Source of the DNA: a virus | DNA length: 54,541 nucleotides | Direction: 5' to 3' (one strand) | IMG/VR virus record: IMGVR_UViG_3300021420_000043 | Location: 1-54,541 of that record | In this document: piece after piece, positions 1 to 54,541 of the stretch | Layout of the letters: each line of letters opens with the position of its first letter | Numbering within the stretch: position 1 is the stretch's first letter | Made by a program: the position numbers and the translations under genes | Notes under the pieces: generated by a model | Seen by the model: only the letters and a program-made list of their open reading frames with translations | Database searches by the model: none | What the model was told of the DNA's origin: nothing

Positions 1-954
1 GGGCCAGAACGACACGATCGGCACCAAAGAGCCTGCCGTGCCAGTGCCGCCAACAAGCGTTGCGGTCGGCGCGGACGAATCGTAACCGGAGCCGCCAGTC
101 TGAATCACTGGCGTACCCAGCACCCATGCCAACGTGAAGGTGGAGTTGATGCCGACGCCAGTGGTCGAGGTCTGTGCCACGGGATTGGCGGGAGCCGCAT
201 GGCCGGCCAACACCTGGCCGCCGTTGACCAGGCTGAACGTGACGATCGCGCCGGACGTTACGGTCAAGACCTTGATCTGCACGCCGTTCGACAGTGTCAC
301 GATGTCATTGACGACGTGACCAGAACCGCCAACGCCAAGGGTTGGCGTTGCCGTCACGGCCAGGACCGGTTCGGCCGTGGCTTGGATGCCAGTGGCCGAG
401 AATGGCGCTCCGATGATGATCGCGGACGGACAAATCGTATAAGGACCGCCAGGCGTGACGGTAAAGCCGATCACGCCTTCGGTGATGTTGTCGTACACCT
501 CCGGAACCTGCGAACCCAAGGTGACCACGGCGCGCATGGAGTTGAGCAGCGAGCCATTGCCGATCGTCAGGCCAACCGCATTGCCGCCCGAGCCGGTATA
601 GAGCGAACTGAGCGTGAGGCAATTGGTCTGCACCACGGCGGCTGCCGCGGTATCGGTGCCATCGGTGACGCGAACGCAACGGAACACCTGGGCGCCCTGC
701 AGCGTCGCGGCGTAGATCGCGGTGCCCATATCGTATTTGCGCGGCGCCGGATTGCCGAACGTCACGGTGTAGCCCTGATAGCCGCCGATGATTTGCGGAA
801 CGTTGGTCGGACCCCATGACGCGGTGCCGACAAAGCCGACGATATTCGACGGCACGCCATTGATCAAAAGCTGCGGCGGAATGATCTGGACAATCAGGTC
901 CGGAACGTTCAGCGCCGCGAGATTGATTTGGCCTTGCTGAATAATTTGCGGGAT
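1..954 (-). CDS. Tail sheath protein, N-terminal part (runs off the left edge)
   Basis: Reading leftward in one open frame gives a protein starting around AIPQIIQQGQINLAALNVPD, followed by a segment with NIVGFVGTASWGPTNVPQII and a FGNPAPRKY stretch. This is the typical N-terminal layout of contractile-tail sheath proteins, in which the sheath polymer contracts to drive the tube through the envelope. About 318 residues are visible, and the rest has a Gly/Thr-rich insertion. The start is abnormal. An intact AAGGAG lies at the right place, but the only ATG/GTG near it (GTG at 957-959) is one base out of frame, and the in-frame codon is CGT. A one-base loss in GTG-GCC or use of ATC (952-954) would explain it. 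Family call is confident; the start is not. Confidence 0.8.
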   Translation of the reverse strand, partial: MPQIIQQGQINLAALNVPDLIVQIIPPQLLINGVPSNIVGFVGTASWGPTNVPQIIGGYQGYTVTFGNPAPRKYDMGTAIYAATLQGAQVFRCVRVTDGTDTAAAAVVQTNCLTLSSLYTGSGGNAVGLTIGNGSLLNSMRAVVTLGSQVPEVYDNITEGVIGFTVTPGGPYTICPSAIIIGAPFSATGIQATAEPVLAVTATPTLGVGGSGHVVNDIVTLSNGVQIKVLTVTSGAIVTFSLVNGGQVLAGHAAPANPVAQTSTTGVGINSTFTLAWVLGTPVIQTGGSGYDSSAPTATLVGGTGTAGSLVPIVSFWP

Positions 955-1009
955 GGCACGTACTCCTTGTAATCTTGAAAAAAATGTGTTGATTGATTAC
1001 ATTCAGGTC

Positions 1010-1711
1010 ATGAGCAAACTCTGCCCGAAATGCCACCAAGTGAAAGACGTAAATGCGTTTGGTTGCGACCGGCAGTGTGCTGACGGTCTAAAAGTATGGT
1101 GCAAAAAGTGTCGAAAACGCTCGCGCGCAAAACATTATCAAACCAACAGAACACGCATCATCGCGCAAACCACGTCCTGGCAACAATCCAACCCTGAAAA
1201 GGTCGGAGCCATCCAACGGCGATGGAACAAAAAACATCCAGCCAAGCGCGCACAAATATCGCGCAATTGGTTCGAGGCCAATCGCGAGACATGGGCAGCG
1301 AGCCGCAAGATTTACAACAAGGAATATCGGCGCGACAATCCAGAACGCATCAAAGCTATTGAACACACCAAACGAGCTAAGCGTTTAACTGCCGAAGGTT
1401 CCTACACTGATGCTGATATCAAGCGACTATACAGCCAACAAAACAGCCGCTGCCGGTATTGTCCAACGTCGCTCAGCGATACATATCACGTTGACCACTG
1501 GTGGCCGCTGGGGCGCGGCGGATCAAACTGGCCGGTCAATCTGCAATTGCTTTGCCAACCGTGCAATCAGAGAAAGTCAGACAAGGACCCTATAGTGTTC
1601 GAGGCGTCAATCGGCTTCACGCCACCGCCGAATCTACCGCAAACACGTCGAACCAAATCTGCGGCGGCGTGCTTTCAAGATCGCGCGGCTCAAGCGATGG
1701 CACAAACTTGA
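1010..1711 (+). CDS. HNH homing-type endonuclease
   Basis: A 233-residue basic protein. The C-terminal half carries an HNH nuclease core: a CRYC pair near residue 148, then YHVDHWWPLGRGGSN and LLCQPCNQRKSDKD, giving the ββα-metal His/Asn residues and a structural zinc site. The N-terminus has another Cys pair set (CPKCHQ and CKKC), probably DNA binding, followed by Trp/Asn-rich repeats. It is the only rightward gene in the leftward morphogenesis block and lies exactly between the sheath start and the gene at 1617. Its 3' end overlaps that gene by 95 bases. It could instead begin at ATG 953, which would run into the sheath start. Likely a selfish freestanding endonuclease. Confidence 0.85.
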   Translation: MSKLCPKCHQVKDVNAFGCDRQCADGLKVWCKKCRKRSRAKHYQTNRTRIIAQTTSWQQSNPEKVGAIQRRWNKKHPAKRAQISRNWFEANRETWAASRKIYNKEYRRDNPERIKAIEHTKRAKRLTAEGSYTDADIKRLYSQQNSRCRYCPTSLSDTYHVDHWWPLGRGGSNWPVNLQLLCQPCNQRKSDKDPIVFEASIGFTPPPNLPQTRRTKSAAACFQDRAAQAMAQT

Positions 1712-1925
1712 AGCCGCCTTTGCGCGCCATGGCGTAGATATCGGGACAGTGTCGCCGCACCAGGTCGGCCAGGCTATCGCCGCAAAATACCGGCTTGCCG
1801 GTGATGGCGTCCTGCAACGCGGTGCAGAGTTCGATATACAACTCGGTGCCGCATTGCATCACAGCGACCCTGGCAGGCGGCTTGGTCGGCAGCGAGATGG
1901 CAACGGCAGGCTCCGGCATTTTCAT
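1617..1925 (-). CDS. Hypothetical protein, 102 aa, upstream of sheath
   Basis: A leftward gene of 102 codons coupled to the preceding gene by an ATGA-type overlap at 1922-1925. The protein has no signal or membrane segment and contains several Cys residues (MQCGTELYIELCTAL, FCGDSLADLVRRHCPD). LADLVRRHCPDIYAMARKGG reads like a short helical domain. Its position between tail-completion and sheath genes suggests a small tail or neck protein. The last ~30 codons overlap the HNH gene on the other strand, so the original 3' end may have been altered by that insertion. Function not recognised. Confidence 0.6.
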   Translation of the reverse strand: MKMPEPAVAISLPTKPPARVAVMQCGTELYIELCTALQDAITGKPVFCGDSLADLVRRHCPDIYAMARKGGFKFVPSLEPRDLESTPPQIWFDVFAVDSAVA

Positions 1926-2179
1926 GCTTGAGTGTCCGCACGCGTCACGATCGGACCGAGCTTGACCGGCGCCGCAGCCGACAGCTTGTCTTTACGCGCC
2001 GCGATCTCATCATCGGTGCGGTGAAAATCGCCGCTGACGTGTTCGGGGTGCGGGATGCGCTGCACCACGTTCTGGCGATACTCGCTTTGCAAAATCTCTG
2101 CGACCTCTGCCGCGTCGGAAATGAGCGCGCCGCGAACATATTTCTTGAACGGATTGACGACTGTGAGATGCATCGACAT
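1922..2179 (-). CDS. Small tail-region protein, 85 aa
   Basis: Begins with MSMHLTVVNPFKKYVRG and ends in a charged tail. ATG 2179 is chosen because a GGAG lies about eight bases upstream; the longer TTG-type extension has no ribosome site. In Mu-like contractile phages a small DUF2635-type protein sits just before the sheath, and the VVNPF start resembles that class, but the similarity is weak. It is coupled by overlap to the next gene and lies 24 bases after the 294-residue neck protein. Confidence 0.65.
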   Translation of the reverse strand: MSMHLTVVNPFKKYVRGALISDAAEVAEILQSEYRQNVVQRIPHPEHVSGDFHRTDDEIAARKDKLSAAAPVKLGPIVTRADTQA

Positions 2180-2203
2180 GGGCGCGTTCTCCAAAAGCAA
2201 AAG

Positions 2204-3088
2204 TCAAAAATTGCTGGTTACGGTTGGGATATCGTCGGGGATCGGCAGTTCGCCAATGCCTGCTTGCACGCTAAGACCAAACACGCCGATCTCGTATCCT
2301 GGCGCCGTCAACGTGGTCGCGTATTCGACCCAGAAAAACATGTCGCGCCGATACAAGCCCTCGGTCTGCACCGAGTCGCTGGACATGGTATGGTCATAAT
2401 AGATGTGCGCGTAGGTCTGATCCGGCAGCACGATGCGAATGAGTTGGCGAAGGTGCGGCCCAACGAGGGCGGCAACGGCGGTGCGCCACAGATCGGCATC
2501 GGCCAGTTTGACAGTCGTGGGCGGCGCCCAGACCGTGACCTGAAACGATTTTTCCTGGCGGCCGACCTCTTGGATTTGCGTGCCGGCCGCGGCGATGCGC
2601 GCCTGCACCGGCATGCCTGTCGGAATGATGATAGTGTGGCCGCTTGATGTCGTACCGGCAAACTCTGCCGCGATCAGCGTCGCCAATGATGAACAAATCG
2701 ATGTTAAGGTATCGCTGGGCTGGACCGCGTAATTGAACACGTTGGTCTGGCCGACCAGGATCAAGACATTCTGCGGCACCGCTACAATGCCACCGATCGT
2801 CACGACGTTGAGCGCGCTCACGCTGGCGGTCAGCGTATGCACAGGCGGCGTTTGCGTGATCCAGATCGGCGGGTAGCGCGTGGTGTTGCGCTCGACACCG
2901 GAGCGCGCCGACACCGAGACGTTGACGAAATTATTGGCCTTGGCTTCCTCTTGCGCGCCGACGCTGGGCCAGCCTCGCATCACCTTGCACGGCACGTTGG
3001 CCGCACTCGGCAACGAGGTGCCGTTCGGATAGAGGACGGTCGCGATGAGACCGACTATGGTTGACTCCACGTCAGTTTCATCAGCCAT
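2204..3088 (-). CDS. Putative neck/tail-completion structural protein, 294 aa
   Basis: A 294-residue soluble protein starting MADETDVESTIVGLIATVLYP. It is rich in Val/Thr/Ile with many predicted beta strands. Motifs such as GQEVGRQEKSFQVTVWAPP are not seen; the actual core is QEVGRQEKSFQVTVWAPPTT near residue 172, a pattern often found in phage tail terminator and tail completion proteins. Its place after head-closure and before sheath genes fits a tail terminator or completion role. Spacing upstream (3089-3145) is unusually loose for this operon and contains two TTATAA-like AT-rich blocks, so an internal promoter is possible. Confidence 0.6.
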   Translation of the reverse strand: MADETDVESTIVGLIATVLYPNGTSLPSAANVPCKVMRGWPSVGAQEEAKANNFVNVSVSARSGVERNTTRYPPIWITQTPPVHTLTASVSALNVVTIGGIVAVPQNVLILVGQTNVFNYAVQPSDTLTSICSSLATLIAAEFAGTTSSGHTIIIPTGMPVQARIAAAGTQIQEVGRQEKSFQVTVWAPPTTVKLADADLWRTAVAALVGPHLRQLIRIVLPDQTYAHIYYDHTMSSDSVQTEGLYRRDMFFWVEYATTLTAPGYEIGVFGLSVQAGIGELPIPDDIPTVTSNF

Positions 3089-3145
3089 CGCGATAACCTT
3101 TGCCTTATAAACACCGCGTGACTTTATAACCTATAGCTTATCGCC

Positions 3146-3505
3146 TCACACGTAGAGCAGGTTGGCGTAGAGGGTGTAGCCGAAATTGTTGTCCCAGTTC
3201 GGCGCCACGATCTTGTAGCGCAAGCCCGTGTCATCGATGACGATATCGTTGGTCAAGATCAGGCCCAGCGCGATCGGACCGGCGACAGGAATGCTGATCT
3301 TCCATTGCGACAGCGGGGAATCGGTCGGCAAGCCGGCAGGATCACCACCGCCGCTTCGATTGTAGATAATGCTGCACAACACATTGGCCACGATCAAACG
3401 TTCGTTCTGCGGCGTCACGCCGGAGAACGGCACCTGGCCAACTGCAGGAACGGCAGGCACGCCGGGGCGCTTGACGGTGCAGAGCCGTGGATATAACAGA
3501 CTCAT
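3146..3505 (-). CDS. Putative head-closure (stopper) protein, 119 aa
   Basis: Starts MSLLYPRLCTVKRPG, followed by a short beta-rich protein with NVLCSIIYNRSGGGDP and a C-terminus ending NLLYV. Small proteins of this length, opening with a YPR-type strand and followed by a Cys/Ser/Ile strand, occur as head-tail stoppers directly after the adaptor in HK97- and SPP1-like modules. ATG 3505 overlaps the stop of the 27-codon gene before it (TGATG), implying coupled translation. Assignment rests on gene order more than sequence. Confidence 0.6.
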   Translation of the reverse strand: MSLLYPRLCTVKRPGVPAVPAVGQVPFSGVTPQNERLIVANVLCSIIYNRSGGGDPAGLPTDSPLSQWKISIPVAGPIALGLILTNDIVIDDTGLRYKIVAPNWDNNFGYTLYANLLYV

Positions 3506-3588
3506 CACTCACCTGCCGGATCATCGCGCGCTATTGGTTCCTCGCTATCCCAGTAATCTGGATCGAGCGGTAGGTCCGGGGTTATCAT
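3505..3588 (-). CDS. Possible 27-aa coupled microprotein
   Basis: ATG at 3588 opens 27 codons (MITPDLPLDPDYWDSEEP and on), acidic and Pro-rich, with its TGA overlapping the ATG of the head-closure gene. There is no clear ribosome site, and the ATG lies inside a 7-bp hairpin. It may be a real short gene or a coupling leader whose translation opens the hairpin for the next start. Confidence 0.35.
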   Translation of the reverse strand: MITPDLPLDPDYWDSEEPIARDDPAGE

Positions 3589-3598
3589 TTTTGATAAC
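3581..3598. repeat. Perfect 7-bp hairpin GTTATCA-TTTT-TGATAAC
   Basis: A perfect inverted repeat with a 4-base loop lies in the 85-base gap between the adaptor and head-closure genes. In the leftward transcript it sequesters the ATG of the 27-codon frame. AT-rich and without a trailing U tract, it is more likely a translational control or mRNA processing element than a terminator. Confidence 0.5.
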
Positions 3599-3605
3599 AT
3601 CGATG

Positions 3606-4520
3606 TCAGATGAACGCCGTGATGCGATACATGTCGATCATGGCGCGGGTATCGTTGTCGAGCATGGAGGCGGCAAAGCGCGCGATCTTGTTCTCGCTGG
3701 CGCTAAAGCTCGATACCTGGCCGGCCATTTCCGGCACCTTGTTCTGCGTTGAAATAATGTTCGCCGTCGCCTGTTTGATAGCTGCGGGCAATCCGGCCGC
3801 AGACCAGCCAGACACATAGCGCAGCCGGACCTCTGAAAAATATGCTTCATAGATTGAAGCTGGAATCCAAATCTCGCGTGTCGTTTGCGACACCGATGTT
3901 TGATTGATGGCGAACGGAATCCACATCGGCGGACCGCCAAACGCCTGAATCGCAACGAGCAGGTTAATCTCGTTGAACATGCCGGTGACTTGATCTGAGC
4001 GCCGACCATAAGCGCAACGACCCATGCCGGACAGGACGCGTACCGGAGGCCGGCCGACGCGCATGATCGAGCGCTTGGCCGGCAACGGTCTTTCCTCGAA
4101 AATGGTCAGGCCGGTTTCCAGTTTCACACCAGCCAAGTGGGCTGTCGAAACGCTGGCCAACGTGATCGAGCCGGTCGCCATGGCCGAGATCGTGCAGGCT
4201 TCGGTGCTTGCTGGATTGGTGCGATCAAGAATGACCACGTCGCCGATCATATCGTTATAGACGGGCAACTGCACCGTGAGCGGCACCACGACGTTGATGC
4301 CAGGCGCGACGGCGCCGGCCGATTGAAACATCATCTGCGGCGATGGGTTGGCCATGTAGCATGGCAGGCCCAAGTAATCCGGCATACAGATCAAGCCTTC
4401 CGGCCGGCGCAGATAGGCATCGATCAGCACGGAAGCCGCGATGATCTGCGCCTGTGTCGTAGCACCGGGCAAGCCATAGGCGGCCAGGTCCGATGGCGCG
4501 AGATATTGCGACAGCGGCAT
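3606..4520 (-). CDS. Head-tail connector/adaptor protein, 304 aa
   Basis: The N-terminus PSDLAAYGLP then AQIIAASVLIDAYLRRPEGL is the helical opening of gp6/YqbG-type connector proteins that bind beneath the portal. The C-terminal half has RLRYVSGWSAAGLPAAIKQA, the YVxGW-LPxxIKxA signature of this class. The middle third (roughly residues 60-150) is a beta-rich insertion, making it longer than typical 100-200 residue adaptors. It lies between the 133-residue structural protein and the neck genes, the expected place. Confidence 0.75.
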   Translation of the reverse strand: MPLSQYLAPSDLAAYGLPGATTQAQIIAASVLIDAYLRRPEGLICMPDYLGLPCYMANPSPQMMFQSAGAVAPGINVVVPLTVQLPVYNDMIGDVVILDRTNPASTEACTISAMATGSITLASVSTAHLAGVKLETGLTIFEERPLPAKRSIMRVGRPPVRVLSGMGRCAYGRRSDQVTGMFNEINLLVAIQAFGGPPMWIPFAINQTSVSQTTREIWIPASIYEAYFSEVRLRYVSGWSAAGLPAAIKQATANIISTQNKVPEMAGQVSSFSASENKIARFAASMLDNDTRAMIDMYRITAFI

Positions 4521-4535
4521 GACGCGCGCCCTTCC

Positions 4536-4937
4536 TTAGTGCGCGCTGAGCAACGCGGCGAAATTGGTCAAGTTGGCGATGGTCGAGCTTGAGGTGTTGG
4601 TGACCTGGATTTGAAACGAGGCGAACGGATGGCCATCACTCACGATCAACGCCGCGGCGGTCGCCGCGACCAGAGCCACGGTCGGCGGACTGGATTCGAT
4701 CAGCACCGTTCCGGCATCGTCGGCGAAGCGCAGAATATTGATGGCGCCGGCCTGACTCGATGTGACGCCAACGACCATGTCGTAGTAGCCATCGGCAGAG
4801 ATCAGGCCGGATGTCCAATTGCCGGACTTGGCAACCGTCGCCGGCATGCCGGCTTGCGCCGTGGTCAACGCCAGTTCGGCCTTGGGGCCGTGCGCCATGA
4901 TGGTCTGAAATTCGCCGGGACTTGTCTGTCGTACCAT
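4536..4937 (-). CDS. Probable virion structural protein, 133 aa
   Basis: 133 residues rich in Ala/Thr/Ser/Val with alternating hydrophobic strands (INILRFADDAGTVLIE, FASFQIQVTNTSS). It has a beta-sandwich look, like decoration or minor head proteins. No catalytic motif. It sits between the 198-residue protein and the adaptor in the head gene block. Likely a capsid accessory protein; not identified by family. Confidence 0.55.
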   Translation of the reverse strand: MVRQTSPGEFQTIMAHGPKAELALTTAQAGMPATVAKSGNWTSGLISADGYYDMVVGVTSSQAGAINILRFADDAGTVLIESSPPTVALVAATAAALIVSDGHPFASFQIQVTNTSSSTIANLTNFAALLSAH

Positions 4938-4985
4938 CGGCGTGGTTTCCTTTTGTGAAAAACGATGAACCGGCGTGAAAAACGA

Positions 4986-5582
4986 TTAACCGGCGATGGC
5001 GTGCGCCAATGAGCCGAGCAACGATGAGCCGGTCGCCCTGATCAGGCGCGACTGCGAGACCTGACCGGTATTGAGCAGCCAGGCGCCGAGTTGCGCCGGG
5101 ACCTCGGCGCGACCGTGCGCAAAGATCACCTCGAATGTCACGGGCTGGTTGTCGTGATCTTTCCATTCGGCCGGACAGTCGTTGGCTGACACGACGCTCG
5201 CCGGACAGACGTAAAGAATGTGCTTGGCGTTGCTGCGCGCCTTAGCGCCGTTGAGATAAACATGCATGATCGACCTCGCTGTTGAGCGTTGCAAAGAGAA
5301 CGTCTTGCGCCACTGGCCGAAACGCTCGAAAGTCACGTAGCGTCCGGTCCAGCTTGCGGAATTGATCGCGCCGCTCAGCGTCACGTCAGCCATGCCGTGC
5401 GCGCGATAGATGCGAGATGGCAGCCAATTCCAGGCCGCCGTCGCGATGAAATGGTATGTCGGTTCGCCGGGCGGCGCGTCGCGCGGCCACAGCGCCAGCG
5501 ACACGCTGGCATCAAGCGGCGCGGTCATGACCGAACCGGGACGGCCAAGGTACAAAATACCCAGGCCGAAACGGATCAGCAT
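4986..5582 (-). CDS. Hypothetical head-region protein, 198 aa
   Basis: A basic, Trp-rich soluble protein directly downstream of the terminator-like region that follows the major capsid gene. Features include PTYHFIATAAWNWLPSRIYR and LYVCPASVVSANDCP. It has no recognised domain. Its position between capsid and adaptor genes suggests a minor head or connector component. The ATG at 5582 follows AAGG with acceptable spacing. Confidence 0.5.
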   Translation of the reverse strand: MLIRFGLGILYLGRPGSVMTAPLDASVSLALWPRDAPPGEPTYHFIATAAWNWLPSRIYRAHGMADVTLSGAINSASWTGRYVTFERFGQWRKTFSLQRSTARSIMHVYLNGAKARSNAKHILYVCPASVVSANDCPAEWKDHDNQPVTFEVIFAHGRAEVPAQLGAWLLNTGQVSQSRLIRATGSSLLGSLAHAIAG

Positions 5583-5890
5583 GACCGCGCCTTTTGCTTT
5601 GTGTCACAAGGAAATTATCGCGGGCCGGATCGACGCCGGCTCTCAGTCGGATCACGGATCAGTTCGCTTCGGGAACGCACCACCGCGCCCCTGGCAATCC
5701 CCGGATCGTTTGACCGAATCCACGGATGGCGTTCGTGAGGTGTCGCGCTCGAACCCAAAAAAGGTGTAAGAGCATCCACGCTCGCCGCGAGTCCGGGACG
5801 CTTGGCGACCCGGCGCAATTTGTTGTGTGCGAAAATCCCCTTTTTCAGGGTCTTTTCGCACATGTAACTTTCGCGTACCTTGGGTACGCG
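5583..5890. other. Non-coding gap after the major capsid gene with two hairpins
   Basis: About 308 bases without a convincing gene. It begins (leftward) with a perfect 8-bp hairpin at 5872-5890 touching the capsid stop, then the long hairpin at 5826-5862. The remainder has codon composition (Arg/Ser-rich) typical of non-coding frames. Likely a transcript-end or processing zone that sets capsid mRNA level. Confidence 0.5.
5826..5862 (-). terminator. Long hairpin downstream of the major capsid gene
   Basis: Arms TGTGCGAAAA (5826-5835) and TTTTCGCACA (5853-5862) are perfectly complementary, with an inner CCC/GGG pairing. In the leftward transcript the inner stem is followed by GATTTT, giving a weak U tract inside the outer stem. 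It could work as a terminator, attenuator or RNase processing site. An 8-bp stem at 5872-5890 next to the capsid stop supports a 3'-end function. Confidence 0.5.
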
Positions 5891-6913
5891 TTAGCGCGTG
5901 ACGGCAACGACCATGTGGGCGTAGCTGGGACCCTTGGCGATGATCGTGTCGAACTTGGCCGCGACGTACTGGCCCTGCAATCCGGCCAGCAAACCAAGCT
6001 GGAAGATGCGGGGTTTCGGATTGCCGTCGCCGCCGTGAATGAACGGCATCTCGATGGCTTTCTCGGTCACGATCGCGGCAAAGTAGTTGTTCTTGCCGGA
6101 AGGCGGCGCAGCAAAACCGTACTGAGCCGCGGACGCGGACGGAATCCACTTTTCCGAAATCAGCGGCAGGCGGCCGGCCTGGGTATTGAGGCCGGAGACC
6201 TTGACGCCGGCACCGACATCGACCTCACCGAGATCGATATGCTGTGCCTTGGCTTCGCGATCGATGAGATCACCAAGCACCGGATTGATGAAGATGCCGG
6301 TCGGCATCACATCAAAGTCGGTGCGCGCCACCATGGCGGCCACGACCGATTTGAGGCCGTCGATAATCGATGCGCCAAGACCGATGGTCGATTGCGCACT
6401 GATCTGGGTCAGGATGCCCATGTACTGTTGCGTGGTCGGGGCCGACAGCGAGGTGTCGTTGCCGTTCCACACGTTGGCGGCCTGCAGGCGCACGATCGCG
6501 TTGACCGCGTCCTGGATGTCCTTGGCTTCCAGATAGGCGAACTGGCCCTGCTGGCGCGTGACATCGACATCGAACAGCGACAGGTTGGTCTGTGCCGTCA
6601 ACGCCTTGATGAAGGCCGCATTCTCGATGCGGGTCGGGCCGGTCGGAGTCGGCGCGATGTTGCGCGGATCGGCAAACGTCGCGGTGCCGATCGCGGTTTC
6701 CTCGAAGTAGCGGTGAGGGTGGCCCGTGGCGGGCTTGTTATCGATCCGATTCAAGAACAGCGAAGATCGCGCCACGATATCGAAGATTTCCGGCTCGTAG
6801 CGATTGATTTCAATCGCGCCGTTGCCGAGGAAGTCGGCCGCCGCGCTCATCTGTCCGAAGTTGGACAGACCCATCGTGCGCGGATCGGCGAACACTGCTC
6901 GCAGGTCCGTCAT
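5891..6913 (-). CDS. Major capsid protein
   Basis: 340 residues, beginning MTDLRAVFADPRTMGLSNFG. The body contains VTRQQGQFAYLEAKDIQDAV (spine-helix-like region), a DVMPTGIFINPVLGDLIDR segment and EMPFIHGGDGNPKPRIFQL, a pattern seen in HK97-fold capsid proteins of this size. It directly follows the protease/scaffold gene and is itself followed by strong RNA hairpins, as for a highly expressed coat gene. No N-terminal delta domain is obvious; the scaffold is probably the C-terminal half of the upstream protease protein. Fold assignment is inferred from pattern and order. Confidence 0.75.
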   Translation of the reverse strand: MTDLRAVFADPRTMGLSNFGQMSAAADFLGNGAIEINRYEPEIFDIVARSSLFLNRIDNKPATGHPHRYFEETAIGTATFADPRNIAPTPTGPTRIENAAFIKALTAQTNLSLFDVDVTRQQGQFAYLEAKDIQDAVNAIVRLQAANVWNGNDTSLSAPTTQQYMGILTQISAQSTIGLGASIIDGLKSVVAAMVARTDFDVMPTGIFINPVLGDLIDREAKAQHIDLGEVDVGAGVKVSGLNTQAGRLPLISEKWIPSASAAQYGFAAPPSGKNNYFAAIVTEKAIEMPFIHGGDGNPKPRIFQLGLLAGLQGQYVAAKFDTIIAKGPSYAHMVVAVTR

Positions 6914-7045
6914 GTCGAAAAGTCCTTTGTGAAAAGAGGAATGACCGCGTCTTGAAAAAATGGACGCGGTCGATCAGCGGGCAGCGCGCCCGCTGTGATC
7001 AGCGAATGAAAAAAGCCGCTGACGTTGGAAAGCGACCGATCGCGA

Positions 7046-8542
7046 TTAGTCGATCAGCCCGGCGTGCGCCAGGATCGTCTTGATCTCGATGCGCCGGCCT
7101 GGATCGCAATTCGCGAGAATTGCGGTCAGTTTATCCGGAGCAAGCTTGCCACCCTTTTCGGGGACATCGACGTGATGCTTGGCGAGCAACGCTGCAGCTT
7201 CACCGGATTTGACAGTCTTTCGGTCCGGTGCCGCCGCGGCGGTGGCCGCTTTGGCAGTGAGATCGGCGATCGTGGTCTTGGCCGATTCCAGTTCGTCTTT
7301 CAGGACTTTCTCGGTCTTGACTGCCGCCGCCTTGAGTTCGGTGACAGTGTCGTCAAGTTTCTTGGTCAGCGTGGCCGTGACCTTGTCGGTCTCGACCTTG
7401 ACAGCCGCTTCGTTGCCGGCGCGCGTGTCGGCGGACGAATACATGGAACCGCCATCGAAGATGTGCGGCATCTTGCCTTGCACCGCATCGGCGCGCATGC
7501 AGCCCGCCATGTTGCGCAGCACCGCGGCATGACCGCGGCTGGGATGACCGCCGATACCGGCGTCGTCCATCTTGTCGGCTTCCTTTTCGACCGCAACGGC
7601 GTGCGGCTCGACCTTGCCGATCAGGTTGGCAGCGGCGATCTTTTCCGGAGCCTTCTGCAGTTCGGCAAAAGCAACCTGAATCTCGCCGACCGACTTGGCA
7701 ACCGGCGCGATTGCGCCCACTGCCGCCTCGATCTGTTTGCCAAGCGCGTCGAAACGTTCGATTACGTCCTTATCCATCTTAAAATCTCCGTTGGCTTTCG
7801 CCGCAATGGATGTTGAGTGATAGGCGGCCTTATCCTTGAGCAGGATCGCAGCGCCAGTGAATACGCAATCGATGATCGGCACCGGGTCTCCGTCAGGATC
7901 ATCAGTCAACAGGTCGCGAGCCTCGAAAGAAAATCCGAGTGCGTCCTTGTTTTTCTTGATCTCTGCGGCAAGATCGGGAAAATCAGCGGCGTAGATAAAG
8001 CCTTTGATACGAATTGAATTCCCATCGATGGTGGCGCCGGTAATCACGCCGATTTTCGCCTGCGGATCGTGGCCGGCGAAACCAGCCTGATAATCGACGG
8101 CCATACCGAGCAAGGAATCCAGTGCCCGTTCGGCGGCTTCCTTCGTTATGGTGACGCGCCGACCGCCGCTCCCTTCCGGGGCTTCGTCGCTTGGCTCGCC
8201 AATTCTGGTCAAGACGCCTGAGAACGGCATCTTGTTGACATGCGGCTCGTTCGGAATATCGAGCGAGCGCGCGTTGATCGACAGCGCCGGGACCTGTTGG
8301 GCCTCCCATTCGCTGGTGTCGATATCGCATTTATGGGCGTGCGCCAGAATGCGGCGCCGGCCTTCGGCACGTTCGACCGCGGTCAAACCGCGGCGCTGTT
8401 CGATCATGCCCCACGACATCTTGATGTGTCGCGCGTCGTGAATCGGCAATGCCCGCTTGCCAGGGACGGCAAAATCGTCAGCGCCCAGCGCGTCGCGTTT
8501 TTCCTTTGTCAGGACCTCCGCGTCGATCTGATCGATCTGCAT
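7046..8542 (-). CDS. Capsid maturation protease fused to scaffold-like domain
   Basis: 498 residues in three parts. Residues 1-75 form a helical domain (LTKEKRDALGADDFAVPGKR) like the DUF6582-type N-terminus seen in phage head proteins. Residues 100-240 form a beta-rich domain with FAGHDPQAKIGVITGA and KDALGFSFEARDL, which offer a His and a Ser placed as in assemblin-fold prohead proteases. Residues 260-498 are Ala/Lys/Glu-rich and largely coiled coil, suiting a scaffold. It sits immediately before the capsid gene. Catalytic residues are inferred from spacing; no alignment was run. Confidence 0.6.
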   Translation of the reverse strand: MQIDQIDAEVLTKEKRDALGADDFAVPGKRALPIHDARHIKMSWGMIEQRRGLTAVERAEGRRRILAHAHKCDIDTSEWEAQQVPALSINARSLDIPNEPHVNKMPFSGVLTRIGEPSDEAPEGSGGRRVTITKEAAERALDSLLGMAVDYQAGFAGHDPQAKIGVITGATIDGNSIRIKGFIYAADFPDLAAEIKKNKDALGFSFEARDLLTDDPDGDPVPIIDCVFTGAAILLKDKAAYHSTSIAAKANGDFKMDKDVIERFDALGKQIEAAVGAIAPVAKSVGEIQVAFAELQKAPEKIAAANLIGKVEPHAVAVEKEADKMDDAGIGGHPSRGHAAVLRNMAGCMRADAVQGKMPHIFDGGSMYSSADTRAGNEAAVKVETDKVTATLTKKLDDTVTELKAAAVKTEKVLKDELESAKTTIADLTAKAATAAAAPDRKTVKSGEAAALLAKHHVDVPEKGGKLAPDKLTAILANCDPGRRIEIKTILAHAGLID

Positions 8543-8574
8543 GATCTTGAAATCCCCGGATTAAACGCGCCGCT

Positions 8575-9036
8575 TCACGTCGCAACGTGTTCGATGGCCG
8601 CGCGCAATTCCTCGGACACTGATTGCTCGATCGCGGTGACCGAGTTGCGGAAGTCGCCGATCGCGCTTTGCATACGATGCAGGAACGCGTGCAATTCCGG
8701 CTCAATGCTGGTCGAGCGCAGATGCTTGGTCAGTGCCTGCGAGACCACGCCAGCATGATTGAACATCGCGCCGATGCCAACCAATGTGGCGCCGACCGAC
8801 GCTGCCGGATCGACAAAGTCGCGCCGGTCTGGCGGGGCGGCGGCGGGTTGTTCGATCTCATCGTCATCGATCTGATCGGACGGCAGCGGATCATCGGCCA
8901 CGGGATCGGCCACAGGATCAGCCATCGGATCGGCCGAACCGGTCGCTGGCGAACCTGGACCGGCTTCGGCAAGTCGGAAGCGCTTCGGCTCCGGATCGTC
9001 GCCAGCGATGTCGGTTTGTTTGTCTGCTTGGTCCAC
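8575..9036 (-). CDS. Acidic hypothetical protein, 153 aa
   Basis: Residues 1-60 are very acidic and Pro-rich with tandem DPMADPVADPVADDP; residues 65-153 are predicted helical (LTKHLRSTSIEPELHAFLHR). The start is GTG 9036, with GGAGG eight bases upstream; the nearby ATG at 9043 is in a frame without coding character. It lies between the Gly/Ala-rich structural protein and the protease and may be a scaffold or portal-associated accessory factor. No family recognised. Confidence 0.5.
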   Translation of the reverse strand: MDQADKQTDIAGDDPEPKRFRLAEAGPGSPATGSADPMADPVADPVADDPLPSDQIDDDEIEQPAAAPPDRRDFVDPAASVGATLVGIGAMFNHAGVVSQALTKHLRSTSIEPELHAFLHRMQSAIGDFRNSVTAIEQSVSEELRAAIEHVAT

Positions 9037-9074
9037 TGTTCATGCCTCCATGATGTGAGTCATGGCCGCCGCCG

Positions 9075-10181
9075 TTAGGCGATGGCCAGGACGCTGATTT
9101 GACCGGCGCCAAGCGTGTTGGCGGCGAGCCGCGGCTGGACGGAAATCGACACGTAAGGTGCCGCATTGTTGGGGCTTGTGCCGACCTGAGACACGACGGA
9201 GCACGTCGCGTCGAGGCCAGACTGAGCGCTGGCCATCACAAAGCCGTTGGCGCCGATGTTGGTCGGAACGGAACGGGTCACCGGAGTGCCGGCGCTGCCC
9301 AGCGTGGCGGTCGCGATCGAAGCGGTCGTGCCGACAGAGTCGTTGGGTGTGACGGTAAAGGACGGCGCGACGGAATAGTTGCCGGAATGATCGATCACCG
9401 CGCTGCCAAGACCATAGGTCGAGGCGACGGTGACACCAGTGCCGGTGCCGACCACGTTGACGCCGGGCGTGCCGGCGAGCGGTGGAGCGGCAGCGTAACC
9501 GCCAGCCGTGGTCAACGAGAGCGTCTTGGCGCCCATGAGCAGAGTGACGGTGGCGCCAGTCAGCGACGCGTCGGTATTGGTGACGGCATCGCCCGCAAGC
9601 GTCGGCGTCACGGTATAGTCGCCGGCCAGCGTGATAGGGATGATCGCACCGGCAGTCAGTGTGCCGCCAGCGCCGATCGTCGCGGTGCCGGTCCATTTGG
9701 TGCCGGTGCCAGTCGTGCCGGTCAGGATGGTAGCGCCTGCCGTACCGGATGCGCCGACCGCGTTGACCACAGCGGACACAACCTGAATATGCGAGACCGT
9801 GACCTTGGCCGGAACGCCGGCCGTGCCGGTCGTGTTGCCAGCGGGACCGGCAACAGCGAGCGCACCGCCAGCAAGATTAAAGGTGTCGTTGATCGCGACG
9901 CCAGAACCGGGCGCAACAACGGTCGGCGTGCCGACTGCCTTGAGCGAGGTGGCGCGAACCACGGCGGGATCGGCCGGCGAGACACCTGCCGTGAGCGTGC
10001 CGCCAGTGGGCGCGATGGCCGGCAGAATGTCAAAGCCAATACCTGGCGTGATGGTGCCGAGCGTGACAACCGCGGCACCGGCCGCGGGCACGGCGACAGT
10101 GGTCATCAACATGCCAAGGCGATCGGAATTTTGCGGGGGCGAGCCGTCCGGCAGTTCGATGGTGTGAATAGGGAACGTCAT
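9075..10181 (-). CDS. Gly/Ala/Thr-rich virion protein, 368 aa
   Basis: ATG 10181 has AAGGAG eight bases upstream. The first 30 residues (MTFPIHTIELPDG) are followed by a long beta-rich, low-complexity body with degenerate units such as GGTLTAG, GDYTVTPTLAG, GGYAAAPPLAG and GNYSVAPSF. Repeated GxYxxxP(x)LAG blocks of this kind form beta-roll or Ig-like modules in head decoration and tail proteins. A related GGSGYDSSAPTATLVGG unit is visible in the sheath fragment. Probably an outer capsid or fibre-like decoration protein; not assigned to a family. Confidence 0.55.
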   Translation of the reverse strand: MTFPIHTIELPDGSPPQNSDRLGMLMTTVAVPAAGAAVVTLGTITPGIGFDILPAIAPTGGTLTAGVSPADPAVVRATSLKAVGTPTVVAPGSGVAINDTFNLAGGALAVAGPAGNTTGTAGVPAKVTVSHIQVVSAVVNAVGASGTAGATILTGTTGTGTKWTGTATIGAGGTLTAGAIIPITLAGDYTVTPTLAGDAVTNTDASLTGATVTLLMGAKTLSLTTAGGYAAAPPLAGTPGVNVVGTGTGVTVASTYGLGSAVIDHSGNYSVAPSFTVTPNDSVGTTASIATATLGSAGTPVTRSVPTNIGANGFVMASAQSGLDATCSVVSQVGTSPNNAAPYVSISVQPRLAANTLGAGQISVLAIA

Positions 10182-10255
10182 GTAAATAGCTCCTTGGTCA
10201 AAACACGGGGTTGCATCGCGGCTTGGCGGTTGTAAAGCAGCGATGCCAACGATGG

Positions 10256-10284
10256 TTGCGGGACGGCAGGGCAATGCATATATA
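10256..10284 (+). promoter_or_regulatory. Candidate sigma70-type promoter for the 73-codon gene
   Basis: TTGCGG (10256-10261) and TATATA (10279-10284) are separated by exactly 17 bases, and the start codon lies 44 bases further on. It is the only rightward promoter-like pair in this leftward block. A small GCCGG/CCGGC stem lies between it and the ribosome site. Confidence 0.4.
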
Positions 10285-10327
10285 CGGAGTGCCGGGTTTA
10301 GCCGGCCGAAAGGAGGTGGGTGCCCCG

Positions 10328-10549
10328 ATGAATGAGGCAAAAAGCACCGTCAAATATGGGTCTTTTGAGACATATCCGACCAGGTTCGATGCCAACGAGG
10401 CTTGGGTCCTGATCGATCATGTTTGGAAAAAGTTTCCGATCGCCGAAATAAACATGGGCGCCGCGGTGTTATCGGAGGCCGCTTACGTCCGCAATTTCGG
10501 GCATCACTTGCCGGCGCTGCCGAGCGCGGCTTTCCAGGCCGGCGAATAA
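10328..10549 (+). CDS. Orphan rightward gene, 73 aa, convergent with the MuF protein
   Basis: ATG 10328 is preceded by AAAGGAGGTG, the strongest ribosome site in the region, and by a promoter-like pair. The 73-residue product (MNEAKSTVKYGSFETYPT, then AWVLIDHVWKKFPIAEI) is soluble, compact and of normal composition. It has no known domain that I recognise. Its last 46 bases overlap the 3' end of the MuF gene on the other strand. An independently expressed small gene beside a toxin-like C-terminus is typical of immunity or moron genes. The immunity role is inference. Confidence 0.6.
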   Translation: MNEAKSTVKYGSFETYPTRFDANEAWVLIDHVWKKFPIAEINMGAAVLSEAAYVRNFGHHLPALPSAAFQAGE

Positions 10550-12627
10550 TTATCAGTCACGGCGCCGTATAGCGCGCGAGAAGCTTCATCAAGTTCGGCG
10601 CGACGTTCTGGCGGCGTGTCTGGATCACGCGACTGCACATAAAGAGCGTGGCCGCCACCGCCGCCCTTGCTGACATCAGACTTGGCGGTGGCCATGCCTT
10701 GGTCCATCATCTGAATCTCGCCAAGGACGCCGTTGTTAAAACGCACCGTCATGGCACGATCGAGATACCCAAGAGGTGTCTGTTTCCACGGTTCCAGCGT
10801 GACCTCGAATTGCTTGCCGAGTTCGGCAGCGATCTGTTCGGTTTGTTGCGGCTCATCAATCACGAAAGTCGCTCGCGCGATATCGGTCACGCGCTCCACG
10901 CCACCGCGAGATTGCGCCTTCTCAATGGTGCGATCGATGCCGGCCTGATCCTTAGTCTTGACGCCAGGGTCCTTGAACGTGACATCAAGATCAGAAGCAA
11001 TATCGCGGCCGGCGCGACCGAGCGCGCGTTGTGCGGCCGGTGCTTGCGCAACGGCATCATCGATCGTGTTGATCGGCGACGCGGCAAACCAGCCGGATTT
11101 GACCGCCGCTATGTCATCAAGATCATCGGCGGCTTTGATGCCAGGATCGTAACCCTTGATCGGCACGACCGCATCGGCGTCAGGCACATCTTGTGGCTCA
11201 GAGGAATCGCGCAGCGTATTGTCGGTGTCGCTGGTGTCGCGCAGCGTATTGTCGTCACTCGTATCGGTATCGCGGAGCGGATCGTCGGCCGGCAGATCGG
11301 AGTCGTTGTCCGCCGCGGCGTCGGCGTCGCCGGCAAAGTCATCATCGATCACGGAAACAACGTCGCACTCGCAATTCGGATGCAGCGGCGGGGCGTCATC
11401 GCCGGAACTGAAAGTATCCTCGATCGCGATCGGACCGTCGTTGCCGTTTTCCTCGCAGATCGGGCACGGGTTGTCACCCAACTCCCATTGCTTGCGCAGC
11501 GGCAAGCCGGCGTCACGCGCGGCGAACATGGCATCGACCGCGGCGCTATTGCTCGCCTGCGAGACCTCGGTGCGCGCGATCATGCGGGCGCGAGAATCGG
11601 AAAACCCGGTCGAGGCAGCCAAGTCGGCCGCGATGTCGTCAACGGTTGCGCCAGACGCCATGCCGTCCGCGATGGTGTCGCGGATCACATTGCGGGTGGT
11701 CTCGGTGACCTGGCCGACCAGGTCGGAAGATCGGGCACGCGCATAGGCCGCCGCGTCATTGTCCATGACGTTGTCGTAATCGGCGGCCGGCAAGTCGTGC
11801 TGTTCGATAGCGTAGCTTTGGGCCTCGTAATGGACCGTGAAAAGCTCGTTCTCGATATGAATTGTGGTGCGGCTTAGCCGGGTGAGATCGGAGCTATCGG
11901 CAACGCGATCGGCGGTACTGACCGCTACGCCTTGGTTTTGGCCCCAAGAATCACGAACCCTTGCCCAGATTTGGGCGCTTCCTGGAAATTCGGATTGGTC
12001 AATAATGCCTTGGTAAACTTTGAGACTGCGGTCTCTTTGTTCGCGGTCGGTGCCGGTATCGTCTTGCGAGCCGACAAATTCGGCGCGGCCTCGCTGTCCG
12101 GTGACTTTTGAGCCATATCGCGCCGCACCTTTTTCAACTGCCTCATGCGCAGAGCCATCGAGGTCCGCTACATACACCATCGCGCCATCGGCGCCAGGTA
12201 CTAATGTATGAAATGCCAGGCCGTCTTGCAACAGGTCGGCGTGGATTTTATCGAGATCGCCCTTGGCGGCGAAATGATAAAGTAGATGCTCTCCCTGATC
12301 CTGTTGCTGGAATATCAGCACCGATTTCTGATCGGCGAGATAGCCCTTCATGGCGGCGGAAAGCTTCAAGGCTTCCCAGTCGGCGCCCTCGACCGTAGTC
12401 ATGAGCGAATTTTCGGCGCCATCGGCCCAGGCGCCCACGACATCGGACTGCGCCGAGTCGAGCTTCAAAGCATGATCGATGTCGGCCGACGCCTTGCGCA
12501 ACGCGATCTGTTGCGAGCCGGCGAGCGCGTCAACTGCGCCAGAGAAATCCAGATCGGACTTGACGTTCGGTGAAACGAATTCGATGCCGACATTGCCGCG
12601 GCGGTATCGGATAGTTTCGGATACCAC
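10504..12627 (-). CDS. MuF-type head protein with RelA/SpoT-like C-terminus (3' part of a frameshifted gene)
   Basis: This 707-codon frame continues the gene at 12465-13970 after a -1 shift. The GTG at 12627 is only the first start-like codon. Residues 310-418 are a MuF (phage Mu gpF-like) domain: GATVDDIAADLAAS, ARMIARTEVSQASN, then a Cys pair (NPCPICEENG) and LHPNCECDVV. Residues 425-500 are an Asp/Ser-rich linker with repeats of DNTLRDTSD. Residues 545-665 resemble a RelA/SpoT synthetase fold: a basic segment, TDIARATFVID, TPLGYLDRAM, GEIQMMD and GHALYVQSRD. MuF proteins normally help genome packaging and ejection; C-terminal toxins on them are known from temperate phages. The alarmone-type call is moderate. 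Confidence 0.7.
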   Translation of the reverse strand: MVSETIRYRRGNVGIEFVSPNVKSDLDFSGAVDALAGSQQIALRKASADIDHALKLDSAQSDVVGAWADGAENSLMTTVEGADWEALKLSAAMKGYLADQKSVLIFQQQDQGEHLLYHFAAKGDLDKIHADLLQDGLAFHTLVPGADGAMVYVADLDGSAHEAVEKGAARYGSKVTGQRGRAEFVGSQDDTGTDREQRDRSLKVYQGIIDQSEFPGSAQIWARVRDSWGQNQGVAVSTADRVADSSDLTRLSRTTIHIENELFTVHYEAQSYAIEQHDLPAADYDNVMDNDAAAYARARSSDLVGQVTETTRNVIRDTIADGMASGATVDDIAADLAASTGFSDSRARMIARTEVSQASNSAAVDAMFAARDAGLPLRKQWELGDNPCPICEENGNDGPIAIEDTFSSGDDAPPLHPNCECDVVSVIDDDFAGDADAAADNDSDLPADDPLRDTDTSDDNTLRDTSDTDNTLRDSSEPQDVPDADAVVPIKGYDPGIKAADDLDDIAAVKSGWFAASPINTIDDAVAQAPAAQRALGRAGRDIASDLDVTFKDPGVKTKDQAGIDRTIEKAQSRGGVERVTDIARATFVIDEPQQTEQIAAELGKQFEVTLEPWKQTPLGYLDRAMTVRFNNGVLGEIQMMDQGMATAKSDVSKGGGGGHALYVQSRDPDTPPERRAELDEASRALYGAVTDNYSPAWKAALGSAGK

Positions 12628-13970
12628 TGGCCGTCGATGGCTTGGGTGTATTCGTTCTTTTCTTTCGGGAATACCTTGGCGGCGGCCGTAGCGACTTTCA
12701 TCGCCTGGTCGAACTCGGTCTTATAGGTATCGATCCATCGTTGCTGGCGCGGCGACGGATGAAACTCGTAATGGATCACACCGGCAGCATCGAGGCCAAC
12801 GTTGGCCGCGTGCTGCATAATGAACTGCGGAACGTCGATGGCTTCGCGCCCAGCGTTGCGTGCAACAAGATCGTTTTTGACCTTTTGCAGCACGCCGTCA
12901 TGCGGACCGGTTACCTTATGACTACCGATCAGATTGCGATGCAGCGAGTCATAATAGGCATCGACCTCAAGATCAAAACCCTTCCAATCGACGTGCGTGG
13001 TGCCGGTGCGGCCAGGAATGGAAGCACTCGACCAGCCGCCTTCGCCGTCATCTTCGCGGATCGAAGCAATCTGCGGCTTGGAATTGAGAAAGCCAAGATC
13101 ACCGGTCGAAAGCGGGTACGGCAGCGGATGGTTATGATAAGCATCGAACATCTCGCCGGGAGCGCCGGTCAGCGCGTCACGAAACGATTGCGGGAAATCC
13201 GCCGAATGTTCGTCACCAGCAACGAGGCCGACCGTGGTGATGTTGTCTTTGGTCGGACCGACGATCGCCAGGTATTCCTGTTGATTGCCGCCTAGTTTGA
13301 CAACGCCCTCGCGGGCTTGCCGAATAATGTCGGCACGCGTACCGGATTGATTCCAAACATCGCCGACGCCTTTGCGAACGTCCAGCTTATGAGACTTGCC
13401 GGGCGGCTCATCGACGGCGAGTTCATTGACGAAAATATTGGCGTTATCGCGCAACGGCGCCGGCCGCGGCTTTTCGGACGGATCGAAAAACTCGCGGGCG
13501 CGAACCTGATAGCCCAGCGGATGCGGCGCGGAAACCTTGTGACGCGCCGGCCAGGTCTCGACCTGATGATGAACCGGTCGCAGTAATCGTCCTTGCAGGA
13601 CGATTTCGGCACGCTTGATATAACCATCGATCGCCGCGATCGTGCCGTCGTCGGTAGCGCGGTTGCGCGCCCGCCGCATCTCAATAAGAAACGCCGTCCA
13701 TTCCGCATCTGGCGAAATGTTCTCGTCAGGAGGATCGACCAGGATGTTTATCTGTCCTGGGATGCAATCCACGGCGCCAACCGCGTCGGCGTAATCCTTG
13801 CGAAACCGCGCCACGGTTGTTTGTGTTAGATCAGCAAAGGCATCGCGCAGAATTTTATCGATCGCCGCCTGCGCCGCCTTCGGCACATGCCGGTCGCGAT
13901 GCACCGGCCTGACGATGCGGCGCTTGGCCTTGGAAAACTGGAATTTGCCGTTAAGAGGTTCGCCGTCCAT
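12465..13970 (-). CDS. N-terminal part of the MuF protein with JAB/JAMM-like motif (5' part of a frameshifted gene)
   Basis: Starts at ATG 13970, 20 bases after the portal stop, with GAGAGG upstream. Residues 1-150 are basic and helical. Around residues 278-290, YHNHPLPYPLSTGD gives His-x-His, then Ser-x-x-Asp, the zinc-binding signature of JAB/JAMM peptidases such as RadC-type HNHPSGDPTPS. The motif is preceded by strands with a candidate Glu (VAGDEHSADF). The coding character stops near 12600: downstream residues in this frame become Ser/Arg-rich, while the other frame becomes protein-like. So the real protein switches frame inside 12570-12627 to give about 1,155 residues. Confidence 0.65.
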   Translation of the reverse strand: MDGEPLNGKFQFSKAKRRIVRPVHRDRHVPKAAQAAIDKILRDAFADLTQTTVARFRKDYADAVGAVDCIPGQINILVDPPDENISPDAEWTAFLIEMRRARNRATDDGTIAAIDGYIKRAEIVLQGRLLRPVHHQVETWPARHKVSAPHPLGYQVRAREFFDPSEKPRPAPLRDNANIFVNELAVDEPPGKSHKLDVRKGVGDVWNQSGTRADIIRQAREGVVKLGGNQQEYLAIVGPTKDNITTVGLVAGDEHSADFPQSFRDALTGAPGEMFDAYHNHPLPYPLSTGDLGFLNSKPQIASIREDDGEGGWSSASIPGRTGTTHVDWKGFDLEVDAYYDSLHRNLIGSHKVTGPHDGVLQKVKNDLVARNAGREAIDVPQFIMQHAANVGLDAAGVIHYEFHPSPRQQRWIDTYKTEFDQAMKVATAAAKVFPKEKNEYTQAIDGQWYPKLSDTAAAMSASNSFHRTSSPIWISLAQLTRSPARNRSRCARRRPTSIML

Positions 13971-13989
13971 AGGCCGCCTCTCAACGTTT

Positions 13990-15345
13990 TTATCCGCCGT
14001 CAGCGGGTTCGTCGGCGGCGTCGGTTGGATTCGCGTTCGGCAAATCCTTGTCGGTGATTTCCTTGGCGCCGCGCGCCGCCTGCAATGCGATCTCGACATC
14101 GGCAGATGTCAGGTCGCCCCATTCCGAATCTATCGGTTCCTCGCCGAAGCGGTCGCGAATTTCGTTGGGCGTGATCGAGTTGTTCTTGTAGCGCGAGGTC
14201 ATGATCTCGGCGGTGGCTTGCTCATCCTCGCGATCAAGCCCGACAAACTTGAATTGCAGTTGCGAAAATCCAAGCTTGTTGTGAATGCAATGGCGCGTCA
14301 GCGTCTTGGCGATGACATGGGCGGTGGGCGTGATGGCCTGGTCCCAGTCGCGATCTTCGGCGGTCTCACTGGTGTTGCGGTTGACATCGCGCTCGATGCC
14401 GAGATTTTGCGGCGACAGATCGAAGGCGGCGCACAATTCGCGCTGCAATAATTCCTGGTATTTCAGGAACAGGCCGTCGTCGCCTTCCGGATAGAATTTC
14501 AGGACCTCGACGCGGTCGGTTTTGCCGTCAGGGGCGCGCGGCGAAGCAAACAATGGCACCAGGCCCTGACCCTCGATATCGTTGCGCCACCAGGATTTCA
14601 TGGCCTGCAGGTCATCGGTCGAGATCGGACCAAAGTCGATGCCGAACGATGGTTTGGCGTTGCCGGCGACGTTGCCGGCGAACTCTGCCGTGGACAACAG
14701 ACGCGCGATCGAACTGAATGCGATTTCCAGCGGTCCGTAACCGAACGGGGTTGCCGTAGTCGGATTGGGCCGCAGATACATTAGCTCATCGTCGCGCAAC
14801 CACTTGATATCGCCACCGCCGAACTCGGAACCGTAACCGACAGTTTGCGCGTAGCGCGGCGTGGTCGGCGTGCCGTCCCATTTCGGGTAAATCTGAATCG
14901 ACAAGCCATCGACCGGCCACATCCACAACGGCCGCAACGCGTCGCCGCCGATCTGGGTTTCGACCGCGCCGGCACCGGTCAAGTAATCCTCGATCACCGC
15001 CTCAATGAAGGACTGGAAATCGTCGGCCTCGTTCGGCGTGTTGAAGCAAGTCTCGCAAACATCGATCTGGCGCTGCAGTTCGGAATTGATGTCCTGGTCG
15101 GCGTCAAGCGGCGCGATTTCCCATTCAAGCAGCTTGATCGGGTTTTTGATCGCGTTCATGGCGCGCCGCACGAATGGCGTGCGCGAGAAATAGCGCAGGT
15201 TGCGCGGCGTTGCCTTGTAGACCAGGTTGTTGAGCTGGTTGGTGCGCCCCAATTGAACGAGATTTGGGTATCGCACCGTATCGCGGTCAGGCTCTTTGCC
15301 GCGCCGGCCCAAACGGCGCTTGATCACGTCGAGAATACCCGCCAT
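13990..15345 (-). CDS. Portal protein (HK97-like family)
   Basis: About 451 residues starting MAGILDVIKRRLG. Features: SRTPFVRRAMNAIKNPIKLL, then EDYLTGAGAVETQ, WMWPVDGLSIQIYP, ELMYLRPNPTT, GYGPLEIAFSSIARLL and ELCAAFDLSPQNLGIERDVN. These are the clip, stem and crown pattern of phage portal proteins, which form the dodecameric DNA gateway. ATG 15345 is preferred to the TTG two codons upstream. It is followed by the MuF gene, as expected, but lies about 19 kb from the terminase. Confidence 0.9.
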   Translation of the reverse strand: MAGILDVIKRRLGRRGKEPDRDTVRYPNLVQLGRTNQLNNLVYKATPRNLRYFSRTPFVRRAMNAIKNPIKLLEWEIAPLDADQDINSELQRQIDVCETCFNTPNEADDFQSFIEAVIEDYLTGAGAVETQIGGDALRPLWMWPVDGLSIQIYPKWDGTPTTPRYAQTVGYGSEFGGGDIKWLRDDELMYLRPNPTTATPFGYGPLEIAFSSIARLLSTAEFAGNVAGNAKPSFGIDFGPISTDDLQAMKSWWRNDIEGQGLVPLFASPRAPDGKTDRVEVLKFYPEGDDGLFLKYQELLQRELCAAFDLSPQNLGIERDVNRNTSETAEDRDWDQAITPTAHVIAKTLTRHCIHNKLGFSQLQFKFVGLDREDEQATAEIMTSRYKNNSITPNEIRDRFGEEPIDSEWGDLTSADVEIALQAARGAKEITDKDLPNANPTDAADEPADGG

Positions 15346-15373
15346 GGTCAAGTGCCTTTGATTTTCAATACGG

Positions 15374-15592
15374 TCAAGACAGTGCCGTGATCTGCGCCTC
15401 GATCGCAGCGCGGCCAGGATCGCTCAGCGCTGCCGCATTGGCCACGACCTGCAAGTCGCGCACCGCTTCGCCGATCTTGAGAGCGGCGGAATGCACCAGC
15501 GAGCGCAGGTCTTGCGCGTTAGCAACACCCCGTTGCAGATGGTCGGCACTCAAATTGATATTGATATGATGCAGTTCGGTACGCACTCCCAT
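15374..15592 (-). CDS. Small protein upstream of portal, 72 aa
   Basis: ATG 15592 with AGAGGA upstream. It is helical with His and Asn near the start (MGVRTELHHININLSADHLQ) and a C-terminal Ala-rich helix. Similar in style to the small helical proteins at 16661 and 25415, which open MGLRTTL or contain repeated AQL segments. Possibly a virion accessory protein. No family recognised. Confidence 0.5.
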   Translation of the reverse strand: MGVRTELHHININLSADHLQRGVANAQDLRSLVHSAALKIGEAVRDLQVVANAAALSDPGRAAIEAQITALS

Positions 15593-15649
15593 GGCCAGGT
15601 CCTCTTTGATCTTGGCCAGGATGACATGCGGATGTTGTTGACTGTTGAG

Positions 15650-16363
15650 TCAGCCAGGCACCGCAACGTCGGCGAGCGTCGGCACGTCGATCAGCCGCAC
15701 GCGGTCAAATTCACTCCACACCGATTCGAGCCAGGTCCGCGTCAAGCCGCGCAACACGCGCGACTGGGTCTGGTCTTGCGCAAAGCCGAGAAACGAGCCA
15801 CCGGACTTTTGAATGGTTTCACAAGCCATCTCGGTCAGTTGCGGCACATTGACGGTAACATCGGCCATGCGGGCAAAGACTTGCTGCGCCTCGCCATTAT
15901 CCCAATCGAAAAACTGCGACGCGTTGATATGATTCTTGACCAGCAAATGCCGCGCACCGCCGCCGATCTGTTGCGCCGCCGCCGTGATCTCGGCAACGCT
16001 GGCCATGGTTGGCCCGAGAACATGCACCAGCACCAGCTTAACGGTGCCGGCGCGCACTTCGTCAAGCATCTTGGCGTGGTCGAGCGCAGTGATGGTTGGC
16101 GACAGCGTTCCGGCGCGCAGATCGACCACGGTTAATGTCGTGTCGTTGATGGTGTCAAACACCGCCATCTGACCCGACACATCGCCGATGTCGATGATTT
16201 TGGCGTCTTTTGCAAACCGCACCAGATCGCCGGCCGGGCATTCGGTATCAAACGCGCGAGCCGCAATGTTGCGCGCCGTGAGATATTCCAGCACAGCCCG
16301 GCACACCATGGTCTTGCCGGTGCCGCCTTTGTCAGCGCCAACCAAAATAATCGTACCGGCCAT
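15650..16363 (-). CDS. ParA/MinD-like P-loop ATPase
   Basis: 237 residues opening AGTIILVGADKGGTGKTMVC. This is a deviant Walker A box (KGGTGKT) with the signature Lys of the ParA/MinD family. FDTECPAGDLVRF and LTVVDLRAGTLSP follow, with the latter Asp in the Walker B position. ParA-like ATPases partition plasmids or position cell machinery on DNA. No ParB partner is adjacent; the only ParB-like gene lies at 42746. Being inside the morphogenesis operon just before the portal is unusual. It may help low-copy lysogen partition, host nucleoid positioning or assembly. The ATPase call is firm; the role is open. Confidence 0.8.
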   Translation of the reverse strand: MAGTIILVGADKGGTGKTMVCRAVLEYLTARNIAARAFDTECPAGDLVRFAKDAKIIDIGDVSGQMAVFDTINDTTLTVVDLRAGTLSPTITALDHAKMLDEVRAGTVKLVLVHVLGPTMASVAEITAAAQQIGGGARHLLVKNHINASQFFDWDNGEAQQVFARMADVTVNVPQLTEMACETIQKSGGSFLGFAQDQTQSRVLRGLTRTWLESVWSEFDRVRLIDVPTLADVAVPG

Positions 16364-16369
16364 GATGTA

Positions 16370-16657
16370 TCATCCGTTCTGATAAATGGTCGGGGCGTGG
16401 CGATGGCGCGTTGGGGGCCTGGCCGCGGGACGCGGACGCGGTAACGGTGGATGCGCGATCACGGGACGCAATGTCGGCGCAACCAGCGGTGCGACCGCGA
16501 CGGGTACGGCTGGCGCTGGCACCACGACCACGATGGGCGCGGGCGCCGCGGCGCTGGGCGACGGTATCGCCACACCGGAATTATGATGCAGCCATACCGC
16601 CATCATCACCGCTGCACCAATGGCACAGCCGATCAGAACGTCGCGCACCGTATCCAT
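16370..16657 (-). CDS. Membrane-anchored proline-rich protein, 95 aa
   Basis: One N-terminal membrane segment (VLIGCAIGAAVMMAVWL, residues 7-23), then about 60 residues rich in Pro/Ala/Val ending in an Arg/Pro/His tail. The topology (short cytoplasmic start, one helix, extended Pro-rich periplasmic tail) resembles small spanin-like or cell-envelope spacer proteins, but no lipobox or coiled coil is present. It sits four bases before the next gene's stop, within the leftward operon. Confidence 0.5.
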   Translation of the reverse strand: MDTVRDVLIGCAIGAAVMMAVWLHHNSGVAIPSPSAAAPAPIVVVVPAPAVPVAVAPLVAPTLRPVIAHPPLPRPRPAARPPTRHRHAPTIYQNG

Positions 16658-16660
16658 CGG

Positions 16661-16882
16661 TTACAGCGTGGTTCCGGTGGCCAGCGTCAGCGCCGTGGCA
16701 AACGTGGTGTCGCCGGCAGGCGTGGCGAGACGTGTGTTGATGTCGGCGAGAATGTAGGCCGCTTCGGTCAATCGCAGATTGACCACCTGCAACAGGCCGG
16801 CGAGATCGTCACCGGCCGCTTCGGCGGCAGCTTTGGTGCCGGCAGTCGGGGCAAGCGCGGTAAGCGTGGTACGGAGTCCCAT
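16661..16882 (-). CDS. Small helical protein, 73 aa
   Basis: MGLRTTLTALAPTAGTKAAA then helices with LQVVNLRLTEAAYILADINT. Soluble and Ala/Thr/Leu-rich. AAGGAAT lies upstream of the ATG. Resembles the 72-residue protein at 15374 in size and opening. Unknown role, possibly virion accessory. Confidence 0.45.
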   Translation of the reverse strand: MGLRTTLTALAPTAGTKAAAEAAGDDLAGLLQVVNLRLTEAAYILADINTRLATPAGDTTFATALTLATGTTL

Positions 16883-16915
16883 GGCAAAATTCCTTTTGTT
16901 AAAATGAGTAGTGGA

Positions 16916-17152
16916 TCAAAACCCGACTTGCGCCAGCAATTGCTGACACGGCGAGGCGATTTGGCTGCGGTGCTTGGCGAGACACGAGCCGATCTCGATC
17001 ACGCCGCCCTTGAACGCCGACAGGCAATAATGCCTGGCGTCGCGCTGACACGCGGCAAAGGCTTGCGCCTTGTCGGCCGCGGTGATGCCTTCGGCACTCA
17101 CGCCTTGAGACAACAGAACGAGCGCCAGCAACGCGGCAATAATGATCCGCAT
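16916..17152 (-). CDS. Secreted cysteine-rich protein, 78 aa
   Basis: Residues 1-20 form a signal peptide (MRIIIAALLALVLLSQGVSA, cleavage after VSA). The mature part has four Cys: FAACQRDARHYCLSAF, GSCLAKHR, SPCQQLL. This is the spacing of the Cys-rich repeat (GLG1-type) found in small periplasmic proteins of alphaproteobacteria. Likely periplasmic with two disulfides. Could act in lysis, superinfection exclusion or host fitness; not determined. Confidence 0.6.
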   Translation of the reverse strand: MRIIIAALLALVLLSQGVSAEGITAADKAQAFAACQRDARHYCLSAFKGGVIEIGSCLAKHRSQIASPCQQLLAQVGF

Positions 17153-17155
17153 CGT

Positions 17156-17323
17156 TCAACCCGGCGCCAGCTTTTCGCCGGCATGCTTGCCGCCCTGGTT
17201 GGTCTCTGCCAACTGAACAGAGGTAGCGCCAGTGCCGGGCGACATCGAGACCTGGCCCTGTTTGGCGACCTGGTCGGTGCGACGGGTCTTGTCGCCGCTT
17301 ACGTCTTTGGCCCAGTCTGACAT
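17156..17323 (-). CDS. Small hydrophilic protein, 55 aa
   Basis: ATG 17323 (MSDWAKDVSGDKTRRTDQVA). Hydrophilic, Gly/Lys/Gln-rich and probably disordered. Its start lies inside the 3' end of the previous gene (stop at 17299), so translation is probably coupled. No family recognised. Confidence 0.45.
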   Translation of the reverse strand: MSDWAKDVSGDKTRRTDQVAKQGQVSMSPGTGATSVQLAETNQGGKHAGEKLAPG

Positions 17324-17649
17324 GACAGTGTTCCTTGTGTTGATTGTCCGGCGAAAATCTCGTCCGCGGTATAGCCCTTGGCCAATACCGTCTTTGAGAT
17401 CACGGCGGCCTTGAGAATGATTTGCACGGCGGTGAGACGGCCATCGAGAATGACGCCGGAGACCAGCGCGTAGCAAACATCATCCTCGTAAGCGATCCAA
17501 CCGACCGAATAGATCGACAGCGTGTTCTGTGTCGTGACGTAGTCGGCGAGATCGTCAATATCGATCCACTCACCGGTCCCGCAATGATCCTGCCATTCGA
17601 TGACGACAAGTTCGAGCCGCGGCACCTTGGGTGGATCGGCTACGGTCAT
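17299..17649 (-). CDS. Conserved-looking phage protein, 116 aa
   Basis: ATG 17649 gives MTVADPPKVPRLELVVIEWQ, then GEWIDIDDLADYVTTQNTL and SVGWIAYEDDVCYALVSG. The order (a WxDH-type strand, a Trp-containing helix, then an SVGWI strand followed by acidic residues) recurs in small phage proteins of unknown function that often lie near terminase or lysis genes. No catalytic motif visible. Overlaps both neighbours by a few bases. Confidence 0.5.
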   Translation of the reverse strand: MTVADPPKVPRLELVVIEWQDHCGTGEWIDIDDLADYVTTQNTLSIYSVGWIAYEDDVCYALVSGVILDGRLTAVQIILKAAVISKTVLAKGYTADEIFAGQSTQGTLSCQTGPKT

Positions 17650-17819
17650 GCGCCGGTCTTTATGACACCGCCGCCGCAATCCACCTGATCGATGCCGGAC
17701 GGAATTTCGATGCGATCTTCGAGGCTCGGACAGTAGATCGCATCATCATAAAGGATGCCATGATTGGCGCGTAGGCGCCGGCCGCGGTGCAGCGTGGTGA
17801 CGGTGCGAATGCGGCGCAT
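17646..17819 (-). CDS. Small protein, 57 aa
   Basis: ATG 17819 has GGGAG six bases upstream. MRRIRTVTTLHRGRRLRAN, then YCPSLEDRIEIPSGIDQVDC. Basic N-terminus, acidic C-terminus, two Cys. Overlaps the next start by four bases (ATGA). Unknown. Confidence 0.45.
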   Translation of the reverse strand: MRRIRTVTTLHRGRRLRANHGILYDDAIYCPSLEDRIEIPSGIDQVDCGGGVIKTGA

Positions 17820-17866
17820 GGTGGCTCCCTGTGTCGTGGCAAGAACCGAAACGCAATGCGAGTGAT

Positions 17867-18616
17867 TTAATGAACAAAATGCAGCGCGACATTGATGATG
17901 CCGATACAAGCCACGACAACACCGGCCAGCACCGCAGCCACGGCCCAGTTCTGCATGGTCTTTTCGGCCCCGCCGACGCCTTTGTCGGCACCGCTGCGCA
18001 GCGATTCGTAACCGGATTGCATGGTGCGCAACAGTTCGGCATTGGCCGGTTCGGTCACCGAGCCTTTGCCTTCGCCCTTGTCGAGCCTGGACTTGAGGTC
18101 ATCGACCTTGGCGTTGGTGGCGCGGTTTTCCGAAATGAACAATTCGCGCAACTGGCGCAACGATTCCAAGGTCGAACTTTCCGACTTGGCAATGGCAATG
18201 CTGTTCGATGTGTTCTGCGCGCCGACCGCCTCTTTCGCCGCTTGCAACGCCGCCGCGATGGCGGTGGCCGACGCCAAGGCGAGTTGATCGGTACGTTTGT
18301 CGCGTTCCGTAAACTGCACCTCGATGCGCTTGAACACCTCATCGTTGGTGCCGTCGATCAGATCAAGCTTGGTTTGAATAAGTTCTTGCAGTGTGACCAG
18401 GCGCCGATTGACTTCCTCGTGCGTCGCGTTGGTCGCGTGTTCGTTGCTGTTAAATCTGGTTTCGAGCCGCGCATCAAGCTGAGAGATGGCGCGATCGACC
18501 AGCGCGGCTGTCAACACGGACGGATCGGGAATTGGAATGTTGCTCAATACGGTATGGGCACCGGCTGGTTCGACCATGGGACACACTGGTTTTTTGAGTA
18601 CAGATTTTCGTTTCAT
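17867..18616 (-). CDS. Coiled-coil protein with C-terminal membrane anchor, 249 aa
   Basis: ATG 18616 is the sensible start (MKRKSVLKKPVCPMVEPAG); an open frame extends to 18769 but that stretch is RNA-structured and poor in coding character. Residues 45-215 are a long coiled coil (DARLETRFNSNEHATN, LRQLRELFISENRATN). Residues 222-246 form a membrane helix (VAAVLAGVVVACIGIINVAL). Tail-anchored coiled-coil proteins of this type occur near holin genes of Rhizobiales phages. May be a lysis regulator or membrane organiser. Confidence 0.6.
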   Translation of the reverse strand: MKRKSVLKKPVCPMVEPAGAHTVLSNIPIPDPSVLTAALVDRAISQLDARLETRFNSNEHATNATHEEVNRRLVTLQELIQTKLDLIDGTNDEVFKRIEVQFTERDKRTDQLALASATAIAAALQAAKEAVGAQNTSNSIAIAKSESSTLESLRQLRELFISENRATNAKVDDLKSRLDKGEGKGSVTEPANAELLRTMQSGYESLRSGADKGVGGAEKTMQNWAVAAVLAGVVVACIGIINVALHFVH

Positions 18617-18820
18617 AACAACGCTTCTCGAAAGAATAGCGGCGGGGAGCCGGTGCGCGGTTGGCCCCTTGGGACCAAACGATCGTCTGCCGGTCGCGAT
18701 GACGCGCCGAGTCAGTGAAACTCTTTCCCCGCCGCAGCGGATGCTCGACGGGAGGTCATCGGCGAGCATCGCGCAGGGGCTGGCGCCCCATGTGAAACTC
18801 GTTCGTTGTTGTTTAGAAAA
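18617..18820. other. Structured 204-base non-coding region
   Basis: Holds a perfect 8-bp stem GATGCTCG/CGAGCATC (18740-18747 with 18763-18770), a 5-bp GGGGC/GCCCC stem at 18776-18789, and two direct copies of GTGAAACTC about 75 bases apart. It is the leader of the coiled-coil gene in the leftward direction. Candidate regulatory RNA or promoter leader. No gene seen. Confidence 0.35.
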
Positions 18821-19075
18821 TCATGCGCCGGCCAACGCGCCGCCTGGCGCCGAGACGCGCGGATGATATTTGCGCTGCGCCGCGGCGCGCAATTCTCGGG
18901 CGCGGTTGAATATCGGTTTCAGCTTGGCGCGATCGAGCATGACCACGGCAGCGTCAACGATCGAATGAACCAGCCGATCATGACGCACAATGTCGGCCAA
19001 GAGATGGGGCAACTTGTCGAGCGCGGCATCATCCATGATGGCGGATCGGATCAGCGGCTTTTCGATTATGCTCAT
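18821..19075 (-). CDS. Hypothetical protein, 84 aa
   Basis: MSIIEKPLIRSAIMDDAALD, then helical segments with HDRLVHSIVDAAVVMLDRAK and an Arg/Ala-rich C-terminus. Soluble. Its ATG overlaps the stop of the papain-like gene (ATGA at 19072-19075), so they are translationally coupled and may act together. Confidence 0.5.
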   Translation of the reverse strand: MSIIEKPLIRSAIMDDAALDKLPHLLADIVRHDRLVHSIVDAAVVMLDRAKLKPIFNRARELRAAAQRKYHPRVSAPGGALAGA

Positions 19076-19857
19076 GTGATCACCGGGGTGTTGCCTTTTG
19101 AGGCGAGGTTTTTCAGATCGGCAATCAACTGGTTATAATCAAAACCTTCCGGCGATTTCTGGTTGACCATCGCTTCGGTCGAAACATACACCACGGCTTC
19201 CTCGGCGTAGCGATCAAAGAACGCTCGCGTTGCCGGCACGGTGGCGCCCCAAGTCACGATCATCAAGCCTTGATCGGCACGCCGGCCCAAAAACGGCACA
19301 TAATGACCGCCAATGTTCGTAGCACCTGGCATGACGCGCCAGACCTGATTGAGATCGAACTGGGTCTCTGCGCTCGACGGCAGATTCAAGCCGATGCCGA
19401 TCGCGTTGAACAGATAATCGGCAATGAACAAATCAGTAAGATCGGTCGGATCGAGCGACAGATACGCCGCGATCTTGTGGCGCTTGCCGGACGCATCGAG
19501 GATGCCAATGGTGCGGCTGTATTCTGCGGCACTGAGCATGTCGGTGCCGGCGTCGCTGCCGGGAATTTTCGGGTCGTAGCCGGTGACGGCGGCATAATCC
19601 GCAATCACGCTTGCGTCGGAGAACACCGCGGCGTTGCCGCCTTCGGCGGTGAGCATCATGGTTTCGTGGGCGCGACCAGCCAGCACGCAATTGGACAGGC
19701 GATCGTTGGCGAGCATACCCCAGCCGTTCGCCGGCACCAGGTCATAGTGACCAAACACCGCTGGCACGGCGGGAAAGGCCGATCGATCGATGTACGTTTT
19801 GAGCGCGAACTTGACCGCGCCGGGATTGAGAATCAATCCGCGTTTCAGGTCAGCCAT
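19072..19857 (-). CDS. Papain-like fold protein (putative cysteine peptidase), 261 aa
   Basis: The N-terminus has NGWGMLANDRLSNCVLAGRA with a Cys just before a helix and a nearby His. The C-terminal half has NIGGHYVPFLGRR (His) and MIVTWGATVPATRAFFDRY (Trp-Gly, as after the third catalytic site). A Cys-helix then GGHxxP order is the C39/papain-like arrangement. No signal peptide. It lies in the probable lysis block, so it may be an endolysin-like hydrolase or an inactive structural relative. The catalytic Cys, His and supporting Asp/Asn are inferred; similar proteins of unknown function occur in Rhizobiales prophages. Confidence 0.5.
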   Translation of the reverse strand: MADLKRGLILNPGAVKFALKTYIDRSAFPAVPAVFGHYDLVPANGWGMLANDRLSNCVLAGRAHETMMLTAEGGNAAVFSDASVIADYAAVTGYDPKIPGSDAGTDMLSAAEYSRTIGILDASGKRHKIAAYLSLDPTDLTDLFIADYLFNAIGIGLNLPSSAETQFDLNQVWRVMPGATNIGGHYVPFLGRRADQGLMIVTWGATVPATRAFFDRYAEEAVVYVSTEAMVNQKSPEGFDYNQLIADLKNLASKGNTPVIT

Positions 19858-19860
19858 CGA

Positions 19861-20163
19861 TCAGCCCTTATAGTCCGGATTGTTGATGGCGACGACGGCG
19901 CCATTGGCATCATAGCCATCGATGGTTGGCGCGGCGTTTCGGCCCGCGAGCGCGACCAGGTCGCGGTGCAGATCGGCATCGATGGCGGCAAACATCGATT
20001 GGATGACCGGGTTATCGAGCGCGCGAAACATCGCCGCGACAGTCGGCTCAAGCTTGACCAGTAAATCAGCGAGTGCCAACCAATCCGCAATCGAAAAGCC
20101 GGCCAATAGCGACGCAAATGATCCGCCGTTGATCAGCGCCAGCAAAGCCGTGATGAGAATCAC
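19861..20163 (-). CDS. Paralogous small protein A, 100 aa
   Basis: N-terminal hydrophobic helix (MILITALLALINGGSFASLL), a helical middle and a C-terminus ending IDGYDANGAVV then NNPDYKG. The same ending occurs in the next gene upstream, marking a tandem duplication. One membrane or amphipathic segment suggests envelope association. Function unknown. Confidence 0.5.
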   Translation of the reverse strand: MILITALLALINGGSFASLLAGFSIADWLALADLLVKLEPTVAAMFRALDNPVIQSMFAAIDADLHRDLVALAGRNAAPTIDGYDANGAVVAINNPDYKG

Positions 20164-20202
20164 GGCCGCACCACACCTGTGCTGTGCGATGCGGCCACGA
20201 TG

Positions 20203-20508
20203 TCACCCCTTGTAGTCGGGATTGAGAATTTGCACCACGGCGCCGTTGGCGTCGTAGCCATCGATGTACTGCACCGTATTGCGGGCAGCGAGCGCGACGG
20301 CGGCGGCGTCGAGATTGGCTGCCCAGCCGGCAACGATGGCGTCGATCGCGGCGATGCCCTTGAGCAACGCGGCTTCCTCTGGCGCAAGCGCCTGCACAAG
20401 ACCGGACAGATTGAGCCAGCCCGGCATGGTCAAGCTGGCAAACCAGGCTTCAAGCGCACCTGGAATGCCTTTCAATTCCGTGAGTAGAGACACAAGAATA
20501 TTGTCCAT
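20203..20508 (-). CDS. Paralogous small protein B, 101 aa
   Basis: ATG 20508 (MDNILVSLLTELKGIPGALE). The C-terminal 25 residues, with IDGYDANGAVVQILNPDYKG, nearly match protein A. The N-terminal halves differ but are both helical, so the pair looks like duplicated genes with diverged heads. Preceded by a GGAG-like site. Possibly paired membrane-active proteins of the lysis block. Confidence 0.5.
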   Translation of the reverse strand: MDNILVSLLTELKGIPGALEAWFASLTMPGWLNLSGLVQALAPEEAALLKGIAAIDAIVAGWAANLDAAAVALAARNTVQYIDGYDANGAVVQILNPDYKG

Positions 20509-20542
20509 GAGAAAAATGACCTCCGATTTTCGAGCGTGGCGG

Positions 20543-20872
20543 TTACTTGGTGTACGTGCCGGTGATCGGCACGACCTTGCCACTGGGCACGGTGATCCGC
20601 ACCGTCACGGTAGTGCCAAGGCGTGCGCCAAGATGGCCGCTGGGCGGCGACGCCTGGGCGATGATGTTGGCACAGATCAGATGTGCGGCTTCATCGGCGG
20701 TGCCGAGTGCCGGATCGGAAATCAGCAGCGCTGCGATCGAGGCCAGGGTTGGCTCGAAACCGCAGAACAGCTAGGCGTCGTTGATAACGTCCTGGGCCGT
20801 CACGGTGCAGGCCGAAAGCAAAAGGCCAGCCGCGACGATAGCCGCGATGGCAAACTTGTTGATATGTTTCAT
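20543..20872 (-). pseudogene. Lipoprotein gene interrupted by in-frame TAG
   Basis: ATG 20872 follows a good GGAGG. The frame reads MKHINKFAIAAIVAAGLLLS then AC, a lipoprotein signal with lipobox LLSAC. Codon 34 is TAG (20771-20773), and the same frame then continues 75 coding-like codons (LFCGFEPTLASIAALLIS and LGTTVTVRITVPSGKVVP) to a TAA. Read through, it is a 110-codon outer-membrane lipoprotein. Either a CAG-to-TAG mutation (lost gene), a sequencing error or amber readthrough. TAG ends at least two other genes here, so general TAG recoding is unlikely. Confidence 0.65.
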
Positions 20873-20932
20873 GGTCTGGACCTCCAATGGGTGAGCAAGA
20901 TACGAGAGCAGCAGGCAAGCGAACCGGCGCGT

Positions 20933-21178
20933 TTAATGCCGGCCGTTATGAAAATCACGATGATCGCGATGATCGTCTAAATTGTTGAATCGGTTTGGTT
21001 GAATGGTAACGCAACTGTCACCATAGCAGTGCGGATGAGGCTGCGGTACGACGCAACTGGCACCGAGACAATATTGGTTCGGGTAATAAACGACATGCGA
21101 CGCCAGGCCATCAGTGACGCAGCCGCCGAGCGCTAGGACGCTGGCGATCGCGACCGTCATGATAAGAGTTCGGATCAT
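20933..21178 (-). CDS. Cysteine/histidine-rich lipoprotein, 81 aa
   Basis: MIRTLIMTVAIASVLALGGC is a lipoprotein signal with lipobox LGGC. The mature part has QYCLGASCVVPQPHPHCYGD and SCVTIQ, then a His/Asp-rich tail (DDHRDHRDFHNGRH) that could bind metal. Could be a small outer spanin-like subunit or a superinfection-exclusion lipoprotein; neither is shown. Upstream of it lies the holin-like gene. Confidence 0.6.
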   Translation of the reverse strand: MIRTLIMTVAIASVLALGGCVTDGLASHVVYYPNQYCLGASCVVPQPHPHCYGDSCVTIQPNRFNNLDDHRDHRDFHNGRH

Positions 21179-21192
21179 TGGTTGCACCGTGG

Positions 21193-21393
21193 TTAGGTCT
21201 TGGCGAAGATAGTGGTGTCGGTGACGTAACGCATCGCGATGGTCAGACCGCCAGCGATGAGCATCGCGACGTTCGGGCCAACGAGATGGGTCCAATCGAC
21301 ACCGATCAGATAGGTCAGTGCGGCCGGAACGATCGCGATGGCCAAGCCAACGCCGATCGTGCGGAACCCTTTGAGAATGGGGGTAGCATCCAT
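21193..21393 (-). CDS. Holin-like membrane protein, 66 aa
   Basis: 66 residues with two hydrophobic segments (GVGLAIAIVPAALTYLIG, residues 14-31, and GPNVAMLIAGGLTIAM, residues 39-54), a short turn between and charged ends. Size and topology fit class II holins, and Pam3-type putative holins have the same look. RBS AGGAGG precedes the ATG. With nearby lipoproteins and the papain-like gene it forms the likely lysis cassette. Assignment is by topology only. Confidence 0.55.
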   Translation of the reverse strand: MDATPILKGFRTIGVGLAIAIVPAALTYLIGVDWTHLVGPNVAMLIAGGLTIAMRYVTDTTIFAKT

Positions 21394-21425
21394 GAAACAA
21401 GACCTCCTTCTTGTGGACTTTCAGA

Positions 21426-21626
21426 TCACTTGACGACTACCGCCGCAGGCGCCGCTGCATCGACCGCGGCGTCACAAACCGGATTGGACACCGAAAGAAT
21501 TTCAGCGTCGGTGACGGGCGGAATCATGCCGCGCGCCCAGCCAGGAACCTTGGTATTGAGCAAGGTAATCATCTCGCGCTTGGCGACATCGAAGCCGGCG
21601 TTGCGCTGTGCGATCGTGGCGGGCAT
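21426..21626 (-). CDS. Small protein, 66 aa
   Basis: MPATIAQRNAGFDVAKREMI, then PGWARGMIPPVTDAEILS and an Ala/Val tail. The ATG overlaps the TGA of the DUF3309-like gene (TGATG), indicating coupled translation. Soluble. Unknown role. Confidence 0.45.
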   Translation of the reverse strand: MPATIAQRNAGFDVAKREMITLLNTKVPGWARGMIPPVTDAEILSVSNPVCDAAVDAAAPAAVVVK

Positions 21627-21778
21627 CAAATTCGCCCGAACAAAAACAGGATCAGCAGGATGAGCAGGATCAGACCGATGCCACCGCCGCCGTAATATCC
21701 GGCGCCGCCGTAGCCGCCTAAATAGCCGAAGCCGCCGAACAATAGGATCAGCACGAAGATCAAAAGAATGAGGCTCAT
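21626..21778 (-). CDS. DUF3309-like glycine/leucine microprotein, 50 aa
   Basis: MSLILLIFVLILLLFGGFGY, a Gly/Tyr hinge, then a second hydrophobic run (LILLILLILFLFGRI). This double-helix hairpin with a Gly-rich middle matches DUF3309 proteins common in Rhizobiales. Probably a small inner-membrane protein, possibly with holin or antiholin activity given the neighbouring holin-like gene. Confidence 0.65.
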   Translation of the reverse strand: MSLILLIFVLILLFGGFGYLGGYGGAGYYGGGGIGLILLILLILFLFGRI

Positions 21779-21782
21779 GTTT

Positions 21783-24134
21783 TCACTCCACGGCGACGCA
21801 AGTCAGATGCGAGGCCAAATTTAAGTCCTGGTTGTCGGATGTTGTTATGTTGGCCTGGATCAAATAAACGCATCCGGCCAAGCAGTTGAATACCTGTTGC
21901 AGAACCGCGGCGGTTGGGGCGCCGGTCGATGGTGATGCGGCGAGTTGCGGCGACCCATACAGACGCGACACCGGAGTTGGATCGATGGTCATCGATGATG
22001 AGGTCGTGGCCACGGTGACGGTTGCGGACTCAATATACGCGCCGCCGATCAGCCACGGCGCAAAATCAAATGTCAGTGTGATCTTCTCGACCGAGGCGTC
22101 GATCGGGGAAAAATCGTTGCCGTAGGGCATGGCCGGGTTATACCCTTGTAATGTCGGTTGAGACCCGGTCGTGACCGTGACGCGCAGCGGCGGCATCGTG
22201 ACGTAGCGCGGCGAACTGCCGAGAATGATCTGTTTGATCGAAGCAATCGCCGAACCAAACCACGCCGTGACGGAACGCGACACGATGGCAAGGGTGGGCA
22301 ATAGCGTGGTCAGATTGGTCGTACCGCGCACCGCCAGCGTGAGCGCGCCGTCTAGCGCCACCGCGCAGCGGACCGCTGCGGTCGTGATCGTGGTGCTGCC
22401 AAGGAAACCGCGCAACCTGGCCGCCAACGTGGCCATGGTGGTGGCGCGCAGCTCGCTCGCCAAGCGAGCGGCCAGTGCCACGACGCCGGACGGCGAAGCA
22501 TGACCGAATTGCGCAAGACGCGCCGATCCGGTGACAGCAACGTGGCCCGTCACCGATGATCGCGCCATGATCGAGGCGGCCACAGCGCCGACCAGAGCCG
22601 CGGCGTGACGCGTCGCGGCACTGGCGCGTTGGGCCAGTGAAGCAAAACCCTTAATGGCGACGGTGCCGCTGGGTGAGGCAGAGCCGCGCAACACCACAAG
22701 ACCTTTACCGGTTGCTGCCGTCAGCAAACTGAATACTGAGGCTGTGCCGGTGCCGCGCACCGCGGCGAGCGTTTTGCCAATCAGTACGGTCAGCGGCGTG
22801 ATGCCGCTTGGCACCAGCGCGGCCAATAGCGCGGTGCGGCCGGCGCCGAACAGTGCGACCGCGCCACGCGGCGCAGCGCTCATCGTGGCAGCGATCAAGG
22901 CTGCGGCAGGGAGCCGCGCCAGCATAACCGGCAACGCGCTTTTAAGCAGCACCCGACCATGGCCAGCGGCCGTAATGGCGACCAGCGCCCGGCCGAGAAT
23001 AGTGCCAGTGGCCCTGGCCAATGCCGTGCCGCCAAGCCGCACGCTATGGCGTTGCAGCGCGGCAGCCGCACCAGCGAGGGTGCCGCGTAACGCCAACGCA
23101 ACTGTGCCGATCGGCACGGCGCGACTCAACGCGGCGAGGCCGGTCGAGCCGGCGATAGCAACTTTTCCGGACGGCGCCGCATAAGTTTTGCTGGCAAGCG
23201 CGCCAGAGCCGGTCAATCGACCAAACAACGCGGCGAGATTTTTCCCGGTCTGTGCGACAAGATCGCGGGCCATAAGCGCGACGGTGCCGCGCGGTGCAGC
23301 GGCGCGTAACATGGTGCCGATCATGGCCGCGGCAGGCAAGCGAGCGATCAGAACCGGCAACGGGCTGGTGAGCCAAGCCGCGCCGCGGCCCGTCGCGGTC
23401 ATGGCAAGTCGCACCCGACCGGCGAGCGAACCTGTTGTAACAAGCACAACGACGGCGCCAAGTCTGGCACGATAGAGTTGCGAGGCACCGGCTACACCGG
23501 CAAGCACGCCGCCGAGCGTCAGCGCAACGGCACCATGTGGTAACGGCAGGCCGGTCGCGCGAGCGGCCAGGCGACCAGTGATGGCCAATGCCAGCTTGGG
23601 CACAGCCGCAGCCGCATCGAGCGCAGCACCGAGCCGCGCCGCAATGGCGACTATGCCTTTGGCTTGGCCGAACGCAGTGAGCGTCGATGCGGAGCGGCCG
23701 GATAAAACGGCGCTGCCGTGTGCGGCAGCCTTAGCGTCAAGCCCGACAATATCGACTGCGGACAAATTGAGCCGCGGCGCCGGCAACAATGGTGCAACGA
23801 CGGTGGTGCGCAGCGACGCCTGCAAGTTGGTGGTCGGATTGAAAAAGTAATCCAGCAACAAACCGCCATAGCGGTACGGCGCGCCGGAGACTGCCGCGAC
23901 CAGCTTTGGCAGCAACGCACCTGCAAACAGATAGTTTTGCGGATGGGCTTGACCAGCCAGGTGGTTCGGAAAAGCGATGCCGGGAAGCGCACCGCCTGAT
24001 GTTAAAACTGTTGGTGTCGTCGATAGCGGCTGCACCGCGCCGGGATACCGATAGGCGGTGACTTTGGTCTGGCCAGAACCATGCTGCGGGTCCGCGATAC
24101 CTGGAAGCGCATTGGCTGGCGTCAGGACGGTCAT
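21783..24134 (-). CDS. Giant repeat protein A, 783 aa (putative fibre)
   Basis: N-terminal 80 residues contain a near-duplication (ANALPGIADPQHGSGQ and GGALPGIAFPNHLAGQ). Residues 130-600 are a degenerate ~21-residue repeat rich in Ala/Leu/Val/Gly/Arg, of the type GTVALxxRxLAAxxGAA. Residues 610-783 are a normal beta-rich domain (SSPRYVTMPPLRVTVTTG and FDFAPWLIGGAYIESATVTV). Long repetitive shafts with globular ends fit an extended fibre or solenoid. It shares its repeat with the protein at 26919. No known family recognised; located in the fibre cluster. Confidence 0.6.
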   Translation of the reverse strand: MTVLTPANALPGIADPQHGSGQTKVTAYRYPGAVQPLSTTPTVLTSGGALPGIAFPNHLAGQAHPQNYLFAGALLPKLVAAVSGAPYRYGGLLLDYFFNPTTNLQASLRTTVVAPLLPAPRLNLSAVDIVGLDAKAAAHGSAVLSGRSASTLTAFGQAKGIVAIAARLGAALDAAAAVPKLALAITGRLAARATGLPLPHGAVALTLGGVLAGVAGASQLYRARLGAVVVLVTTGSLAGRVRLAMTATGRGAAWLTSPLPVLIARLPAAAMIGTMLRAAAPRGTVALMARDLVAQTGKNLAALFGRLTGSGALASKTYAAPSGKVAIAGSTGLAALSRAVPIGTVALALRGTLAGAAAALQRHSVRLGGTALARATGTILGRALVAITAAGHGRVLLKSALPVMLARLPAAALIAATMSAAPRGAVALFGAGRTALLAALVPSGITPLTVLIGKTLAAVRGTGTASVFSLLTAATGKGLVVLRGSASPSGTVAIKGFASLAQRASAATRHAAALVGAVAASIMARSSVTGHVAVTGSARLAQFGHASPSGVVALAARLASELRATTMATLAARLRGFLGSTTITTAAVRCAVALDGALTLAVRGTTNLTTLLPTLAIVSRSVTAWFGSAIASIKQIILGSSPRYVTMPPLRVTVTTGSQPTLQGYNPAMPYGNDFSPIDASVEKITLTFDFAPWLIGGAYIESATVTVATTSSSMTIDPTPVSRLYGSPQLAASPSTGAPTAAVLQQVFNCLAGCVYLIQANITTSDNQDLNLASHLTCVAVE

Positions 24135-24150
24135 GGCGTGGCCGTCCTAC

Positions 24151-25410
24151 CTATGCCAGCGTGTAGTTCTCGGTTGCTTGACCAACAAATGGATTAGAGC
24201 CGCCGTGGGTGTCATGCGGGCCGTAGCTGATCGCGTTCACGTCGGTAGAGTTATTGTAGTAAACATTGTAATCGATGAAGCCTTTGATCCGGTCGTTTGT
24301 CGCCGCCGTACCGGCATCGACCGTCATGCCGTAGGTGCCTGGCTGGGTGTGGTTGGAAATGAGGTTGTTGTAAACCTGACCGTAAATCGCTAAGTCGCCA
24401 TAAAACTCTATTCCGTTGCCCAGGTTGCCGTCGATCGTGCAATTCATTATTGAACCGCCTCGTAGACCTATGCCGTATCCGCGGCATTTGGCAACGATCG
24501 TATTGATTACAAACCCATACCAACTAGCCCAACCCCCTCCAACTGTGTCATGAATATTGCATTGCAAGACGTTTTCGATTAGACCAGCGGCGGCGTTAGA
24601 ACCGTTTGATCCAGGCGTAACCGATGAAAATAATTCGCACGATATGAGACTGGCGCCGTCTCCGGCGACGCACGTTGTGTCGTAACCAAATTGGTCGAAC
24701 ACACAACCAATCGCTGTGACGGTATTAGCGCCGCAATACACGACTCCCTGGTTTGCGGATGTACCAGAGAATACCCAATACAAACCTTTGATCAAAGTGT
24801 TGGTGCTAACGTTCCAATATGCGTTGCACTGGATGACCGGCATGCCGCCGCTAGCGTCGGGTGGCGCCTTGTATCCGGGCGTAGCCGGGTCGTTGGCAAA
24901 TAGAATGTTACCGTTCGTCAGATCGCCGGCAACTGAGGTCAAAGCAGAAAATACATAATCGTAGGTGTATGACGACGGAGTGGGCGTACCGCTGCCGAGA
25001 ATAAGAACTTGATTGCCGGGAACGAGTGGTCCGCTCGAACTGGTGTTGGTCCAAAAGTCGGCCCAGCCACCGCCGAGATTCCAGACGGCTACAGTGCCAG
25101 TACCTGGCGAGCGGTCAAGCGTAACGGTCGTTGAATTGGTGAACGCGGTGACAAAATACCAACCTGGCGTGAAGCCGGAACCAACTGTGATTTGAATGCA
25201 ATTTCCAACCATCGCAGCGGTGAATGCAGCCGCCACAGAGTCGGAAAATGTCGTCGTTCCAGTCGCGGTTCCGGCACTCCCGCTGGCCTGCGCCGCATTC
25301 TGTTGCGAGTAATCGGTCGCTGCGCCGGCGATGCCGGCGTCGAAGCCGCCGCCGTTGGCGTTGGAGCCGCTGGGTCTCGACCGCCAGACGGCTGTTGGAT
25401 TGACCGACAC
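24151..25410 (-). CDS. Right-handed beta-helix tail spike/fibre, 419 aa
   Basis: Starts at GTG 25410. Residues 1-120 form a phage tail-like head (NANGGGFDAGIAG, TTFSDSVAAAFT, CIQITVGSG). From about residue 190 there are short Asn/Gly/Cys/Ile-rich rungs (NTLIKGLYWVFSG, GLIENVLQCNIHD, GIGLRGGSIMNCTIDGNLGN) typical of pectate-lyase-like parallel beta-helices used for receptor binding or polysaccharide degradation. It ends in TAG. Overlap and short spacing with the gene at 25415 suggest coupling. Confidence 0.7.
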   Translation of the reverse strand: MSVNPTAVWRSRPSGSNANGGGFDAGIAGAATDYSQQNAAQASGSAGTATGTTTFSDSVAAAFTAAMVGNCIQITVGSGFTPGWYFVTAFTNSTTVTLDRSPGTGTVAVWNLGGGWADFWTNTSSSGPLVPGNQVLILGSGTPTPSSYTYDYVFSALTSVAGDLTNGNILFANDPATPGYKAPPDASGGMPVIQCNAYWNVSTNTLIKGLYWVFSGTSANQGVVYCGANTVTAIGCVFDQFGYDTTCVAGDGASLISCELFSSVTPGSNGSNAAAGLIENVLQCNIHDTVGGGWASWYGFVINTIVAKCRGYGIGLRGGSIMNCTIDGNLGNGIEFYGDLAIYGQVYNNLISNHTQPGTYGMTVDAGTAATNDRIKGFIDYNVYYNNSTDVNAISYGPHDTHGGSNPFVGQATENYTLA

Positions 25411-25414
25411 AACG

Positions 25415-25741
25415 CTAGCTCACATTGCCAGGTCCGCAGACCGTCGTATAAAGCTGCTGCGCCGCCGTGGTGTAATAGGTGGCCAGGATCGCTTGGAGAT
25501 CGCCGACCAGGGCTGCGACCGTGGTGTCAGTCAGCGGCACCGCACCGGCCAGGCCGGTGGCGTCAATGACGGTCGTGCCAACCGGCACGCCGACGATCGC
25601 CGAGATGTTGGCGTTCCAGGCCATGACCAGCGCGTTCATGGTGTCCATGTTCTTGGCGAACATCGACACGGCGCTGCGCATCAGCACCACGAAATTTGAT
25701 AGCTGTGCCAGTTGCGCAGGCGTAGCTAAAGCGACGCTCAT
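25415..25741 (-). CDS. Small helical virion-cluster protein, 108 aa
   Basis: MSVALATPAQLAQLSNFVVL, SMFAKNMDTMNALVMAWN, then a C-terminal helix ending CGPGNVS. Helical and soluble. Ends in TAG five bases before the spike's GTG. May be a fibre chaperone or adaptor. Unknown family. Confidence 0.5.
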   Translation of the reverse strand: MSVALATPAQLAQLSNFVVLMRSAVSMFAKNMDTMNALVMAWNANISAIVGVPVGTTVIDATGLAGAVPLTDTTVAALVGDLQAILATYYTTAAQQLYTTVCGPGNVS

Positions 25742-26533
25742 TTAGCGCTCCCACCAACCCATGTCGATATTGGAGAACGCCATGCCAGCCGTGATATTGC
25801 CGAGGCCCCACATATACAGCAAGAAACTCTGCCCCGGACCAAGGGCCACGGGGGCGTGAACCAATTGAATGTTTGACACCGTCGCTGCGGGTGTTGCGTT
25901 GAATGGAAAATCGGCCGGACCAAAGACAAAACGATAATCATCGGCCACGATCGGGATGGTTGATCTGATCTGACCGCCGCCGATGATGGTGCGGGCATTG
26001 GGTCCAGCCGCTGGAACAACGACCGGCGTACCGCCCGCGGTCGATGCCGGAAAATATGGGGCGGCGATCGACGGCGCTACTAAATCCATGTTGGTGTTTT
26101 GCGTCGGCATGCGATACGCGGCGCCGGTCGCAGGCGAGCCAAGTGCGACGATGGTGGATGGGGCGCGATTGACCGAGTCCAATACGGTGGCGTAGTTCCA
26201 GGCCGAGGACGAAGTCGGAGCGGTGACCACAACGAGATGAATGTAATCCAGGAAAATTCGCTTGGCCGCGGCATTGGTCGGCGAATCTGTATTTTGAATC
26301 ACCAGAGCCGTAGCGGTCGCCGAAAACGAGGCACTCAGGCCAAGCTGCAACGACGTTGCGGCCGGCAATGTCGCTGCGGTAAAATATGAACCCTCATCGA
26401 CCAACAGGTGCTTGGTCGGCACGATCGAGGATACAATCGTGCCGCCGTAGCGATCGATTCGTTCCGGCTGTTCAATGGCATCGGAAAAAACCTGCGGCAG
26501 GCTACGACTGGTGCGACCCGTGACAGCGACCAT
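25742..26533 (-). CDS. Structural protein of the fibre cluster, 263 aa
   Basis: Beta-rich, 263 residues: DEGSYFTAATLPAATSLQLG, KRIFLDYIHLVVVTAPTSSS, PGQSFLLYMWGLGNITAG and a Trp-rich C-terminus. This pattern (jelly-roll-like strands with a conserved LYMWGLG end) suggests a minor tail or fibre-tip protein. No enzyme motif. Translation is coupled to the next gene by an overlapping stop/start. Confidence 0.55.
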   Translation of the reverse strand: MVAVTGRTSRSLPQVFSDAIEQPERIDRYGGTIVSSIVPTKHLLVDEGSYFTAATLPAATSLQLGLSASFSATATALVIQNTDSPTNAAAKRIFLDYIHLVVVTAPTSSSAWNYATVLDSVNRAPSTIVALGSPATGAAYRMPTQNTNMDLVAPSIAAPYFPASTAGGTPVVVPAAGPNARTIIGGGQIRSTIPIVADDYRFVFGPADFPFNATPAATVSNIQLVHAPVALGPGQSFLLYMWGLGNITAGMAFSNIDMGWWER

Positions 26534-26552
26534 GGCGTGTTTACTTTCGTAT

Positions 26553-26891
26553 TTAAAGGGTTGGTGTCAGCACAGCGAGGATTTGGCTCAGTAGAGTTTT
26601 TATGTCGCTGAGATCGGGCTGGCCGGCCGGCAGACGAACCACCGCACCATAGGCGGCGGTATCGGGCGCACCATTTACCACCGCGACACGGCCCAGCGGA
26701 TTCGATGGATCGACGATGCCGACCTGCTGGCAGTAGAAAATAGTATCGACGGTCAAGGTGGTGGTGCTGCCGTCGAGATTGGTCAGCACGGTTCCGGCAG
26801 GCACCGTGATCGGCACGTTCAGCACGAACTTGCCGGTCGAGTCGGGCGGAATTTGAATCGTTGCCGTGCCTTGCGTCGGAATCCCGGCCAT
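26553..26891 (-). CDS. Small structural protein, 112 aa
   Basis: ATG 26891 gives MAGIPTQGTATIQIPPDSTG, then VPITVPAGTVLTNLDGSTTT and a C-terminal helix LSDIKTLLSQILAVL. A short beta-sandwich plus an amphipathic helix. It lies between the two large fibre-type genes, so it is probably a fibre attachment or tip subunit. Confidence 0.5.
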   Translation of the reverse strand: MAGIPTQGTATIQIPPDSTGKFVLNVPITVPAGTVLTNLDGSTTTLTVDTIFYCQQVGIVDPSNPLGRVAVVNGAPDTAAYGAVVRLPAGQPDLSDIKTLLSQILAVLTPTL

Positions 26892-26918
26892 GCACCACTC
26901 CAAAAATTAAACACGCAT

Positions 26919-29480
26919 TCAAAGCGGCGCCAGCGTTACTGTGTGGCGAGACTGCGGCACCGTGGCCATGACGCGCGGCGCAGGCATGCTGACGGTGATT
27001 TGTTGCGACGGCGTAGTCAGCCAAGACGGCACAGCCACGAGAAACTTGACCAGTTGCGACAACGGCCCGCTGCTCGGCGCGGCGTCGAGCGGCGCCAGCG
27101 TAACGCGCGAGCGCGGCGACGGCACGGTGAGCGCGACCCGCGGCGCGGCGGCACAAATGGCCGATCTTTTGGCCGGTGTGGTGATCCAATCCGGGTTGGC
27201 AAAGAAAATCTCGAACAAGCGCAGCAACGGGATGCGACCCATTGCGACGATCTTGCCAAGCGTCACCAGGATAGGCGTACACAGCGTCGCGACGCCGTGC
27301 CCGGCAAGCTGCAGTGCTGCGGCCAGTGCGACGCGGCCGTGCGGTTGCGTCATCGCAACGATGCGCAGCCGGCCTCGACCGGACAGAATCAGGCTCCATG
27401 CCGGTGACGCGGCGGCCACGATCCGCGCCGCGGCGCGACCAAATACACGGGCCGCAAGGTGCAGCGGCGCGGTGGTGATTGTGACGATGGCAATGGCTGC
27501 CGTGAGTGCCACGCGGCCTCGCGGGCGCACCAACGAAGCGACGCGTAACGCCAAGCGAGCGGCCAGACCGATGCGACCGAGCGCGCCGCCTTGCGCCAGT
27601 TGCGCGACGAAGCCGCGGCCACGTAGCCTGGCTGACCAGCGCGGCGCGACACCGCCCAGCGAAGCCGCAACGGTGCTGCCGAACAGGCCAAGCGCGACGC
27701 CAAGCTTTGATGTGGCGCGCGACAAAGCCGCAGTGCCGCGGCCCAATAGCGCAACGGTGAGGCGATGAGTAGATGTGGCGGACAGTGCGGCGCGGGCGCT
27801 GCCGGCCAATCTGAGGCGGCCACTGACTGCCGCGATAGCGGCGAGTGCGACCTGTCCGCTGCCGACTAAAATGGCGCGGGTCCGTACCGAGGCTTTGGCG
27901 CCGGTCCATGCCGTAACGGCGCTGGTCGAAAGCTGCGCCACGCCGCGGAGCGGCGCTTTGGTGCCGGCAAGTGCCGCGACGCTGCGGCCGAACATGGTGA
28001 CGACAGCGGCGACTGCTGACGATGGCCAAGTCGTGGCAGCACCAAACACAATACGGGCGGTGCCGATCAATCGCAATCGGCCGTGCGCCGTGGCACCGGC
28101 CAGCGAGGCGACAACGGCGCGACCGGTCAGATGCGCGGTATAGCGAAACCCAGCTATGGTCCCCGACACTGCCGCAACAGTGCGGCCCGACAGGGTGACC
28201 GTAAAGCCGGCCGAAAGTGTTGCTGCGGATACCGCAGCGACGGCGAGGGCGCGCAGCGTGAGCCGGCCCTGTGCTGCGGCGGTGAAACCGGAAACATTGG
28301 CGATCGAGGCGGTGACCAGTGGCAAGGTCGCGCTGACCGCAGCGGCGATGCTGGACCATGCCGCGGCGGTGCGGCCGGAAAGTTGGATCGTCAAACGAAC
28401 GACAGGTGTGGCGGACAGCGCGGCAAGCGCGGTGCCGATCAGGCTCACTGTGCCGCTGGCGCCAGCGATGCCAACAGTTGACGCCGTGATGCGGCCGACA
28501 AGGAGCAATCTGGCGGCAACATTCGTTGCCGCACCAAAGCATGCCGTTGCGCCACGACCAACAAGACCGATAGCGAAGCGACTCGGCGACGCGGCGGACC
28601 AGCCAGTCAACGCCGCCGCTGATAAATTCAACAGTGGTGCGCTCACGCTGCGGCCGGCACCGGCACCGAGCGCGCGACCGAGCAAGCTCACAATTCCAGT
28701 AAGCGATAACGTGCCGGACCAAGCCAAGCCGGTCACGGTTTGCAGCCTCAACCGGCCGCCAGGTGTCGCCACTAGACTGATAGCAGAAGCGACGCGGCCG
28801 GCAAGGTTAAGGCGACCAAAAGCTGTGCCGCGCGCCAGGTGCGCGAGGGCGCCGCGGCTGCCGAGCAACGCGGACCAGCGCGGCGTGACGTAACCCGACG
28901 TGGCCGCTGCCAGGCGCGCCGTGAGCGAGGCGATGGCGCGCAGATAAGAGGATGGGCCGAACAACACCGCCGCGCCACGGCCGAAAAGTATCAGCGTGCC
29001 ACGAACCGATGACGCCGCCGACATGACAGCGCTGGCGCTGCCAGTCAGTTTGACCTTGGCCCTGCCGCCCGTCGTGCCGGCCAGCACAGCATTGCAACGA
29101 GCGGCCAAAACAAGACCGGCTGCCGAGGTGGCGTAAGCTGTTGCCGCCAACGCGCCGAGGCTACGCAACCGCACAAGCGGCGCCAAGTTGACGATGGAGC
29201 GCAACGCGGCTATGCCGCGCGCACCAATGCTGAGCAGGCCGCGCGGCACCAGCACGGCCGATACCACGACGCCAAGGCGACCTAACAGAATGGCGACGAG
29301 TTTTGGTGTCGTGGCGTAAGTTTGCGACGCCAGCAATCCTGTTGTGCTAAGAACAGCACGCGCTGCGGCAGAGTTGCGGCCAGACAGTGCGGTCGTTGCC
29401 TGGGCCTGCAGCGCCTGGACCGTGGCCGGCCCGGCATCGCCAAAGGTCACCTCACCGAACGTACCGGGGCCGAAAAACAT
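26919..29480 (-). CDS. Giant repeat protein B, 853 aa (putative fibre)
   Basis: Opens MFFGPGTFGEVTFGDAG (a short tail-attachment-like strand pair). About 30 degenerate ~21-residue repeats follow from residue 45 to 690, for example LRLAGSARAALSA, TVALLGRGTAALSRA, SARLRGRGFVAQLAQ: hydrophobic alternating strand, Gly-Arg turn, Ala-rich segment. The last 110 residues hold a tandem duplication: DWITTPAKR..RVTLAPL and SWLTTPSQQ..HTVTLAPL, about 41 residues each. Same repeat family as 21783. Regular period suggests a solenoid or beta-roll fibre shaft. Unrecognised family. Confidence 0.6.
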   Translation of the reverse strand: MFFGPGTFGEVTFGDAGPATVQALQAQATTALSGRNSAAARAVLSTTGLLASQTYATTPKLVAILLGRLGVVVSAVLVPRGLLSIGARGIAALRSIVNLAPLVRLRSLGALAATAYATSAAGLVLAARCNAVLAGTTGGRAKVKLTGSASAVMSAASSVRGTLILFGRGAAVLFGPSSYLRAIASLTARLAAATSGYVTPRWSALLGSRGALAHLARGTAFGRLNLAGRVASAISLVATPGGRLRLQTVTGLAWSGTLSLTGIVSLLGRALGAGAGRSVSAPLLNLSAAALTGWSAASPSRFAIGLVGRGATACFGAATNVAARLLLVGRITASTVGIAGASGTVSLIGTALAALSATPVVRLTIQLSGRTAAAWSSIAAAVSATLPLVTASIANVSGFTAAAQGRLTLRALAVAAVSAATLSAGFTVTLSGRTVAAVSGTIAGFRYTAHLTGRAVVASLAGATAHGRLRLIGTARIVFGAATTWPSSAVAAVVTMFGRSVAALAGTKAPLRGVAQLSTSAVTAWTGAKASVRTRAILVGSGQVALAAIAAVSGRLRLAGSARAALSATSTHRLTVALLGRGTAALSRATSKLGVALGLFGSTVAASLGGVAPRWSARLRGRGFVAQLAQGGALGRIGLAARLALRVASLVRPRGRVALTAAIAIVTITTAPLHLAARVFGRAAARIVAAASPAWSLILSGRGRLRIVAMTQPHGRVALAAALQLAGHGVATLCTPILVTLGKIVAMGRIPLLRLFEIFFANPDWITTPAKRSAICAAAPRVALTVPSPRSRVTLAPLDAAPSSGPLSQLVKFLVAVPSWLTTPSQQITVSMPAPRVMATVPQSRHTVTLAPL

Positions 29481-29495
29481 GCGACGGCTCCGTGG

Positions 29496-29996
29496 TTATG
29501 CCGCCTGCGCCACGTCTCCATGCGCTGGTTGTCGCAACGTTGTTTTGAATATGTCGCGGTAATTGCCGGTCTCGCCGGCCTCGCCGGCCTCAAGTTCGTC
29601 TGCGGGAAAATCAACGACAGGTTCAAGGCCGCGCAGCACCGTGATCGGCGTCTGGTTGTCCTCGATGTTCAATTCCTCGACCATCAGCTTTTTCTTGGGC
29701 AGACGAATCTCGATGTCGAGCGCGCGAAGCTCGCCGTCGATACGATTGGCTTCGACCTGTTGGTCGGGGGTAAATGTGCCGGCACCGCCCGTAATATCGC
29801 GAACGCGATCGGCGAGTTCGTCGGCGTAGGCTTTCATGACCGGCTGCAGGATGCCCAGCACGTTGCGCAGGAACAGACGTGTGGCCGGCTTGAGCTTCGC
29901 CTTGTCGGCGACCTTTTGGCCTTGGATGACCTGTCCGTCCAGATACGTGATGGCATTCTGCAAGTCGATCAGAACATGCATTCTGACCGTTGACAT
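29496..29996 (-). CDS. Hypothetical helical protein, 166 aa
   Basis: MSTVRMHVLIDLQNAITYLD, then helical segments and an acidic C-terminus (FPADELEAGEAGETG). Probably a coiled, soluble protein, possibly a fibre assembly factor, since it lies between the fibre gene and giant repeat protein B. No family recognised. Confidence 0.5.
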   Translation of the reverse strand: MSTVRMHVLIDLQNAITYLDGQVIQGQKVADKAKLKPATRLFLRNVLGILQPVMKAYADELADRVRDITGGAGTFTPDQQVEANRIDGELRALDIEIRLPKKKLMVEELNIEDNQTPITVLRGLEPVVDFPADELEAGEAGETGNYRDIFKTTLRQPAHGDVAQAA

Positions 29997-30029
29997 TGAG
30001 ACCTCACTCTTGCGCGGTAACCCCCGGTA

Positions 30030-31871
30030 TCAGCGAACGCGTCTTGCGGAAATGATGCCCCAGGCCGAGACCGTACCGGCTCCGAACACTGCCTCTACGA
30101 CCAAATAAACCGTCGTGGTGGAACCAAGACTGATCCGAATTTTAGGAACGACAGAACTTACAATACCAGAGTAGCTGCCCAATATCGTGTTGGGATAACC
30201 GGCCGCACAGTAACGCCCCGGCGTTGTCGTATCGAGGGCGGCCGAGGTCGTAGAGATTGACGACCCCAAAAATGAAATCGTGGCGGCGCCGTTGCCGACA
30301 AAACTTACGTTGCTGTCAACGTCCCAGTCGCCAGCCGTCAGCGAAATGGAGGCCAGGTTGATGGGGGTCGCTGTCGTCAGCGATGACGGCGAGGCCGCCG
30401 CAACGGAAGCGGAAATGTATTCGCCGACTGTACCCGCTGCAGCGCTATTGTTGGTGGTCGTACCGACAATATTGAGACCCAAGGCATCGCCCCAGAATTC
30501 TGCATCAGTTGTGCCGCCAGAGTTGAGCCATCGATATGAGTGGCCGCGGCGCATTTCGGCAGCAACGCCCTGTCCGCCAGCGCCGAGAGCGGTGTCGAAG
30601 GCGCCGTCGAAAAACAAGAATCCCTTGCGGAACGGCTTGGTGCCGCCAGACGCTATGTAGCAAGCTGCCGTGGGTGAGTTGGCGACAAGTGACGGGTACG
30701 CCCCTGACGTTAAGCCGAGAGCGTAAGTCGCACCGGTATTTGAAGTGAACGGCGCCTCATCGATCAGCGAGCCGCCGTTGTTGGCGTCGAACTGGTTGAG
30801 CGTTTCACCGCCAGCGCCAGCCAGGCGGAAAACAAGACCCACGATGCCGGCTGCGATCGAAGTGGCGCCAAAGATAATCGTGTTGCCGCTGCCGACTCCT
30901 GCCCCGGTGGCGTTGGCCGACATGACAACCGTCGTGCTGGTAGTCGATAGCACGGTGGTGGCGGCAGGAATGACGGACGGACTGGTCGAGTCCATAATCA
31001 GCATGCCGTTAATCACATAGGCCGGCACGGAAGCAAAATGAAGCGTGGCGTTGCCGCTGGCCGTGGTGCCGTTGGTCGCCAGGCTTAGGGTGTCATCGTT
31101 GACACCGACGCCGGTAAGTCCTTCGGAGCCACTTGAGGCGCTGCCGGCCCAGGTTCGGAAATCGGAAGTTCGCGCGGCACCGACAACGGCAAGCTCGCCG
31201 GTCGTACTGAGAATGCCGAGTTGCGCTGCACCGATGAAAGCCAAACCGGTAAGCGAATCCAACCAACACTTGGTGGTCGGCAGATATGGTGGCGTGGTCG
31301 CCAGATCAGATGACGATACCGTGGCCGGACCGATAAACACGCGATTGAAGCGATCTACAACACCCGTGCCGCCAGTGAAGCCGAAATAATTGCCGAGATA
31401 GAACGTCCCGGCGTTGCCGGCCACCGACGTGGTATCGGTCCAGGTGCCGCCAGTGATCGCGACGTTGGCGGCGCTTTGCGTTGCGATCGAGCCGAGGCCG
31501 AGGTTGGTGCGCGCGGTGGCGGCGACCACGTCCGAAAGATTATTGGAGGCTTGCAGAAAGTTGGCGACATCTTCCGCCGCGGCACAGACGATGATCTGTT
31601 GATTGCCGGTCAGGTTGATGGCTGCGTTGCCATTGGTCGAAGCCAGCGTCGTGCGGCCGGTCAGGTTGTTGGCGCCGGAGTGATACACCGCCGAGAAGAT
31701 TTCGGAGTTGACGCCGTCGTGAAAGGCAAACCGATAAGTCGTGCCGTCAACGCCGCCAGCCAGCGCAATGGTATTGAAGCCGGCAACGGCCGCACCGAGC
31801 GCGATGGTGGTGCCGGTCCCGGTGGTCGAGCTTAACTGCTTGACCAGATTGAGAAATGCCGGATTGCTCAT
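30030..31871 (-). CDS. Tail fibre protein, 613 aa
   Basis: Residues 1-100 are a beta-rich base. Around residue 110-145, NNLSDVVAATARTNLGLGS and AANVAITGGTW form the shaft repeat (NLSDxxxARxNLGL plus VAITGGT) common to phage tail fibres. A large beta-rich receptor domain follows, and the last 60 residues (PKIRISLGSTTTVYLVVEAV then SAWGIISARRVR) are a fibre-tip signature. RBS GGGAG lies upstream. Host-recognition role inferred from these motifs. Confidence 0.8.
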   Translation of the reverse strand: MSNPAFLNLVKQLSSTTGTGTTIALGAAVAGFNTIALAGGVDGTTYRFAFHDGVNSEIFSAVYHSGANNLTGRTTLASTNGNAAINLTGNQQIIVCAAAEDVANFLQASNNLSDVVAATARTNLGLGSIATQSAANVAITGGTWTDTTSVAGNAGTFYLGNYFGFTGGTGVVDRFNRVFIGPATVSSSDLATTPPYLPTTKCWLDSLTGLAFIGAAQLGILSTTGELAVVGAARTSDFRTWAGSASSGSEGLTGVGVNDDTLSLATNGTTASGNATLHFASVPAYVINGMLIMDSTSPSVIPAATTVLSTTSTTVVMSANATGAGVGSGNTIIFGATSIAAGIVGLVFRLAGAGGETLNQFDANNGGSLIDEAPFTSNTGATYALGLTSGAYPSLVANSPTAACYIASGGTKPFRKGFLFFDGAFDTALGAGGQGVAAEMRRGHSYRWLNSGGTTDAEFWGDALGLNIVGTTTNNSAAAGTVGEYISASVAAASPSSLTTATPINLASISLTAGDWDVDSNVSFVGNGAATISFLGSSISTTSAALDTTTPGRYCAAGYPNTILGSYSGIVSSVVPKIRISLGSTTTVYLVVEAVFGAGTVSAWGIISARRVR

Positions 31872-31936
31872 GGCGGGGATGGCTCCCTTCGCCTGGCACG
31901 GTTTGCGAAGCTATGACTTAGTCAAATACGACTTGA

Positions 31937-31965
31937 CAAAAATCGGAAAACTCAAACTGAGTTTT
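31937..31965 (-). terminator. Intrinsic-terminator-like hairpin between fibre genes
   Basis: AAAACTC (31947-31953) and GAGTTTT (31959-31965) pair perfectly around a 5-base loop. Leftward, the stem is followed within three bases by ATTTTT. AT-rich but well formed, overlapping the stop codon of the 317-residue gene. A second inverted pair GTCAA/TTGAC lies just downstream. Probably partial termination or attenuation. Confidence 0.45.
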
Positions 31966-32915
31966 TACGCGGCGCTGAGCGTCATGGCGGCAGCGGCGAA
32001 GCTGGCGATGACATTGGCCGGAATCGATTGCTGGACGATCTCGCGGCACATGAAATTGCCGGTGGAACTGGTCCATACCGCGTTGCCGGACGTAGGCGCC
32101 GAAGCGCTCGATGACAGCGTGAACGTATCTGTGGTGTTGTTGGCCGCGTAGGACACGGTATAGCCGGTGAGGGGACCGGCCTGAGTCACGGTGGGGAAGG
32201 TGCCGCCGAACTCGACCGAACAAACAACCGGCGCACCGGCCGCGAAGCTGGCCCATGCCGTGGCGAACGCCTTGCCGGTGATCACGCCGCCGTTGCCGGA
32301 ACCGACCGAACTCATCGACACCGGCTGCCAGGCAAAGTTGCCGAGGAAATCCCACAGCAACAGATTGCCGGACGTGGCCGCATCGTAAAGACCCCAGGCA
32401 ATGACGGTGCCCCAGCCGGCGCCAGTGGCTTGCGCGAAGGTGATGATGGCGCCGTTGGTATCGGTCGAGGGACCAGTACCGCTCGGCACGCCAAACGCGG
32501 AGAACAGCAACACGTCGGTCGAACCGGAACCGGCGCTGGCCGAATTGGCATTCAACGTGATGGTGGTGCCGATCCAGGACGTGAGAACGCCCAGATAAGC
32601 GCCCTTGGTCACATCGTAAACGGCCCAGCCCAGCCCGGAGTTGCCCGATGCCGTGATCCACGGCACGGTCGAAACGTTCGGACCGGTAATGGTCGGCGAA
32701 GATGCCGAGATCGTGCTGGCCGCGGTCGCGGTGCCGGAGACCTGGACCCGCGCATAAGCAGTGCCGGAAGTCGAGACCTCGGTAAAACCGGTGCCGGCAT
32801 CGGTGCCGACCGCAGTGAACAATGCGAGCCACACCGTGGGCGTAGCCGGCACGCCGGACAAGCCGGTCAGGTTCTGCAGGATGTTCGGCGCGGAATAATT
32901 GGTGAGACCTGACAT
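31965..32915 (-). CDS. Phage tail fibre-like structural protein, 316 aa
   Basis: ATG 32915 (MSGLTNYSAPNILQNLTGLS), then TVWLALFTAVGTDAG and a beta-rich body with LLLWDFLGNFAWQPV. The WLALFTxxGxDAGTG opening defines a small family of tail proteins often annotated as fibres in siphophages. The extension upstream to 32993 lacks a ribosome site. Ser/Thr/Gly-rich, as for extracellular fibre proteins. Confidence 0.65.
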   Translation of the reverse strand: MSGLTNYSAPNILQNLTGLSGVPATPTVWLALFTAVGTDAGTGFTEVSTSGTAYARVQVSGTATAASTISASSPTITGPNVSTVPWITASGNSGLGWAVYDVTKGAYLGVLTSWIGTTITLNANSASAGSGSTDVLLFSAFGVPSGTGPSTDTNGAIITFAQATGAGWGTVIAWGLYDAATSGNLLLWDFLGNFAWQPVSMSSVGSGNGGVITGKAFATAWASFAAGAPVVCSVEFGGTFPTVTQAGPLTGYTVSYAANNTTDTFTLSSSASAPTSGNAVWTSSTGNFMCREIVQQSIPANVIASFAAAAMTLSAA

Positions 32916-33022
32916 TGGCTGGGACCTGAAATGTGTTTGGTGAAAATGAATTCGGTTTGACGAAAGCGCTATTTGCACAGTCTGGCTGAGCAAAGCGCGG
33001 CAAACTTAAACTGAAAATGGTG

Positions 33023-33053
33023 GGGACCGCGGCACTGCGAATGACGCGGTCCC
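33023..33053 (-). terminator. Perfect 9-bp GC hairpin upstream of the fibre-like gene
   Basis: GGGACCGCG (33023-33031) pairs perfectly with CGCGGTCCC (33045-33053). Leftward it is followed a few bases on by ATTTTC. It lies in the gap between two leftward genes (32916-33093), so it is a transcript punctuation or stabilising hairpin. Confidence 0.4.
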
Positions 33054-33093
33054 AGATCATACGCCATCGCAAAAATGGCGGGACAGGAATAAG

Positions 33094-33459
33094 TTACGCC
33101 GCGGGCGGGGGCGGGGGCGGGGGCGGGGGCGGCGGTGCGACGGAAGCGGCAAGGGACGCGGTATCGGCCGCCAGCTTGGTAGACGCGGCCGAGATATTGG
33201 CAACGGCGGCCTCGACGGCAGCGGGATTGTTGGCCGCGACCGCGGCAGTCAGTGCCGCGAGTTCGGTCTGCACCGCGGCATCGAGCGCAGCGGCGTTTGT
33301 TGCAAGCGTGGCAACGGCAGCATTGAGATCGTCGATGGCAGCCATGGCGGAAATCTCCTGTTTGACGATTTGGGCAAGGGACTGTTGGGCGTTATCGATC
33401 GAGCGTTGCAATGCAAGCGCCCAGTCAGGTGCGCCGCTCCACGGAAATTGCCACGACAT
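33094..33459 (-). CDS. Coiled-coil protein with poly-proline tail, 121 aa
   Basis: N-terminus MSWQFPWSGAPDWALAL, then a heptad-like Ala-rich coiled coil (MAAIDDLNAAVATLATNAAA) and a C-terminal run of about 11 Pro ending PAA. The proline run is encoded by the GGGGGC-type repeat at 33104-33136. Small coiled-coil proteins of this pattern sit near fibres in several rhizobial phages and may be trimeric connectors. Function inferred only from structure. Confidence 0.55.
   Translation of the reverse strand: MSWQFPWSGAPDWALALQRSIDNAQQSLAQIVKQEISAMAAIDDLNAAVATLATNAAALDAAVQTELAALTAAVAANNPAAVEAAVANISAASTKLAADTASLAASVAPPPPPPPPPPPAA
33104..33136. repeat. Hexanucleotide simple repeat (GGGGGC)n
   Basis: About five tandem copies of GGGGGC (plus-strand) lie in the 3' end of the coiled-coil gene. 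It is slippage-prone; length changes in steps of six would alter proline number without changing frame, while other slips would alter the C-terminus. Confidence 0.7.
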
Positions 33460-33513
33460 TGACGCGGCCCTTTCCGTGTTTGTTTGGTTGCGCGAAGCGG
33501 ATTTGAACCGCTT

Positions 33514-33873
33514 TTATAAATCGAATTGACCGGCGTGAAATTTGCGGTGACAATTTGCGCACAGACAAACACACTTGGCCAGTTCCGCTATAAACTGCGA
33601 TGGCCATCGCCGGGAAAGACTCGATCCAATTGAAAATAGTTTCTGAGTGGGATCGCGGTGGTGTGCTTCAAGACAGATCGGATCAGGCTCACCACATCGA
33701 ATACAGCCATGTGACCGAAAGTGCGCAAGCAACTGTTCACAGATTGGACGGTTGGCGGCGTCGTTCTGGCGCACTCGTTTACGATGGCGACGCTTGCGTT
33801 GCGGATCGGCGTAATACGCCGCATTATAAGCACGGCTATAGATTTTCCTGGCTGCAAGGTCCTTGATCGGCAT
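33514..33873 (-). CDS. HNH endonuclease, short type, 119 aa
   Basis: ATG 33873 (MPIKDLAARKIYSRAYNAAY). Basic and Arg/Tyr-rich N-terminus; then CIRCGEPDPICLEAHHRDP (Cys pair and the two-His HNH motif), and VCLCANCHRKFHAG as the C-terminal Cys pair and last His. The Zn-bound HNH arrangement is complete. It lies 46 bases downstream of the tRNA gene on the same strand, a common position for mobile endonucleases. A different subtype from the one at 1010. Confidence 0.85.
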   Translation of the reverse strand: MPIKDLAARKIYSRAYNAAYYADPQRKRRHRKRVRQNDAANRPICEQLLAHFRSHGCIRCGEPDPICLEAHHRDPTQKLFSIGSSLSRRWPSQFIAELAKCVCLCANCHRKFHAGQFDL

Positions 33874-33919
33874 GGTTAGATCGTATAGAACGAAGCAAGA
33901 ACGGTCAACGCCAATCATG

Positions 33920-33996
33920 TGGTTGCGCGAGTAAGATTTGAACTTACGACCTGTAGGTTATGGGCCTACCGAGCTACCGGACTGCTCCACCGCGCG
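33920..33996 (-). tRNA. Initiator-type tRNA-Met (CAU anticodon)
   Basis: 77 bases including an encoded CCA. Stems fit: acceptor CGCGCGG/TCGCGCA with a C1-A72 mismatch, D stem GAGC/GCTC with A11-U24, anticodon stem GTAGG/CCTAC, T stem GTAAG/CTTAC with TTCAAAT loop. C1xA72 and A11-U24 are the bacterial initiator identity marks, and the body is otherwise close to bacterial tRNA-fMet. The anticodon loop reads CCCATAA: base 33 is C instead of the near-universal U, and one of three initiator G-C pairs in the anticodon stem is A-U. Likely phage-encoded initiator tRNA. Confidence 0.85.
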
Positions 33997-34019
33997 ATAA
34001 ATCAATTGGAGTAATATAT

Positions 34020-34202
34020 ATGTCAGATTGGCCCTGCAATGGCCGAACCGACATACAAACTACTCTGGAACAAATAGATCGACGCCGGGATCGGGCGGCC
34101 ACGATTGCTTTTGAGGCGTCCCGGTCACTGCCGCCTATAGCGGACTCGGCGCAAACCAAAATAAAAAAGAGGCTGCACGCTTTGTCGTTGGTCGCCATGT
34201 GA
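34020..34202 (+). CDS. Small rightward protein, 60 aa
   Basis: ATG 34020 with GGAG eight bases upstream. MSDWPCNGRTDIQTTLEQID, then an Arg-rich middle and a basic C-terminus. It runs divergently from the tRNA with 23 bases between, so promoters would overlap. No family recognised; could be an anti-host or regulatory peptide. Confidence 0.4.
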   Translation: MSDWPCNGRTDIQTTLEQIDRRRDRAATIAFEASRSLPPIADSAQTKIKKRLHALSLVAM

Positions 34203-34499
34203 TGCGCCACAACTCATCGTGCCACTGTATCCCTTGTCGGGGTGCCGTTGTATTGGCGTAGCCTCTAACAAATTCGCGATCCGATTCTCTATCTCTCAGC
34301 GGCACGGACCAAGCCGGACGAACAGACAACATGGAAATGTGAAAGGCGCAGATCATTTACATGACACGCACTCCCGGCCACGCTCAACAACGAAAAAACC
34401 CGCCGTTTGTGGGGCGGGTTTCGGGGCGGACGCAGCTACGTCAGTTTGTGCAGCGCTTATATACTATCCGGCAGACTAAGTCAAGGGCCAGCCGGACAT
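34203..34499. other. Non-coding gap downstream of terminase
   Basis: About 297 bases between the small rightward gene and the terminase stop. Frames here are short and lack ribosome sites. The one clear element is the terminator at 34393-34421. GTGCCG and CGGCAC blocks at about 34241 and 34299 could pair over roughly 50 bases, but no tRNA can be folded. Nothing else seen. Confidence 0.5.
34393..34421 (-). terminator. Strong intrinsic terminator of the terminase operon
   Basis: AAACCCGCC (34396-34404) and GGCGGGTTT (34413-34421) form a 9-bp GC-rich stem with an 8-base loop. Leftward the stem is followed by a run of six T (34393-34398), classic for Rho-independent termination. Rightward only three T follow. 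It sits about 80 bases after the TerL stop. Confidence 0.85.
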
Positions 34500-36128
34500 T
34501 TAAGCGCCAACCGCCGCGATCGAGGAACCTGACGTGAGGCCGCGGAACGCGCCGCACACCGCATCGACCTGGTCGGCGTGCGCGGACTTCGGGCCAAAGC
34601 TGCACAGTTCGTCAATGAAGGCTTGGTTCCAATGGCCGACCAGGAGCTTGACGAGATTGTTTTCGCATTGCGCGGCGAACGGTTCGGCGCGCCGCATCTT
34701 CGCCGTGGTCAATGGGCCAGTGCCGGAATCCTCGCGTTCGACCCAGATCGAATAGCCCTGCAGCATTGCGACGAAAGTGTGTGCCTGGAACTTGCCGGCG
34801 CCGCCTGGGTCCTTGGGTATTCTGATTTTGACCCCATTGCCGTGCTGCGCCGCATCCATGGCCGCTTGCATGACCAAGACGCGTTCCAGATCAGCCGGAC
34901 CCCACCGGCCACGCACCACGTCGATCACATAAAAGACCCGCGTCGCCCGGTCGCGCGCCAGCAAGACGCCAACCGTATAATCCGGATCGGTATAGCTCGC
35001 CGTCTCCGGCGACGCCGCGGTGTCCCAGGAGCGATACATATCGAGCCGGGAGAAATCCGGAATCATGTGGACCGGATTGTCGAACCAGGCCCGCTTGAAC
35101 AGGCCGCCCTCCGGCGCGGTGGGGCGTTGCTGGAATTGGCCGGCGATAGCATGACTCGACATGGTCGCTTGCATGTCGCGCAATGCGGAGATCGGGAAGC
35201 GCGATGGCCACAGCGGCTCGCCTGCCTTGCGGCAGTCGTGCCAGACCTCGCCAAGCTTCGGACCGCCATCGGTGCCGGCACTTGTATCAGTCACGCGCTT
35301 GACCTGCGGCGATTTCTTGGCACGCGGATTCTTGGGCGCGGCCGGCACTGTGAACACATGCGGATGGTGGCGCTCGAATTCGGCCGGCAGACACACATGC
35401 ACGCCGTTGAACTCGCGCGCCAGGATGTGGCCGACCAGATCGTTCTCGGCCGACCGCTGCATGCCGATAATGTAGATGCCGTTTTTTCTATCATCCAATC
35501 GGCTGTTGAGAACGTTGTCCCATTTGCTCAAGAACGTGACGCGATCGAGTTCAAAGCTTTTCGATTCGATGTTGTGCGCGTCATCGATGCAGATGATGTT
35601 CGCGCCAAATCCGGTCAGGCCGGAATTGACCGACATGGCGCGGCGCCGGCCGCCGACCGAGTTGGTGAAATTCTGGATTTGCGCGTCGCGCAAACTGAAA
35701 CGGTCGCCCCATCGTTTCTGATACCACGGCGATTCGATCAGGGATCGGCACTGCGTCGAATGCAAGTTCGACAGTTCCTGGCCGTAGCTGATGAACGCCA
35801 TGCGGGTGCCGGCACCGCGCCATGAGCCAGGTCTGATATACAGGCCGCGCCGCTGCGCCTTGTCAGGCACCGACTGCGCCCAAACCCAGGCCGGCAGGAA
35901 CACATTGATGCCGATGCTTTTCATATGCCGCGGCGGCATGGTGATGATCAGCGGCCCCTTGATCTGCCAATCGACCGCGGCGGTGAGATAATCCGCCATG
36001 CAGTCGATGTGCCAGTTGGTCTGATATTCTGCGGTCTCAAGCGCGTTGTGCCAGCCGGCGCGCATGAACTCGCCCAGCGAGCCTTCAAAAGCCAGAGCGT
36101 CGTTACCGAACCGATCGAGCAGAGCCAT
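34500..36128 (-). CDS. Terminase large subunit
   Basis: 542 residues. Near residue 60, GPLIITMPPRHMKSIGINVF holds the packaging ATPase Walker A-like segment (PPRHMKS), and ANIICIDDAHN near residue 175 is Walker B with the catalytic acid. The C-terminal nuclease half has MYRSWDTAASPETASYTDPD near residue 365 and a Trp/Asp-rich end with SFGPKSAHADQVDAVCGAFR, typical of RNase H-fold terminases with metal-binding Asp residues. It cuts concatemers and powers packaging through the portal. Followed by the strong terminator at 34393. TerS lies seven bases upstream. Confidence 0.9.
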   Translation of the reverse strand: MALLDRFGNDALAFEGSLGEFMRAGWHNALETAEYQTNWHIDCMADYLTAAVDWQIKGPLIITMPPRHMKSIGINVFLPAWVWAQSVPDKAQRRGLYIRPGSWRGAGTRMAFISYGQELSNLHSTQCRSLIESPWYQKRWGDRFSLRDAQIQNFTNSVGGRRRAMSVNSGLTGFGANIICIDDAHNIESKSFELDRVTFLSKWDNVLNSRLDDRKNGIYIIGMQRSAENDLVGHILAREFNGVHVCLPAEFERHHPHVFTVPAAPKNPRAKKSPQVKRVTDTSAGTDGGPKLGEVWHDCRKAGEPLWPSRFPISALRDMQATMSSHAIAGQFQQRPTAPEGGLFKRAWFDNPVHMIPDFSRLDMYRSWDTAASPETASYTDPDYTVGVLLARDRATRVFYVIDVVRGRWGPADLERVLVMQAAMDAAQHGNGVKIRIPKDPGGAGKFQAHTFVAMLQGYSIWVEREDSGTGPLTTAKMRRAEPFAAQCENNLVKLLVGHWNQAFIDELCSFGPKSAHADQVDAVCGAFRGLTSGSSIAAVGA

Positions 36129-36134
36129 GGTGTT

Positions 36135-36737
36135 TCAAGCCGGCAACGGCGCGTAGGCACCGGGCGGCGGCAACAACAACACCTCCGCATCCTCATCCGG
36201 TTCGACCGATTGTTCCGGTATTCCCTTGTCGATCAGCACCAGCAAGCGATGGCGCTCGCGGCTTGGCAATGCGGGATTGCCTTTCTCGTCGATCAGGCGG
36301 CATAGCCGCGACAGTTCGATGTTCTCTGGCAACGTCAAGCGATGCGGATCGATGCCTTCTAGCAACACCTCGGCAGCGTTGCGGCCGGTGATCTCCAAGG
36401 TGCCGCGCATGTTCATTTCGACCAGCGATTTTTCGGTCTCGCCCAAACGATGCTTGGACAGATGAATGGTCATGGCGACGGCGGCGCCGGCCGCGCCGGC
36501 CATGGGACGGCCTTCGGCGTCGAGACCTTGCGCCCAGCGCCATTGCAGGCGCTTCAAGGATGCCCTGTGGCCGACCTCGACATCGCCCCATGTCTCTTTG
36601 AACCGGGTATCGTCGCTCAAGTGCCGTTTGAACGCGGTCAAGGAAATGCCCAGCATGAAAGCGGCTTCCTCTTGCGTACAGCCGATGATTCCGGCCCGCT
36701 GCAACACCACGTAATCGATAGGTTTCTTGGCAACCAT
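36135..36737 (-). CDS. Terminase small subunit
   Basis: ATG 36737 gives MVAKKPIDYVVLQRAGIIGC, then TQEEAAFMLGISLTAFKRHL, a helix-turn-helix for packaging-site recognition. The middle (RASLKRLQWRWAQGLDAEGR) and an acidic C-terminus follow, with about 200 residues in all. The frame extends further upstream to 36869 but lacks coding character and a ribosome site; AAGGA lies ten bases before the chosen ATG. Directly followed by TerL. Confidence 0.8.
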   Translation of the reverse strand: MVAKKPIDYVVLQRAGIIGCTQEEAAFMLGISLTAFKRHLSDDTRFKETWGDVEVGHRASLKRLQWRWAQGLDAEGRPMAGAAGAAVAMTIHLSKHRLGETEKSLVEMNMRGTLEITGRNAAEVLLEGIDPHRLTLPENIELSRLCRLIDEKGNPALPSRERHRLLVLIDKGIPEQSVEPDEDAEVLLLPPPGAYAPLPA

Positions 36738-36783
36738 GAGATTATTTCGTCCTTGAAAAGGCGCGCCAACAGGCGCATATTTA

Positions 36784-36804
36784 CGGGTAATTATACGCAC
36801 CCCA
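36784..36804 (-). promoter_or_regulatory. Conserved -10-type element, copy 1
   Basis: Leftward sequence GGTGCGTATAATTACCCG contains a perfect TATAAT, about 50 bases before the TerS start. The same block recurs at 43396 and 54332. It lies in the divergent region between TerS and the radical SAM gene, so it could control either or both. No clear -35 hexamer. Confidence 0.5.
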
Positions 36805-36843
36805 ACAAGAGCGCCCGAACCACGGGCGAGATGAGGTTCCTTG

Positions 36844-37704
36844 ATGGCCACGTTGTTTGATGCCAACACCGATAACCGTCACGCCATTGCGATGTCGAAT
36901 CGCGGCACGGTTAATCCGGACGGCGTATCGATCAAAGGCTGCAACTACATCTACGCGCCGAAGGGCCAGGCCGGCGAATACGCGCCGCTCGCCGCCAATC
37001 CGTACCGCGGCTGCGGCACAGGTTGCGCGTACTGCTATGTGCCTCTGATCACCAAGCAAACCAGGAAAGAATTCGACGCTGGCGCGGTGTCGCGACAAAG
37101 CTATCTGCAGCACCTGCGCAACGACGCGGTCAAATACATGCGCGCCGGCATCACCGAACAATGCATGTTCTCATTCACGTCCGATGTCTACAATCCATCG
37201 AACACGGAATTGACCAGGCCATCGATCGAGATTATCCGCAATCACGGTCTGGCATTTTGCGTGCTGACCAAACACGGCCCGCGGGCGCTGGTTGACATCG
37301 ACCTTTATCGCCCCGACCGCGACGCGTTCGCCTCAACCCTGACATCGCTGGATGACGCGTTCTCACGCAAATGGGAACGCCACGCCGCATTGCCGGCCGA
37401 TCGCATCAACGCACTTGAGCAATTCCACAACGCTGGAATCTTCACATGGGTGAGTTTAGAACCGACACTCGACTGCGATGCCTCGATCGAGATCGTGAAA
37501 GCAACCCACGAGTTCGTAGACCTGTTCAAGATCGGCCGCGTCAACTATCTGCCGATGACCAGGACCACGGACTGGAAGGACTACACGCTACGCATTTGCG
37601 AGGTGGCCAACAAACTGGGCGCGCAACACTACGTCAAAAAAGACCTGCAACCTTTTCTCCCGGCCGGATATCATAACCCGCTGCGCGTCCCGCAGCATCA
37701 TTGA
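36844..37704 (+). CDS. Radical SAM protein (SPL/Rv2578c-like)
   Basis: 286 residues. NPYRGCGTGCAYCYVPL near residue 52 has the CxxxCxxC cluster that binds a [4Fe-4S] centre and SAM, with the YCY end seen in spore-photoproduct-lyase-like and Rv2578c-like enzymes. Downstream are MFSFTSDVYNPSNTELTRPS and TKHGPRALVDIDLYR, then FTWVSLEPTLDCDASIEIVK, the usual barrel strands. No RNA-modification domain is attached. The likely substrate is DNA or RNA damage or modification, not determinable here. It starts the rightward accessory operon and has a GAGG ribosome site. Confidence 0.8.
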   Translation: MATLFDANTDNRHAIAMSNRGTVNPDGVSIKGCNYIYAPKGQAGEYAPLAANPYRGCGTGCAYCYVPLITKQTRKEFDAGAVSRQSYLQHLRNDAVKYMRAGITEQCMFSFTSDVYNPSNTELTRPSIEIIRNHGLAFCVLTKHGPRALVDIDLYRPDRDAFASTLTSLDDAFSRKWERHAALPADRINALEQFHNAGIFTWVSLEPTLDCDASIEIVKATHEFVDLFKIGRVNYLPMTRTTDWKDYTLRICEVANKLGAQHYVKKDLQPFLPAGYHNPLRVPQHH

Positions 37705-37714
37705 GGGGCTGCCT

Positions 37715-37903
37715 ATGAAAGTTTACCTGACGGTGGATAAGCGCACTTGCGATGGCGCAATTCAAATCAGCATCGGTAATGATCGCATGGGCTATCGCAT
37801 CGCTGGCCCAAAATACGATGGCAGCGGTAAGACGCTACTCAAAAAAGAACTGAGCGAGCGCGACCGCGAAGAAATTAGATCATGGCTCGACGGAGCAGAG
37901 TAA
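37715..37903 (+). CDS. Small protein, 62 aa
   Basis: MKVYLTVDKRTCDGAIQISI, then MGYRIAGPKYDGSGKTLL and a charged helix. It follows the radical SAM gene by ten bases with GAGGGG ahead. Beta-beta-helix look; unknown. Confidence 0.5.
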   Translation: MKVYLTVDKRTCDGAIQISIGNDRMGYRIAGPKYDGSGKTLLKKELSERDREEIRSWLDGAE

Positions 37904-37919
37904 CAGGACGTATGTAGTC

Positions 37920-38108
37920 ATGTCGATAGTTCACGTTACAGAACGAGAAATCCAAAAGGTCGTAGATGAGGTCTTGAATACGAACGAATGGCCCATCTAC
38001 AAAACTGACGACGATAGGGGCTTGGAACAATCCGAATATTTTGAATTTGCGAGGGCCGTTTGCCGCAAGCTCGGCCTCTTATATTGGGGCAACGAGAGCG
38101 GCGACTAA
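37920..38108 (+). CDS. Small acidic protein, 62 aa
   Basis: MSIVHVTEREIQKVVDEVLN, then EWPIYKTDDDRGLEQSEYF and a C-terminal helix. AGGA lies upstream. Soluble, helical, likely a regulatory or accessory protein in the rightward operon. Unknown. Confidence 0.5.
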   Translation: MSIVHVTEREIQKVVDEVLNTNEWPIYKTDDDRGLEQSEYFEFARAVCRKLGLLYWGNESGD

Positions 38109-38134
38109 CCGCCGACAAAGCATGGAGAACCAAA

Positions 38135-38617
38135 ATGAAGCCTAGCCGTCGCGCCTTCCTCGCTACAGCCGCCGCTCTACCTGCTGCGACTGCCGTTCTT
38201 TCCGCACCGACCGTCGCGGCGCTGCCGCTTGAATCAGCGACGCCCGTTCTGACGCCCTACATGGAATATCCGTGGCGATGGATGGTCAGCCATGATGATT
38301 ATAGTTTCTCGGAGGAATTTGAGACGCTGGAAAAGGCCCTTGAATTTGCAAGGATCGAGGGTGCCGAAGTCGTCGCCGAATGCCAGATGCAGGATTTTTC
38401 TTTATCGCTCGGCGGTGACGAGGTTCTGGAAGCATTGCTAGGCACGAACGAAGAATTGATCGGCGAAGGCGAGTTCATAGACGCCACCAATGAGCAGCGC
38501 GACGATCTCGGGAAGATGGTAACCGCTGCAATCGAGGCGTGGGCAATCAAGCACCACATATCGTTGACCGCTTGGAGCTTCGCCGGCATTCGGAACAAGC
38601 AAAAAGTTGCCGGTTAA
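38135..38617 (+). CDS. Tat-leader exported protein, 160 aa
   Basis: Residues 1-25 form a twin-arginine signal: MKPSRRAFLATAAALPAATA, with SRRAFL matching the consensus. The mature part is acidic and helical (FETLEKALEFARIEGAEVVA, DDLGKMVTAAIEAWAIKHH). Likely folded before export to the periplasm. ATG 38135 has GGAG upstream, inside the repeated leader cassette. No enzyme motif visible; unknown function. Confidence 0.6.
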   Translation: MKPSRRAFLATAAALPAATAVLSAPTVAALPLESATPVLTPYMEYPWRWMVSHDDYSFSEEFETLEKALEFARIEGAEVVAECQMQDFSLSLGGDEVLEALLGTNEELIGEGEFIDATNEQRDDLGKMVTAAIEAWAIKHHISLTAWSFAGIRNKQKVAG

Positions 38618-38642
38618 CCGCCGACAAGCATGGAGACTAAAA

Positions 38643-38840
38643 ATGGCTAAGAAATTTCCGAAAGTTCTATACGTGAAGATCGAGCAGGAACGCGACGGGA
38701 CGTATTATTTTAATCCAGCGGACAGTGTGCTCGATCTCGCGGAGATGGGCGAACGCCATAAAATAGGCGTTTACAAATTGACCAGCACCACAACGGTTGA
38801 AGGTGTTGTCAGGTACGGGCCGAAGCATACATCGAAATAG
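38643..38840 (+). CDS. Small protein, 65 aa
   Basis: MAKKFPKVLYVKIEQERDGT, YYFNPADSVLDLAEMGER, then a beta hairpin. Small all-beta or alpha/beta domain. Preceded by the second copy of the leader cassette with GGAG. Similar opening to the protein at 41116 (MAKKSKP). Unknown. Confidence 0.5.
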   Translation: MAKKFPKVLYVKIEQERDGTYYFNPADSVLDLAEMGERHKIGVYKLTSTTTVEGVVRYGPKHTSK

Positions 38841-38871
38841 GTACATGCTCGTCCAAAGCAGGGAGATTGAA

Positions 38872-39093
38872 ATGGGCCATAAACATTTTGTTGTTTGCGA
38901 CGGTTGCGATGCGGAGGAACTGATCACGCGACCGGAAGGTGAAGCGCCGCCGTCTTTTAAGTCGGTCACGATTTCCCTCAACGCGGGGGCGGACAGCCTC
39001 TACGACCTGTGCCCAAGCTGCGAGCGCTGCTTGCAGGAAAACGCCAACCCGAAAAAATGGCCGCGCATGGCCCGACCGGAAGCTGCCGGTTAA
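38872..39093 (+). CDS. Small zinc-ribbon-like protein, 73 aa
   Basis: MGHKHFVVCDGCDAEELITR, then DLCPSCERCLQEN. Two Cys-x-x-Cys pairs about 40 residues apart form a zinc ribbon. Third copy of the leader cassette lies ahead. Probably a nucleic acid- or protein-binding accessory factor. Confidence 0.55.
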   Translation: MGHKHFVVCDGCDAEELITRPEGEAPPSFKSVTISLNAGADSLYDLCPSCERCLQENANPKKWPRMARPEAAG

Positions 39094-39116
39094 CCGTCCA
39101 AAGTAGGGAGATTGAA

Positions 39117-39272
39117 GTGACTGACATTGGCAATTGGCCCGACTTGATCGAAAAGCGGCGCGGTTACATTATGCATCTCGACGAACTGGCGCGGACATTG
39201 CAGCGCTACGCTGTTCTCTCGCCGGCAATACGCACCAGGCTGCTGGCCGACAAGGGTGACGATCTCGCATGA
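39117..39272 (+). CDS. Small protein, 51 aa
   Basis: GTG start 39117, chosen because GGGAG precedes it in the fourth leader cassette. VTDIGNWPDLIEKRRGYIMH then a helical end. Overlaps the next start by four bases (ATGA). Unknown. Confidence 0.45.
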   Translation: MTDIGNWPDLIEKRRGYIMHLDELARTLQRYAVLSPAIRTRLLADKGDDLA

Positions 39273-39538
39273 CGCCGACCGAGGACGATATCACCAAGTT
39301 GCGCGCCATGCTCATAAAGCACGATCGGTTCATGATCAGGGAGAGCTATGCCATGCAACTGCTATCCGTTGTTTCAGCCGCGGCGCTGATCTATGCAGCA
39401 GATTGCGACATCAAAGTTTTGGTAAGTCTCATGCCGTCCTTCGTTCTATTCGGTATCGCCTTTGTGCAAGCCATCTCGGTGCGCGCCAGCGCCCGCAACC
39501 AGCTTGAACGGTTGATGAATGAGGGAGAGCCGCAATGA
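39269..39538 (+). CDS. Membrane protein with two helices, 89 aa
   Basis: N-terminal cytoplasmic helix (MTPTEDDITKLRAMLIKHDR), then two membrane segments (AMQLLSVVSAAALIYAA and LVSLMPSFVLFGIAFVQAI), then a charged tail. Four-base overlaps on both sides. Likely a pair with the next gene. Confidence 0.5.
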   Translation: MTPTEDDITKLRAMLIKHDRFMIRESYAMQLLSVVSAAALIYAADCDIKVLVSLMPSFVLFGIAFVQAISVRASARNQLERLMNEGEPQ

Positions 39539-39927
39539 AACTCCGCGAACGCATTGACGCCGCGACGCTTCGATTACTGAAAAGCCGCTACTGTGTGGCG
39601 GCAATGATGCTGGTCGTGTCCGCTGTGGTCATGGCAGCCGGCCTGACAACTCCATTGCCGTTTTTCAACGTCGCCGACGCATGGCTGTCGGGGACGTTGT
39701 TCACCATCGCGTTATTCAACTGGCTCACGCCGCTCCGCATACATGACTTGCTGCAAGACCTGCCCGCTGCACAGCGCGCACACTTTGAGCGTCAAGCCCA
39801 GGAAATTCTGGAACGCGTCATTGCCGATGCCAAGCGCCGGGGCATCATTCCGCCAGGCGTGGGGATAGACATGAGCATGGGCAAAATGCTGGTGCCGGAG
39901 GACGACGATGGATCAACAAAACATTGA
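39535..39927 (+). CDS. Membrane protein with two helices, 130 aa
   Basis: Two membrane segments (CVAAMMLVVSAVVMAAGL and LSGTLFTIALFNWLTPL), then a cytoplasmic helical tail ending in acidic residues. Overlaps the previous gene by four bases; same topology suggests they work as a pair. Possible superinfection-exclusion or holin-like system; not proven. Confidence 0.5.
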   Translation: MKLRERIDAATLRLLKSRYCVAAMMLVVSAVVMAAGLTTPLPFFNVADAWLSGTLFTIALFNWLTPLRIHDLLQDLPAAQRAHFERQAQEILERVIADAKRRGIIPPGVGIDMSMGKMLVPEDDDGSTKH

Positions 39928-39933
39928 TATCGG

Positions 39934-40044
39934 ATGTTGAAAGTTTCCAGCCATAGCATCGAAATTCTGTGCGCCAAGTACGACATCGATCCAGGGAATG
40001 TCTGCGCCATCATGACCGCAATGCAAGCATGGGCCGATGGCTAA
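39934..40044 (+). CDS. Possible small protein, 36 aa
   Basis: ATG 39934: MLKVSSHSIEILCAKYDIDP then CAIMTAMQAWADG, helical with a Cys pair. Fits tightly between neighbours (seven bases after the previous stop, three before the next start). No clear ribosome site, so coupling is likely. Confidence 0.4.
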   Translation: MLKVSSHSIEILCAKYDIDPGNVCAIMTAMQAWADG

Positions 40045-40047
40045 CCG

Positions 40048-40656
40048 GTGCCGCGCTACGCCGACATCATCCATAAATTCGGCACCGCTTTCGCCGGACG
40101 GCGGCTTTGGGATTTTGCGTTTGATGAAAAATCCATGCATAAGGAAATGCTGTTGCACACCGTGCGTTACACAGCAATCCATCGGTTCGGTTTTGTCATC
40201 CCATCGCGCGAACTGCTTGACCAGCTTCAATGCCATCAACCGATCTTGGAGGTCGGCGCCGGCAGCGGCTACATCACCGCCTTGATGCGCCACCGCGGCA
40301 TTGATGTCATCGGCACCGACGCGCTTCGCCAAAACTACGGCTTTGTCTTTGGCGCTTATGATGCCAATCAACTGACGATGAATGCCACCGAAGCGGTGCG
40401 GCGCTTTCCTGATCGCAATGTGTTCTGCGCTTGGCCAACGTTGGGCTCAACTTGGTTGCGTTATGCGCTGCAGGCCATGACAGTAGGCCGTCGCGCCATA
40501 CTCATCGAGGAAAGCGCTTGCGCGGAGCCAAGCACCTGGCAATATCGGGACCGCTGCTTTGGTCGAGAATCTTCAATAGACATTCCCATTTGGCCCGGCA
40601 TGCATGATTACGCCGCAACGTGGATCAAGAAACCATGCACGATGAGGGGCAAGTAA
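40048..40656 (+). CDS. SAM-dependent methyltransferase-fold protein, 202 aa
   Basis: LEVGAGSGYITALMRHRGID near residue 68 is class I methyltransferase motif I (GxGxG), with IGTDAL as the motif II acidic strand. The helix before it and Trp/Pro-rich C-terminus (WPGMHDYAATWIKKP) follow. No DPPY or PCQ motif is visible, so the target may be protein or a small molecule instead of DNA. Start is GTG 40048, close to the preceding stop. Located in the rightward accessory operon. Confidence 0.6.
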   Translation: MPRYADIIHKFGTAFAGRRLWDFAFDEKSMHKEMLLHTVRYTAIHRFGFVIPSRELLDQLQCHQPILEVGAGSGYITALMRHRGIDVIGTDALRQNYGFVFGAYDANQLTMNATEAVRRFPDRNVFCAWPTLGSTWLRYALQAMTVGRRAILIEESACAEPSTWQYRDRCFGRESSIDIPIWPGMHDYAATWIKKPCTMRGK

Positions 40657-40929
40657 ATGGCAGACACCATCAACCTTATCGATTTGCGCGAGCGCATCGC
40701 GCTGGCGACAATGCCGGCCACGCCGACGCACTCTGCACAGCGCACCGCCGATCTCGCGATAGGCAACGGACTGGCGGATCGAACTGTGCATGATGCAGGA
40801 TTCACGGTCGGCGATCTCGCGACGGCAATAGCCGACGCCTTGGCAGCGGCGCGCACCAACAAACCGGCATTCTCGCCAGCGGAACGCGACCTGATATTCA
40901 AGGCGCTTGCGCTCGCGTCTCGCGTGTGA
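40657..40929 (+). CDS. Small protein, 90 aa
   Basis: MADTINLIDLRERIALATMP, then Thr/Ala-rich helices and a C-terminus with FSPAERDLIFKALALASRV. GAGGGG precedes the ATG and it directly follows the methyltransferase-fold gene. Helical, maybe a regulator. Unknown. Confidence 0.5.
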   Translation: MADTINLIDLRERIALATMPATPTHSAQRTADLAIGNGLADRTVHDAGFTVGDLATAIADALAAARTNKPAFSPAERDLIFKALALASRV

Positions 40930-41035
40930 CGCAAACCTTATCAGATCAAGCATCAAACCGAATTATTTTCTCCAATGATTGCGGGCGAAACCTGCCGCTA
41001 ACCCATTGATGTTCGCAACTCAACCCGCACGCGTG

Positions 41036-41058
41036 TTTGTAATTTGCTAAAATACAAA
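41036..41058. promoter_or_regulatory. Inverted repeat TTTGTA-N11-TACAAA
   Basis: Symmetric half-sites 41036-41041 and 41053-41058 lie in the 186-base gap ahead of the 65-residue gene, about 60 bases before its ATG. An AT-rich dyad of this spacing fits a repressor or promoter-binding site. No strong -35/-10 pair seen. Confidence 0.35.
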
Positions 41059-41115
41059 TATCAGGTCAGGAATGGTTCCTGGCCACGCTGTTTGAAAAGT
41101 GAATGGAGAAACACA

Positions 41116-41313
41116 ATGGCCAAGAAGTCAAAGCCTATCGGCGTTGGCGAGATCGTCCACGTCAAGCTGGCAGGTGGTGGCGTTGGTGACACCAAATACG
41201 AGGTGACCGCCATGGGCACGCACTCATGCCGTATCCGCGAAGCTGGTATTGCACCGAACGGCAAGCCCTACGCTGAGTACCTGTTCGACGCTTCGCTGTT
41301 GGTGCGGTCATGA
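41116..41313 (+). CDS. Small basic protein, 65 aa
   Basis: MAKKSKPIGVGEIVHVKLAG then DTKYEVTAMGTHSCRIREAG. SH3-like beta-barrel character. GGAG is seven bases upstream. Overlaps the next ATG by four bases. Unknown. Confidence 0.5.
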   Translation: MAKKSKPIGVGEIVHVKLAGGGVGDTKYEVTAMGTHSCRIREAGIAPNGKPYAEYLFDASLLVRS

Positions 41314-41846
41314 CAGACATAGTCACGATCACACTGCGCGTCGAGGATGCCGAACCGATCCTGCGATCGGCCGCCTACCGGGCCGCCAAGAACTCATCGT
41401 TCTGTGACTACATCACGCGCCGGACCTACAATCCACCGGCCAACCCGAACGAGGAACACCGAAAGTACTGGGCCGACGAATTCCGTAAAGCGAAAAGAAT
41501 GGTCGAGGTTTTCGGTGTCGAGTATGAGATGGTCAGCGAACAAGAAACGCTGACCGTTCATATCCCGATGAAGAATGAGAAGCGCAAGCCGATCAAGATC
41601 GACGGCAAGCTGTTCGCATACAGCGTGTCTGGCGGCGTGCCCGATCCAAAGAATGCGATGCCTTGCTATCGCGGTCAGGTCCACAGCGAAGCCTGTCACG
41701 CCGCGGCCGACCGCGTGGTGCGCAAGTGGCGCGCTGCGCTCGGTCTGCCAGACTGGCAACGCAAGAACGATCAAGCCTTGGCAGCGTTGCCCAAGGTCCG
41801 CGCCGCCACGCTCAAAGCGTTGAACGACGGCATCAAGACCATCTGA
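41310..41846 (+). CDS. Hypothetical protein, 178 aa
   Basis: MTDIVTITLRVEDAEPILRS, then charged helices (WADEFRKAKRMVEVFGVEYE) and VHSEACHAAADRVVRKWRAA. Soluble, alpha/beta, basic C-terminus. Last gene before the strong terminator at 41855. No recognised domain. Confidence 0.5.
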   Translation: MTDIVTITLRVEDAEPILRSAAYRAAKNSSFCDYITRRTYNPPANPNEEHRKYWADEFRKAKRMVEVFGVEYEMVSEQETLTVHIPMKNEKRKPIKIDGKLFAYSVSGGVPDPKNAMPCYRGQVHSEACHAAADRVVRKWRAALGLPDWQRKNDQALAALPKVRAATLKALNDGIKTI

Positions 41847-41854
41847 CACATAGT

Positions 41855-41892
41855 CCCGCGGCGGTATATATACGCCGCGGGATTTCTTTTTG
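41855..41892 (+). terminator. Strong intrinsic terminator of the rightward operon
   Basis: CCCGCGGCG (41855-41863) pairs perfectly with CGCCGCGGG (41873-41881); the loop GTATATATA is itself partly self-complementary. It is followed by ATTTCTTTTTG. It lies nine bases after the 41846 stop and next to the stop of the convergent gene at 41895, so it may serve both strands. Confidence 0.85.
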
Positions 41893-41894
41893 CG

Positions 41895-42074
41895 TCAACC
41901 CTCGACCGGACGGCCGAACACCTTCCAACCCAACAGCCCGAACAACAGAAACTGCAACAGGCTCGACGCCAGACCGATGCCGTGGCTGTACGGCCCGAAC
42001 GCCATCAGGCCGCCGCCGACACCAAACAAGAGCCAGAGCAGCATCAACACATAAAAGCAAATCTTCATAGGCAT
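41895..42074 (-). CDS. Small membrane protein, 59 aa
   Basis: ATG 42074 with AAGGAG ten bases upstream. MPMKICFYVLMLLWLLFGVG, then a second hydrophobic run LASSLLQFLLFGLLGWK. Two membrane helices with short ends. It lies between the terminator and the methyltransferase-fold gene. Probably a small membrane accessory. Confidence 0.55.
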   Translation of the reverse strand: MPMKICFYVLMLLWLLFGVGGGLMAFGPYSHGIGLASSLLQFLLFGLLGWKVFGRPVEG

Positions 42075-42092
42075 AGCGTTTCGCTCCTTGGG

Positions 42093-42749
42093 TTATAAAA
42101 TACCTTTGAGAACCAATCCGATGTAGCGCACCTGCGCCTGACCCTCGTTCTTGCCATCGGCCTGCCATCGCGCCACGATCTGGCAATGCAATGCCTTGGC
42201 CAGTCCGATCACGGCGCGATCGAGAATGGCGTCGCGCTGGCGCAGCACGCCGACCATGCCATCTGGCTTGAGGCCGGCAAGTCTCGCCAGTGCCACCTCG
42301 ACATGATTGCCGATCATGGCCAGACCGGTGCCATCGGTCAGCACCACGCCGATCGTCTCACCGGGCGCGACCTCGCGACGGGCCGCAAGGATGAAGGCTT
42401 GCTCCCATGGCGAGCCGTGGGCGTCGAGATCGAACACGTTGAACGCCGACAGATCGATGCCACGCATGACGCGGCGATTGTCGGCGACAAAGCAACGCCG
42501 CTCATCGCGCGCCCATTCCTTGTCGCAGCCGGTATAGTGCTCGGCCAGGTGCCACACCGCCTTGTGCATCTTGCCTGTGCCGCAGAACGCGTCAAACACT
42601 TTAACCGGCCCGTCGATCGCGGACAGGCTTTCATCGATGGCGTCTAATACGTTGCGCCTGATCTCGGCCTTGGCCGTCAGCGCATTGGCGCTGTTGTTTT
42701 GTTTCTGAGTCTTAACCATCGTAGCCATACCTTGGTTCATCGCGATCAC
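42093..42749 (-). CDS. Methyltransferase-fold protein coupled to a ParB-like gene, 218 aa
   Basis: KVFDAFCGTGKMHKAVWHLA near residue 49 is a class I SAM-binding motif I, followed by GCDKEW, and VVLTDGTGLAMIGNHVEVAL as a motif IV-like strand. DPPY is absent, so DNA methylation is not assured. The start may be ATG 42716 (MVKTQKQNN) instead of 42749. Its 5' end overlaps the ParB-like gene by four bases, as in ParB/methyltransferase pairs of phages and mobile elements. Confidence 0.6.
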   Translation of the reverse strand: MIAMNQGMATMVKTQKQNNSANALTAKAEIRRNVLDAIDESLSAIDGPVKVFDAFCGTGKMHKAVWHLAEHYTGCDKEWARDERRCFVADNRRVMRGIDLSAFNVFDLDAHGSPWEQAFILAARREVAPGETIGVVLTDGTGLAMIGNHVEVALARLAGLKPDGMVGVLRQRDAILDRAVIGLAKALHCQIVARWQADGKNEGQAQVRYIGLVLKGIL

Positions 42750-43360
42750 CAGGTCACGTTGATGGTCGATAGCTCGACCTCGATACCGGGAATGTCGGCC
42801 ATGACTTTCTGCAAGCCCTGCAGCGCGTCGGCCTGGCTCGCCAGCGGGCCGCGCACGCTGATCCAGAACTCATCTTGCACGCTTGACGTTTCGATCTCGC
42901 GCACCAGAATCGCGTCGTCCGGTCCGGTGAGGCCAAGAATTTCCTTATCGGAGAATCCAAGCCGGTGCGGATCGGGACCGCCATTGCCGATCAGGTCGCG
43001 CAACGTGTCGGCCAGAATGCGCTCATCCCAGTCGGAGTTCTCCGGCAGCTTGTTCAACGCCAAGGCCAGGGCGGCATACTCGGCTTCATTCAGACCGGAG
43101 ACCACGCGGCAATCGATATCCTTGAGGCCGGCCAGCTTGGCCGCGTCCAGCGTTGCCTCGCCACCGATCAATTTCCCGTCAGGGCGGATCACCAGGGGCG
43201 CCACGAAACCGAACGCCGTGATGGAACCGGCGATCTGATCGATCTGATCGCGGCCGTGCTTCCTGGCGTTCTTGGGGTCTTTCTTGATGGCGCCGATCGG
43301 CCGGGTCTCGTTCTTGACGCTTGGACCGGTAGGGGAGGGGGGTGAAACTTTTTCCGTCAT
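42746..43360 (-). CDS. ParB/Srx-like nuclease-domain protein, 204 aa
   Basis: RPIGAIKKDPKNARKHGRDQ, IDQIAGSITAFGFVAPLVIR, DGKLIGGEATLDAAKLAG and a Cys-containing strand form the ParB/Srx fold: PxxxRxH-type loop, SIxxFGFxxP helix, IxGGExxLxA. The C-terminal half adds NSDWDERILADTLRDL and a normal domain. Phage copies usually partner with methyltransferases. It is not next to ParA at 15650 and lacks a visible long DNA-binding domain, so plasmid-type partition is doubtful. Confidence 0.75.
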   Translation of the reverse strand: MTEKVSPPSPTGPSVKNETRPIGAIKKDPKNARKHGRDQIDQIAGSITAFGFVAPLVIRPDGKLIGGEATLDAAKLAGLKDIDCRVVSGLNEAEYAALALALNKLPENSDWDERILADTLRDLIGNGGPDPHRLGFSDKEILGLTGPDDAILVREIETSSVQDEFWISVRGPLASQADALQGLQKVMADIPGIEVELSTINVTW

Positions 43361-43395
43361 GACCTCTTGTTATCCTCTGTGAGGGGCGTAAGGTG

Positions 43396-43415
43396 AGTGC
43401 GTATAATTAACCGGG
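43396..43415 (+). promoter_or_regulatory. Conserved -10-type element, copy 2
   Basis: AGTGCGTATAATTAACCGGG with TATAAT at 43402-43407, oriented rightward, 50 bases before the start of the next rightward operon. Same block as at 36784 and 54332. The transcript leader would contain a GGCCCCGGC-type hairpin at about 43417-43439. Confidence 0.5.
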
Positions 43416-43457
43416 TCTGGCCCCGGCGTTGCCGGGACCAGCCAGAAAGGCAGTCCC

Positions 43458-43946
43458 ATGTTTGTCGAGCGCGAGCTATCGACCACGCCGTTGTCGCCAG
43501 TCACGCCAGTGCCACCATCGCGGTCTGGCAGCAGCTTCACAGTGTCCAGGGTGTTTGAACGCGATATGATCGCAGCGTTCGCTATACCAGAATTCTTCCT
43601 ACCAACTCCAAGACAGAAGCCGGACGGCCGCGACGTGCTGCGCCGCGCCGCCGATATCATGGAGCAGCGCGGCCACTGCCAAAACACGTTTATGAACAGT
43701 GACGGTGAGGTCTGCACTGCCATGGCGATCGGCCTGGCAATCAATGACCCGGGCGGACCGCACGCTTGGTTAAACAATCCGCTGTTTGATGCCGCGTGGA
43801 CGCGGCTCATGGGTTTCGTCTACGGATTAGACCCGTTGTATTGGGAGCCAACCGCTGGTCTAAGCGCCGTCTGTTCCTGGAATAACAGCAAAGGTTTCAC
43901 CGGAGATAAGATCGTGGCGGCGATGCGTGCCGCCGCGGCGGCGTGA
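43458..43946 (+). CDS. DUF6197-like protein, 162 aa
   Basis: Residues 1-40 are Pro/Ser-rich; the core has LRRAADIMEQRGHCQNTFMN, then GEVCTAMAIGLAIND and NPLFDAAWTRLMGF, a small helical domain seen in DUF6197-type phage and actinobacterial proteins. Function unknown. First gene after the promoter-like element and a leader hairpin. Confidence 0.5.
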   Translation: MFVERELSTTPLSPVTPVPPSRSGSSFTVSRVFERDMIAAFAIPEFFLPTPRQKPDGRDVLRRAADIMEQRGHCQNTFMNSDGEVCTAMAIGLAINDPGGPHAWLNNPLFDAAWTRLMGFVYGLDPLYWEPTAGLSAVCSWNNSKGFTGDKIVAAMRAAAAA

Positions 43947-43947
43947 G

Positions 43948-44151
43948 ATGACCTGGAACGAGTTCAAGGACAAGGTCGATGCCGCGTTGCGCCTGACCGG
44001 CCGCGACGGCTCGGTCCCGATCGAATACATTTCGATCAAGACTCATGCCGGCGAAAATGTTGAGCTATGGATCGAGCCGCAGGAACCGCGGCTGCAGATT
44101 TGGAACGCAGCGTCTGCCGGCGCGTTGCAGCCAAAGGCAATCGGCCGATGA
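43948..44151 (+). CDS. Small protein, 67 aa
   Basis: MTWNEFKDKVDAALRLTGRD, then IEYISIKTHAGENVELWIEP. Alpha/beta, soluble. Starts within two bases of the previous stop. Unknown. Confidence 0.5.
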   Translation: MTWNEFKDKVDAALRLTGRDGSVPIEYISIKTHAGENVELWIEPQEPRLQIWNAASAGALQPKAIGR

Positions 44152-44357
44152 AACCCTTGGTCATAGCATTGGTAGCAGCCGTCATCGCGATCATGATGCT
44201 GGCGATGCCGGCGCGGCACAGCAAAGCCACCAAGAAGTTTTGCTACACCACCACCAATCATCAACCGATCCAAGGCGCCGGGCCGGGGTGCCCCAAGGTC
44301 CACGATGCGGAGATTACGGCGCCTAATCTCCGCATAGCGACAGCCATGCTGTCATAA
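44148..44357 (+). CDS. Small exported/membrane protein, 69 aa
   Basis: MKPLVIALVAAVIAIMMLAM signal anchor, then a basic segment with two Cys (KKFCYTTTNHQP and GAGPGCPKVHD). Overlaps the previous gene by four bases (ATGA). Periplasmic-facing tail likely. Confidence 0.5.
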   Translation: MKPLVIALVAAVIAIMMLAMPARHSKATKKFCYTTTNHQPIQGAGPGCPKVHDAEITAPNLRIATAMLS

Positions 44358-44377
44358 CCCAGAATGGAGAATGAACA

Positions 44378-44920
44378 ATGTGCGACTATAGTCTACACAA
44401 CGTGATGACCAGAAAGGCCGCGATCGGCGACAAGCTGATGACCACAAAATTCCCGTCAGGCACGGGCGGCCTGTGCGACATCAATGATCCTCGTGTCGCG
44501 GTATGTTTGATGCCAGGCACCGAACTGGCATTCGCGCAACAAGTCACCCGTGCCGGACTCTTTGGCATTGCCTTTACCACAGCCAGGCTTGGACGCTTCC
44601 GGCAAATCAATACCGATGTCGCGCACACCCACCATGACGCGGTCGAGTTCGCCGATGGCAAGGTGTTGTTGCTGCACGCCATGTCGGCTTGCCAGTTCGT
44701 CACCGTGCTGCAACTGCCGGCCAAGGCTGACGGCGAAAGCACGCTGGTCGATCAGGTCGAGGATCGCCTGATAACGCCAGCGGAAGCCAGCGAGATGGTG
44801 CCGATCCCGATGCCACGGCGGCGCGTCGTAGAGTACGTACCACTGGTGGCGCTCGTGGCGCTGCCGGGGTTTCTATCGGCCATGACCGTGGCGATGTTGC
44901 GCGGCTTGGGCGTTCTCTGA
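44378..44920 (+). CDS. Conserved Rhizobiales-type protein, 180 aa
   Basis: MCDYSLHNVMTRKAAIGDKL, then LCDINDPRVAVCLMPGTELA and a beta-rich core (GRFRQINTDVAHTHHDAVEF), ending with a membrane segment (VPLVALVALPGFLSAMTVA). The MCDYSL opening recurs in a small family in Rhizobiales. Function unknown. May be an envelope-associated protein. Confidence 0.55.
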   Translation: MCDYSLHNVMTRKAAIGDKLMTTKFPSGTGGLCDINDPRVAVCLMPGTELAFAQQVTRAGLFGIAFTTARLGRFRQINTDVAHTHHDAVEFADGKVLLLHAMSACQFVTVLQLPAKADGESTLVDQVEDRLITPAEASEMVPIPMPRRRVVEYVPLVALVALPGFLSAMTVAMLRGLGVL

Positions 44921-44921
44921 C

Positions 44922-45035
44922 ATGAGCGTGATACTCGCCAACTGGGCCGCGATCTGGATTCTGTTCAACGTCCTGGTCGCTGTGTGGATGGACCATCCTC
45001 AACAGACCGTCAAAACGTCACCCAGTCGGGCCTGA
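44922..45035 (+). CDS. Small membrane peptide, 37 aa
   Basis: ATG 44922: MSVILANWAAIWILFNVLVA, one membrane helix, then a short polar tail. Starts two bases after the previous stop. Its 3' end overlaps the convergent gene at 45010. Likely real as last gene of this operon. Confidence 0.45.
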   Translation: MSVILANWAAIWILFNVLVAVWMDHPQQTVKTSPSRA

Positions 45036-45297
45036 CGGCGCGGAGCGATTGGAGACGGGCCGGCATGTAATAGTCGAGGTGCTTGCCGCAACTGCCGCAC
45101 ACCAAGACGCGCCACTCCGGCGCAAACGTTGTGCCGGTATGCTGACTATAGCCGCGGCATACCGGCTCATGAGCGCGGCCTGGAACGCCGCGGCACCATT
45201 TCACGGTGTTGCGGCGCTTGCCGGGAATTCGTGTGGCCGGCTCTTTGGTATGGCGAGCGTCGCGGATCAGCGCGGCGCGGCGTCTGCGCTCACTCAT
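45010..45297 (-). CDS. Small zinc-binding-like protein, 95 aa
   Basis: Arg-rich N-terminus (MSERRRRAALIRDARHTKEP), then TVKWCRGVPGRAHEPVCRGY and VLVCGSCGKHLDYYM: two Cys pairs. Probably a basic zinc-ribbon DNA-binding protein. Last gene of the long leftward operon, convergent with the 37-codon gene. Confidence 0.5.
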   Translation of the reverse strand: MSERRRRAALIRDARHTKEPATRIPGKRRNTVKWCRGVPGRAHEPVCRGYSQHTGTTFAPEWRVLVCGSCGKHLDYYMPARLQSLRAVRPDWVTF

Positions 45298-45403
45298 TGC
45301 TCGGTCCAGGCGTCAACGTCGCCGCGTCATAGCCGGCCAGGTAGGCCCATAGGCCAAGGAACGCCGCAGCGACGGCAATCATAACCAAAAAGAAAAACCA
45401 CAT
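45290..45403 (-). CDS. Small membrane peptide, 37 aa
   Basis: ATG 45403: MWFFFLVMIAVAAAFLGLWA, one membrane segment, then AYLAGYDAATLTPG tail. Its TGA overlaps the next ATG region. It lies just downstream of the nested inverted repeat. Ribosome site weak. Confidence 0.4.
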   Translation of the reverse strand: MWFFFLVMIAVAAAFLGLWAYLAGYDAATLTPGPSNE

Positions 45404-45415
45404 GACGGCCGTCCA

Positions 45416-45472
45416 TTAATGTTGCCTTGAGGGCACCTTAACCGACTTAATGTGCGCTTGAGGCAACATTAA
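45416..45472. repeat. Nested inverted repeat, 12-bp outer arms
   Basis: Outer arms TTAATGTTGCCT (45416-45427) and AGGCAACATTAA (45461-45472) are perfect; inner GCACCTTAA (45433-45441) pairs with TTAATGTGC (45447-45455) with one mismatch. The 57-base nested dyad sits between the SLOG gene stop and the 37-codon membrane gene. Likely an operator or a transcript-end cruciform. Confidence 0.5.
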
Positions 45473-45504
45473 CCGGGCTGAGTTATAGACCGGAACACTA
45501 TGGC

Positions 45505-45861
45505 TCATGCTCCGATAATCCGCTCGATGCCGGCGCGTTCTGCCTTGCACAACATGTCCCAGGTGCCAACGCTGCCTGGCAGCGGAAAGCCGATCACCAA
45601 ATCGGGCTTCCATTCCAACATGTGCCAGTTGCGGATCGGTCCGGCCGCGTGGCCGTATCTGGTCCAGTCCGCGTCGGATTGAAAGCGCAAACCGTTTAGC
45701 TCTGGCTTGGTCCTGGCCCAATCGCGCGCCATACGATCGGCGCCGCGTTGGCCGCCTTGCATGAACGCGGTGAATGGCCGCGCGGCATGGAGTGTGTCGA
45801 GCTTGGACCAGATGAACGCGACGTTGCTGTGGTCGCGCGAGCCGCAAACGATCACGCGCAT
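45505..45861 (-). CDS. SLOG/YspA-family protein (DUF2493-like), 118 aa
   Basis: MRVIVCGSRDHSNVAFIWSK, then FMQGGQRGADRMARDWARTK and a C-terminus with AGPIRNWHMLEWKPDLVIGF. The GSRxx, GGxxGAD and RN motifs are those of the YspA-type SLOG family, Rossmann-like proteins that bind nucleotides or NAD-derived ligands. Single-domain. Its gene is the last large one of the leftward operon. Possibly a nucleotide-signal sensor in anti-defence or host take-over; inference. Confidence 0.75.
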   Translation of the reverse strand: MRVIVCGSRDHSNVAFIWSKLDTLHAARPFTAFMQGGQRGADRMARDWARTKPELNGLRFQSDADWTRYGHAAGPIRNWHMLEWKPDLVIGFPLPGSVGTWDMLCKAERAGIERIIGA

Positions 45862-46085
45862 TTCTGTTCGGCCTCTGCGGCAGCGCGCTTGGCCAGCCAC
45901 GCACAGCGCACGCACTGGCCGTCTTGGTGCCAGGTGTAGCCATCACCGCACACATCGCACGGCGCGGTGTGAACATCGCCGGTCAGGCGGTTGATGCAGT
46001 GACTGTCATCCTCGATGCCTTCGATGCACACGCCGATCGGACAGTCGCACGGCTCGTTGTGGATCAGGCGGTGATTGTCACTCAT
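45852..46085 (-). CDS. Cysteine-rich protein, 77 aa
   Basis: ATG 46085: MSDNHRLIHNEPCDCPIGVC, then HTAPCDVCGDGYTWHQDG and QCVRCAWLAKRAA. Eight Cys in pairs; two likely zinc sites. Overlaps the SLOG gene start. Small zinc-binding phage protein of unknown target. Confidence 0.55.
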   Translation of the reverse strand: MSDNHRLIHNEPCDCPIGVCIEGIEDDSHCINRLTGDVHTAPCDVCGDGYTWHQDGQCVRCAWLAKRAAAEAEQKCA

Positions 46086-46336
46086 ATCATGTCCTGAGAA
46101 AGCCGCCACGCATCCTGGTCGATGCGCCAGAACAGCAATTGGATATCGTCACGCTGCGGCGTGAATACCAGCATGCAATGACTCATGTGCGTCACGCCGG
46201 TCCAATCCACAGTCTCGGACGGCCGCGCGCCAAGCCACATGGCGAGCTTCTTGCAACAGCATAGCTCGACGGCTTCGCCGGCAGCGATCATGGCGTCACG
46301 CTGGCGCGAACGCGGACGGCCCAGGCGTGTCGTCAT
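46082..46336 (-). CDS. Small protein, 84 aa
   Basis: MTTRLGRPRSRQRDAMIAAG, then AVELCCCKKLAMWLGARPSE and a C-terminus with FWRIDQDAWRLSQDMI. Basic N-terminus and CCC cluster. Overlaps neighbours by 3-4 bases. Unknown. Confidence 0.5.
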   Translation of the reverse strand: MTTRLGRPRSRQRDAMIAAGEAVELCCCKKLAMWLGARPSETVDWTGVTHMSHCMLVFTPQRDDIQLLFWRIDQDAWRLSQDMI

Positions 46337-46412
46337 CGTCTGGTGGCGCGGGCGGCTGATACAGGATCACCAAGCCGATGAAGATGGCCAGCACCGCGAT
46401 CAATACGATCAT
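46296..46412 (-). CDS. Membrane microprotein, 38 aa
   Basis: ATG 46412: MIVLIAVLAIFIGLVILYQP membrane helix, then PPAPPDDDDTPGPS acidic Pro-rich tail. Its start overlaps the TGA of the 162-residue gene upstream (TGATG) and it overlaps the next gene by 41 bases. Likely real on helix plus coupling. Confidence 0.45.
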   Translation of the reverse strand: MIVLIAVLAIFIGLVILYQPPAPPDDDDTPGPSAFAPA

Positions 46413-46900
46413 CACGCCGCCTCCAATACGTCAGATTCCATTTGCATCTGCGCTTGCTGCGGGCGCGATGGCGGTGTCGGCTGCGGCATTGCTTGATCCA
46501 CGGGATCGTCAATGTCCGGCATGATCACGGTCGCGCTGAGCCACAGTTGCTTGGCGTAAAGCGCCAGGCGTTCCTGCTGTTTGAATAAGCCATCGCGCAA
46601 CAGCGCCAGGCCCATGGCAGCCGCAGCTTCCTGCCAAGTGAACCTGGTCTGGCCATCGATGAATGTCGCCGGCTGGCCTTCAAGATCGGCCATGGCCCGC
46701 ATCACTTTCAGTACGCGGATGCGGTCTTTGCGGATCACAACATAGCCAAAACGCTCGGCCATGCTTTTGATCGCTGATAATTGCAAATCGTCCAACGGAT
46801 ATTGCGTCAGACGGCGGACCTCATTGGCTTGGGTGTACATGCCAAAACTTTCCATCATGTCGGCGATGCTTTCGACGCGTTGCGGACCTGGGATGCTCAT
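46412..46900 (-). CDS. Hypothetical protein, 162 aa
   Basis: ATG 46900: MSIPGPQRVESIADMMESFG, then helices with RLTQYPLDDLQLSAIKSMAE and RIRVLKVMRAMADLEGQPAT, TWQEAAAAMGLALLRDGLF, and a Gln/Pro-rich tail. Soluble and helical. Unknown; in the early-type operon. Confidence 0.5.
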   Translation of the reverse strand: MSIPGPQRVESIADMMESFGMYTQANEVRRLTQYPLDDLQLSAIKSMAERFGYVVIRKDRIRVLKVMRAMADLEGQPATFIDGQTRFTWQEAAAAMGLALLRDGLFKQQERLALYAKQLWLSATVIMPDIDDPVDQAMPQPTPPSRPQQAQMQMESDVLEAA

Positions 46901-46901
46901 G

Positions 46902-47351
46902 TCAGTCACTCGCGTGTGTCTCGCGGACCTCGCCGCGATACGAGGTGCGCCGGCCGACATCGTCGCCATGATCGAAGATGATGTACGGGTTGTTGCCAGG
47001 CCCGTGATGTGGAGCGTAGGGCCGCATGCCATCGATCACAAAGAACTCGCAACACTCATGGTTCTCGACCAATAGGAACTGATCGAGCAACCAATGCTGC
47101 CAGGATTGCGCGTTGTAGGAGGCCGGTGGCACCGGCATGTAATGGATGACACGATAGGTCTCGCCGCGATCGACGTGATAGGTGTCGTAGCCTTCCGACG
47201 TGATGCACAGCGTCAAGCCCTTGGAGCCTTGACCGCGGTCGCGGAATTCCAGACGGCATTCCCAGCCGGGCCGGTACTGCAGCTTGTCTACCAGATCAGA
47301 CAGGATCACCGGATACGGCGCGGTCTGTTCATTGGTGCGAACGTCGCCCAT
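46902..47351 (-). CDS. Conserved phage protein, 149 aa
   Basis: ATG 47351: MGDVRTNEQTAPYPVILSDL, then YRPGWECRLEFRDRGQGSKG, TLCITSEGYDTYHVDRGETY and RVIHYMPVPPASYNAQSWQH. The motif order (LSDLxxxLxYRPGW, DRGQGS, GYDxYH, HYMPVPPA, ECCEFFxIxxxRPYAPxHGP) matches a family widespread in actinophages and found in other phages, function unknown. Strong conservation suggests an important early role. Confidence 0.65.
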   Translation of the reverse strand: MGDVRTNEQTAPYPVILSDLVDKLQYRPGWECRLEFRDRGQGSKGLTLCITSEGYDTYHVDRGETYRVIHYMPVPPASYNAQSWQHWLLDQFLLVENHECCEFFVIDGMRPYAPHHGPGNNPYIIFDHGDDVGRRTSYRGEVRETHASD

Positions 47352-47383
47352 GGGCGCTGACCTCTCGATAGTGGTGTGTGTTG

Positions 47384-47686
47384 TTACAGTCGGTGCAGCC
47401 AGCGCCGGCTTGCTTGGCCGATGTGCGCGTGGTACGCAACGCGCTGCGCTGGTGTGGTTGGTTCGTTGTCGTCCTCGCGCATGAAATGCCGGTAACATGA
47501 CCCGGAGGTCTCGTTGTCGTGCGCCGATGGCGGCATGCCGCCTGGTGGCTCAACGGCATCGCGGTGCAGCTTGCGGATCGCCGACGCGCCGCCCTCGACA
47601 TGGCCGATACCAAAACCGACTCCCAACCCCAACGCCAGCGCGCCCCCATAAATCACCAGGGCCGACAACGCTGTTGGATCGATCAT
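47384..47686 (-). CDS. Small membrane protein, 100 aa
   Basis: MIDPTALSALVIYGGALALG then a Gly-rich helix (LGVGFGIGHVEGGASAIR) and a polar tail with His and Cys. One membrane helix at residues 6-27. Overlaps the gene before it by four bases (ATGA). Unknown. Confidence 0.55.
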   Translation of the reverse strand: MIDPTALSALVIYGGALALGLGVGFGIGHVEGGASAIRKLHRDAVEPPGGMPPSAHDNETSGSCYRHFMREDDNEPTTPAQRVAYHAHIGQASRRWLHRL

Positions 47687-47874
47687 GGCATGACCTCGAT
47701 CTCAGACAGACTGACGTTGAACCGCTTGACACCGATCATGGTCTGCATCACGCCGGACGCCAGATCGGTGATGAGGTTATCGGTCTCGTAGCGCATCAAG
47801 TCCGACTTGACCTCGACCGTGATCTTGACCTTGCTGGCGCGATCGTGCGCCCTGACGACTTTGACGCGTTTCAT
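47683..47874 (-). CDS. Small protein, 63 aa
   Basis: MKRVKVVRAHDRASKVKITV, then EVKSDLMRYETDNLITDLAS. Basic N-terminal strand, beta-rich. Overlaps both neighbours by four bases. Resembles the protein at 48529 in opening with a basic strand and Asp-Leu helix. Unknown. Confidence 0.5.
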   Translation of the reverse strand: MKRVKVVRAHDRASKVKITVEVKSDLMRYETDNLITDLASGVMQTMIGVKRFNVSLSEIEVMP

Positions 47875-48041
47875 GTTATTGGCCGCGGCGGCCAGTACGG
47901 CTGCAATGGCGTAGCGATATAGTCAGCCGGCGTCATGTACTCGACGCGCTTGATGCCACCGCCCTCGTAATACTCGATGGCCTTGACCAGCGGGCATTTC
48001 ATGTTGTCGTGGTACTGATTGCAATGAGGGCACGCGTTCAT
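47871..48041 (-). CDS. Small zinc-ribbon-like protein, 56 aa
   Basis: ATG 48041: MNACPHCNQYHDNMKCPLVK, then AIEYYEGGGIKRVEYMTPAD. One CxxC-type pair plus a third Cys and His could bind zinc. The AIEYYxxGxIKRVEYMTPAD block is typical of a small conserved phage family. Four-base overlaps both sides. Confidence 0.5.
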   Translation of the reverse strand: MNACPHCNQYHDNMKCPLVKAIEYYEGGGIKRVEYMTPADYIATPLQPYWPPRPIT

Positions 48042-48529
48042 GCCTCTACCTCACCACTGATATGCAGCCCGTGTTCCGCCAACTCCTGACCGCACATCTC
48101 GTCTATGCAGCCGTAGTAAAAGTCATCCCAGTTGCGCGCCGAGATATCATGCGGATATTTGATCTCCGGCAATTCATCGTCGCGCAACGCATCGCGCAGA
48201 CAGTTGCGCACCGACACGCCAGGCCCGAAATGAAAACAGATATCGTCCGATCCGATCACGTCGCCGGCCGCTTTTTGCTTGACCCAGGTGTCGAACAGTT
48301 CGCGGCCTGCCGTGGTCACAAGCATTTCCGAACGCAAATGACTGCACAGCCGCGAGCGCGTCGTGGCCGCGACCTTGACCCAGTTCTTGAGCGAGCTGTG
48401 CGGCCAGTCCTGATAGTCGATATGATCGTCGCCCATGCCGATCGGCGCGGCGCGCGTGGTGTCCTTGCTAAAGTCTGGCGGACCGTTGGGAAACGTCAGT
48501 GTTTCACCTGTCCGAGTTTGCACTTGCAT
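48038..48529 (-). CDS. Hypothetical protein, 163 aa
   Basis: ATG 48529: MQVQTRTGETLTFPNGPPDF, then helices with WPHSSLKNWVKVAATTRSRL, RNWDDFYYGCIDEMCGQELA. Alpha-rich and acidic, with two Cys near the end. Overlaps neighbours by 1-4 bases. No recognised domain. Confidence 0.5.
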   Translation of the reverse strand: MQVQTRTGETLTFPNGPPDFSKDTTRAAPIGMGDDHIDYQDWPHSSLKNWVKVAATTRSRLCSHLRSEMLVTTAGRELFDTWVKQKAAGDVIGSDDICFHFGPGVSVRNCLRDALRDDELPEIKYPHDISARNWDDFYYGCIDEMCGQELAEHGLHISGEVEA

Positions 48530-48762
48530 CACAGGTCCCGCTTGATCTGCGCGTCTGGCGGCAGGCATCGATACGTGGTCGCGCCATCGATGCCGGGCGG
48601 CCCATAGCTGATATCGAACTTGCCGGTGACCTTGACATCAAGCCCATCGTTGCGCGCATTGACGATCAGGTCCGCTGCATAGCGCAGCGCGTCGCGAATC
48701 GCGGCGGCATGATTGACGTCGGGGTTCGGTAGATCGATGATGAGTTTCTTAGTGACTAACAT
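48529..48762 (-). CDS. Small protein, 77 aa
   Basis: ATG 48762 with GAGG six bases upstream: MLVTKKLIIDLPNPDVNHAA, then helix and beta segments ending DAQIKRDL. Small alpha/beta fold. The start overlaps no gene but the stop overlaps the next ATG (TGATG). Unknown. Confidence 0.5.
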   Translation of the reverse strand: MLVTKKLIIDLPNPDVNHAAAIRDALRYAADLIVNARNDGLDVKVTGKFDISYGPPGIDGATTYRCLPPDAQIKRDL

Positions 48763-48770
48763 TACGGACC

Positions 48771-49046
48771 TCAACGGTTGGGCTTTCTCAGATAGGTGTG
48801 TTCCAGTTCGGCCATGGCATTCAGCACGGTCTGTATCTCGCGCTGGCCGACGCCGGAGGCGTGGTGCAGCAAGATCACCAGCGCCTTGTCGGTCAAACGG
48901 CCGGCGCGCAGCTTGCGCATGCCATTCGCAATAGCGACGATGCTGTCGGCGATCACCTCGGTCGGCATCGGCTCCGCTTGGGAGCCTTGCAAATGCCGGG
49001 CGATCGTTGCCTTATCATCTGCGTTTTGTTTTGGTAGTTTGATCAT
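48771..49046 (-). CDS. Small helical protein, 91 aa
   Basis: ATG 49046: MIKLPKQNADDKATIARHLQ, then VIADSIVAIANGMRKLRAGR and LTDKALVILLHHASGVGQRE, a helical, DNA-binding-like arrangement (HTH-like ALVILLHHASGVGQREIQ). Overlaps the winged-helix gene by four bases. Possibly a regulator. Confidence 0.5.
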   Translation of the reverse strand: MIKLPKQNADDKATIARHLQGSQAEPMPTEVIADSIVAIANGMRKLRAGRLTDKALVILLHHASGVGQREIQTVLNAMAELEHTYLRKPNR

Positions 49047-49420
49047 TGCACCGCCTCGATGCCGCCGACCATGTCGCCAGTAGCGCACTTGACGCACAGC
49101 CGATTGTGGATGCCATGTGAGGGGAACGGTTTGCCGCAGCACAGGCATGACCGCGTCGTGGTCTTTGACTTGGCGCTATCTTCCGCATCGACCAGCGCCT
49201 GGTCGGCGTCTGAATGCTCCGGCGCCAGAACGTAGACCTTGACCAAGCCTGCGGCGGTTCTGATCCGCCTGTCAGTCACCAGCAGCGCGCCGGCATTGAT
49301 CATCCGCGTCATGGTCGAGATGACAGCGTTCGGCTCGGCGTCAATGAATGCGACCAGGTCAGCACGCGTCGCCGATCGGTGACGGTGCAGGTAACGCTTG
49401 ATCTTGTCGGCGATGATCAT
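49043..49420 (-). CDS. Winged-helix plus zinc-ribbon protein, 125 aa
   Basis: Residues 1-65 are a winged-helix (MIIADKIKRYLHRHRSATRA, DLVAFIDAEPNAVISTMTRM, INAGALLVTDRRIRTAAG) and residues 90-118 hold CLCCGKPFPSHGIHNRLCVK with four Cys in CxxC pairs, a zinc ribbon. Putative transcription regulator. Four-base overlaps with both neighbours. Confidence 0.6.
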   Translation of the reverse strand: MIIADKIKRYLHRHRSATRADLVAFIDAEPNAVISTMTRMINAGALLVTDRRIRTAAGLVKVYVLAPEHSDADQALVDAEDSAKSKTTTRSCLCCGKPFPSHGIHNRLCVKCATGDMVGGIEAVQ

Positions 49421-49421
49421 A

Positions 49422-49769
49422 TCAGTCCCATCGCATCATGGAGCGCAGGTCTTTTTGCACCGACGTGACATTGAATTTATGGCGCACCGCGGCACCAAGA
49501 TCGATGCTATACAAGACGGCGCATCGATCGGCGCAGATCACAGTGTCTGCCAATTCCTCTGCCAGCCGGTCCAGCAAGTCGGCTTCCGAAAACTTGACCA
49601 GGCCGGCAAAACCGCGCCGTATCAGTTCCAGCTTCTTGATGACGTTCTGCGCCTCGCCGCATTCGCCGCCCATTTCCAAGCCGCGGAACGCCGCGTCGGT
49701 TCTGTTGCCCTCGTTCAGTTCCTCTGAGCGCTCGATTACGGCGTCGCGCAACGCCTCGAATGTGGTCAT
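49422..49769 (-). CDS. MazG-like nucleotide pyrophosphohydrolase, 115 aa
   Basis: ALRDAVIERSEELNE, RGLEMGGECGEAQNVIKKLE and EELADTVICADRCAVLYSI: the ExxE and ExxD acidic pairs of all-alpha NTP pyrophosphatases (MazG/dUTPase superfamily), though the second Glu of the first pair is in GECGEA. This class hydrolyses NTPs or dNTPs, and phage MazG proteins have been linked to (p)ppGpp lowering. Short, single-domain. Coupled to the next gene by four-base overlap. Confidence 0.65.
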   Translation of the reverse strand: MTTFEALRDAVIERSEELNEGNRTDAAFRGLEMGGECGEAQNVIKKLELIRRGFAGLVKFSEADLLDRLAEELADTVICADRCAVLYSIDLGAAVRHKFNVTSVQKDLRSMMRWD

Positions 49770-49906
49770 CCTCGCACTCCCAACGCCAGCAGCATCGTGG
49801 CGATACCGATCAGCAAAGCGTCAATGCCCGCGGTATCCTTGTTGTGCGGCGGCGCCAGCGCAATGAACAGAATGAAAGCGCCGGCTATGATCGACACCGT
49901 ACCCAT
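49766..49906 (-). CDS. Small membrane protein, 46 aa
   Basis: ATG 49906: MGTVSIIAGAFILFIALAPP, then a second hydrophobic run IGIATMLLALGVRG. Two short membrane helices. Overlaps MazG by four bases. Unknown. Confidence 0.45.
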   Translation of the reverse strand: MGTVSIIAGAFILFIALAPPHNKDTAGIDALLIGIATMLLALGVRG

Positions 49907-49920
49907 TATGCGTGATCCTT

Positions 49921-50028
49921 TCAGTGCGCCAGCGGCGCCAGCGCCGCAGCGATCTTGTTCAACGCACCAACGACATCGGTAAGCGTCAGCCAGATGAGAA
50001 ACAACAGAACATTACGAGCGAAGGCCAT
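49921..50028 (-). CDS. Membrane microprotein, 35 aa
   Basis: ATG 50028: MAFARNVLLFLIWLTLTDVV, one membrane helix with an Ala-rich end. ATGA overlap with the gene before it. Probably real; unknown role. Confidence 0.4.
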   Translation of the reverse strand: MAFARNVLLFLIWLTLTDVVGALNKIAAALAPLAH

Positions 50029-50264
50029 CACCGCACTCCGGAGTCCTGCAGGATATCGACCAGGTCGCGCATGTCGCCGTTGCGATCCAGCAACACGACA
50101 CCGTCATCGGCATCGTCATCGACGTGCGCCACGGTCATATCGACCGCGTCCTGTTCAGTGTGCATGCGTTGCGACCAATCGCGCAGATAGCCGCGCCAGA
50201 TGTCGGCATGCGCTTCACGCCAAGTCTGCAACGTCTTGCTCCATTTGCTCTTGCTCATCACCAT
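50028..50264 (-). CDS. Acidic small protein, 78 aa
   Basis: ATG 50264 overlaps the TGA of the previous gene (TGATG). MVMSKSKWSKTLQTWREAHA, DIWRGYLRDWSQRMHTEQDA then an Asp-rich tail (AHVDDDADDGVVLLDRNGDM). Helical then acidic. Unknown; possibly an anti-host factor. Confidence 0.5.
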   Translation of the reverse strand: MVMSKSKWSKTLQTWREAHADIWRGYLRDWSQRMHTEQDAVDMTVAHVDDDADDGVVLLDRNGDMRDLVDILQDSGVR

Positions 50265-50428
50265 CACGCACCGAATGCCACTGTGACGAAACACCATGCC
50301 GCGATCACCAGAACAATGACGGCCACCGCAATCGCCATGCGGCGCAGCCGGCGCTGGCGCCGAGTTTCGGTGTCTTGAAACTCAGCCCAACTGATTGAAC
50401 GGTTCTTTGGTTGGATCGTCGCGATCAT
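50264..50428 (-). CDS. Small membrane protein, 54 aa
   Basis: ATG 50428: MIATIQPKNRSISWAEFQDT, charged segment (RRQRRLRR), then MAIAVAVIVLVIAAWCFVTV membrane helix. N-in tail-anchored topology. Overlaps both neighbours. Confidence 0.5.
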   Translation of the reverse strand: MIATIQPKNRSISWAEFQDTETRRQRRLRRMAIAVAVIVLVIAAWCFVTVAFGA

Positions 50429-50525
50429 CGGGCGGTTTGGCTTTCTTGACTGGCGACACCGCAAAGGGACAGAACAGTTCGGCCATGGCTTGCAACGTTG
50501 CGAGCCATGCGGCATAACCAAGCAT
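50382..50525 (-). CDS. Small protein, 47 aa
   Basis: ATG 50525 overlaps the stop of the 121-residue gene (TGATG): MLGYAAWLATLQAMAELFCP then a basic/acidic tail (PPDDRDDPTKEP). Short hydrophobic N-terminus. A start at 50564 is possible but would overlap more. Overlaps the next gene by 46 bases. Confidence 0.4.
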   Translation of the reverse strand: MLGYAAWLATLQAMAELFCPFAVSPVKKAKPPDDRDDPTKEPFNQLG

Positions 50526-50890
50526 CACGCGTCCGCATGCGCTGGACAGGTCAAGCTTTCCCATATCTGCACCAAGCCGCGATGATGCTCGGGACGCGTG
50601 GCGAGTTTGGTCTCGGGGAACGATTGCGTCTTGCGGCAGATCATGGCTTTGGCGGCACGGCGAAAGATGCTGCCCATGGCGCGGCTTTCCGGCGTCACCA
50701 TGTGCTGGGCGTCAAGCACGGCCGTGACATCTTCCGACGTGAAATAGCGCATGCGCTTGGCGACGGTGCGCAGCGCATGATCGGCGGCCTTGGTCCATTC
50801 CGGATCAACGCCGGCATCGACTTGCGCCATGCCGGAAGCCTTGGCGTCATCGCCGGCCGTCAAGCCGTGGTGTGCGTCGCGAAAATTCAT
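50525..50890 (-). CDS. Conserved-looking phage protein, 121 aa
   Basis: MNFRDAHHGLTAGDDAKASG, WTKAADHALRTVAKRMRYFT, SEDVTAVLDAQHMVTPESRA and MGSIFRRAAKAMICRKTQSF. A helix, FTSEDV-type wing, and RAMGxxxRRAxKxGxI block, resembling a winged-helix family common in actinophages. Possible DNA-binding role. Four-base overlap with the Nudix gene. Confidence 0.5.
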   Translation of the reverse strand: MNFRDAHHGLTAGDDAKASGMAQVDAGVDPEWTKAADHALRTVAKRMRYFTSEDVTAVLDAQHMVTPESRAMGSIFRRAAKAMICRKTQSFPETKLATRPEHHRGLVQIWESLTCPAHADA

Positions 50891-51618
50891 GACGCGACCT
50901 CCGCGACTCTGTGCGTGGCGTCGGCCGTAACGAACATCGGGCCGCGATCGAGGAAGGCGAGCGGGACAAGCCAGCGCAGGTCTGCCAGCACGTTGGGCCG
51001 CGACAGGATGTCCGACAGATGCACGATCACCGTTTCATCGCCGCTATCGATCAGGATGCCTTCCCCGATCGGCAGGCTTTCGGTCATCGCCGCGTAGCAA
51101 TGGATGACCGAGCACGGATTGGGCTTGAGCGTCGCGAAACCGTGCCAGCCCGACTCCGGCTGTGCCGCGACGATTTCTTCCTCCCATTCGCGCGCCATGG
51201 CGTCGTCGGGGTGTTCGTCGCGCTCGACCTTGCCGCCAACGCCGTTGAGCAGGCCGCGCTGGAACACGGGCCGCAGCTTGCGCAGCAACAGAACGCGCGT
51301 CGTGGAACGCTCCATCACAAAGCCAACCGCGTAATGCTGGGCTTCCGGCGCGATGGCTGCGGGCGGCTCCGGTCTCTGTGGCGTGTCCGGTTGAACGTGC
51401 AAGTCGAGATCAGCCAAGACATCGTCATTATCGAAATCATAACAACGCGAGCGCGGAGGCGTGAACTCGTTGTCCGGCAGATGCGCCGGCTGATCGCCAT
51501 ACAAGGCTTGGTCGCTCAGATCAGCGCCGACCTCAATCGCCGGATGATCGACACCGTCAACCGTCAGGATGTTGCGACGCGCGCCGTTAGCTTTGCGTTT
51601 GACTTTGCGCTTGGTCAT
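50887..51618 (-). CDS. Nudix hydrolase with N-terminal extension, 243 aa
   Basis: ATG 51618 (MTKRKVKRKANGARRNILTV). Residues 1-100 are basic and Pro-rich. The Nudix box GKVERDEHPDDAMAREWEEE near residue 148 fits Gx5Ex7REUxEExGU. Substrate unknown: (deoxy)NTP, ADP-ribose, RNA cap or alarmone. Overlaps neighbours by four bases. With MazG and SLOG it forms a nucleotide-handling group in this operon. Confidence 0.75.
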   Translation of the reverse strand: MTKRKVKRKANGARRNILTVDGVDHPAIEVGADLSDQALYGDQPAHLPDNEFTPPRSRCYDFDNDDVLADLDLHVQPDTPQRPEPPAAIAPEAQHYAVGFVMERSTTRVLLLRKLRPVFQRGLLNGVGGKVERDEHPDDAMAREWEEEIVAAQPESGWHGFATLKPNPCSVIHCYAAMTESLPIGEGILIDSGDETVIVHLSDILSRPNVLADLRWLVPLAFLDRGPMFVTADATHRVAEVAS

Positions 51619-52124
51619 GACGCGGCGCTCCAATGGAACGGAGCCTCGCCGGGCTTGGCTTGCACCTCGATATGAACGGGCCGATCCAGGCAGACGATAT
51701 GGCCGACGTTGTAAATGTCGGTGATGTAGTGCCAGTTGCCGCGGACCACCAGCGACACCGCATCCTCGATCTCGATCTCGATCTCATCACCGTCACTGTC
51801 GAGGAAACCGGGATAGCTGTAATACCGCGCCGCTTCATGGCTGAGATCGAGCGCGATCGGCGTGACGCGAGGTGGCAAGCCTTGCTGCAAAAAGCCTTGC
51901 TGCAGATCGGACAAGCCTGCCACGAATTCGCTGTAAGCAGGCGCTTGGCGCGGCTCATCGCCGCTTTCAGCGTCGCTGAAATGATCGGCGGACTCATGTG
52001 CGCAGGCCGCCGTGGCACCGGACTTGTCCGGCCGCATCGCGCCGTCCGCATCCACGTTCCACAACGTGCCGTCAACCGGAATGCAGGGATGCTCGACATC
52101 CATTTCGCAAAGCTGACATTTCAT
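51615..52124 (-). CDS. Hypothetical acidic protein, 169 aa
   Basis: MKCQLCEMDVEHPCIPVDGT with a Cys triad, then an acidic middle (SADHFSDAESGDEP), helices and a beta-rich C-terminus (DGDEIEIEIEDAVSLVVRGN). May bind zinc at the N-terminus. Coupled to the Nudix gene by overlap. Unknown. Confidence 0.5.
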   Translation of the reverse strand: MKCQLCEMDVEHPCIPVDGTLWNVDADGAMRPDKSGATAACAHESADHFSDAESGDEPRQAPAYSEFVAGLSDLQQGFLQQGLPPRVTPIALDLSHEAARYYSYPGFLDSDGDEIEIEIEDAVSLVVRGNWHYITDIYNVGHIVCLDRPVHIEVQAKPGEAPFHWSAAS

Positions 52125-52283
52125 AAGCGCGACTCCGTTCGGGTAAGGGAACCAACTTTTGTTTTTTTAGATCATTCCCGCGTGTACGCCTTACGCTGAT
52201 CGCGGGCAACAAGGTGCTTGAGTTAGACCGGTTACGCAAAGGTCAGAACACATTGATCATCGGCCGAAATTCTCTTGTAGTTA
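52125..52283. other. Non-coding gap with 6-bp hairpin
   Basis: 159 bases. CCCGCG (52177-52182) and CGCGGG (52201-52206) form a GC stem in the leftward transcript; a TTTTTTT run (about 52162-52168) lies on the plus strand beyond it. It could be an attenuator or internal promoter region. No gene seen. Confidence 0.35.
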
Positions 52284-52466
52284 CTACGCGCGCAACGCGC
52301 GCAAGGCAGGCTCGATGACAAGGCCGCGAGACTCCTCTGCGGTCTGCGGACAATCTGGTGCCCAGCAAACGAACGGAGTTCCATCGCCAAGATCGCGACA
52401 GCACGGCTTCTCGACTGGGTGTTTCAATATGTCGGTCTGCCAGGAAGGTGAGGTATCCAGCATCAT
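52284..52466 (-). CDS. Small protein, 60 aa
   Basis: MMLDTSPSWQTDILKHPVEK, then PCCRDLGDGTPFVCWAPDCP. Four Cys. AAGGA is seven bases upstream. Zinc-binding possible. Unknown. Confidence 0.45.
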   Translation of the reverse strand: MMLDTSPSWQTDILKHPVEKPCCRDLGDGTPFVCWAPDCPQTAEESRGLVIEPALRALRA

Positions 52467-52553
52467 GAGATGTCCTTTCCAGCCGAGAGACCGGACTCGG
52501 TCACCGTTGCGCCGCGTTATCGAATAACGTTTGTTCTGTCATGGTCTACATCC

Positions 52554-52910
52554 TTATGACTGCACCGTGAGAGGGTGGGGCGGTCCCCAAGTTCCGGGAA
52601 CCGGGACGCCGACCTGACCGCCCGTGCTGGTATGGCCCATGTCCAGGGCCTGGAATTTGTTGGACGCCACATCAGCCGGCATCGCCAAAAACTTCTTGCC
52701 GTCAAAAATCAGATTGACGATCTGACCATGGATGAAACGCCGGGCCATCAGCGGCGCGCCGTTGGGCTGCACAACATCGAACGTGCCGAACCATGTAGTC
52801 AGCGTGACGCGGGGCACAGGCGCAACCAATCGCCTGATCGCTTCCGGTGCCAACATCCCGGCTGCGAACACGCCGGCCAGACCAGCCATGAAACCACGGC
52901 GCGTCGTCAT
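52554..52910 (-). CDS. Tat-leader exported protein, 118 aa
   Basis: MTTRRGFMAGLAGVFAAGML is a twin-arginine signal (TTRRGF). The mature part is beta-rich: VTLTTWFGTFDVVQPNGAPL, RRFIHGQIVNLIFDGKKFLA. Resembles the Tat-exported gene at 38135 in leader only. It may be a periplasmic superinfection-exclusion or adsorption factor. Ends 50 bases before the next small gene. Confidence 0.55.
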   Translation of the reverse strand: MTTRRGFMAGLAGVFAAGMLAPEAIRRLVAPVPRVTLTTWFGTFDVVQPNGAPLMARRFIHGQIVNLIFDGKKFLAMPADVASNKFQALDMGHTSTGGQVGVPVPGTWGPPHPLTVQS

Positions 52911-53140
52911 GCCGACACCAATTCGATCACGCCATTACTGCCGGGCAAATCGTCAGGCACGGTCAAAACGGTAATGATCACATCGCGACTGTCGGGATCA
53001 TGACGGACAGATACGGCACCGACTTGGCCGCCGATCAAAACACCGTTGAATAGCCGATCAAGCTCATTCCGAAATTGCTTCACAGGCATGCCGACCGAGT
53101 CGATCGCAAACCGCGCAATCCGATCCAGACGAGTCCTCAT
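52907..53140 (-). CDS. Small protein, 77 aa
   Basis: MRTRLDRIARFAIDSVGMPV, then helix and strands ending GSNGVIELVSA. Follows a TGATGA junction with an 18-codon frame upstream. Four-base overlap with the Tat-exported gene. Unknown. Confidence 0.5.
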   Translation of the reverse strand: MRTRLDRIARFAIDSVGMPVKQFRNELDRLFNGVLIGGQVGAVSVRHDPDSRDVIITVLTVPDDLPGSNGVIELVSA

Positions 53141-53196
53141 CATGGTGCAAACTCATTGAGCCAACGATGAAACTGATCGAGCCAGCGCCGTATCAT
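53140..53196 (-). CDS. Possible 18-aa microprotein
   Basis: ATG 53196 overlaps the previous stop, and its TGA overlaps the next ATG region. MIRRWLDQFHRWLNEFAP is amphipathic with aromatic residues on one face. GAGG lies eight bases upstream. Short, so uncertain, but overlap at both ends matches the coupled style of the operon. Confidence 0.3.
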   Translation of the reverse strand: MIRRWLDQFHRWLNEFAP

Positions 53197-53414
53197 CGGA
53201 ATGCCTCGCGAGGCTTGGCGATATAGCGCGGCGCCGTGATGGTATAGGTGTGTTTCACGTCGTCATGAACCATGGCCACCCTGATCGCCTCGTTGTGCGG
53301 ATCGATGACGCGAGCCGTGACCGGACCTGGCGATAGCTTTGGTTCGTCGCGGCGCAACTGCTTGATCCGTTCCACAGCATCGTCCAAATCGCTATCGCGC
53401 ACCGTGATGATCAT
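53193..53414 (-). CDS. Small protein, 73 aa
   Basis: ATG 53414: MIITVRDSDLDDAVERIKQL, then beta strands (TARVIDPHNEAIRVAMVHDD). Alpha/beta. Four-base overlap with the gene before it. Unknown. Confidence 0.5.
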   Translation of the reverse strand: MIITVRDSDLDDAVERIKQLRRDEPKLSPGPVTARVIDPHNEAIRVAMVHDDVKHTYTITAPRYIAKPREAFR

Positions 53415-53674
53415 GGCACCGTACCGTGTTGTTCTCGATATGCGATGATGAAAGGATCGCGCGGATTCCAGATCGCCTCGCCGCGCGCCGGCCACGGCAA
53501 ATAGCTGCCGTCTTTCACATTGCGGATGGCGCGGTTCGGGATGTGATAGCGACCAGCCGCGTTGCCGCTGTTCACGCTGATGGCGCCGCCACGCCGCACC
53601 TTCAAATCAGTGCCGCGCTTCCAACGCGAAATAGGAATACGGATCGGCGGGCCGTAGTTGATGATCTCGGTCAT
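53411..53674 (-). CDS. Small protein, 87 aa
   Basis: ATG 53674: MTEIINYGPPIRIPISRWKR, then RRGGAISVNSGNAAGRYHIP, and a Trp/Pro-rich end (SYLPWPARGEAIWNPRDPF). Basic and beta-rich, OB-like. Overlaps neighbours by four bases. Confidence 0.5.
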   Translation of the reverse strand: MTEIINYGPPIRIPISRWKRGTDLKVRRGGAISVNSGNAAGRYHIPNRAIRNVKDGSYLPWPARGEAIWNPRDPFIIAYREQHGTVP

Positions 53675-53859
53675 GACCGGTCCCGGTAGCGTTGCTGTTG
53701 CGCTGCGAAATTGTCGGCGACGGCTTGGCCCGGTGCCGATCGCATCGGCTGGCCCTGGATCACCCGCGTCGTGCAGCGCAGACACAGCCCGTTGTCGGCC
53801 GCGCCGCTACTGCCGCACTCGGCACACTTGCGATCGAGATCACCGGTTACGGATGACAT
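53671..53859 (-). CDS. Small zinc-ribbon-like protein, 62 aa
   Basis: MSSVTGDLDRKCAECGSSGA, ADNGLCLRCTTRV: two CxxC pairs 14 residues apart, then a polar tail (AAQQQRYRDRS). Small zinc-binding phage protein. Overlaps the next start. Confidence 0.55.
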   Translation of the reverse strand: MSSVTGDLDRKCAECGSSGAADNGLCLRCTTRVIQGQPMRSAPGQAVADNFAAQQQRYRDRS

Positions 53860-54032
53860 CAGGCGCGCTCCGGATCGTGCGCGTCTGCATTGTTGTCGCC
53901 TTCACAGCAATAGGCGATGCCGCTGCCTTGACAGCGCGGGCACGGCACGGTCTGCCTGCGGCGACCGTCGCGGTAGTACGTATCATCAGAGACTTTGAAC
54001 GTGCCGTCGCCGTCGCATTGCGGACAGATCAT
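53859..54032 (-). CDS. DnaJ-type zinc-finger microprotein, 57 aa
   Basis: ATG 54032 with GGGAG eight bases upstream. MICPQCDGDGTFKVSDDT and PCPRCQGSGIAYCC hold two CxxCxGxG motifs as in the DnaJ central zinc domain, without J domain. May bind protein or single-stranded nucleic acid. Another small Cys-rich member of this operon. Confidence 0.6.
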   Translation of the reverse strand: MICPQCDGDGTFKVSDDTYYRDGRRRQTVPCPRCQGSGIAYCCEGDNNADAHDPERA

Positions 54033-54238
54033 TGCCGAGACTCCCATGCCACCATGGCGTCGCTCATTTCATCGATCTGGCTTTGCAGCGCGTCGCGCAT
54101 GGCCTGGCGGATCAGCGGATCGATGTTGCTGCGCTGATCGGCCTGGGCGTCCGGCTGCGCCAGTAGCTCCATCCGAAATTGCTCGATCCAGTGCTTTGTG
54201 ATCTGGTACTGGCGCTCGCTTCTGATGTTTTGCTGCAT
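54029..54238 (-). CDS. Small helical protein, 69 aa
   Basis: ATG 54238: MQQNIRSERQYQITKHWIEQ, then FRMELLAQPDAQADQRSNID and helices to MVAWESRQ. It overlaps the 87-codon frame at 54069-54332 by about 170 bases in another frame. It may start within that gene (coupling) or be its true C-terminus after a +1 shift near 54238. Confidence 0.45.
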   Translation of the reverse strand: MQQNIRSERQYQITKHWIEQFRMELLAQPDAQADQRSNIDPLIRQAMRDALQSQIDEMSDAMVAWESRQ

Positions 54239-54332
54239 CGCGCTTGCCCTTGGCCTGCCGCTTTTCATTCTCGACAGCCTGGTCGATGCGCATCTGCGCC
54301 AAGGCGTCGAGTTTCGGGGTCGGGTTGGCCAT
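54069..54332 (-). CDS. First gene of the leftward early operon, 87 aa (frame may shift)
   Basis: ATG 54332: MANPTPKLDALAQMRIDQAV, then a charged helix (NEKRQAKGKRDAAKHQKR). After about residue 50 the frame turns into low-complexity GATGAAGRPGRSAQQHR, while the overlapping frame of the 54029-54238 gene becomes coding-like. Probably one helical protein split by a frameshift or a pair of overlapping genes. The promoter-like element touches its start codon, so the transcript may be leaderless. Confidence 0.45.
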   Translation of the reverse strand: MANPTPKLDALAQMRIDQAVENEKRQAKGKRDAAKHQKRAPVPDHKALDRAISDGATGAAGRPGRSAQQHRSADPPGHARRAAKPDR

Positions 54333-54352
54333 ACGGTTATTTATACGTACCC
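54332..54352 (-). promoter_or_regulatory. Conserved -10-type element, copy 3
   Basis: Leftward sequence GGTACGTATAAATAACCG with TATAAA, the same block as at 36784 and 43396. TTGACG lies 18 bases upstream, giving a good sigma70 pair. Because the ATG at 54332 follows within about ten bases, transcription would start at or next to the start codon. Confidence 0.55.
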
Positions 54353-54473
54353 AAGTGCTGCCGCGTCAACGCACAGATGAATTAAATCGTTCATTTCACA
54401 GGGTATTTCACCGGCCTTTATGCCCCTTGATTACTTAGCCCAAGTGGCTTACATGTGGACCATGGGAGATACC

Positions 54474-54541
54474 ATGACCACGCACCCGCACTGGACCGAA
54501 ATCACCGACCTGCCGGCGTTCCTGCGACTCGATACGCCAGA
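54474..54541 (+). CDS. Rightward gene, 5' end only
   Basis: ATG 54474 has GGGAG upstream. Visible part MTTHPHWTEITDLPAFLRLD then runs off the window. It is divergent from the long leftward operon. Too short to identify. Confidence 0.4.
   Translation, partial: MTTHPHWTEITDLPAFLRLDTP

Follow-up and report, generated by a model that had tools for sequence, protein, structure and literature searches.

The two large proteins A and B encoded in the structural region of this uncultured virus are probably the shafts of tail-attached fibres with a beta-solenoid-like build, A carrying an adaptor of its own. Beta-rod-like repeats in both proteins, an adaptor-like domain in A and the occurrence of similar proteins in many phages together make this the most likely explanation. 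The kind of protein would then be a familiar one (phage tail fibres), and the repeat class has no name in the libraries searched. The window, i.e. the whole stretch of 54,541 bases that was analysed, corresponds to one complete IMG/VR virus record.

Judged by its genes for a terminase, a portal, a minor head protein and a tail fibre, the genome is that of a tailed phage (see Table 1); among named phages, its terminase is best matched by those of Rhizobium phages, at 32% identity. Both open reading frames called in the first-pass annotation of this DNA were recovered on the minus strand at the positions in the table, and they encode 783 and 853 residues. The two genes lie inside the structural block, with the terminase on one side and the portal on the other, and their region is flanked by a canonical tail fibre gene and a lysis-type gene block. 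The C-terminus of the tail fibre gene product matches 8vbx_R ('Tail fiber (gp47)', E 6.6e-11). For the 419-residue protein that separates B and A, no family match was obtained.

Table 1. Positions of proteins A and B, of their parts and of neighbouring structural genes in the window (residue numbers refer to the respective protein)
Feature	Coordinates	Strand	Remarks
Large terminase	34500-36128	minus	
Canonical tail fibre gene, upstream of B	30030..31871	minus	phrog_11393
Protein B, repeat protein	26919..29480	minus	853 aa
B N-terminal segment, residues 1-20	29421..29480	minus	contains FGPGTFGEVTFGDAG; by eye
B repeat region, residues 21-731	27288..29420	minus	~36 units of 20-21 aa
B C-terminal duplication, copy 1, residues 751-798	27087..27230	minus	ends APRVALTVPSPRSRVTLAPL
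B C-terminal duplication, copy 2, residues 806-853	26922..27065	minus	ends APRVMATVPQSRHTVTLAPL
Protein separating B and A	24151..25410	minus	419 aa; beta-helix-like / tailspike-like by eye
Protein A, repeat protein with fused adaptor-like domain	21783..24134	minus	783 aa
A N-terminal duplication, residues 1-40 / 41-80	23895..24134	minus	TVLTPANALPGIADP / TVLTSGGALPGIAFP
A repeat region, residues 116-625	22260..23789	minus	~25 units
A linker	22089..22259	minus	contains SSPRYVTMPPLRVTV; by eye
A C-terminal Gp77-like (PF23148) fibre-tail adaptor domain, ~residues 682-769	21828..22091	minus	
Portal	13990-15351	minus	
Minor head protein	10504-12627	minus	

A period of 20-21 residues is present in both proteins, with autocorrelation peaks at lags 20, 40 and 60 in A (z 3.2-5.0) and at lags 20, 40, 61 and 80/81 in B (z 3.9-5.4). 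The first-pass annotation had described a shared unit of about 21 residues, of which the repeat itself stands and the length is corrected to 20-21. A unit profile derived de novo scored 646 bits on A and B together, against 326-356 on 12 shuffles, and placed 20 copies in A and 31 in B; tiling by eye gave the larger numbers of units listed in Table 1. The units are highly degenerate, the Ala content being about 21%, and have the consensus A-S-P-R-G-R-V-A-L-x-G-R-A-A-A-A-L-S-G-A, in which the previously noticed Gly-Arg turn falls at positions 11-12 (45% each) and the Ala-rich segment appears as an Ala-rich half. Single-unit profile scoring could not distinguish B from reversed B, and two-unit HMMs with reversed controls were therefore adopted. 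The HMM built from units of A scored 208 on B, 128 on reversed B and 66+-10 on shuffles (max 100), and the HMM built from units of B scored 154 on A, 89 on reversed A and 52+-9 on shuffles (max 82). This reciprocal recognition above reversed and shuffled controls indicates that one directional repeat is common to both proteins, as had been claimed. None of the Pfam, PHROGs or NCBIfam families, including the known phage tail fibre families, covers the repeats of A or B, and the literature searched yielded no account of this family of repeats. The absence of a name from all searched libraries explains why the family had gone unrecognised in the first pass. Pentapeptide repeats were rejected as an identity for A and B, the autocorrelation at lag 5 being negative. 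The repeat profiles also matched sequences of WD-repeat and autotransporter chains in the PDB, which were judged compositional.

In B, the 711 residues of the repeat region contain 70 Arg/Lys and not a single Asp or Glu, the basic residues being concentrated at unit positions 4, 6 and 12. Short aromatic-repeat N-termini like that of B were seen by eye in the phage loci L106, L160 and L092 and in phage Mel-JY03. The C-terminal tandem duplication, previously put at about 41 residues, proved to be real and longer, with 48 aligned residues (23 of them identical) at a spacing of 55 residues (score 116, shuffle max 46). Both copies close with a tail of the form 'PRV..TVP..R..VTLAPL'.

Protein A likewise has a duplication, missed in the first pass, at its N-terminus, with about 35 residues repeated at a spacing of 40 (score 83, shuffle max 39). 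Its linker resembles, by eye, the Arg/Val/Pro tails found ahead of Gp77 genes in other phages, and the last ~100 residues of A resemble Gp77 itself (PF23148), which according to Pfam is the fibre-tail adaptor of podophage GP4. The match to PF23148 has 18-19.8 bits (E 0.004 alone, 5e-5 in a genome search), which is below the curated cut-off of 27 bits. The C-terminal ~88 residues align across most of the Gp77 domain, and alignment with hhalign to six Gp77 proteins gave scores of 25.5-28.3 (E 3e-4 to 9e-4), a level reached by none of 100 shuffles (max 17.4); nine other open reading frames of the window and the C-terminus of B scored 9.4-19.1. The Gp77 profile in turn matches PDB chain 8jou_D ('Virion-associated phage protein', E 4e-15), from an entry that we take to be the GP4 fibre-adaptor structure. 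In GP4 Gp77 is a separate protein of about 95 residues, whereas the similar domain of A is fused to repeats; the solved GP4-type tail fibre (8jov) corresponds to the gene downstream of the adaptor and not to that of the repeat protein.

Repeat genes and Gp77 are found side by side in other phages as well. Gp77 was detected above cut-off in four of 47 contigs with repeat proteins (L203, L104, L109 and L101), each time immediately after the repeat gene. Proteins with a period of about 20 residues also lie immediately upstream of Gp77 in phage DSL-LC06, in Burkholderia phage BcepIL02 (gp56-gp57) and in Ochrobactrum phage POI1126 (gp16-gp17), the latter two with an Arg-rich C-terminal tail, and in Mae-JY22 a protein with a 22-residue period is located a few genes ahead of Gp77. 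The A-unit and B-unit HMMs match neither BcepIL02 gp56 nor POI1126 gp16 nor the DSL-LC06 protein, and the first two have no detectable unit-level similarity to A and B; it is thus the arrangement that is conserved in these three phages, homology of their units to those of A and B being unproven. Among the three, only POI1126 gp16 is tied by sequence to the wider set of repeat proteins, with 24.8 bits against the repeat HMM of the relatives (shuffle max 5.8). A Bradyrhizobium prophage has Gp77 with a neighbour that is not repeat-like, and in Sphingobium phage Lacusarx the protein upstream of Gp77 has no significant period. In the Bcep22-like phage JC1, the Gp77 homologue gp55 is among the proteins detected by mass spectrometry in purified virions (PMC9144972). 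An adjacent or fused Gp77 is a feature of a subset of the repeat set; A has its fused Gp77-like domain, and no Gp77 domain was found in the C-terminus of B or in the open reading frame next to it. Downstream of A follow a DUF3309 mini-protein and a holin-like small membrane protein (21193-21778, minus strand), and small membrane proteins likewise come after Gp77 at locus L109.

Conventional searches retrieved no relatives of A and B. A tblastn search of INPHARED phages with A, B, the C-terminus of A and a consensus repeat returned nothing, single-protein scans of IMG/VR with B, the C-terminus of A and a neighbouring 166-residue protein gave no useful relatives, and no repeat-HMM match above noise was found in the terminase relatives (L002-L081). 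A period scan of loci that included Rhizobium, Erythrobacter and Bradyrhizobium phages detected no such repeat, at a threshold that also missed B. A DNA pattern encoding three G-x-[VIL]-x-L-x-G cores, 60 bases apart, identified at least 120 stretches in IMG/VR; among those listed, proteins of about 70 contigs were kept after removal of leucine-rich-like sequences by pattern and by eye. The latter 20-residue repeats (NLTVGGSLYLRGTGITSLPD) also fit this DNA pattern and were left out of the set as belonging to a different family; they occur in phage contigs L105, L111, L113, L121, L155 and others, and apparently constitute a separate, abundant family.

The retained phage proteins, many of which carry repeats resembling 'ASGTLPLTGSATGAVxVSG', form a widespread set for which neither the libraries nor the papers searched give a family name. 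A and B show the 20-22-residue period and the G-x-[VIL]-x-L-x-G core of this set, and with members such as those of Mel-JY03 (WWT39611), L109, L149, L168 and L203 they have in common a period of 20-21 residues, the core and a half-unit of small residues. By eye, some members also resemble A and B in an aromatic motif at the N-terminus and in Arg/Val/Pro tails at the C-terminus. The typical relative is rich in Ser, Thr and Gly and about charge-neutral; degeneracy and Arg content are much higher in A and B. A repeat HMM built from the relatives only scored 56.5 on A, 21.4 on reversed A and at most 36.9 on shuffles, a directional match by which A is akin to the wider set as far as sequence comparison goes. 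On B it scored 66.2 forward and 76.7 reversed (shuffle max 42.6), the reversed protein scoring as high because the motif is nearly palindromic; the kinship of B with the set consequently rests on its similarity to A and on the end motifs recognised by eye. A scan of 36 relatives gave DUF2807 matches in three and matches to tail-protein PHROGs in a few; the DUF2807 cut-off is passed by two of the phage relatives (L179, 49.3 bits; L125, 39.6 bits), and Pfam gives no match to DUF2807 (PF10988) in A or B. The repeat protein of Microcystis phage Mel-JY03 (L220:4777-6666, PP395636.1, WWT39611.1) is annotated as a glycerophosphodiester phosphodiesterase. It consists of a glycine-rich part and 20-residue repeats, and the label is probably a misannotation.

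The fold of the repeats was modelled with AlphaFold2 from shallow pseudo-alignments of repeats, giving models of moderate confidence. The B model covered residues 570-730, i.e. eight units, using 27 aligned repeat segments with rows from relatives mixed in. Regular, all-beta units were predicted rather than disorder, with a pLDDT of 74.9, a pTM of 0.64 and one residue below pLDDT 50. The model of the relative L109 (pLDDT 78.6, pTM 0.67) has two strands of 7-8 residues per unit. A Foldseek search of solved structures with the B model gave no match at E<0.5 (best listed PDB TM 0.42), and in the viral library the best match was A0A7S5Y904 (E 0.0055, TM 0.68), with uncharacterised phage proteins next in rank. 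Superposition of the L109 model on the beta-helix of DUF2807 (head GIN domain, PDB 3ljy) gave a TM of 0.63 with a non-significant E-value, and the resemblance of the repeat models to known beta-helices is weak. Taken together, these models of B and L109 make a beta-solenoid a plausible fold for the repeats. The earlier suggestion of a beta rod forming tail fibres thus gains from the predicted beta units, the Gp77-like domain of A and the pairs of repeat and Gp77 genes, the fold being a prediction and the position at the tail one that we infer.

The same beta repeat could also build virion surface proteins away from the tail, such as head fibres or decoration rods, which we regard as rather unlikely. 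A genome with two distinct repeat proteins could use them in two places, B is without an adaptor-like domain, and JC1 gp54, which has the gene position of gp56 and hence of the repeat gene, is absent from the list of virion proteins consulted in that paper (PMC9144972); the Gp77-like fibre-tail adaptor domain of A and the location of both genes near the canonical tail fibre nevertheless argue for the tail. It is improbable that A and B are low-complexity, largely disordered proteins that have no regular fold and owe their periodicity to past DNA duplication. Their Ala content, their degeneracy and the moderate confidence of the models would fit such proteins, but the period is kept across about 700 residues despite far-diverged units, the hydrophobic, Gly and Arg pattern is position-specific, and the predicted structure is all beta.

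Also improbable is a function outside the virion, as a cell-surface or secreted adhesin made by the infected host, for instance in lysogenic conversion. The domain whose cut-off is passed by the two phage relatives mentioned above, DUF2807, is described as a putative autotransporter adhesin domain; however, no signal peptide is seen by eye in A or B, their genes are part of the structural block from terminase to portal, and A has its adaptor-like domain. Least probable of all is that such strongly basic proteins are internal or ejected virion components or DNA-binding rods, as the charge of the B repeat region might suggest, since most relatives with 20-residue repeats have a roughly balanced charge and the association with an adaptor points to the exterior of the tail.

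For A and B as tail-attached fibre shafts, we propose that each unit of 20-21 residues would form two short beta strands with the Gly-Arg turn between them, and that successive units would build up an elongated rod resembling a beta-solenoid. With one unit per rung and an assumed rise of 4.8 Å, the rods of B and A would be about 17 nm and 12 nm long, respectively. A would be fastened by its own C-terminal Gp77-like domain, with a short Arg/Val/Pro beta tail ahead of it; as repeat protein and adaptor are encoded by two adjacent genes in other phages, A looks like a fusion of such a pair. B ends in two Arg/Val/Pro tails of this kind and would need a partner, possibly A, and its Arg-studded, acid-free surface could bind anionic cell-surface polysaccharide; a receptor would be another presumed contact of the fibres. 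A more far-reaching and tentative possibility is that the repeat proteins represent an uncatalogued, widespread class of fibres with a two-strand, 20-residue rung, coupled to Gp77 across unrelated phages, with the adaptor fused here onto one copy and the other copy being a polycationic rod, free of acidic residues, by which anionic polymers of the cell surface would be gripped. A frequent kind of phage protein, at present annotated as hypothetical or wrongly, receives from the analysis a testable identity and an attachment logic, and through the fusion in A the repeat is linked with a tail adaptor. Should these repeat proteins prove to be fibres, they may have a part in setting host range in many environmental phages.

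Elsewhere in the genome, an HNH endonuclease gene (33514-33996, minus strand) adjoins a tRNA-Met (CAT) gene, and a phrog_13532 protein of unknown function is encoded at 2204-3088 (minus strand, E 7e-57). The phrog_19005 protein encoded at 19072-19857 (minus strand) has 43-44% identity to proteins of contigs L088-L090, the last of which carries additional genes that look actinobacterial by eye.

Follow-up and report, generated by a model that had tools for sequence, protein, structure and literature searches.

The window—the whole stretch of DNA that was analyzed, 54,541 bases long and taken from IMG/VR as a virus record—carries a phage-encoded initiator-type tRNA with a C at position 33 (C33). 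Our preferred reading, held with about as much confidence as doubt, is that this tRNA is a functional phage initiator that serves as a spare for inactivated host tRNAfMet and in which C33 may allow for escape from nucleases acting on the anticodon loop.

The tRNA gene and its surroundings

The features of the window that bear on this reading are as follows:

33920–33996 (−), initiator tRNA-fMet(CAU) gene, 77 nt including the encoded CCA (ARAGORN; Rfam RF00005; stems paired)
33960–33962 (−), anticodon CAU (ARAGORN and sequence readout)
33963 (−), C33 in place of the near-universal U33 (sequence readout and alignment with host-type tRNAs)
33967 (−), A29 of the A29–U41 pair, with U41 at 33955, the alphaproteobacterial standard (sequence readout and Alphaproteobacteria scan)
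33514–33873 (−), HNH endonuclease gene with its likely start at Met16 of a longer ORF, 33514–33918 (phrog_2255, phrog_3106, S-RIM50 homologue)
34395–34422 (−), terminator-like hairpin with a T tail, in the terL–tRNA interval (two such sites against 1.5 expected, statistically weak alone)
34500–36128 (−), terminase large subunit gene (terL), upstream of the tRNA on the same strand (phrog_38, E 1e-66)

ARAGORN, run over the whole window, finds a single tRNA, Met (cat), and the Rfam family RF00005 matches at 33923–33996 (−) with 54.5 bits against a gathering score of 29. Laid out by hand, the 5′ part of the tRNA reads CGCGCGG UG GAGC AGUCCGGUA GCUC G GUAGG CCCAUAA CCUAC and is followed by AGGUC GUAAG UUCAAAU CUUAC UCGCGCA A CCA. 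The acceptor end features C1×A72, G2–C71, C3–G70, and the encoded CCA; all pairs form in the acceptor stem (2–7), the T stem, and the anticodon stem. Two marks of bacterial initiators are present: the mismatch 1×72, here C1×A72, and a purine–pyrimidine pair 11–24, here A11–U24, which is named as an initiator feature in passages of PMC8887418 and PMC7949028. Two others deviate: the three G–C pairs 29–41, 30–40, and 31–39 occur as A29–U41, G30–C40, and G31–C39, and U33 is replaced by C33, which lies between C32 and the anticodon. The unconstrained minimum-energy fold differs from the cloverleaf, which is not decisive for an unmodified tRNA. The sequence-only reading had described a tRNA with C1×A72, A11–U24, encoded CCA, and C33, and both tools and the readout agree with it; the low-scoring or pseudogene call that would have refuted it did not appear.

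The contig is that of a phage, and the tRNA belongs to its late operon, with terL on one side and the HNH gene on the other. The best phage homologues of TerL infect Sinorhizobium and Rhizobium and share approximately 32% identity with it. Portal and head genes lie further along the contig, as judged by PHROGs; one portal or head protein has short matches in two Brevundimonas phages. These relatives of TerL, the Brevundimonas phage match, and the sequence of the tRNA itself point to a probably alphaproteobacterial host. Megablast of 25 kb of the window gave no match among phage records. ARAGORN calls at 42 of 80 loci of TerL relatives (approximately 26–39% identity) yielded no initiator tRNA and one tRNA-Thr in all. 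No phage formyltransferase, deformylase, RNA ligase, or antitoxin was found among 30 ORFs compared with PHROGs and 30 ORFs, an overlapping set, compared with Pfam.

The HNH protein matches phrog_2255 from residue 41 (E 7e-24) and phrog_3106 from residue 24, and its S-RIM50 homologue aligns from Met16, which places the start 46 nt past the CCA of the tRNA. A leaderless start at the ATG at 33918, one base past the CCA, is probably not used, since the homology points to Met16. Three side observations concern the rest of the contig. Just upstream of the terminator-like hairpin, at 34440–34490 (−), the pair TTGACT and TATAAG is seen by eye with a spacing of 17 bases; the promoter scan has a rule that demands T as the last base, and this pair is absent from its list. 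A radical SAM-like protein (36841–37704, +; Pfam E 1.8e-6, narrowly short of the curated cut-off) is the first in a divergent plus-strand block. The gene at 42746–43360 (−) codes for a phage ParB-like protein with a ParB-N domain.

Position 33 and the anticodon arm in cellular and viral initiators

The search pattern for initiators requires a fixed D arm with a D loop of 9 bases and misses many initiators. With position 33 left free, it matches in 101 of the 190 Alphaproteobacteria genomes drawn. Every listed match from these 101 genomes has A29, and all listed matches but one extra copy have U33. Because A29 is the norm of the class, the A29–U41 pair of the window tRNA is best taken as a mark of the host class, and a strict set of three G–C pairs is, on the same matches, not universal among true initiators. 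The A–U pair that had been noted as a replacement of one anticodon-stem G–C pair is real, yet no deviation. It is C33 that would set the window tRNA apart from the listed alphaproteobacterial matches, a comparison at the level of the class. The one extra copy, in a Phreatobacter MAG (G002, L316), resembles an initiator but has G33, and its acceptor stem is disturbed; it lies alongside normal copies and is possibly a remnant.

Among 84,980 species genomes, the non-U33 pattern yields 117 stretches, and the tRNAs printed from these comprise 123 with C33, 3 with G33, and 1 with A33. The cellular C33 loci (L236–L352, e.g., L335 and L290) belong mainly to Weissella, Leuconostoc, Fructobacillus, Furfurilactobacillus, and relatives; others come from scattered uncultured lineages, and Victivallales, Kiritimatiellae, Omnitrophota, and Berkelbacteria are among the further groups represented. 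In two genomes, C33 is present in each initiator that fits the pattern: Weissella viridescens (4 of 4) and Leuconostoc citreum (2 of 2). Since chromosomal C33 initiators exist, C33 does not exclude initiator identity and, as judged by these genomes, does not break an initiator but is a working state in living bacteria. The defect that the sequence-only reading had implied finds no support in W. viridescens and L. citreum. Open-access full text, the part of the literature that was searched and outside of which most subscription journals fall, gave no report of C33 in phage or Leuconostoc initiators.

The viral collection comprises 2.9 million contigs by its description. The non-U33 pattern yields 29 stretches in it, and all 29 have C33, none A or G, so position 33 looks to be still constrained in viral initiators. 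Together with one tRNA from another scan, there are 30 viral C33 tRNAs. They fall into 22 sequence clusters, and for 28 of the 30 the nearest tRNA is one with U33, or there is a tie, which indicates that C33 arose repeatedly in viral contigs. ARAGORN places a Met call at the expected position in 27 of the 29 C33 loci; the two loci without a call are L094 and L108, the latter of which looks broken. The cleanest case is the C33 tRNA of L109, which lies in mid-contig (at approximately 25.5 kb of 55.4 kb), has a major capsid gene (phrog_1005) at a distance of 65 nt, and equals the host-type tRNA of L186 over 73 nt with C33 as the sole difference. The C33 tRNAs of L084, L103, and L110 share one gene context, which in L110 comprises genes for a methyltransferase, a terminase, and a portal protein.

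The scan for viral U33 initiators yields at least 120 stretches, and more than 120 viral contigs carry initiator-type tRNAs, some of them probably in host flanks. That the window tRNA is phage-encoded is supported by the terminase, portal, and head genes in the contig. "Uncommon," as phage initiators had been called, holds only in a relative sense. Viral stretches with an NTTGG stem comprise 37 with U33 and 3 with C33, i.e., 3 of 40. These 37 in the whole collection, set against 6 of 120 among the matches listed, give a rough estimate of about 740 canonical viral stretches; the overall C33 share, likewise roughly estimated, is a few per cent. Most viral copies come from metagenome contigs, some of which are possibly misassigned. 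With duplicates collapsed, 18 of 24 viral C33 tRNAs retain the 1×72 mismatch, as do 48 of 58 loop variants and 76 of 94 canonical viral tRNAs; those without it mostly have T1–A72 or A1–T72 pairs and the like.

Viral initiators that keep U33 vary at other positions of the anticodon arm: 48 stretches have a base other than A at 38, and 27 at 37 (L398–L472, with L445 too near a contig end to be printed). Every stem is paired in 53 of the 58 unique 37/38 variants, and T-loop positions rarely change. With the whole anticodon arm left free, the viral scan gives at least 120 matches; 64 of the 80 records listed are canonical and 16 are not, the latter comprising nine with a changed 31/39 pair (one also with C33), five with a changed 38, and two with C33. 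In the viral contigs of L398–L472 and L473–L484, changes thus occur at 37, 38, or the 31–39 pair, with stems otherwise paired. Because host flanks are among the viral contigs sampled, the share in phages may be higher. The cell comparison covers positions 38 and 31/39. No non-A38 initiator was found in the 190 Alphaproteobacteria, 299 Pseudomonadota, or 299 Bacillota genomes drawn, the first two draws sharing some genomes. A changed 31/39 pair occurs in 1 of the 299 Pseudomonadota (L485), for which a prophage origin found no support in two ORFs, neither with a PHROG match. The canonical pattern was counted in Pseudomonadota, where 37 of the 60 genomes of a smaller draw have it. Sampled cells, unlike viral initiators, almost never change 38 or 39. 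To our knowledge, this wider pattern of loop changes in viral initiators has no earlier description; the sequence-only reading had passed over both it and the selection exerted by loop nucleases.

A proposed spare initiator and its alternatives

In the preferred reading, the window tRNA would be transcribed with the late genes, be charged and formylated by host enzymes, and supply fMet-tRNA for initiation during infection. Its most likely role would be that of a spare initiator once a tRNA-targeting defense inactivates host tRNAfMet. C33 would then most likely belong to a set of loop changes to which phage initiators have come repeatedly, changes that initiation tolerates and that an anticodon-loop nuclease, VapC-like or other, may recognize poorly. 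In favor of this reading are the four compensated stem swaps described below, the repeated origin of C33 in viral contigs and its restriction to C, the tRNA of L109, C33 as a working state in bacteria, and the changes at 37, 38, and 31/39 in viral initiators, those at 38 and 31/39 being all but absent from the sampled cells. Initiation relies on one tRNA species, which makes this species a natural single target for abortive-infection toxins and a natural phage backup. Loop nucleases are a known selective force, and Bosea, in which one is found, is an alphaproteobacterium. Its VapC acts on tRNAfMet, as stated in a passage of PMC8522696, and in Shigella and Salmonella, VapC cleaves tRNAfMet at the A38–C39 bond, according to passages of PMC4105405 and PMC5175333. 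Several points speak against escape. The window tRNA keeps A38 and C39, the two bases at the known VapC cut; loop changes, or part of them, could equally stem from relaxed constraint, the copy being redundant; and C33 also arose in bacterial chromosomes, where a phage-style escape is not an obvious cause. The statement in PMC10264068 that phages mostly do without a tRNA-fMet of their own in the VapC-LT2 case also counts against it.

A broader version of this reading is held more tentatively, and we would sooner doubt than accept it: phage initiators, intact and carried by many unrelated phages, would form a widespread counter-defense class, with the anticodon arm changed at 33, 37, 38, or 31/39 around the toxin-cut bond, and C33 as one recurring escape. 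The other initiator marks would be kept, and C33 would be open to phages since initiation tolerates it, as the existence of chromosomal C33 lineages suggests. The pattern suggests that an altered tRNA-fMet is a common phage strategy that can be recognized from the anticodon arm. It further shows that real initiators keep less strictly to U33 and to the three G–C pairs than is generally stated. The tRNA of L109 and its host type are a U33/C33 pair one base apart, which makes the question directly testable.

The strongest rival, tentative in its own right and less likely than not, is a plain supplement: the phage would provide more initiator for late translation, and C33 would be neutral, tolerated because the copy is redundant. 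The normal working state of C33 in some bacteria, the canonical loop in most viral initiators (64 of the 80 listed), and the position of the gene on the late strand between terL and the HNH gene fit with it, whereas the changes at 33, 37, 38, and 31/39, with stems kept paired and a T loop that rarely changes, and the restriction to C at a non-U position 33 in viruses do not. It is very unlikely that C33 bars the tRNA from elongation, where loss of the U-turn uridine would weaken A-site use and create an initiation-only species. In metazoans, exceptionally for tRNAs, the initiator has C33, as noted in a passage of PMC9023262, but most viral initiators keep U33, and bacterial initiators are distinguished in any case by their acceptor mismatch and anticodon stem (a passage of PMC7949028). 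Even less credit goes to the proposal of the sequence-only reading that loss of U33 alters start-codon choice or tunes initiation toward non-ATG starts. The 12 ORFs inspected gave no sign of an unusual start-codon regime and nothing in favor of tuning: ATG was read for nine, three of these ATGs being chosen inside a longer ORF, and bacteria whose pattern matches are all C33 exist.

There are two further rivals. Phages often integrate at tRNA genes, so the tRNA might be an attachment-site remnant or a pseudogene. This is the least probable of the readings and scarcely to be credited: the tRNA is of full length with paired stems and an encoded CCA. Compared with the alphaproteobacterial host-type fMet tRNA (reference: the copy in L125), it has 11 changes and no broken pair. 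Eight of the changes form four compensated pairs (5–68, 27–43, 28–42, and 52–62), and the other three are G7–C66 to a G7–U66 wobble, one D-loop base, and U33C. Because a decaying copy is expected to break pairs and these changes are compensated, the tRNA looks selected and not decayed. As for an attachment site, the contig has no match to a tyrosine integrase or serine resolvase, and the 861 bases around the gene have no repeats of 14 nt or longer; it was rejected on these grounds. The other possibility, an unlikely one, is that the tRNA and the HNH gene form a mobile cassette, the HNH protein being a homing endonuclease by which the neighboring tRNA is spread or amplified. HNH genes next to terL are also commonly packaging factors, which counts against it, and relatives of this HNH protein occur at only six other loci fetched. 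The spacing of only 46 nt favors it, as do three parallels: at 4528–5094 of L401, a viral A38C initiator has a distant relative of the window HNH 55 nt downstream in the same order; in the cyanophage S-RIM50, the HNH homologue abuts a tRNA-Gly; and the homing endonuclease SegB, encoded beside tRNA genes, amplifies these against Septu, a tRNA-cutting defense, as described in part of PMC13096335. Adjacency alone is observed, and the HNH–tRNA link is a lead, not a result.

Comparison with known systems

The window tRNA shares CAU, C1×A72, G2–C71, C3–G70, A11–U24, and the encoded CCA with bacterial tRNAfMet and features two differences: C33 for U33, and A29–U41 as in Alphaproteobacteria. With the chromosomal C33 initiators of Leuconostoc, Weissella, Fructobacillus, Furfurilactobacillus, and uncultured lineages, it has in common the CCCAUAA loop and paired stems; those initiators are cellular, mostly have G29–C41, and occur in other sequence backgrounds.

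Phage tRNAs have been proposed to evade tRNA-targeting nucleases by loop changes, as set out in PMC10264068 (2023). The likeness lies in a phage-borne tRNA with a changed anticodon loop. The tRNAs treated there belong chiefly to tRNA-rich mycobacteriophages, and in the case of VapC-LT2 phages are said generally to avoid encoding tRNA-fMet; here, an initiator is encoded. In T5-type supplementation, as described in part of PMC11555353, it is tRNA-Tyr and tRNA-Lys that replace host tRNAs destroyed by a defense, with measured rescue, whereas the initiator of the window is known from its sequence. The preferred reading would share the principle of that system: the phage itself supplies the tRNA species that a defense destroys.
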